This document shows positions 1-21,231 of a stretch of 21,231 bases of DNA, piece after piece. The position numbers and the translations under genes were made by a program. Source of the DNA: a virus; IMG/VR virus record IMGVR_UViG_3300020408_000053, positions 1-21,231 of that record; one strand, given 5' to 3'. Under the pieces are notes generated by a model. The model was not told the DNA's origin. It saw only the letters and a program-made list of their open reading frames with translations, and searched no databases. Numbering within the stretch: position 1 is the stretch's first letter; every line of letters begins with the position of its first letter.

Positions 1-1
1 C

Positions 2-346
2 GACCCCGCGATCATCTCCCCCGATGTTGTCGCGCTGTGCAATGAGCACGCCGACGGATGGACCGGCTACACCCACCAATGGCGTCAGCCCTTCGCGCAA
101 TGGTGCCGGGGCACGTTTCAGGCAAGCTGCGACGGGTTCGCCGATTATCTCGCGGCATCGGATGCCGGATGGCGAACCTTTGCAGTCGTTCCGAAAAATG
201 GCGAGGCCTTCAGCGGTAAGCAATGCCCGGCCACCCTTGATGGCTCGGCTGTCACCTGCCGGACGTGTTCCCTGTGTGATGGCGCGAAGGCAGACATCTG
301 GGTTAAGGCCCACGGGGCCGGGGCGAAGCACTTCGCCACCGTGTGA
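2..346 (+). CDS. DUF7227-like phage protein, C-terminal part (5' end outside window)
   Basis: The frame is open from the first bases and ends in TGA at 344-346, giving 114 residues of a protein that begins upstream. It contains a GYTHQWR segment, a WRTFAVVP segment and a cysteine cluster (TCRTCSLCDGA) about 28 residues from the end, before a VKAHG motif. From memory this pattern (GYTH, then TxCxxCxLC, then AHG) is the C-terminal half of DUF7227 proteins, common in phages and of unknown biochemical role. The spaced cysteines suggest metal binding, which is inference. The overlapping frame starting at 24 runs through this gene and lacks these features, so I treat it as a shadow. A repeat element follows the stop. 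Confidence 0.72.
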   Translation, partial: DPAIISPDVVALCNEHADGWTGYTHQWRQPFAQWCRGTFQASCDGFADYLAASDAGWRTFAVVPKNGEAFSGKQCPATLDGSAVTCRTCSLCDGAKADIWVKAHGAGAKHFATV

Positions 347-365
347 CAATCGAGCCAGTGGACTC

Positions 366-432
366 AAAAAGGCCTGGCTTATCTTTTTCAGGCCTTATCC
401 TTTGGAGGTCAATCAGTCGGCCTTCTCAACCG
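366..432 (+). repeat. AGGCCT hairpin element, copy A
   Basis: A perfect 8-bp inverted repeat, AAGGCCTG (369-376) with CAGGCCTT (389-396), encloses a T-rich 12-base loop. It is followed by ATCCTTTGGAGGTCAATCA and a pyrimidine-rich tract ending at the ATG at 433. From about 391 to 431 it matches copy B nearly base for base. GGAGG sits about 26 bases before the ATG, too far for an ordinary Shine-Dalgarno. The function is unknown; it could act as promoter, terminator or RNA element. Confidence 0.8.
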
Positions 433-624
433 ATGAAAACCTTCACCAGCGTTCAAACCTATTTCTCAGTCGCCCCCGTTGGTGGCTGCTCCATGGGTGC
501 CCTTTACGTCTCACGCGACAAAGCCGAGGCCAAAGCAGCTCTGCTCAACCGCGAATGGAACGGCGAGCGGACGTTCACAGTCAAGACCGAAACGATCGAA
601 ACATTCACAGCTCACGAGATGTGA
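433..624 (+). CDS. Small hypothetical protein (63 aa)
   Basis: I do not recognise this protein. The frame is open further upstream (to 343), but the extra sequence is repeat element A, so the ATG at 433, just after that element's pyrimidine-rich tail, is the better start. The product is short and polar, opens MKTFTSVQTYF, and has a helical middle (SRDKAEAKAALLNREW) ending in FTVKTETIETF. There is no signal peptide or membrane segment. The layout of a short beta start, helix and beta end resembles many small phage early proteins, but no function can be inferred. It is a single-gene unit between repeat A and a strong terminator at 631-665. Confidence 0.6.
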   Translation: MKTFTSVQTYFSVAPVGGCSMGALYVSRDKAEAKAALLNREWNGERTFTVKTETIETFTAHEM

Positions 625-630
625 TCACAA

Positions 631-665
631 GGGGGGCCACTCACCCCCCGGCTTTTTTCTTTTTT
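631..665 (+). terminator. Intrinsic terminator after the 63-aa gene
   Basis: GGGGGG (631-636) pairs with CCCCCC (644-649) across a 7-base loop, followed by GGC and two T runs (653-658 and 660-665) broken by one C. It starts six bases after the stop of the upstream gene and runs straight into the pyrimidine leader of the next one. Confidence 0.8.
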
Positions 666-685
666 CCTTCTCTCTGTCTCTCACC
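666..685 (+). promoter_or_regulatory. Pyrimidine-rich start leader before DUF2786 gene
   Basis: CCTTCTCTCTGTCTCTCACC lies directly against the ATG at 686. There is no purine-rich Shine-Dalgarno site in the 25 bases before the start. Nearly the same tract precedes the ATG at 4142, and shorter forms precede 3730 and 6283. It may be a ribosome-loading or S1-binding leader, or part of a promoter and transcript start. Confidence 0.5.
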
Positions 686-1450
686 ATGACCAACACCAAC
701 GCCGCCGAAATAAAGGCAAAGATCGCCAAGCTTCTCAGGATGCAAGCGAGCGCGAACGAAAACGAAGCCGCCAACGCCGCGCTCCTGGTCGAGAAGCTTT
801 GCCGCCAGCACGGCATCAGCTCCGCCGAGGTTTCGGCTGACTTCGACCCCGAAAAAGATCAGGCGATCGCGTGGGATGCCCTGGCCTATGGCAAACGCCG
901 AGACGCCGCCGAGGTGCTCCTGCTGTCCTATGTGGCTTCGTTCTTCAACGGCCAGTGCATCAGCAAATACAGAAGCGGGCGAACCCTGATCGAAGTGATG
1001 GCCACACAGGGCCGCCGCGTCGAGATCGAGCTGTATTTCGACTTTCTACTTGAGACGATGAACAGTCAGGCCGACCGCGCCAAGGCTGCAGAGGATCCCC
1101 ACAAGCGGGACCGAGGATTCAGGCAGAACTTCCGCAAGGCCTTTGTCCAGTCGATCGGCTGCCGTCTTTATGACATCCGACAGGAGCAGATGAGGAAGGA
1201 GCGCGAAGCCGAAAGCATGCCCCGGCCTGCCGGAACCTCTGCCCCTGGCCTGGTGGCACAGAAGCGGCGAAACATTGAACAGCAGGCCGTCGAGGCCCTT
1301 TGCCGGAAGCTTCACCCCCGGCTCGGTTCGGGGTCCAGCTTCACCGGGGCCAGTGGAAGCGGAAGCCAGCACGGCAGAGCAGCAGGGGCCAAGGTCGGAC
1401 TGAACCGGCAGGTTTCAACCGGTCGCACCCTCGCCCTGGCCGGGGCCTGA
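686..1450 (+). CDS. DUF2786 domain protein (254 aa)
   Basis: The first 45 residues carry the DUF2786 signature: KIAKLLRM, an N/E/A-rich helix, then ALLVEKLCRQHGIS. Such proteins usually have a second domain after it, and the section from about residue 55 to 170 (AYGKRRDAAEVLLL, IEVMATQGRRVEIELYFDFL, FRQNFRKAFVQSIGCRL) fits a DUF7168-type partner. The last 60 residues are low-complexity Gly/Ser/Ala. The molecular role of the family is not established; it is frequent in phages and mobile DNA. The ATG at 686 follows the pyrimidine leader and is preferred over the longer open frame from 479, which overlaps the previous gene. Repeat element B follows the gene. Confidence 0.85.
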   Translation: MTNTNAAEIKAKIAKLLRMQASANENEAANAALLVEKLCRQHGISSAEVSADFDPEKDQAIAWDALAYGKRRDAAEVLLLSYVASFFNGQCISKYRSGRTLIEVMATQGRRVEIELYFDFLLETMNSQADRAKAAEDPHKRDRGFRQNFRKAFVQSIGCRLYDIRQEQMRKEREAESMPRPAGTSAPGLVAQKRRNIEQQAVEALCRKLHPRLGSGSSFTGASGSGSQHGRAAGAKVGLNRQVSTGRTLALAGA

Positions 1451-1485
1451 ATTCAGGGGGTGACGGTCGGCAAGCTGTCACCCTT

Positions 1486-1548
1486 AAAAGCCTGGCCATC
1501 TTTTCTAGGCCTTATCTTTTGGAGGTCAATCAAACGGCCTTCTCACCC
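1486..1548 (+). repeat. AGGCCT hairpin element, copy B
   Basis: This copy reads AAAAGCCTGGCCATC, a T-rich loop, AGGCCTT (1507-1513), then ATCTTTTGGAGGTCAATCA and GGCCTTCTCACCC up to the GTG at 1549. The stem has one defect compared with copies A and C (AAGCCT instead of AAGGCCT). The downstream half is almost identical to copy A. Confidence 0.8.
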
Positions 1549-2340
1549 GTGACGTTCACAACCCCCGCCCACATCACCAACGCTCTCACCGATCGGATCC
1601 GCGCCCGCCTACTGAATCAGGCCTACCGCCAGGCCGAGGCCGCGCAGCAGTTCGTCGGGCAAAACAAACCACCCCGCGTCAACCTCGGCCCCCTGGTCGC
1701 TGCCCGCTACGCGACTCTCCAAGTCCTGGATTCTGCAAACATCGACTTTCGCGCCATTCAGTTGATCACCGAGGACAGCGTGAAGAACGCCACCGACCTT
1801 TTGGAGGATCGCGTGAACCGGAACATCGGCGAAGGCGAGGAGCTGATCCACGTCGATCTAACGGTGCAGCAAACCGACCTCATCACCGGCACCGTTGAGG
1901 GCAAGGGCTGGCACATAAAGGTCCAGATGATGTGGAACTACCGCTACGGCGAAAACAGCGCTAACGGCGTGCTGACCGTCTACCCACAATTCAGAGGCAC
2001 CCGCCACGGCCTGCCCATGGCTGGCAAGGCTCAGCAGAGCAAGGCAACCGCCGAGAAAGAGGCCGCCAAGGCAGAGCGCCAAGCTGCCAAGGCCGCCCGC
2101 CGCGCTGAACTCCGGGCGAAGTTCGCCAAAGCCCCCGAGCGCCTGGCCCGCTCCTGCGAAAAAGACATCGATCAATGGGGAACCAACCACCCCACCGCGC
2201 CCGAGTGGGCATTCATCCGCGACGCCGCCCGCGCCCTGACCGTTGAGCAGCTCGACGAAATGTTCAACCAAGGGGCCAGGACATCCGGCGACATCCAAGA
2301 CCGTCTAGAGCGCCAGTTCCGCGCCCTGGCCACCGCCTGA
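1549..2340 (+). CDS. Hypothetical protein with Ala-rich coiled segment (263 aa)
   Basis: I do not recognise a family. The frame extends upstream to 1300, but that part overlaps the DUF2786 gene and repeat B; the GTG at 1549 directly after the repeat's CTTCTCACCC tail mirrors the placement in copy A, so I take it as the start. Residues 1-155 look globular (IRARLLNQAYRQAEAAQQF, GKGWHIKVQMMWNYRYGE, GVLTVYPQFRG). Residues about 160-205 are a charged alanine-rich helix (EKEAAKAERQAAKAARRAEL), probably coiled coil. A short C-terminal helical part follows. The strong preference for C-ending codons matches its neighbours. Confidence 0.6.
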   Translation: MTFTTPAHITNALTDRIRARLLNQAYRQAEAAQQFVGQNKPPRVNLGPLVAARYATLQVLDSANIDFRAIQLITEDSVKNATDLLEDRVNRNIGEGEELIHVDLTVQQTDLITGTVEGKGWHIKVQMMWNYRYGENSANGVLTVYPQFRGTRHGLPMAGKAQQSKATAEKEAAKAERQAAKAARRAELRAKFAKAPERLARSCEKDIDQWGTNHPTAPEWAFIRDAARALTVEQLDEMFNQGARTSGDIQDRLERQFRALATA

Positions 2341-2348
2341 CTCGAGAC

Positions 2349-2367
2349 GGCCCCCTTTGCGGGGGCC
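2349..2367 (+). terminator. GC hairpin without T tract
   Basis: GGCCCCC (2349-2355) pairs perfectly with GGGGGCC (2361-2367) around a TTTGC loop, nine bases after the upstream stop. The sequence after it is AAGAAAACC, not T-rich, so it is at best a weak terminator and may instead stabilise the transcript end. Confidence 0.45.
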
Positions 2368-2369
2368 AA

Positions 2370-2457
2370 GAAAACCACCTAAAAAATTGGCACCCCTGAA
2401 GGCCTGGCCATCTTTTTTAGGCCTTATCTTTTAGAAGTCGGCAGGGCACTCAACCCA
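2370..2457 (+). repeat. AGGCCT hairpin element, copy C
   Basis: AAGGCCT (2399-2405) pairs with AGGCCTT (2419-2425). The loop includes CCATCTTTTTTAGG (2408-2421), which recurs exactly at 5328. Flanks on both sides (AAAACCACCT before; GTCGGCAGGGCACTCA after) match copy D, so C and D share a longer unit than A and B. About 40 further bases lie between this copy and the ATG at 2498. Confidence 0.8.
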
Positions 2458-2497
2458 CGACGCCGCCACCGCCAACCACTAAGGGAATTCTCAACCC

Positions 2498-2692
2498 ATG
2501 GCATCAACCTTCAACACTTACGCCGAGTTGGTCACCGACTCAGGCCGCCACGCTCGCACCGATTGGGACCGCTGCAGCGCGACTCAGGCAGTCGCCGCCA
2601 CCCTCCGAATCGATCCCGACGCGATCATCAGCCGCGCCACCGACACCACCGGCTCCGCCCTGGTCGGCTTCATGCCCGGAGGCCTGGCCTGA
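2498..2692 (+). CDS. Small hypothetical protein (64 aa)
   Basis: I do not recognise this protein. It opens MASTFNTYAELV, has a central CSATQAVAATLRIDPDAIISRA helix pattern and ends GSALVGFMPGGLA. The start follows AATTCTCAACCC, another form of the pyrimidine-type leader, with no Shine-Dalgarno site. Its stop TGA shares a base with the next gene's ATG (TGATG at 2690-2694), so it heads a translationally coupled chain of five small genes. Codons end mostly in C, like the rest of this region. Confidence 0.6.
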   Translation: MASTFNTYAELVTDSGRHARTDWDRCSATQAVAATLRIDPDAIISRATDTTGSALVGFMPGGLA

Positions 2693-2997
2693 TGACACCC
2701 CTACAGCGTCACATCCTCCACACCCTGGCCCCGGCACTCGACGCCGACATCCTCAAGGAGTCGCTCACCGATTGGCTCCCCTTCGACACCCTCAACCGTT
2801 TTCAGTGGTTCGGGGTCAGCCTTCGCCCCTTTCTGACTGAGCTGGTCGAGTGGCTCCCCGATGACACCCTGGCCGCCTTTGTCGAACACCTAAAGACAGA
2901 GGCAGACATTGACGACCTACCCCCGGCCCCGGCCCCTCAGGCCCCGGCTGATGACTCCGACTTAGCGGAGATGACCATCGGCGAGGGGGTGGCCTGA
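2692..2997 (+). CDS. Small acidic hypothetical protein (101 aa)
   Basis: No family recognised. The ATG at 2692 overlaps the upstream stop (TGATG); a longer open frame from 2563 would run through the previous gene and is rejected. The N-terminal two thirds alternate Leu/Trp/Phe and acidic residues with a repeated theme: LTDWLPFDTLNRF and LVEWLPDDTLAAF, possibly an internal duplication of a short helical unit. A Pro/Ala linker (APAPQAPADD) leads to a short acidic tail. It is coupled to the next gene by another TGATG overlap. Confidence 0.6.
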   Translation: MTPLQRHILHTLAPALDADILKESLTDWLPFDTLNRFQWFGVSLRPFLTELVEWLPDDTLAAFVEHLKTEADIDDLPPAPAPQAPADDSDLAEMTIGEGVA

Positions 2998-3227
2998 TGA
3001 TCGCCTCCCCTTATTCGACGTTCACAGCAGACCGGGGGCATGGCTCCCCGATTGGCTCACTGTTCACCGTTACCGAACCGGCCCGGCTGGCCTATTGGGA
3101 CCCCGCCGTCGAGTTACCGGCCACCACGTCAACCCGCCGCGCCATGGCCTGCCCCTGGTCGCCGCCATCACCCCCGGCCCCCTCTGTCGACTTATTCGCC
3201 GAGATGTTCGGAGAGGTGGCCGAATGA
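2997..3227 (+). CDS. Small hypothetical protein (76 aa)
   Basis: No family recognised. The start overlaps the upstream stop at 2995-2999 (TGATG) and the stop overlaps the next start at 3224-3227 (ATGA). The product is proline- and serine-rich in the middle (CPWSPPSPPAPS) and ends VDLFAEMFGEVAE, an amphipathic acidic tail. A similar LFAE/LFAD motif occurs at the N termini of the products at 4348 and 5376, which may be chance in such short proteins. The evidence for coding is the tight coupling and shared C-ending codon habit. Confidence 0.5.
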   Translation: MIASPYSTFTADRGHGSPIGSLFTVTEPARLAYWDPAVELPATTSTRRAMACPWSPPSPPAPSVDLFAEMFGEVAE

Positions 3228-3340
3228 TTCAGATCATCCACCGAACCCGGCCCGTGCTGCCGGGCGAAACACCACCACCGACCCCGCCGCGCTGGATCAA
3301 GTCCGGCCCGCAATTGCCAACCCTCCCCCCTCGCTTTTGA
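3224..3340 (+). CDS. Proline-rich micro-protein (38 aa)
   Basis: This short frame begins in the ATGA overlap with the previous gene and ends at TGA 3338-3340, two bases before the next ATG. The product starts MIQIIHRTRPVLPGE and then is mostly proline (PPPTPPRW, LPTLPPRF). I do not recognise it. Being slotted exactly between two genes with no spare bases is the main reason to accept it. A longer reading of the same frame from 3095 is possible but overlaps the upstream gene. Confidence 0.45.
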   Translation: MIQIIHRTRPVLPGETPPPTPPRWIKSGPQLPTLPPRF

Positions 3341-3342
3341 TC

Positions 3343-3624
3343 ATGTCTCAGGAATTCTGCAACCCCTGCCACGAACTGGCAGAACGCCATCACCAGCTTG
3401 AGTCACTCGGCCACGCCATGCACTGCGTTCGCGAGGGGTTCAGCCCTGGCGATGAATGGACGTCTACAGACCAGGCGATAGCGAATCACTGCGAGGCCTT
3501 GCGAGATGTTCAGCTTTCATTGGCCCGCGAGTTAATCGCCGCCGCCGACCGTCACGCCGAATGGCTCAAAGAACAGCGGAAGCAGGCCGCCGCCGAGGTG
3601 AACGCCGACGAGGAAACCACCTGA
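3343..3624 (+). CDS. Helical hypothetical protein (93 aa)
   Basis: No family recognised. The product starts MSQEFCNPCHELAERHHQLE and is predicted mostly helical with many His, Glu and Arg residues; the early CxxC with nearby histidines could bind a metal, which is speculative. The C terminus (WLKEQRKQAAAEVNADEETT) is charged. The ATG at 3343 lies two bases after the previous stop; the longer open frame from 3040 crosses two upstream genes and is rejected. This is the last gene of the coupled chain, and repeat element D begins inside its final codons. Confidence 0.6.
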   Translation: MSQEFCNPCHELAERHHQLESLGHAMHCVREGFSPGDEWTSTDQAIANHCEALRDVQLSLARELIAAADRHAEWLKEQRKQAAAEVNADEETT

Positions 3625-3700
3625 GAAATCGGCACAGCTAAAGGCCAGGCCATCCAAGCGAGGATATATCTTTAAGGGGTCGGAAGGGCACTCAGCCCGC
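3612..3700 (+). repeat. AGGCCT hairpin element, degenerate copy D
   Basis: The copy keeps the outer blocks of copy C (AAACCACCT, GGCAC, AAGGCC, GGCCATC, TATCTTT, GTCGG, AGGGCACTCA) but the right arm of the hairpin is replaced by CAAGCGAGGATA, so the AGGCCT stem is lost. Its left end overlaps the last codons of the 3343 gene. It leads into the CTTCTCTCACC leader of the next gene. Confidence 0.65.
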
Positions 3701-3713
3701 TTTGACCGACCCC

Positions 3714-3729
3714 CTTCTCTCACCTGACC
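3714..3729 (+). promoter_or_regulatory. Pyrimidine start leader (CTTCTCTCACC)
   Basis: CTTCTCTCACC (3714-3724) followed by TGACC meets the ATG at 3730. The same 11 bases occur exactly at 6269 and 7367. No Shine-Dalgarno site is present. Confidence 0.5.
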
Positions 3730-4086
3730 ATGACCCTCTCCCCCGCTTATCTCTCAGACGTCGCCATTTCCTACGGCGTCGACACCGAAACCCCCGAGGC
3801 CATGCAAGGCATGGACCCCTGGACCGTCACCCTCACCACTGAGCACGGCTCTGAATCCTTCCCATACTTCAGGGGCAAGGGCCATCACGGCGCAGAGCCC
3901 GAGGTGTGGGAGGTGATCCACTGCCTGGTCTCTGATGCTTCCTTCCTGGAATGCGAGCCCGAGGAGTGCAGCTACCCCGTAGGCAAGGCGATCGAAGCCA
4001 ACAATCAAAAAATGGCAGCGCTGTTCGGCTCCTATTGGGAGACCCTGCGGGCCATGGATGAAGACGAGATCCGCGCCGTTTTCTGA
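3730..4086 (+). CDS. Hypothetical phage protein (118 aa)
   Basis: The product has a beta-rich first half (PWTVTLTTEHGSESFPYF, then RGKGHHGAEP) and a helical second half containing VIHCLVSDASFLE and NQKMAALFGSYWETL. From memory this arrangement (a VTLxxxG strand, a FPYFxG/PFF turn, then DVLxCLxSDAS) recurs in uncharacterised small phage proteins, but I cannot name a family with confidence. No signal or membrane segment. It stands alone between repeat D and its leader upstream and a strong terminator at 4096-4126 downstream. Confidence 0.65.
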   Translation: MTLSPAYLSDVAISYGVDTETPEAMQGMDPWTVTLTTEHGSESFPYFRGKGHHGAEPEVWEVIHCLVSDASFLECEPEECSYPVGKAIEANNQKMAALFGSYWETLRAMDEDEIRAVF

Positions 4087-4095
4087 TCACCCCCG

Positions 4096-4126
4096 GCCCC
4101 CTCGCGGGGGGCTTTTTCTTTTTTCC
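4096..4126 (+). terminator. Intrinsic terminator
   Basis: GCCCCC (4096-4101) pairs with GGGGGC (4107-4112) over a five-base loop, followed by TTTTT, C and TTTTTT. It lies ten bases after the stop of the upstream gene and is the same design as the terminator at 631-665, including the pyrimidine leader that follows. Confidence 0.82.
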
Positions 4127-4141
4127 TTCTCTCTCTCTCTC
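4124..4141 (+). promoter_or_regulatory. Pyrimidine-rich start leader before the HTH gene
   Basis: TTCCTTCTCTCTCTCTCTC abuts the ATG at 4142 and continues the terminator T run. The block from the T runs onward resembles 653-685 closely, so terminator plus leader seems to be a repeated cassette. Confidence 0.5.
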
Positions 4142-4348
4142 ATGTCTCTCTCCTTCTCCTTTGTTGCCCTGCTGCTGCTGATCACCCTGCCCCTGGTGAT
4201 CCTCTGGCGTCTCTCACTTACCCCCGAGCAAGACCAGGCCCGCCGCATCCGTCAGGCCCGCCGCGTGCATGGCCTGAGCCAGCAACGACTGGCCGACCGC
4301 TTTGGGGTCAGCCGTTACCGCGTCCGGGTTGCTTTAGGGGTGGCCTGA
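4142..4348 (+). CDS. Predicted membrane-anchored helix-turn-helix protein (68 aa)
   Basis: Residues 5-24 form an uninterrupted hydrophobic segment (VALLLLITLPLVILW) followed by a basic stretch (ARRIRQARRVHG). Residues 44-66 read GLSQQRLADRFGVSRYRVRVAL, a helix-turn-helix with the usual Gly/Ser start, Ala-x-x-Phe-Gly-Val turn and recognition helix. The inference is an inner-membrane protein whose cytoplasmic tail contacts DNA. The ATG at 4142 follows the leader; the open frame continues upstream to 4058 through the terminator, which argues against an earlier start. Its stop overlaps the next gene's start (TGATG). Alternatively the hydrophobic segment could be a signal-like artefact of a C/T-rich start. 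Confidence 0.6.
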   Translation: MSLSFSFVALLLLITLPLVILWRLSLTPEQDQARRIRQARRVHGLSQQRLADRFGVSRYRVRVALGVA

Positions 4349-4467
4349 TGCTGAATCTGAATCTATTTGCAGAGGTGGAGATTCGCCGTTTGATGCGACG
4401 CCACAAGATCGGACGCGATCAGGCCGTTTCTCTTTATCTCCGCCAAAGAATCGAACAGCTCGATTAA
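4348..4467 (+). CDS. Basic micro-protein (39 aa)
   Basis: This frame starts in the TGATG overlap with the HTH gene and ends at TAA 4465-4467. The product opens MLNLNLFAEVEIRRLMRR and continues HKIGRDQAVSLYLRQRIEQLD, a charged helical peptide. I do not recognise a family. Tight coupling to the upstream gene suggests a shared job, perhaps as a partner of the membrane HTH protein, which is inference. Confidence 0.5.
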   Translation: MLNLNLFAEVEIRRLMRRHKIGRDQAVSLYLRQRIEQLD

Positions 4468-4498
4468 CACCAACCGAAACCCCGCTAATTAACAACTT

Positions 4499-4693
4499 AT
4501 GGACAATTTTGCTTTTCGACTTTCTAATCTGGTATCCGCCGCTGATTTAAATAAAGTTCATCTAACGCATGAAGAACAAGTTCTAATAATTCTTCTGCTT
4601 CGCAACATGGATGAACCTACATACAAAGGGCGAGTTGCTGACAGAGATTCAATTCTCGAGAAATACATGGCGACAATGAACGCCACCAATTAA
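4499..4693 (+). CDS. Small AT-rich hypothetical gene (64 aa)
   Basis: No family recognised. The product (MDNFAFRLSNLVSAADLNKV, then HEEQVLIILLLRNMDE and DSILEKYMATMNATN) is helical and soluble, with a hydrophobic stretch too short and charged to be a membrane anchor. Its DNA is much richer in A and T than the genes before it, so it may have a different history. The start lies 31 bases after the previous stop in an A-rich context (TAACAACTT) with no Shine-Dalgarno site. A hairpin with a T-rich tail follows at 4716. Confidence 0.55.
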   Translation: MDNFAFRLSNLVSAADLNKVHLTHEEQVLIILLLRNMDEPTYKGRVADRDSILEKYMATMNATN

Positions 4694-4715
4694 CAGCAAC
4701 CCGCCAAATATTCTC

Positions 4716-4749
4716 AGCCGCTGCGTTCACTCGTGGCGGCTTTGTTGTG
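4716..4749 (+). terminator. Probable terminator closing the left module
   Basis: AGCCGC (4716-4721) pairs with GCGGCT (4736-4741) across a 14-base loop and is followed by TTGTTGTG. The stem is short and the T run interrupted, so it is weaker than those at 631 and 4096. Confidence 0.5.
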
Positions 4750-5327
4750 TCCAGACGTCAGGCGATCACCTGTAAAAAGCGACAAATAGGCCCCCCTAAT
4801 CAGAGGCCTCTAGAAGCCCCTGAGAGCGCCGCTATTTGTGGAGGATAGAGCAGGTCAAAGCCTGCCTTTTCGCTTGCCTGAGAAGCACACAGGAACCGCT
4901 GAGAATCAATCAGAACAGGGCGAAACAGGGGCCGCGCTCGCCAGCTCTGGGCCGTGGTCAAAAGACCGAGTGCCTTGTGACAATTGCAACATTGTCTACC
5001 AAAAGGCCAGGCCTTCTGAGCTGTAGCCCTTCACTTCTAGAAGGGGATCAGGCCCCCGGATCCATTGCGCCGCAATGCTCCCGACCCCTTCCAATTAATC
5101 CCCTCTACTGACGCGGCAGGCCTGCCCCCTGATCCCGTCCGACGGACCAGAGCAGGTCGAACTTGTCAAGCCTAAAAGCTACAAATCGGAGTATAAAAAA
5201 ATACCCCCACCCAGGGGGGAGCCGGTCCAGGTTCTTGAGAATGCTTCTCAACAAGGTACTCCAAAATTAGAAATTTTCAATTTTTCGAGGATTTGGGTTT
5301 TTGATCCCAGCGGCCCCGCTTGCGTGT
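4750..5327. other. Gene-free, palindrome-rich control region (candidate origin)
   Basis: No convincing gene lies here; the two overlapping frames at 4836-5111 are low-complexity and lack start signals. I count ten inverted repeats: ACAAATAG/CTATTTGT (4782, 4832), AGAGGCCTCT (4802-4811), GACAAT/ATTGTC (4979-4996), AAGGCC-A-GGCCTT (5003-5015), CTTCTAGAAG (5034-5043), ATTGCG-C-CGCAAT (5064-5076), GGCAGGCCTGCC (5115-5126), GTCCG-A-CGGAC (5137-5147), CCCCC/GGGGG (5204-5218), TTGAGAA-TGC-TTCTCAA (5235-5251). An AT-rich stretch follows at 5263-5285. A replication origin, operator cluster or structured RNA are all possible. Confidence 0.6.
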
Positions 5328-5375
5328 CCATCTTTTTTAGGATGAAGTGGAGCAAGGCCACTATTCACCCCTCTC
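5328..5375 (+). repeat. AGGCCT element, partial copy E, and leader
   Basis: CCATCTTTTTTAGG (5328-5341) is identical to 14 bases of copy C, but the AGGCCT arms are missing (GTGTCC before, ATGAAG after). It is followed by a tract ending CACCCCTCTC against the ATG at 5376, the same element-then-leader order as copies A and B. Confidence 0.55.
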
Positions 5376-5624
5376 ATGGAGCACAACCCACTAATCCTGA
5401 ACCTGTTTGCAGATTTGATTGCCGTCGAAGCTCACAGGTTAGACGTTCCAATACAGCCCATCGACGTTGCTGAGGCTTGTTACGAGAAGCTGTTTGAGGT
5501 CATCGCGCAGGAGGCTTACGAGGTCGTGCTGGATATCCAAGAAGCCCGTGACTCACTGCCGCCTTGGGAGAATCCGACAGGCGATGTACCTGAGATAAGC
5601 GAGCTAGCAGGAAGCTGCAGATGA
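5376..5624 (+). CDS. Small acidic hypothetical protein (82 aa)
   Basis: No family recognised. The product opens MEHNPLILNLFADLIAVEAH and has a predicted helical core (VAEACYEKLFEVIAQEAYEVVLD) and an acidic, proline-containing tail. The N-terminal LNLFAD recalls LNLFAE in the micro-protein at 4348, but the rest does not match. It follows partial repeat E and a pyrimidine leader with no Shine-Dalgarno site, and ends just before a GC hairpin at 5630. It appears to be a one-gene unit. Confidence 0.6.
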   Translation: MEHNPLILNLFADLIAVEAHRLDVPIQPIDVAEACYEKLFEVIAQEAYEVVLDIQEARDSLPPWENPTGDVPEISELAGSCR

Positions 5625-5629
5625 CCCAG

Positions 5630-5651
5630 GCCCCCCAAGCGGGGGCTTTCT
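5630..5651 (+). terminator. Probable intrinsic terminator
   Basis: GCCCCC (5630-5635) pairs with GGGGGC (5641-5646) across a five-base loop and is followed by TTTCTCG. It lies six bases after the stop of the upstream gene. The T tract is short, so termination may be partial. Confidence 0.6.
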
Positions 5652-5744
5652 CGTATCAAAACTGCTCAGAAACCTGAATAAAACATAAAAGGCCTTGCAC
5701 TTCATCTCTAACCTCTTTAAGACAGGCCGAGATCAAAACAGGTC

Positions 5745-6056
5745 ATGACAGCAGCACCAAGTATCACAGCCCTCGGGTGGACCCCAGACGGGGAGCTGAG
5801 CCCAGAAGCGGAGGCAACTCATTTGCTGATCAACCGCATCAAGGCGTGCATCCCACCCTCCTCAATGACGTCTGAGGAAATTAGCAACCAGATCCGTGCC
5901 AAGAGCAGAGAGATTGCTCAACTGCAGGACTGGTACGACTCCGGCGCACTGAGCGCTGAATGCGAGCGCAAGAACATCACCGACGCGATTGACGAAATCA
6001 CCGAGGAGATCATCCAGCTCCTGACGTCGGTCCCAGCCACGGAGCCCAGTGTTTGA
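5745..6056 (+). CDS. Hypothetical helical protein (103 aa)
   Basis: No family recognised. After a Gly/Pro-containing N terminus (ITALGWTPDGELSPEAEA) the product is largely helical (EEISNQIRAKSREIAQLQDWYD, then TDAIDEITEEIIQLL), consistent with a small coiled-coil protein. It heads a run of six closely packed genes to 7317; the next gene's GTG lies inside its last codons. Upstream, 5650-5744 is gene-free and could hold a promoter, but I see no good -35/-10 pair. Confidence 0.6.
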   Translation: MTAAPSITALGWTPDGELSPEAEATHLLINRIKACIPPSSMTSEEISNQIRAKSREIAQLQDWYDSGALSAECERKNITDAIDEITEEIIQLLTSVPATEPSV

Positions 6057-6246
6057 AGTCTGGGACCGTCACCGCCGAGAGGTGGTTGGTTTAGCGGACT
6101 CGAAATCCGAAGCGGTTTGGATCGGTGCCAACTCTTTAAAGCAGCACCCCAAACGGAAGCTTCGAGACCTCGTTATTCGCCCACACCTTGAGCCACCAGT
6201 TCGTGTCTTCTACATGAAGCAGCCAATACCACCGCGACCCCGATAG
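6049..6246 (+). CDS. Small basic hypothetical protein (65 aa)
   Basis: The frame starts at GTG 6049, overlapping the previous gene by eight bases, and ends at TAG 6244-6246. The product (MFEVWDRHRREVVGLADSKS, then a basic stretch HPKRKLRDLVIRP) looks like a short beta-hairpin plus helix, similar in feel to many small phage proteins that begin FxVWDRxxxEVVG. I do not know a named family. Coupling to the upstream gene is the main evidence for this non-ATG start. Confidence 0.55.
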   Translation: MFEVWDRHRREVVGLADSKSEAVWIGANSLKQHPKRKLRDLVIRPHLEPPVRVFYMKQPIPPRPR

Positions 6247-6268
6247 CGCGGCACCAAAAAGCCCAAGT

Positions 6269-6282
6269 CTTCTCTCACCTGA
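6269..6282 (+). promoter_or_regulatory. Pyrimidine start leader (CTTCTCTCACC)
   Basis: CTTCTCTCACCTGA (6269-6282) abuts the ATG at 6283 and is the same 11-base core as at 3714 and 7367, followed in the 3714 copy by TGACC. This is the clearest case that the motif marks gene starts, because no repeat element or terminator stands next to it. Confidence 0.5.
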
Positions 6283-6738
6283 ATGAACTCAATCCAAGCG
6301 AGACACCTCATCAATCAGAGGCATCGCAGGCGTCGAATCTCCATCTCCACCTATCCACCTTTTGCTATGCCAGCCCAGTGGTCTGAAAACGATCTTTCAA
6401 GGGAACTGATCCGTTTCGAGGAGCGGAAATCAAATATCAAAGAACTGCAAGAAGAGCACGACGTGCATGCAGAGCGCATCCGTCAGCACTTCGAGGCACA
6501 TGACCTGACCTCAGTTCAGATTGTGAACTCGGAATTCAAGATCAAGTCTCGAACGACCAAGACCTACAGCCGCCACTTAGCGCGTGAAGAGGAGCGTCTA
6601 AAGAACCAGATCAAAGCGTCCAAGAAGCAGGAAGAGGAGAACGCTCTGAACCCTGAGTACGACGGCCCGCATCAGTGCGTCATCGAGGAGAACAAGTTTC
6701 ACCACATCGAAGTACGTCGTTTGGAGGGGACCAAATGA
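6283..6738 (+). CDS. Coiled-coil phage protein (151 aa)
   Basis: The first 30 residues are basic (QRHRRRRIS); the core (LIRFEERKSNIKELQEEHD, HAERIRQHFEAHDLTSVQI) is a helical pair followed by a short strand. This motif, helix ending in xIRxxFxxHxLxSVxV and then a small strand-rich part, is familiar from small uncharacterised phage proteins often found in early regions. The C-terminal half is charged and ends HHIEVRRLEGTK. The start follows the CTTCTCTCACC leader; an internal ATG at 6367 (MPAQWSENDL) is an alternative that would drop the basic N terminus. Its stop overlaps the next ATG. Confidence 0.6.
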   Translation: MNSIQARHLINQRHRRRRISISTYPPFAMPAQWSENDLSRELIRFEERKSNIKELQEEHDVHAERIRQHFEAHDLTSVQIVNSEFKIKSRTTKTYSRHLAREEERLKNQIKASKKQEEENALNPEYDGPHQCVIEENKFHHIEVRRLEGTK

Positions 6739-6902
6739 GTTACATCCTTCCAATCGCATCGTTGGGGGTTTCAGTGTTCGTAATCATCACGACACCTTGG
6801 CCCACTGCAGACGAAATGTGGACGACGCCCCACCAACAGCAGATGCAAGAGGTCATCGACTACCTGGACCCGCTCACCATCGCAAGAAAAAACTCTCAAT
6901 GA
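6735..6902 (+). CDS. Small protein with N-terminal membrane segment (55 aa)
   Basis: The ATG at 6735 overlaps the previous stop (ATGA) and has a good Shine-Dalgarno, GGAGGGG at 6723-6729. Residues 3-21 are hydrophobic (ILPIASLGVSVFVIITTPW), so the protein is probably a single-pass membrane or secreted peptide; the tail (TADEMWTTPHQQQMQEVI) is polar. I do not recognise a family. A longer open frame from 6675 overlaps the upstream gene and is less likely. Its stop overlaps the next gene's ATG. Confidence 0.6.
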   Translation: MSYILPIASLGVSVFVIITTPWPTADEMWTTPHQQQMQEVIDYLDPLTIARKNSQ

Positions 6903-7075
6903 CTTTTGACGACTACTGCCGCCGAGCGCGACTGAACGCACTGGCATCAAAGAAGGCTTACTTCGTGACTGAAGTAGAGGGCGGATATCAGGTGACGACT
7001 GACCCCCCGAACACAGACGCCATCAAATACGTGGCGAGGCCCAGCAACGTCGACCAACTCACCTCACTGTTATGA
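6899..7075 (+). CDS. Small hypothetical protein (58 aa)
   Basis: Starts in an ATGA overlap with the preceding gene and ends in another with the next, so it is part of a tightly coupled set. The product reads MTFDDYCRRARLNALASKKAYF and then VTEVEGGYQVTTDPPNTDAI, a helix followed by a beta-hairpin. I do not recognise it. Longer readings of the frame from 6797 would overlap the membrane-peptide gene entirely and are rejected. Confidence 0.55.
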   Translation: MTFDDYCRRARLNALASKKAYFVTEVEGGYQVTTDPPNTDAIKYVARPSNVDQLTSLL

Positions 7076-7317
7076 AATTGAAGGATCCGATCTACAAGAT
7101 GCCTGGTCATAACGGCCAGCACGCACCACGAGCGATGTTCACTAACGAGGACATCCAGACCATCCGCGAGCTTCGAGCGGAGGGCACGAGCGCAATGGAA
7201 CTTGCAGTGCGCTTTAAGTGCAATGTCACGACGATCCACCGGATCATCTCAAAGAGGACATACAAGCCTGGGGGAACGCATAAAAACACCCCCGTTTCTC
7301 AGGCGGGGGTGCAATGA
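7072..7317 (+). CDS. Small helix-turn-helix DNA-binding protein (81 aa)
   Basis: Residues 22-63 form a resolvase/sigma-like HTH: FTNEDIQTIRELRAEGTSAMELAVRFKCN then TTIHRIISKRTYK. This pattern (a helix with IRxLRAEG, then S..ELA..F.cN...I.RI...k.Y) is common in phage HTH proteins, alone or fused to HNH domains. No nuclease motif is present, so a regulator is likeliest. It is the last gene of the 5745-7317 run. Its last codons contain a strong hairpin (7287-7311), and three TTCTCAGGC repeats begin there and continue downstream, which would be plausible binding sites. Confidence 0.72.
   Translation: MKLKDPIYKMPGHNGQHAPRAMFTNEDIQTIRELRAEGTSAMELAVRFKCNVTTIHRIISKRTYKPGGTHKNTPVSQAGVQ
7287..7311 (+). 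other. GC-rich hairpin inside the 3' end of the HTH gene
   Basis: CACCCCCG (7287-7294) pairs perfectly with CGGGGGTG (7304-7311), ending four bases before the TGA. No T run follows, so it is not a standard terminator; it may protect the transcript end or slow ribosomes. Confidence 0.6.
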
Positions 7318-7365
7318 GTCCACGTTTCTCAGGCGCAGACAGTGACTCAGGTTCTCAGGCCTGAG
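7294..7365 (+). repeat. Three TTCTCAGGC repeats and a 12-bp palindrome
   Basis: TTCTCAGGC starts at 7296, 7326 and 7352. The first two share the longer GTTTCTCAGGCG. The third runs into the perfect palindrome CTCAGGCCTGAG (7354-7365). Spacing of 30 and 26 bases is close to but not exactly three and two and a half helical turns. An operator array for the adjacent HTH protein is the simplest reading. Confidence 0.6.
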
Positions 7366-7504
7366 CCTTCTCTCACCACCACCTCCTTCGTAGAGGAGAG
7401 GTGGGCGAGCGGACTTTAAGCGTTAATCCGTTCGGAAGAAATAGTAGCACTGTCCTGACCAAAACGGGTCAAGGACAAAAAACAAGTCTTTCAAGGAGCT
7501 TCAA
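7318..7504 (+). other. Structured spacer upstream of the 7505 gene
   Basis: No gene is seen. The spacer holds the repeat array, CTTCTCTCACC at 7367-7377 (here without an adjacent start), a hairpin of CCACCTCCT (7379-7387) with AGGAGAGGTGG (7394-7404), a smaller hairpin CGGA..TCCG near 7410-7430, and a strong stem GTCCTGACC (7452-7460) with GGTCAAGGAC (7467-7476, one bulged A). AAGGAG at 7493 is the ribosome site of the next gene. It would form a long folded 5' leader. Confidence 0.5.
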
Positions 7505-7672
7505 ATGAAGAACGAAATCCGAAACGTCCGTCCTCAGCAGTTCGGAGAACTCACCAGCCAGCTCTCACAGGTGTTGTTGGGCAGTGCCCACGGCCTGGAG
7601 AAGACATCACGTCAATTACGAAGAGCCAAACAACGCAAAGCCAGAAGCTCAGTGCTGCGCTGGCAGATCTAA
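7505..7672 (+). CDS. Small basic hypothetical protein (55 aa)
   Basis: This short gene has one of the best ribosome sites in the window, AAGGAG at 7493-7498, six bases before the ATG. The product starts MKNEIRNVRPQQFGELTSQL and ends in a highly basic helix (RQLRRAKQRKARSSVLRW). I do not recognise a family; the basic tail suggests nucleic-acid or membrane-surface contact, which is inference. It follows a long structured leader and precedes a stretch with a possible broken gene. Confidence 0.6.
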   Translation: MKNEIRNVRPQQFGELTSQLSQVLLGSAHGLEKTSRQLRRAKQRKARSSVLRWQI

Positions 7673-7710
7673 GTAAACCGCTGGCATGAAGCGGATGCGA
7701 TGGCCATCCA

Positions 7711-7862
7711 GTGACGTTCCTGCCTAATGATGCACGCCATTACCTGGGCCGGGTGATGGGGATTACCTACGAGCTGTTTGCCCAGCTCGCCAGGGCGTGC
7801 CTCTCATAAGAAAACAGGTTCCCATTGAGGACGCGGGGTGGTTCCAGGGGGTAGTGCCCTAA
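7711..7862 (+). pseudogene. Possible small gene split between two frames
   Basis: From GTG 7711 one frame reads VTFLPNDARHYLGRVMGITY ELFAQLARACLS and stops at 7807-7809. The neighbouring frame continues the same style (QGVPLIRKQVPIEDAGWF, then QGVVP) and stops at 7860-7862. Joined by one shift near 7785-7800 they would give a plausible ~50-residue protein, so this may be a frameshifted gene, a programmed frameshift or chance. There is no good ribosome site and no family match. The 3' part also folds: ACGCGG (7831-7836) with CCGCGT (7868-7873), enclosing AGGG/CCCT. Confidence 0.25.
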
Positions 7863-7929
7863 ACGAGCCGCGTGTAAGGAGCGTTTTCAGTAAGACCAGC
7901 CAACTTTTTATCAATCCTGCTTTTGACTA
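7863..7929. other. Short gene-free gap before the 7930 gene
   Basis: The stretch from 7673 to 7929 contains no intact gene longer than about 32 residues. Its last 67 bases close the stem described for 7831-7873 and then run AT-rich (CAACTTTTTATCAATCC) up to the ATG at 7930. I see no clear promoter. Confidence 0.35.
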
Positions 7930-8184
7930 ATGACTTGGAATCGATTTTTCATAACGAACGTCCTGATGAAGGATCGTTTGTACCGGCAGATTCACAACCG
8001 CGTTGTCAAGCTCACCCCCACCCGGATGTCAGACATCCTCAAACGACAGAGGCAGGGAAAGTTGACCAGTTTTGACATGCAATACGTCGAAGCAACTCAG
8101 ACACTACGCATGCGAGAGGAGTTTATTCGTTTGAACTATTTAGAGAGCTGCTTCAACAACTCGCAGGACTGGACTCATGCCTAG
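7930..8184 (+). CDS. Basic hypothetical protein (84 aa)
   Basis: No family recognised. The product opens MTWNRFFITNVLMKDRLYRQ and is helical and basic through IHNRVVKLTPTRMSDILKRQ, then FDMQYVEATQTLRMREEFI, ending with an acidic-aromatic tail. No membrane segment. No Shine-Dalgarno is visible before the ATG. The next gene starts inside its final codons (eight-base overlap), so it heads a short group of three genes ended by the terminator at 8504. Confidence 0.6.
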   Translation: MTWNRFFITNVLMKDRLYRQIHNRVVKLTPTRMSDILKRQRQGKLTSFDMQYVEATQTLRMREEFIRLNYLESCFNNSQDWTHA

Positions 8185-8347
8185 ACATTTTCATCCACAC
8201 GGCCCTGCATACACTTCTTATTTGAAGAACACAGGGCAATTGCCGCACTCAAAAGTAAAGGATGCCGAACTAACCAAAGATCAACATAAGGCTAGGATGT
8301 TGCACAAGAGGAGGTTTTGGGAACTTGTATTACATAGACTCGATTGA
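8177..8347 (+). CDS. Small basic hypothetical protein (56 aa)
   Basis: The ATG at 8177 overlaps the end of the previous gene. The product begins MPRHFHPHGPAYTSYLKNTG, with a histidine-rich start, and ends in a basic helix (KARMLHKRRFWELVLHRLD). I do not recognise it. The gene's last codons contain AGGAGG (8309-8314), the ribosome site for the following gene, which supports both being real and linked. Confidence 0.5.
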   Translation: MPRHFHPHGPAYTSYLKNTGQLPHSKVKDAELTKDQHKARMLHKRRFWELVLHRLD

Positions 8348-8480
8348 CGCACAGGCGATCACAGAAGCGTGGGTCTGGGAGAGGGTTATCTATCTCTATG
8401 ACTGCGTTTGTATGGAAGACGCCGACGCGCTGATGTCTGAGTGGGAGCTAGAGGATTTTGACCACAGAGGGGTGATCTGA
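8325..8480 (+). CDS. Small acidic protein with TTG start (51 aa)
   Basis: Translation most likely begins at TTG 8325, ten bases after a perfect AGGAGG (8309-8314) located inside the upstream gene. The product continues YYIDSIDAQAITEAWVWERV, then IYLYDCVCMEDADALMSEWE and an acidic end. It is helical, acidic and unfamiliar. Without accepting TTG, the first ATG would leave only a 22-residue stub, so the ribosome site decides the call. The gene ends 24 bases before the strong terminator at 8504. Confidence 0.5.
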   Translation: MYYIDSIDAQAITEAWVWERVIYLYDCVCMEDADALMSEWELEDFDHRGVI

Positions 8481-8503
8481 CGATCCGCTCAGAACGTAGT
8501 GTA

Positions 8504-8526
8504 GGCCAGGTGACTGGCCCTTTTTT
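8504..8526 (+). terminator. Strong intrinsic terminator before the virion block
   Basis: GGCCAG (8504-8509), loop GTGA, CTGGCC (8514-8519), then C and six T. This is the most textbook terminator in the window and separates the small-gene region from the packaging and structural genes. Confidence 0.9.
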
Positions 8527-8650
8527 GTGCCTATATTCGTGAAGAGAAATTAAGGCGTTTATGTTTACTTTTTCCTAGTCTTTTGCACCGCATTTATTCA
8601 TAATGCTCTGAAAGTTAGTCGTTAATCTGAGTGTTCCCGATGAAATAAAA
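8527..8650 (+). promoter_or_regulatory. AT-rich spacer, likely site of the late promoter
   Basis: Between the terminator and the first gene of the virion block lies 124 bases of AT-rich DNA. All downstream genes are on one strand without another clear terminator, so a promoter should be here. Candidate boxes (TATATT at 8532, TTGCAC at 8584, TAATGC at 8601) do not sit at proper spacing, so I do not assign exact -35/-10 positions. Confidence 0.35.
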
Positions 8651-8821
8651 ATGATGCTTCCTGCCATGATGATGAAGACCCATTCACCAGAGATGGAGCT
8701 GTACGAAATCAGGGCAATCAGTGATGAGGAGATCCGCTCAGCTAATCAAAGTTTCCTTGAGCAGGGGCTTCCTTACAGGGTTATTCGATCAGCCGCAGCA
8801 GTTGCCGAAGCGGCTGCTTGA
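8651..8821 (+). CDS. Small hypothetical protein (56 aa)
   Basis: The frame opens with several possible ATGs (8651, 8654, 8666 onward). The product core MELYEIRAISDEEIRSANQS, then FLEQGLPYRVIRSAAAVAEA is a compact acidic-to-helical protein. No family recognised. The longer frame starting at 8721 in another phase overlaps it fully; I give priority to this frame because the next gene has its own good start at 8850. It appears to be the first gene of the late block. Confidence 0.5.
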   Translation: MMLPAMMMKTHSPEMELYEIRAISDEEIRSANQSFLEQGLPYRVIRSAAAVAEAAA

Positions 8822-8849
8822 TTTGCGGTTAGATGGAGCAGGAGCACTT

Positions 8850-9257
8850 ATGTCAGTGGAATACATCACGGACGCTGCCGTGCCGCTTTGTTTGATCCCG
8901 GCATCTTTCCGGCATCCACTAGCTCAACAATTTGAAGAGATCGATGAAGATGGCGATCTCATTCGGAGCTATGACGAGTGGGGCCTGGCATCAGTACTGA
9001 CCTACGCATACACAAAGCGTGTTGCAAAGAAGTCGGAGTACTCCACGATGGAATTCATCATTGGTGAGTGCCTAGAAAACTCACGTCATAGCGCTAGTGA
9101 GAACAAAGCCTTGTTCCGAGCGTTGAAGCGCGGCATCAAGAGTGGCAATGAGGCTGAGATTCTCAGCTACTCAAAAATCCTGATGTCAAAGATTGGCTCA
9201 GCATTGGCGGAACAGCACGAAGGTCTCTCCGATGAGGAGGACGATGAGGAAGATTGA
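8850..9257 (+). CDS. Hypothetical protein upstream of the terminase (135 aa)
   Basis: The start ATG 8850 follows GGAGCAGGAG (8835-8844), a usable ribosome site, and avoids the overlap with the 8651 gene that a start at 8721 would cause. The product begins MSVEYITDAAVPLCLIPASF, is helical from about residue 45 (WGLASVLTYAYTKRVAKKS, FRALKRGIKSGNEAEILSYS) and ends in a highly acidic tail (LSDEEDDEED). I do not recognise it. Position directly before the NblA-like and terminase genes, with a 14-base overlap to the former, suggests late expression. Confidence 0.6.
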   Translation: MSVEYITDAAVPLCLIPASFRHPLAQQFEEIDEDGDLIRSYDEWGLASVLTYAYTKRVAKKSEYSTMEFIIGECLENSRHSASENKALFRALKRGIKSGNEAEILSYSKILMSKIGSALAEQHEGLSDEEDDEED

Positions 9258-9444
9258 ACCGTCCGTCAATGACCAACTGAAGTTTGCAAAGTTCGTAAAA
9301 GAGATCGATAAGCTTGATCGGAACAGTCTTCTTGAGGTCACCATCGAACTTGCCCGCCTGGCGTTGTTGATGCAGCCAGCAGCAATCAGATGGGCAGCCC
9401 ATGAAGCGGCTTCAAATTTGGGAGGTATTGATGGATCGACCTGA
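9244..9444 (+). CDS. NblA-like candidate phycobilisome-degradation protein (66 aa)
   Basis: NblA is a 60-65 residue helix-turn-helix dimer that binds phycobilisomes and directs them to Clp proteolysis. Against Anabaena NblA as I remember it, this product lines up end to end without a gap: IEPSVNDQLKFAKFVKEIDK matches IE-x-S-x-x-x-Q-x-x-x-x-x-F-x-x-x-(I/V), followed by (L/M)-(D/S)-(R/H)-(N/D) at the turn and a second helix (LLEVTIELARLALLMQ). Length also agrees. Freshwater cyanophages such as Ma-LMM01 carry nblA. The start ATG 9244 follows GAGGAGG (9235-9241); upstream ATGs would overlap the preceding gene further. The C-terminal end is less conserved and two short helices can align by chance, so this remains tentative. 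Confidence 0.45.
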   Translation: MRKIEPSVNDQLKFAKFVKEIDKLDRNSLLEVTIELARLALLMQPAAIRWAAHEAASNLGGIDGST

Positions 9445-9880
9445 CGGTTTGGACGAGCGCCAGATACTGGCAGCTCAGGCCTTGGCTAATGGTTGCTCAT
9501 GGCGGGATGCAGCACGACGAGCTAAATGCACCGCTGAGACGATCAGGATGTGGCGCAAGAAAGATGCGTTCAATGATGCGGTCTGGACTTACCAGCAAGA
9601 GATCTTTCAGCAGTCATTCGGAGTGGTATCTGAAGCGTTGCCTATGGCAATTGCAAAGCTGAGGGAGATTGTCGCTGACGATGACCCGGACATCAACACG
9701 AGCGTTAAAGTTCAAGCAATCAAGATTCTGATTGACGCCGCACAGAAGCAATACGAGACACGCACTATCGAGCGACGTATCGAACAACTAGAAGGTTATG
9801 CAAGGGCGAACGTTACAGTCGAGACTATCGAAGCTCGAACGATTGCACCAGGAGAAGGTGCAGGAGGAGGATCGGCGTAG
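9431..9880 (+). CDS. terS: Terminase small subunit (149 aa)
   Basis: TerS recognises the phage packaging site and stimulates the TerL motor. Residues 7-46 are a homeodomain-like HTH (LDERQILAAQALANGCSWRD, then AARRAKCTAETIRMWRKKDA) typical of small terminases. The middle is helical (MAIAKLREIVADD, SVKVQAIKILIDAAQKQYE), as expected for the oligomerisation part, and the end is a Gly-rich tail. The ATG at 9431 follows GGAGGT (9421-9426) and is preferred over the one at 9401. It overlaps the NblA-like gene by 14 bases and the large-subunit gene by 83 bases. Confidence 0.85.
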   Translation: MDRPDGLDERQILAAQALANGCSWRDAARRAKCTAETIRMWRKKDAFNDAVWTYQQEIFQQSFGVVSEALPMAIAKLREIVADDDPDINTSVKVQAIKILIDAAQKQYETRTIERRIEQLEGYARANVTVETIEARTIAPGEGAGGGSA

Positions 9881-11207
9881 AAGGGAGAATACTGGCGAGT
9901 TATTTGAAGCTAAGTTCCCCACTGCAGAGCACTGGGATAAGTTCGCGCCTCTGACGTGGATTCGTACTTCTGGAACAATCAAACCCTTCAAACCGTTTGA
10001 GATTCAGAAGAAGCTCGTTCAATCAATTTGTGAGCATCAATATACGATCATTTTGAAAAGTCGACAGGTCGGTGCCTCCGAGACTGTCTGCTCGTATTTA
10101 TTGTGCAGAGCGCTGACTGAGCCAGGATTCTCAGCGGTTGTATTTAGTAAAACTGCGACCGACTCTGGCTCACTAGGTAAGAGGATACGCGCACAAGCGG
10201 CGAGTATTGCAGATTCCCAGATTGAGTTCACGACAGAATCAAATAGTGAGCTGTCTTTCAAGGGCCTTGGGACAATTTACTTCTTGCCTGCTACACCACG
10301 TGCGGCTCGTGGAATTCCGAGCGTTTCGTGTGTTGTCTTGGATGAGGCCGCTTTTCTGGACGGATGCGATGCCATCTTCACGGCAGTCCAACCGACGATG
10401 GCGACCCTAGGGGACCAGGGCAAGCTGATTATGATTTCGACGCCCAATGGTTTGGGCAACATGTTCAGCAACTTGTGGCATACAGCGGACGAGTGGAACA
10501 AATTTAAAATCCACTACAGCGATATACCGATCTACGCCAAAGACCCTGATTGGGCGGAAAAAACAAAGCGTCGATCCAAGCTGACGAACCGTGCTTTCAG
10601 ACAGGAATATGAGCTGGACTTCGTAGCTTCGGATGCTCAGATCTATCAACCCGAGTTAGTCGAGCTGGCCTGTAACGGCGAATGCATCGAAACAGGCTTC
10701 ATCGGAAGGGAGTACATCATGAGCGTCGACCCGGCTGCAGGCGGCGACGACTACTGGTGCTCGATCGTGATGGACGTCACCAGGCCCCCGTACAGGGTGG
10801 TCAATGTCTTCAGGATGCGGCACAAGAGCAGCGACTACTGCATCAAACAAATCATCGAGCAGGCAGAGAACTTCGCCCCCGCAAAGGTGATTATCGAGAA
10901 GAACGGTGTCGGCGCGATCGTCTCAGAGGTGCTGTCCAAAAAGCTGGCCAAGTACATGGTGGAGCCATATAACACCAATCGACCTAACAAGATCAGCAAT
11001 ACAGACAGGGTGGCCTACTTACTCGAAAGAGAAGAGCTTCTTTTGCCTTACGACCCTTATTACCAGGAACTATTGATGTTCCAGCAGATGGAGAACGGAG
11101 ATAGAAGAGCGGGAGAAGGGGCGCACGATGACTCAGTGATGGCTCTCGCGCTGGCTTGCTCAGCGGTAGCTACAACACCAACAGCAGATTGGCTTGATTT
11201 GGTATGA
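9798..11207 (+). CDS. terL: Terminase large subunit (469 aa)
   Basis: TerL is the ATP-driven DNA packaging motor and nuclease. All signature motifs are visible: Walker A KSRQVGAS at 87-94, Walker B VVLDEAA at 179-185 with catalytic E183, coupling motif STPNG at 214-218, and a C-terminal RNase H-like nuclease with acidic residues D311 (SVDPAAGGDD), E367 (VIIEKNG) and D444/D445 (GAHDDSVMAL). Length is normal. The ATG at 9798 lies 83 bases inside terS; in-frame TTG 9843 and GTG 9858 are alternatives, since the first 40 residues are a charged helix not needed for the core. The stop overlaps the next start (ATGA). Confidence 0.97.
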   Translation: MQGRTLQSRLSKLERLHQEKVQEEDRRRRENTGELFEAKFPTAEHWDKFAPLTWIRTSGTIKPFKPFEIQKKLVQSICEHQYTIILKSRQVGASETVCSYLLCRALTEPGFSAVVFSKTATDSGSLGKRIRAQAASIADSQIEFTTESNSELSFKGLGTIYFLPATPRAARGIPSVSCVVLDEAAFLDGCDAIFTAVQPTMATLGDQGKLIMISTPNGLGNMFSNLWHTADEWNKFKIHYSDIPIYAKDPDWAEKTKRRSKLTNRAFRQEYELDFVASDAQIYQPELVELACNGECIETGFIGREYIMSVDPAAGGDDYWCSIVMDVTRPPYRVVNVFRMRHKSSDYCIKQIIEQAENFAPAKVIIEKNGVGAIVSEVLSKKLAKYMVEPYNTNRPNKISNTDRVAYLLEREELLLPYDPYYQELLMFQQMENGDRRAGEGAHDDSVMALALACSAVATTPTADWLDLV

Positions 11208-11398
11208 CTTTGTCTTCTGAAAGCAGGGAAGAAGTGGCCTCAATGATCGAAGAAGCGATGGATAGGCACGTCAAGACTTCCTCCGTAATTAGCGCCTGTT
11301 TGGGTTTCGGTTTACTTGCCCTTTTCGTCGAAGGTCTCCTGCGATTACTGGGTATTATTCCAGCATTCATGGGAATCAACATCAGCGTAATGTCATGA
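11204..11398 (+). CDS. Small single-pass membrane protein (64 aa)
   Basis: The product begins with an acidic soluble helix (SSESREEVASMIEEAMDRHV) and continues with a hydrophobic segment from about residue 27 to 56 (VISACLGFGLLALFVEGLLR, then LLGIIPAFMGI). The start overlaps the TerL stop and the stop overlaps the next start, both as ATGA. I do not recognise a family. A holin-like role is conceivable, but holins seldom sit between terminase and portal and no endolysin is adjacent, so I leave function open. Confidence 0.6.
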   Translation: MTLSSESREEVASMIEEAMDRHVKTSSVISACLGFGLLALFVEGLLRLLGIIPAFMGINISVMS

Positions 11399-11592
11399 AA
11401 AACGCTTACCAACAACGTCTTAGAGAAGCATTGGAAGAAGATGTCACCGGCTATATCGACGAGGAACACGGTGCGATCACCTTGATGGATGATCTAGTGG
11501 AGATCCTCGACGATTGGCTTGGTTATTACCAGGGCAAGGCGGACGATATCAAGAAAGCGCTGCTCCGGCTTGGTGAAAATCGGTACGATTAG
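11395..11592 (+). CDS. Small acidic hypothetical protein (65 aa)
   Basis: Starts in an ATGA overlap with the membrane-protein gene. The product is acidic and helical (YQQRLREALEEDVTGYIDEE, MDDLVEILDDWLGYYQGKAD) and ends with a basic-acidic tail. Small acidic proteins between terL and portal genes are common in phages without known function. It ends 23 bases before the TTG start of the portal gene. Confidence 0.6.
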   Translation: MKNAYQQRLREALEEDVTGYIDEEHGAITLMDDLVEILDDWLGYYQGKADDIKKALLRLGENRYD

Positions 11593-11615
11593 TTTGATGA
11601 GTTTGGCCGTAAAGT

Positions 11616-13679
11616 TTGGCGGAAACTACTGATAACTCTGCCTTCAGAGAAGACGGTGTTTTAGTCAACGCGATTACAGGATTAGGCACTAAAAGAGATA
11701 AAAGTGCTTACTACAGCATTCAGGGTCAGGCGATCATGGCTGATTCTGAGTTGGAGTCTTTGTACTTCGACCCGCTGTGCCGTCGCGTTGTAGACGTATT
11801 TGCAGAGGCCGCACTGGCCAAGCGTCCCACTATCAAGTTTGCGGAGGAGCTTGAGGGGCATGACGACATCATTCGCAGCGTAGAGAAGTATTTAGAAGAT
11901 CTAGAAGCCTTTTTCTTCTTTGAAGAGGCCTTGAAACTCCAGCGCATCTATGGCGGTGCGGCGCTGTTCATTGTCTGCGATGACGGAATGGAGCCGACAG
12001 AACCGCTAGACCCGAGACGTTGTAGAGGTATCGCCGATCTAGTACCCCTGTCGAAGCGGGAGATCAAACCCCACGACTACAACTACCTGAATTACAGGAA
12101 TCCAGAGCTATATCGGATCAGCACCAGCAAAGCAATCACCGACAGCAATGATCTGCAGTACCTGCTGGTACACAGCAGCCGCATCCTGCGGTTCGACGGT
12201 TTGTACTTGCCGTGGAAGCAGCGTCTGAACAACGACGGTTGGGGCCTGTCCTACCTACAGCCGTTCTTTGATCCGTGGAAGCGCTATCGGGGCGCTACGG
12301 ACGGCCTGTCGACAATGCTCAACGAGATGGACCTATTCGTCCACAAAATTCCTGGGCTCGCAAATAAGATCACAGCGGGCAAGGAGTCAGCTCTGAAGCA
12401 GCGTTTGGAGGCCAACGCGCTGTCCCGCTCTTGTTATGGGGGCATGGCGTTGGACACCGAAGAGGAGGTGACGTTTGCGGCTAGAAGTCTCGGTGGTGCT
12501 CAAGACATCTTTGATCGACTGCTGGATGACTTAGTAGCTGCAGCGGATATGCCTAAACCGTTGCTGTTTGGCACCAGTCCGGCTGGAGGTCTTTCCGAGA
12601 GCGGTAAGTACGAAGACAAGGTCTGGGCCAGCACTATTGAGCGTTATCAGGCCCACAGTCTTCGACGGGTGCTGACCAAGTTCTTCAACATCGTGATGTT
12701 GATGCCTACTGGACCGACCAATGGCTCGGTGCCTTCTGAGTGGACGGTGCATTTCCCTCCGTATTTCGCCTCCTCTGATGCGGACAAGGCCAATCTCAGA
12801 CAGCAGGTAGCTCTGCAGGATCAGATCTATATGAATGCAGGCGTTGTGACGCCAATGGAGGTTCGTGCCTCTCGATTCGGGGGGACCGAATACAACATCG
12901 ACACGGTGTTGCACGAAGAGGAGGAAGACCGCCTCCTTGCCAAGCGCGAGCTAGAGCATGAAGCGGCCATGCAAGGGTTCGAGGGCCAACGCCAAGCGCT
13001 TGAGAACAACGCCGAAGCCGCCCAGGTCGAGGAGGAAGAAGAAGAGCCGAGACGACTGGTGGAGGACGTCGCTGACTTCATGCACATGAATGGCCTGACA
13101 CTCCATGCGGGTACAAGCAACGGCATCTATCGGTTGGCGGAGGTGGTTCACCCTGACGGCCAACGCAACGATGCAGAGCCGGTGGTTCTGATCGGTGGCC
13201 GTGCTCAGGACAAGAAGGTGTACCGGGGATACCTGAAGCGAGAAGACGAAACGATTGAACCAGGCCCCCTACTGATGGGCTTCTATTCATCGCGTTCTGC
13301 CGGACGCGCACTCAAACACTATTGCGACGGCGAGGAGGTAAGTGGTTTGAAACAGCTACAGGAATACGAGCTAGAGCATTTAAAGGGCACCTACGACGTC
13401 TACGACTCGATTGAGTACGCAGGTCATACGTTCCCTGGATACAACAAGCCAATCAGAACCCCTGACCACAGCACCAAGTCACATGCGGTGTTGGCCAAGG
13501 AAGGCGACCAAATCAAGCTGATCCGCTTCGGTCAGCAAGGAGTGAAGGGCTCCCCAAAGCGTGAGGGCGAGTCTGAGGCAGCGCGAAAGCGACGTAAGGC
13601 CTTCAAGGCTCGCCATGCCAAAAACATCAAAAAGGGCCGTATGTCGGCGGCTTACTGGAGTTCGGTAACTAAGTGGTGA
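11616..13679 (+). CDS. Portal protein (DUF1073 type) with C-terminal extension (687 aa)
   Basis: Portals form the dodecameric ring through which DNA enters the head. Residues 14-440 match DUF1073/Phage_portal_3 proteins: VLVNAITGLGTKRDK near the start, PLCRRVVDVFAE, and LLFGTSPAGGLSESGKYEDK near 320-340. A stop lies two codons before TTG 11616 and the conserved segment begins at once, so TTG is the start although no good Shine-Dalgarno is seen. After a glutamate-rich linker (about 460-475) comes roughly 200 residues not part of a usual portal, ending in FGQQGVKGSPKREGES and KNIKKGRMSAAYWSS, a small basic domain I recall from other phages as a separate protein or fusion. Databases sometimes label DUF1073 portals as Acb1-like; context here says portal. 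Confidence 0.92.
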   Translation: MAETTDNSAFREDGVLVNAITGLGTKRDKSAYYSIQGQAIMADSELESLYFDPLCRRVVDVFAEAALAKRPTIKFAEELEGHDDIIRSVEKYLEDLEAFFFFEEALKLQRIYGGAALFIVCDDGMEPTEPLDPRRCRGIADLVPLSKREIKPHDYNYLNYRNPELYRISTSKAITDSNDLQYLLVHSSRILRFDGLYLPWKQRLNNDGWGLSYLQPFFDPWKRYRGATDGLSTMLNEMDLFVHKIPGLANKITAGKESALKQRLEANALSRSCYGGMALDTEEEVTFAARSLGGAQDIFDRLLDDLVAAADMPKPLLFGTSPAGGLSESGKYEDKVWASTIERYQAHSLRRVLTKFFNIVMLMPTGPTNGSVPSEWTVHFPPYFASSDADKANLRQQVALQDQIYMNAGVVTPMEVRASRFGGTEYNIDTVLHEEEEDRLLAKRELEHEAAMQGFEGQRQALENNAEAAQVEEEEEEPRRLVEDVADFMHMNGLTLHAGTSNGIYRLAEVVHPDGQRNDAEPVVLIGGRAQDKKVYRGYLKREDETIEPGPLLMGFYSSRSAGRALKHYCDGEEVSGLKQLQEYELEHLKGTYDVYDSIEYAGHTFPGYNKPIRTPDHSTKSHAVLAKEGDQIKLIRFGQQGVKGSPKREGESEAARKRRKAFKARHAKNIKKGRMSAAYWSSVTKW

Positions 13680-13819
13680 TGGACAAGCATATGAAAAAGC
13701 TAGTCAAGTACTACGCTCAAGCTGAGGGCTGTATTTCAAGAAAGAAGGCTCAAAAGCTACTAAAGAAAGCTGAAAAAGTTCATCAAAAACTTGCCGAACA
13801 AAATGAACAAAACTTATGA
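13679..13819 (+). CDS. Lysine-rich micro-protein (46 aa)
   Basis: The ATG at 13679 overlaps the portal stop by one base and the stop overlaps the next ATG (ATGA). The product, MDKHMKKLVKYYAQAEGCIS then RKKAQKLLKKAEKVHQKLAE, is a basic helical peptide likely to form a coiled coil. I do not recognise it. The seamless fit between two genes supports coding. Confidence 0.55.
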   Translation: MDKHMKKLVKYYAQAEGCISRKKAQKLLKKAEKVHQKLAEQNEQNL

Positions 13820-14040
13820 CTTCTCTGATTTTGAGTGCAATGCTCATTGCGAATCCTCCTGCTTGGCACTTGTCATGTAAGGACTGGGGTGCGCGTGTTT
13901 ATTGGATCATGCGCGACGACAGATTATCCAGAGTCGATAAACAACGTTTGATTATTTACTTACGGACCAAGGTTGTTGAATCATGTCCAATTCCCGGCCA
14001 ACTGGCGACGATATTGAGGTCACCTTTACCTGCACGATAG
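13816..14040 (+). CDS. Small hypothetical protein (74 aa)
   Basis: Begins in an ATGA overlap. A short hydrophobic start (MTSLILSAMLIANPPAW) could be a weak signal peptide, followed by HLSCKDWGARVYWIMRDDRL and SRVDKQRLIIYLRTKVVESC. Small phage proteins with the SCKDW...L..KVxxxC pattern are familiar to me as uncharacterised; the two cysteines could form a disulfide if exported. Its 3' end overlaps the next gene in another frame by 58 bases, so one of the two boundaries might be wrong. Confidence 0.5.
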   Translation: MTSLILSAMLIANPPAWHLSCKDWGARVYWIMRDDRLSRVDKQRLIIYLRTKVVESCPIPGQLATILRSPLPAR

Positions 14041-14189
14041 GCACTATTCGCAACCTTCTCCAGTGCGTTGAGAAGTGCTATCAGACCTGGCCCGGAGGCC
14101 ATCCGCAAGAGCAAGTCAATCTTGAAAACATGCGGGCAGGACTCTACGTGATCCTTTACGACACTCTTCTTGAAAACGACTTGGTGTAG
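13983..14189 (+). CDS. Small hypothetical protein (68 aa)
   Basis: The ATG at 13983 lies inside the previous gene; the first 19 residues overlap it. The product (MSNSRPTGDDIEVTFTCTIG, then TIRNLLQCVEKCYQTWPGGH) ends with a helix YVILYDTLLENDLV. I do not recognise it. It stops two bases before the GTG of the minor head gene, which favours it being real. A start further in is possible but no better codon is obvious. Confidence 0.5.
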   Translation: MSNSRPTGDDIEVTFTCTIGTIRNLLQCVEKCYQTWPGGHPQEQVNLENMRAGLYVILYDTLLENDLV

Positions 14190-14191
14190 CT

Positions 14192-15067
14192 GTGGACGAT
14201 TTAATCGATGAAGCGAATGAAGACCTCAAGGTCATGGAGACGGCGATCCTGGCTGGGATCGTCGCAGGGCTTGATGAAGAGTTCAATCGTCTTCTAGAAG
14301 AAATTTCTGCTCAGTTACAAAGCGGTCAACTTCTTCTTGAAGGCTCAGATATGAGAGCACTTGAGCTGATTGGTCCTTTAGCTCAGGCTGATTCAGATGA
14401 ATTTCTTGATCTGTTTGAGAGTCTTCTACAGCGCTCAACAACAGCCGGTTTAGCCCTAGCTGGAGCGTTATCGAAGCCTGTAGTACCTTCTCCACTCGCT
14501 GTATCCATACCAGCAGAGTCACTTGCGTTAGAAGCACGAAGAGCCCGAGGATACCTAGAGCAACATGGAAGATCATTTACAGATACTGTTACAGGTTTGA
14601 TTGGTGGAGGCTTTTTGGCTGGTTTAGCGGCAAGCGAAATTGTTCAGCAACTCAGGCAAAGACTTCAAGTTGTGAAAAGTCGCGTTGAAGTGATTGTACG
14701 CACTGAATCTTTAAAAGCCTTCAATAGCGCAGGGCGTAGTTATTACGTTCAAAACAATGTGCAGCTTGTTGTTTATTACGCTACTCCAGACGACCGTACC
14801 TGTCCTTATTGTGCGGCACAGGCGGGTCGTGTATTCAAGTTAGGGGCCATCACGGTTCCTAGGCACCCTAATTGTCGGTGCGTGCTGGCTCCTTATGCAA
14901 CTAATCAGTATGAGAGTTCAGCTCCTTATGACCGGAATAGACGTAATCATCGCAAGGAAGTTCTTAGTTACGCTAGGAGTAAGGGCATTCAATTAGATGA
15001 AGGCCCTGCGTACTTCGAGCAACTTAGGCCGTTACCTACTAGGAAAGATGGACAAAGCGAAGTGTGA
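14192..15067 (+). CDS. Minor head protein (SPP1 gp7 / Mu F-like, 291 aa)
   Basis: These proteins sit inside the procapsid with the portal and help head assembly. The C-terminal third shows the family core: VIVRTESLKAFNSAGRSYY, then YYATPDDRTCPYCAAQAG with C204 and C207, and RHPNCRCVLAP with H225, C228 and C230, a likely metal site. The N-terminal half is helical. The start is GTG 14192, two bases after the previous stop. Length is near the family norm. It follows the portal by four small genes, the usual order. Its end overlaps the next gene by 20 bases. Confidence 0.9.
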   Translation: MDDLIDEANEDLKVMETAILAGIVAGLDEEFNRLLEEISAQLQSGQLLLEGSDMRALELIGPLAQADSDEFLDLFESLLQRSTTAGLALAGALSKPVVPSPLAVSIPAESLALEARRARGYLEQHGRSFTDTVTGLIGGGFLAGLAASEIVQQLRQRLQVVKSRVEVIVRTESLKAFNSAGRSYYVQNNVQLVVYYATPDDRTCPYCAAQAGRVFKLGAITVPRHPNCRCVLAPYATNQYESSAPYDRNRRNHRKEVLSYARSKGIQLDEGPAYFEQLRPLPTRKDGQSEV

Positions 15068-15434
15068 TGCCCAGAAGTTTAGTTTTAAAAGCAAGGCAGA
15101 AGCTCAAAAGGCCGGAATGTCTATGGGGCTCGAAGGAACGCACACCCACACCAATGAAGCAGGAGAAACTGTTTACATGCCAGGCCGAAACCACGAGGAG
15201 TTTATGAAAGCTCAAGGCGATAAAAAAGACGGTAAGAAGGTCAAGACCAAGTACCAAGCAGCTCGCGATGCGATGTATCAAAAGCGCCTGAAGGACATGG
15301 GTGCTTACAGGAAGTACAGCGAGAAGAAAGCGGATCATCCCCCTTCGGCGCATAAGAAAAAGAAGTCTCCCTACGCGGACGGAATTGCATCTGATGCTGC
15401 GACTGTGGGTCGTGAGCTGGACGGCCTGCTGTGA
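15048..15434 (+). CDS. Small basic phage protein with GTHTH motif (128 aa)
   Basis: Residues 10-55 (KSKAEAQKAGMSMGLEGTHT, then YMPGRNHEEFMK) match a small domain I recall in many phages: AxxxAxxLGxxGTHxH followed by YMPCxxHxxY. Its function is not known; the histidines suggest metal binding. The rest is Lys-rich (AHKKKKSPYADG). The ATG at 15048 follows GGAAAG; the longer frame from 14997 runs through the minor head gene. The next gene's GTG overlaps its stop. Confidence 0.7.
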   Translation: MDKAKCDAQKFSFKSKAEAQKAGMSMGLEGTHTHTNEAGETVYMPGRNHEEFMKAQGDKKDGKKVKTKYQAARDAMYQKRLKDMGAYRKYSEKKADHPPSAHKKKKSPYADGIASDAATVGRELDGLL

Positions 15435-15940
15435 GTAAGTTCCGCGATAAAGCTCTGCATGCCAGAGCCGTTGCGGCAGCTAAACGCAAATTCAAGGTGT
15501 GGCCCAGTGCCTACGCCTCAGGATTTGTGGTGCAGACGTATAAACGCCTTTACAAGGAGAAGCATGGTTCTTTATCTGGCGCTTTTCGCGGCGATGACCT
15601 GGGCAAGTGGTTTGGCGAGAAGTGGGTCCGCATCACTAGCACTGGAAAGATCGCTGGTGCCTGTGGAGGTAGATCCTCAAAGGAGGGCAAGCCAAAGTGC
15701 CTGCCAAGAGCGAAAGCTCAGGCACTGAGTACAGAGGAGCGAAAACGACTGGTCGCTCGTAAGCGTAAGAAGGACCCCAATCCCAATAGGCGAGGAAAGG
15801 CGATCATGACGAGCAGTAAGCCGAATAACGATGCGACGAAGCTCGCAAAGATGCTTAAAGATGGCAGTCCGAAAAATAAAAATATAAGAGAAAGATTGGC
15901 CAAGATCATGGATGGCTACCGAAAGCGGAACAGCTACTGA
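15431..15940 (+). CDS. Basic phage protein with KVWPSAYASG and WFGEKWV segments (169 aa)
   Basis: Starts at GTG 15431 overlapping the previous stop. Two small recurring phage segments are visible in order: KFKVWPSAYASGFVVQTYKR (about residues 20-39), and LGKWFGEKWVRITSTGKIAG with GGRSSKEGKPKCLPRAKAQA (about 55-95), then LVARKRKKDPNPNRRGKA. The second resembles what I remember as DUF5872. These appear in cyanophages and other marine phages, sometimes fused, with no known role; the strong positive charge suggests DNA or RNA contact or packaging with the genome (inference). The C-terminal 40 residues are a helical basic tail. Confidence 0.7.
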   Translation: MSKFRDKALHARAVAAAKRKFKVWPSAYASGFVVQTYKRLYKEKHGSLSGAFRGDDLGKWFGEKWVRITSTGKIAGACGGRSSKEGKPKCLPRAKAQALSTEERKRLVARKRKKDPNPNRRGKAIMTSSKPNNDATKLAKMLKDGSPKNKNIRERLAKIMDGYRKRNSY

Positions 15941-15976
15941 TTTTCTGCGATACACATAATTAACTGGCTTACACGT

Positions 15977-16390
15977 TTGCCTGCCGAGACTTCATGTCAT
16001 ACAGGTGCGCTAGGGGAGATGACGTTCGAGCGTCATTTTCTCGACCAGGGATGTTTCATGGCGACCCCTAGGTTTGACTTGCACAAGACTGACTTTGTCT
16101 TGGAGTGGCAAGGGCGTCTTGTAAAGGTCCAGGTAAAGACTATGTCCCCTGGTCCTGGGAATTCTTATGTGACTTGTATTGGCACAAATAGGAAAGGCTG
16201 CTCTAGTCCCCAACCGTATAGCTCATCAGAAATTGATTATTTTGGTGTGGTGAACCTTCACTACGGCCACATATGGATGATTCCGGTTGAGGATACCTCA
16301 GACAAAGTATCTTTAGCGTGGATACCCCCCGATTTAAGGAAGCGGAAAAAACATTCGGCTTTTGAGTGGGATCAGTACCTCATAAAATGA
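15977..16390 (+). CDS. PD-(D/E)XK nuclease, homing-endonuclease-like (137 aa)
   Basis: The fold core is readable: E14 in TGALGEMTFERHF, D39 in HKTDFVLEWQG, and Q52-V-K54 in VKVQVKTMS, the typical D-x12-QxK spacing, then SEIDYFGVVNLHYGHIWMIP. This matches the PDDEXK_5-type endonucleases that include the intron-encoded I-Ssp6803I. The only start that keeps E14 is TTG 15977; the ATG at 16019 comes after it. No ribosome site is clear. It sits alone in 36- and 52-base gaps between virion genes, a usual place for a free-standing homing nuclease. A resolvase or defence nuclease is the alternative. Confidence 0.7.
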   Translation: MPAETSCHTGALGEMTFERHFLDQGCFMATPRFDLHKTDFVLEWQGRLVKVQVKTMSPGPGNSYVTCIGTNRKGCSSPQPYSSSEIDYFGVVNLHYGHIWMIPVEDTSDKVSLAWIPPDLRKRKKHSAFEWDQYLIK

Positions 16391-16442
16391 GCCTAGGTGT
16401 TGGTCTGAGTACCTAATACTTTATTTTCGTTAGTATCAAAGT
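16391..16442 (+). other. AT-rich spacer before the protease gene
   Basis: The spacer contains ATACT (16416-16420) and AGTAT (16431-16435) as a small inverted repeat and T-rich sequence. A promoter is possible because the head genes after it would need high expression, but no matching -35/-10 pair is evident. Confidence 0.3.
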
Positions 16443-17684
16443 ATGGGACAAGTTTCTCGGTACGATTACGGTCAAGTGACCAAGTCCGAATTAACGGACG
16501 AAGGCTATTTGAAAGTCTGGTGTAAGGCTGCCCGTGTGGGAACTCAGCTTTATACGAGAGGCGATGGAGCGCAAGTGCGTGAATATCGTCCAGAAGACGA
16601 AGTATCAAATCCAGAATCCCTAGCTTCCTTCGGAATGAAGGCAGTAACCCTTAATCATCCAAGGGTTCTGTTGGATACGGAGACCACGAAGCTTCATCAG
16701 GTTGGACATGCGGGTTCGCAAGTCCGCTTCTCTGATGGTTTTGTTGAAGTTGCACTTGTGATCACAGATCAGAAGGCGATCGATGCAATTCAGAGAGGAG
16801 ACGCTCAGGAAGTAAGCGCGGGATACCGCGTCGATTACGACCCGACTCCTGGTGTAACCCCTGAAGGCGTTTCTTACGACGGCGTCCAGAGGAACATTCG
16901 CGTCAATCATATTGCCGTGGTTCCGAGAGGCCGTGCTGGAAGAGACGTTCGCTTACTACTCGACTCATGTGATCGCAACGATGCGGTTGCAGATGTCGAA
17001 CCCCCGTCGAATTCGCCCGTAATTTCAATGGCACGAATCACCCTCGACGGTTTGGATATTGAACTTCCCGCAGATGCTGCAGGCGCAGTCCAATCCTTCG
17101 TTAAGGAGACGGGACGCACTCAGGCGGAACTCCAGCAGAAGCTGGATTCGCAGGAAGAGATGATCCAAACTGCAATCACCGAAAAGACCGAAATCCAGGA
17201 CCGCGCTGATGCGGCTGCTGGACGTATCGAAGAACTTGAAACGCAACTAGCTGAGGCTGTTGCTGCTTCTGAACAACGCTCTGACGCTGCTGAGATCAAT
17301 GCAGCGGTCAACCAGCGCATCGAAGCTCTGAACAAGTTTGCTCCTATTCTTCCCGACGACTACAAGTTTGACGGTGAAGACGAAGCGCAGATCATGGCGC
17401 TCGCTTATCAGAACGTCTTCGAGAAAGAAGCCCGCGAAGATGCCTCTGCAGACTATCTGCTAGGCGTACTCGACGGTGTGCTTGCCGCGATGGAAGACAT
17501 CGACGAGGACCAAGAGGAGATCAAAACTGATTCCGAATTCGTTCCTGAAGAGGATGGATCGAACGTAGCTGAAGTCCGTGCAGCGATTGCACAGGTGAAT
17601 GCTGCTGAGAAGTTCGACTCTCAGGCTTCCTACCGCGAGCAACTGCTGAACGGTTGGAAAAAAGATCTCTCCGCTAACGCTTGA
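16443..17684 (+). CDS. DUF2213 prohead protease fused to scaffold-like region (413 aa)
   Basis: Residues 1-175 carry DUF2213 features: LNHPRVLLDTE with H72, QVGHAGSQV, QEVSAGYRVDYD with S125, and NHIAVVPRGRAGRD; His and Ser are plausible catalytic residues. After a short linker (ADVEPPSNSPVIS) the protein restarts at M196 with ARITLDGLDIELPADAAG and a long acidic coiled coil (about 210-300), typical of a capsid scaffold. An internal start at ATG 17028 could make scaffold alone, as in lambda C/Nu3, but no Shine-Dalgarno precedes it. The gene lies directly before decoration and capsid genes, where protease and scaffold belong. Confidence 0.88.
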   Translation: MGQVSRYDYGQVTKSELTDEGYLKVWCKAARVGTQLYTRGDGAQVREYRPEDEVSNPESLASFGMKAVTLNHPRVLLDTETTKLHQVGHAGSQVRFSDGFVEVALVITDQKAIDAIQRGDAQEVSAGYRVDYDPTPGVTPEGVSYDGVQRNIRVNHIAVVPRGRAGRDVRLLLDSCDRNDAVADVEPPSNSPVISMARITLDGLDIELPADAAGAVQSFVKETGRTQAELQQKLDSQEEMIQTAITEKTEIQDRADAAAGRIEELETQLAEAVAASEQRSDAAEINAAVNQRIEALNKFAPILPDDYKFDGEDEAQIMALAYQNVFEKEAREDASADYLLGVLDGVLAAMEDIDEDQEEIKTDSEFVPEEDGSNVAEVRAAIAQVNAAEKFDSQASYREQLLNGWKKDLSANA

Positions 17685-17696
17685 TAGAGAAAACTA

Positions 17697-18287
17697 ATGG
17701 CTGTTACCTATTCCGAATCGCTGGTTTCTAACCCAGCGGGCGCTCAGGGGGCCTACCCCCAAACTCTCACCCGTGGCCATGAAGGCATGCTGGGTGATCT
17801 GCAGGCCTATGTCTCCCGTTCTTACAGGAACGAGACCGGCGCTGTTATTCCTTTTGGCCACGCTGTACTGCAGAACGGCTCCGGCACTGCCGACGCCTCC
17901 GCCAAGCTTCCTGCTGGCGCATCTGCTACCAACATCGTTGGCATCGCTCTGGACAGCAACACCTTCGAGGTGAACGCTGACGCCAAGACTGCTGATGGCC
18001 GAGTCGGCTATCCAGCCGCTGAAACTCTGAACGTAATCAGCAAGGGTGTTGTCTACGTCTACAGCAAGGACGCGATCGCAGTTGGCGATGCCGTCCGCCT
18101 GTATCACACCGATGGTGCTTCTGCTGCAAGCACAGGTGCATATGCCGGTCGTTTCGGCAAGACCGCCGCTGCCGGTAAAACCTTCGAGGTCACTGCGGGT
18201 GCTCGCTGGTTGAGTTCATGTGCCGCTGGTGGCATCGCTCTCCTTGAGATCGATCTCCCCGGTCTGGCTGTTACCGCTGACACTTGA
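17697..18287 (+). CDS. Capsid decoration/cement protein (DUF2190-like, 196 aa)
   Basis: The protein is rich in small residues and beta structure: AVTYSESLVSNPAGAQGAYP, then IPFGHAVLQNGSG, NIVGIALDSNTFE, GVVYVYSKDAIAVGDAVRLY and a C-terminal GIALLEIDLPG. The GxAV...G...VxVxGxxxVxV...v..Gd pattern and its place between the protease/scaffold and the major capsid gene fit structural cement proteins such as DUF2190. It would stabilise the expanded shell from outside. The start at 17697 follows AGAGAAAAC, a modest ribosome site, 12 bases after the previous stop. Confidence 0.8.
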   Translation: MAVTYSESLVSNPAGAQGAYPQTLTRGHEGMLGDLQAYVSRSYRNETGAVIPFGHAVLQNGSGTADASAKLPAGASATNIVGIALDSNTFEVNADAKTADGRVGYPAAETLNVISKGVVYVYSKDAIAVGDAVRLYHTDGASAASTGAYAGRFGKTAAAGKTFEVTAGARWLSSCAAGGIALLEIDLPGLAVTADT

Positions 18288-18302
18288 TAGGAGACCTAAG
18301 TA

Positions 18303-19205
18303 ATGTCTGACATCCGTAATGACGAGGTCGGTCTGTTTCTAGCCCGCGAACTTGAGACTATTCTTGCTCGCGCATTTGAAACTGAGTACGCCGACATCAA
18401 GTACTCCACAATCCTCCCAATTTCACAAGAAGTGAACGAGGGAAGTGATAGTTTCACGTACCGAATCTTCGATGCACAGGGCAAAATGTCCGTCATCCAA
18501 GATAAGGGTTCCGATCTGCCCCGTGCAGACGTTCTGCGTAAGGAAGTGACCCACCCGGTTCGCAGCCTTGGGTCGAGCTTTGCGTATTCAATTCAGGAAA
18601 CACGCGCCGCTGCGACTGTTCCTGGAATGAATCTTGAGCAACGCCGCGCTAACGCTGTGCGTCGTGCTTATGAGGAAGCCGTGCAGGGAATCGCCTACTT
18701 CGGTGATGCTGCATCTGGCATGGACGGATTCTTCAACAACGCGAACGTTGATAAGATTGTCCCGAACAAATGGTTCGACAATGCAACTCCAGACGAAATG
18801 CTGGAGATCCTGAACGAAGCCGCAACCCGTATTGTTGGTGGTTCAAATCAAAAAGAAGCGCCTAATACGCTTCTTGTTCCATACAACGTATTCAGGATTA
18901 TTTCGACTACTGCGCGTAGTTCCACCTCGGATTCTACCGTGATGGAATTCTTCCTGCGTACCAACCCGTTCATCCGTGCCATCGAGCCGATCAACGACCT
19001 GGAAGCAGGCAAGTCTGTCCTGAGCAAGGACCGCATTGTTGCTTACGACCGCAGCCCAGAAAAGGTGCAACTGCATCTGCCTAAGACTCTTGAGTTCCTG
19101 CCCCCTGTGCGCCAGAACCTGGAGTTCTCCGTAGCCGCACACGCCCGTGTGGGTGGCGTATCCCTTTACTACCCCAAGAGTGCCCTCTACATCGAGAAGG
19201 CCTGA
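18303..19205 (+). CDS. Major capsid protein (DUF2184 family, 300 aa)
   Basis: This HK97-fold shell protein shows the DUF2184 order of features: ILPISQEVNEGSDSFTYRIF, DKGSDLPRADV, EVTHPVRSLGSSFAYSIQE, an AVRRAYEEAVQGIAYFGDAA segment with GMDGFFNN, and the strand ending VGGVSLYYPKSALYIE. Length is typical. AGGAG at 18290-18294 lies eight bases before the ATG, one of the stronger ribosome sites in the block, as expected for the most abundant virion protein. No separate N-terminal delta domain is visible; the scaffold role is probably carried by the preceding gene. Confidence 0.92.
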   Translation: MSDIRNDEVGLFLARELETILARAFETEYADIKYSTILPISQEVNEGSDSFTYRIFDAQGKMSVIQDKGSDLPRADVLRKEVTHPVRSLGSSFAYSIQETRAAATVPGMNLEQRRANAVRRAYEEAVQGIAYFGDAASGMDGFFNNANVDKIVPNKWFDNATPDEMLEILNEAATRIVGGSNQKEAPNTLLVPYNVFRIISTTARSSTSDSTVMEFFLRTNPFIRAIEPINDLEAGKSVLSKDRIVAYDRSPEKVQLHLPKTLEFLPPVRQNLEFSVAAHARVGGVSLYYPKSALYIEKA

Positions 19206-19226
19206 TAAAACCTATTTCTTCAGAAC

Positions 19227-19637
19227 ATGATTGTTACTTATTCTCCTCAACTAGAAAATCCTCCCCGCGAGAAAGAAGTCACTCTCGGCTTCACGTTCAT
19301 CGGTGAGAAGACTGGTGGTTCCGAATATGTGCAGTTCAAGAGTGGGGTCAACCGCGACGTTGACCCTGCTGTTTGGGACAGGGTGAAAACCATGCCCCTT
19401 GCCGCTGATCTGCTCTCTATCGGTGCCCTAGTAGTCACAGAGGACGTCGAAGTTCTCACCGACGCTCCAGCACCCAAGGGTGCGCTGGCGACTATGCCAG
19501 TGAAGGAAGCGCTATCGGCGATCAATAAGACCTTCGACCTGGACCTGCTCAAGGAGTGGGACTTTGCCGAAAACAGGGTGCGTATCAAAAACGCGATCCA
19601 GAAGCGAATTAAAGCAATCACTGAAGGAGAAGGCTGA
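19227..19637 (+). CDS. Hypothetical virion-region protein (136 aa)
   Basis: No named family. The first half is beta-rich (MIVTYSPQLENPPREKEVTL, then VQFKSGVNRDVDPAVWDRV); the second half is helical (PVKEALSAINKTFDLDLLKE, then RVRIKNAIQKRIKAI). Position between the capsid and head-tail connector genes is where many siphoviruses keep a small protein of unknown or head-decoration role. The start has no clear ribosome site. It overlaps the next gene's ATG by one base. Confidence 0.65.
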   Translation: MIVTYSPQLENPPREKEVTLGFTFIGEKTGGSEYVQFKSGVNRDVDPAVWDRVKTMPLAADLLSIGALVVTEDVEVLTDAPAPKGALATMPVKEALSAINKTFDLDLLKEWDFAENRVRIKNAIQKRIKAITEGEG

Positions 19638-19966
19638 TGGCGGTCACAAGCACAACCTTTCTCGAAAGGTTTCCAGAGTTCGACAATCTGGAGAGTGCTG
19701 TTGTGACCGCAACCATTGCCGAGGCTGAGCGCCAGAACGAAGAAACGATCTGGGGTGATCAATACGATGACGCCGTCAACTATCTGACGGCGCATCTGTT
19801 GGCCAGCCGAACACAATCTATTGGTCAACAGATTGGTGTTTCATCGACAGTCCGCACCATCAAGTACCAGGGTGCTGCGGGATATACGTTGGCCGACACC
19901 ACTTACGGTGCTACTTACCTCTTTTTACGGGAGGGCCTGGTCGAGCTAACTGGCTTTAGTTTCTGA
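19637..19966 (+). CDS. Head-tail connector, DUF4054-like (109 aa)
   Basis: Starts TTFLERFPEFDNLESAVVTA, then IAEAERQNEETIWGDQYDDA and VNYLTAHLLAS, which is the DUF4054 pattern (FxxxFPEF, WG..yd.Ai.YLtAHlL). Such proteins are HK97 gp6-like adaptors forming the ring under the portal. The following GQQIGVSSTVRTIKYQ and FLREGLVELTGFSF match the loop and end of that family. The ATG overlaps the previous stop (TGATG) and GAAGGAGAAG just upstream provides a ribosome site. Confidence 0.85.
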   Translation: MAVTSTTFLERFPEFDNLESAVVTATIAEAERQNEETIWGDQYDDAVNYLTAHLLASRTQSIGQQIGVSSTVRTIKYQGAAGYTLADTTYGATYLFLREGLVELTGFSF

Positions 19967-20343
19967 TGGGCTCTTACGCACCTTTCGACAACGCGACCTT
20001 GACCTTCGAGGTCTACGGTTCCTTTTCAACTGATCCGAGTACGGGGAACAGGGTTCAGAACAACTTGTCTGAGACCTATACCTGTAACGTGCAGTTGAAG
20101 TCCAAGTTCACATCCAACAAAGAAGGCGTCAACGAGGTTGATACGAGCTGCACTGGCAAGCTCCTTTCACCAGCGACCTTCAGCGGAAAGATCAAGGCTG
20201 GCATGACGGCTGCTGCGACGGTCAATGGCGTCGACGGCAAACTACGCATCCTGGATCTAGGCACAAACATCCTGCCTTACGCCCGTGCGACTCAATTTCA
20301 GAGCTTTGAGGGGGTGTTTGAGCAAACCGGAGCTGCGGGGTAG
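19966..20343 (+). CDS. Probable neck / head-completion protein (125 aa)
   Basis: The product is beta-rich (NATLTFEVYGSFSTDPSTGN, ETYTCNVQLKSKF, GKLRILDLGTNILPYARATQ). I do not recognise a family by sequence. Position right after the gp6-like connector and before a tail-completion gene is that of the stopper, and a small beta-barrel is what a stopper would be, so the call is by synteny. The start overlaps the previous stop (TGATG). Confidence 0.55.
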   Translation: MGSYAPFDNATLTFEVYGSFSTDPSTGNRVQNNLSETYTCNVQLKSKFTSNKEGVNEVDTSCTGKLLSPATFSGKIKAGMTAAATVNGVDGKLRILDLGTNILPYARATQFQSFEGVFEQTGAAG

Positions 20344-20345
20344 TT

Positions 20346-20765
20346 ATGGAAAGCGGAATGCAGCCACGGCATCTCAAACGGTTATTTGATGCCGCTAGTA
20401 AGGAAGCCCTTAAAGCCACTGCAAATCGTTTAGGTAACGAGTTCACCACTCAGATCACTACTAACAAGTGGTCGTGGAAGGGTAGTAACTACGTGACTTA
20501 CCGAAAGAATGGCACTGAGGTTACCGAACCCAGGAATATCGTTGACCTAGGGAATCTGCGAAAAAGCCAGAGGCGCGAGCAAACTGGCAGATACTCATTC
20601 AAATGGACCTGGGAAGTTGACTATTCAGCCCTGGTACACGAGGGTGCCAGCAGGTTAAAAACTGGTGGCAGTTATCCATCACGTCCCTGGACTAAAGATG
20701 CTGAGATAGAGGTTAAGCCCTTGGAATACTTTGCAGATATACTGAGGAGAGAGTTAGATGGCTAG
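20346..20765 (+). CDS. Tail-completion protein, HK97 gp10-like (139 aa)
   Basis: The N-terminal half is helical (RHLKRLFDAASKEALKATAN) and the second half contains VDYSALVHEGASRL and GSYPSRPWTKDAEIEV. The Y-x-x-x-V-H-E-G followed by YPxRPW is the usual mark of gp10-like neck/tail-completion proteins. The start lies two bases after the previous stop; a second ATG at 20358 is possible. It overlaps the next gene by eight bases. Confidence 0.7.
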   Translation: MESGMQPRHLKRLFDAASKEALKATANRLGNEFTTQITTNKWSWKGSNYVTYRKNGTEVTEPRNIVDLGNLRKSQRREQTGRYSFKWTWEVDYSALVHEGASRLKTGGSYPSRPWTKDAEIEVKPLEYFADILRRELDG

Positions 20766-21159
20766 TGTATCTCAAGTACGCTCGTTAGTAGACTCAGCAC
20801 TAGGGACCTTTCTGGGAAATTACAATCTCCCCGATGGTTCTACATCCCCCGCCCTTTGGGTTCGGGGTTCACAGCAAGTTCCTAAGGATTGGACAATCAC
20901 CGGCACCGAATGTGTGATCGATGAAGTCCCAGAAGCTAGGAATATACCGACGATGTCTAAGGCGGTTGTGCTTAACCTTTTTTGGACTGTAACTCTTACC
21001 AGTTACGACACAGATGTAACTTTAGACAATTTACGGTTGCTTCTTTTTCGGACTTTTCCAGATATGGACACAGCGGTGCATACCGCTCAAACAGACATAT
21101 CTTTTGAATCTCTGAAAGTAACTATCCCCGATTACTCAATTCACACTGAGATAGGCTAA
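20758..21159 (+). CDS. Probable tail terminator protein (133 aa)
   Basis: The product starts with a helix (SVSQVRSLVDSALGTFLGNY) followed by strands (SPALWVRGSQQVPKDWTITG, KAVVLNLFWTVTLTSYD) and a helix LDNLRLLLFRTFPD, the alpha/beta plan of tail terminators that cap the tube and bind the neck. Sequence alone is not decisive; the slot between gp10-like and a probable tail-tube gene supports it. AGGAGAGAG at 20745-20753 is the ribosome site, inside the upstream gene. Confidence 0.6.
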   Translation: MASVSQVRSLVDSALGTFLGNYNLPDGSTSPALWVRGSQQVPKDWTITGTECVIDEVPEARNIPTMSKAVVLNLFWTVTLTSYDTDVTLDNLRLLLFRTFPDMDTAVHTAQTDISFESLKVTIPDYSIHTEIG

Positions 21160-21231
21160 TGGCTCAACTTCCTGGAGGTGCGTTTGCAAAGGGCAGGGAC
21201 CGCATTGTGCGGATCGCTGACCCAGGCGGCA
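21159..21231 (+). CDS. Probable major tail protein, 5' fragment
   Basis: The ATG at 21159 overlaps the previous stop (TAATG) and the frame is open to the window end, giving 24 residues: MAQLPGGAFAKGRDRIVRIA, then DPGG. The next expected gene in this order is the tail tube, and a short beta start with Gly fits, but the fragment is too short to prove it. Confidence 0.5.
   Translation, partial: MAQLPGGAFAKGRDRIVRIADPGG

Follow-up and report, generated by a model that had tools for sequence, protein, structure and literature searches.

The window, the stretch of 21,231 bases analysed here at full length, is the whole of its IMG/VR record and constitutes a linear fragment. Its terminase, portal, Mu F-like and major capsid genes identify it as part of a tailed phage, and its capsid protein shares 55% identity with the one of Synechococcus phage S-CBS4. 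The positions of these genes are:

9798-11207: terminase gene
11616-13679: portal gene
14192-15067: Mu F-like gene
18303-19205: major capsid gene

The GC content is 0.59-0.64 in the first 4 kb and about 0.5 elsewhere in the window, and the GC-rich part contains small genes; matches to phage families were obtained for several of them. The possibility that the left part is host flank was set aside, since its genes match phrog_2554, phrog_421, phrog_36669 and phrog_4273 and the layout is the same in relatives. The viral contig L092 encodes a terminase 89% identical to that of the window and carries a comparable left module, as does L008, while L089, with a terminase 98.5% identical, begins at window position 4799. 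The first gene (2-346) is common to the viral contigs L008, L009, L010, L011, L014, L015 and L016, and the gene at 8850, adjoining the terminase, is common to 38 viral contigs. Upstream of the first-gene homologue (L011:7430-7540, L106:2570-2650, L010 and L015) a T-arm-like GTGGGTTCAATTCCCAC is accompanied by a short acceptor-like stem (CACACA..TTGTGTG); ARAGORN called no tRNA on L010, L011 or L015. Positions 366-5375 used as a DNA query against phages and plasmids gave no match, and the proteins encoded at 686-1450 and 1549-2340 gave none against the viral contigs. A genome scan with the protein of 2997-3227 found no relative, and thus no cyanobacterial host genome was reached.

The left module contains a repeated element located in front of several of its small genes. 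The leaders, the copies and one gene referred to below are:

357-432, + strand: copy A leader, with box 1 AGTGGAC (357-363), box 2 TTATCTT (379-385), core ATCTTTTTCAGG (381-392), AGGCCT stem arms (369-377/388-396), second hairpin (404-410/419-425) and start tract TTCTCAACC (423-431); gene ATG at 433
625-685, + strand: leader of gene 686; no copy of the element, but a terminator-like hairpin, GGGGGGCCACTCACCCCCC, followed by the CU-rich start tract CTTCTCTCTGTCTCTCACC
1474-1548, + strand: copy B leader, with box 1 GCTGTCA (1474-1480), box 2 CCATCTT (1496-1502), core ATCTTTTCTAGG (1498-1509), second hairpin (1521-1527/1536-1542) and start tract TTCTCACCC; gene GTG at 1549
2386-2497, + strand: copy C leader, with box 1 ATTGGCA (2386-2392), box 2 CCATCTT (2408-2414), core ATCTTTTTTAGG (2410-2421), AGGCCT stem arms (2399-2407/2417-2425) and start tract TTCTCAACC; gene ATG at 2498
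3628-3729, + strand: copy D leader, with box 1 ATCGGCA (3628-3634), box 2 CCATCCA (3650-3656), short stem ATCC/GGAT and start tract CTTCTCTCACC; gene ATG at 3730; L092 counterpart at 1119-1195, 81% DNA identity
4087-4141, + strand: leader of gene 4142; likewise no copy of the element, and a CU-rich start tract 3' of a terminator-like hairpin
4142-4348, + strand: small gene whose product has a hydrophobic N-terminus and a C-terminal helix-turn-helix; ends the element-bearing module in the window and in L092
4991-5018, + strand: sixth copy, degenerate and partial, ATTGTCT..AAAAGGCCAGG..CCTTCTG
5328-5375, + strand: copy E, with core CCATCTTTTTTAGGATG about 35 nt before the ATG at 5376

Copies A to D are statistically secure, with E values of 1e-11 to 9e-10 in a search with an HMM built from these same four copies. 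Of the five copies listed in an earlier note these four hold up, while E shares only the 14-20 nt core (E = 1.0) and the partial sixth copy (E = 0.06) had been overlooked; the latter also occurs in L089 at 194-221 and has no gene directly downstream. Pairwise alignments of B and of C with E beat 150 shuffles, and the pairwise tests connect A, B, C and D with one another, B and C with E, B with copy 1 of L008, and the L008 copies mutually. The similarities noted between individual copies hold. A, B and C have in common AAGGCCTGGC..ATCTTTTYTAGGCCTTATCYTTT, with three matches to RGGCCTTATCYTTTRGARGTC against 0.00 expected, A and B are 88% identical over 52 nt, and CCATCTTTTTTAGG is identical at 2408 and 5328. 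Similarly, C and D have in common an upstream flank and GGGCACTCA-CCC, with local alignment scores unmatched by 150 shuffle pairs. The conserved stretch extends further 5' than had been described, to a first box (357, 1474, 2386 and 3628) that precedes the second by about 22 bases, and its 3' end is a pyrimidine-rich tract at the start codon.

The resemblance of A/B and C/D to recent duplicates of leaders with their flanks, together with stems that vary freely, might indicate functionless non-coding repeats that spread by duplication between leaders. This is the least probable of the explanations considered here, because the placement is strictly 5' of genes and in gene orientation, the same boxes are found in phages with largely unrelated module genes, and E is kept at one locus in several phages. 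Counterparts of E occupy the same place in L089, L092, L101 and L123, and more weakly in L008, and the distance from core to start codon is 34-36 nt in the window, L089, L101 and L123. The core hairpin CATCTTTTTTAGGATG (window 5329-5344) is exactly inverted in L092:1157-1172 (CATCCTAAAAAAGATG), as if flipped between its arms. In the region 5' of E, sites with the sequence GATAATGAGAATCATT, which we take to resemble Fur boxes, occur in L101:240-265, L123:360-440 (two sites) and L089:430-460, and the window contains a palindrome, TTGAGAATGCTTCTCAA, at about 5236-5252.

The aligned copies define a motif consisting of (A)TTGGCA, 13-15 bases and then YYATCYT or TTGTCCT, in gene orientation, which in copies A to C of the window runs into the core ATCTTTTYTAGG. 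Copies are present in the related phages L092, L089 and L008; a lack of further copies in related phages would have counted against the proposal of the earlier note. In L092 and L008 the cassette precedes their own small genes, and the L092 leaders are built alike, including TTGCATCTTTTCTAGGATGCAA at 53-74. Of 60,996 positions scored with a matrix derived exclusively from A to D, the four best are L092 leaders, and the third-best score on L092 is reached by 0 of 100 shuffles. Similarly, a matrix trained on L092 gives C the top score in the window and A the next, and its best position in L008 is leader 3106. Since the limits of the boxes were set after reading the L092 and L008 sequences, this matrix evidence is strong and not fully blind. 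Every L092 match of at least 16.6 bits is a leader, the next scoring 11.7, with a matrix that includes these sites, and matches of at least 13 bits are distributed 10:0 between the gene strand and the other strand with a 15-base spacer and 12:2 with a 14-base spacer. Motif transfer between the window and L008 is weak, as the window-trained matrix ranks one of five L008 leaders high and its third-best score there is not above shuffles. The HMM of A to D barely detects the L008 copies, so that the matrix of the two boxes and the pairwise comparisons carry the argument for their kinship. In the window, a crude box consensus turns up 48 times against 54.8 expected, which is no enrichment, and the case therefore depends on the matrix and the cross-genome test. 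In A to C the box matches partly overlap (1474/1491; 2386/2403), which leaves their register ambiguous.

The AGGCCT hairpin, by which the element was originally defined, does not define it: the stem is confined to A, B and C and is absent where the core and boxes recur in other phages. Searches of the viral contigs and the species genomes with exact patterns of 20-26 bases from the AGGCCT half gave no match. Over 12 copies the AGGCCT stem pairs in 53.7% of cells against 52.5% in shuffles, with no covariation, and an alternative CATC/GATG stem pairs in 58.5%, with a covariation score within the shuffle range; one stem common to all copies was accordingly rejected, there being no significant covariation or conserved pairing over the 12 copies. 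The description of D and E as having lost the stem is correct for the AGGCCT stem, but other short stems are possible in both (ATCC/GGAT in D, CATC/GATG in E), and the folding of D is no better than that of shuffles (z -0.4) and that of E marginal (z -2.0, p 0.044). Stem loss in these copies is not supported as a meaningful event. The accompanying proposal that sequence, and not only structure, matters is sustained, because the core and the two boxes recur in other phages and the AGGCCT stem does not.

An element acting at the RNA level, with leader hairpins that signal processing, stability or antitermination between genes transcribed together and the CU tract serving as a ribosome landing site, is unlikely, although several observations favour it. 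The folding of A, L008 copy 3, E and its L089 counterpart is better than that of shuffles, with z about -2.0 to -2.5, the combined p over 16 hand-chosen windows being about 7e-4, and a second strong hairpin of 7 bp is found in A (z -3.1) and B (z -3.7). Several copies follow stop codons with no terminator in between. A terminator-like hairpin precedes gene 4142 by only about 20-30 nt and gene 686 by about 35 nt, so that both would need read-through. In contrast, the 12 copies display no significant covariation or pairing in a test that is unambiguous for the RNA at 7716-7904 described below, the stem register shifts from copy to copy, and the L092 copy with the inverted core retains a possible stem, not the loop sequence. 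Copies A to E are absent from the 21 terminator-like sites found by a scan restricted to loops of 3-8; the elements sit 5' of genes, some directly after terminator-like hairpins. Rfam 15 yielded no match at gathering score in the window and five relatives, and only chance-level matches (E up to 5), none of them on the copies.

The boxes are about 20 bp apart, corresponding to two helical turns, AGGCCT is palindromic in A to C, and genes encoding helix-turn-helix proteins are located at 4142 and 7072. The product of 4142-4348, which has a weak relative in L092 (2016-2216, 35% identity), is a possible regulator. These features, and the inverted core of one L092 copy, tolerable for a double-stranded binding site, would suit operators bound by a repressor or activator of the phage that coordinates the module, the promoters being located at other sites. 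We consider such pure operators very unlikely, since the orientation to the genes is otherwise fixed, the palindrome is unconserved and sites occur without any linked regulator.

The genes behind the leaders start after a pyrimidine-rich TTCTC(TCTC)ACC-ATG and mostly lack a Shine-Dalgarno sequence. TCTC lies within 25 bases of the start codon in 18/19 leader starts and in 2/30 other genes, whereas a Shine-Dalgarno-like sequence precedes 2/19 and 12/30, respectively; the L092 starts 108 and 658 were placed one base early, which leaves the counts unchanged. The 10-mer CTCTCTCACC is found 28 times in four long relatives (57.9-74.3 kb), against one occurrence of the reversed control; 27/28 copies share one strand within their genome, and most are gathered in a single module of about 4.5-6 kb adjoining an RNA of the 7716-7904 type. 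This distribution indicates that the start tract belongs to a wider phage group and the A-D element to a subgroup. A second leader type, TAATTAACAAC, lies just 5' of the start codons of AT-rich genes (window 4468-4498; L008:3800-3838 and 4215-4261), and the pairwise test supports the L008 pair.

A promoter or promoter/operator, one of the options listed in the earlier note, is judged the most likely reading. On the sequence evidence we give about an even chance to a repeated promoter or promoter/operator before each unit, combined with a translation signal associated with the start. Each copy would control a small transcription unit of its own in an accessory, probably early, module of a cyanosiphovirus, and the repeated signal suggests that the small genes are switched on together. 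The approximate signal TTGGCA, a 13-15 base spacer and YYATCYT, followed in A to C by TT(C/T)TAGG or similar, would be read as DNA by RNA polymerase together with a factor of host or phage origin, the promoter being atypical or dependent on an activator. The transcript would start near the AGG, and the short leader would provide a pyrimidine-rich translation signal without Shine-Dalgarno, TTCTC(TCTC)ACC-AUG. The AGGCCT inverted repeat of A to C, which overlaps spacer and core, may be a lineage-specific embellishment or an operator and is probably not essential. From this arrangement we infer the promoter activity, its start point, the factor and the co-regulation of the units.

The element shares with sigma-70 promoters a fixed orientation of its two boxes; TTGGCA is similar to TTGACA, and TATCYT retains the A and the final T of the -10 box in some copies. 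In contrast to sigma-70 promoters the spacer is short, the second box is far from TATAAT and no copy passes the consensus scan (TTGACA, 16-18, TATAAT), which found no site in 1-5400 and one in 1-8700, fewer than in shuffles. The missing sigma-70 match and the gap of 13-15, short for sigma-70, count against the promoter reading, as do the unenriched crude consensus, the weak transfer to L008, the ambiguous register of A to C, the genes 686 and 4142 without the element and the one inverted L092 core. It is conceivable, though quite unlikely, that the non-sigma-70 signal (TTGGCA, 13-15, YATCYT), read by a phage factor, is coupled to the Shine-Dalgarno-independent pyrimidine-rich start, so that a widespread group of cyanosiphoviruses would mark the gene starts of its accessory module with a code private to these phages.

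The closest parallels to a promoter-bearing cassette are found in other virus groups. In cluster K mycobacteriophages many small non-structural genes each lie behind a repeated SAS/ESAS cassette (Pope 2011 PMC3203893; Adephagia 2024 PMC11373665). The ESAS, located 5' of the SAS, contains a putative SigA promoter overlapping an imperfect inverted repeat (PMC11373665); this upstream segment is present in a subset, and some genes have the start sequence alone (PMC3203893; PMC11373665). The element described here likewise consists of a repeated cassette before small genes, with a start-linked sequence and an upstream segment in a subset. Its short conserved sequence is tied to the translation starts of a subset of genes, which is a functional analogy to the SAS (CU tract at 18/19 against 2/30 starts). 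In contrast, the host group is another one and the SAS reads GGGATAGGAGCCC where the tract here is the CU-rich TTCTCTCACC. A search of the window for the 13-bp SAS, allowing 2 mismatches, gave 0 matches, and the element therefore does not belong to the SAS family. Unlike in the ESAS, the AGGCCT inverted repeat occurs in just three copies, all in one phage, and is unconserved over the 12 copies, and the two boxes are separated by 13-15 instead of 17-18. The intergenic repeats of halovirus HF2, for which promoter activity has been demonstrated (PMC8707807), similarly combine conserved blocks with variable parts and keep their relative positions among related viruses, but HF2 is an archaeal virus with promoters of that kind and the likeness is drawn without sequence relation. 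We rate the element among the phage-specific repeated gene-start elements, outside the SAS family.

A structured RNA of about 165-190 nt is located at 7716-7904 of the window, in single copy per genome and upstream of the terminase module:

L008:7540-7730, L089:2740-2931, L092:6173-6365, L011:13145-13320 and others: homologues of the RNA, in 13 or more cyanophage contigs

It is present in the members of the group whose contigs cover the place. Over 13 sequences 97.4% of cells are paired, against 82.7% in shuffles, 21/36 pairs are changed on both sides in a compensatory manner, and the covariation score is 0.450 against 0.178, a signal that is abolished by sliding the partners. A covariance model gives 18 full matches among 83 loci, some of which belong to the same contig, and the 13 sequences from which the model was built match by construction; S-CBS4 and MED4-184 gave no match. 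The RNA at 7716-7904 has no Rfam match. It may be undescribed and may be a more important find than the repeat, and it constitutes a second, separate lead.

No such repeat is described for cyanophages in the open-licence literature searched, and the timing of short accessory genes in siphoviruses of small cyanobacteria appears to be little described. The repeated gene-start cassette defines a testable regulon and offers a way to locate transcription starts in metagenomic phages. The CU-rich start signal could, in addition, flag true starts of small genes that gene finders based on Shine-Dalgarno sequences miss.
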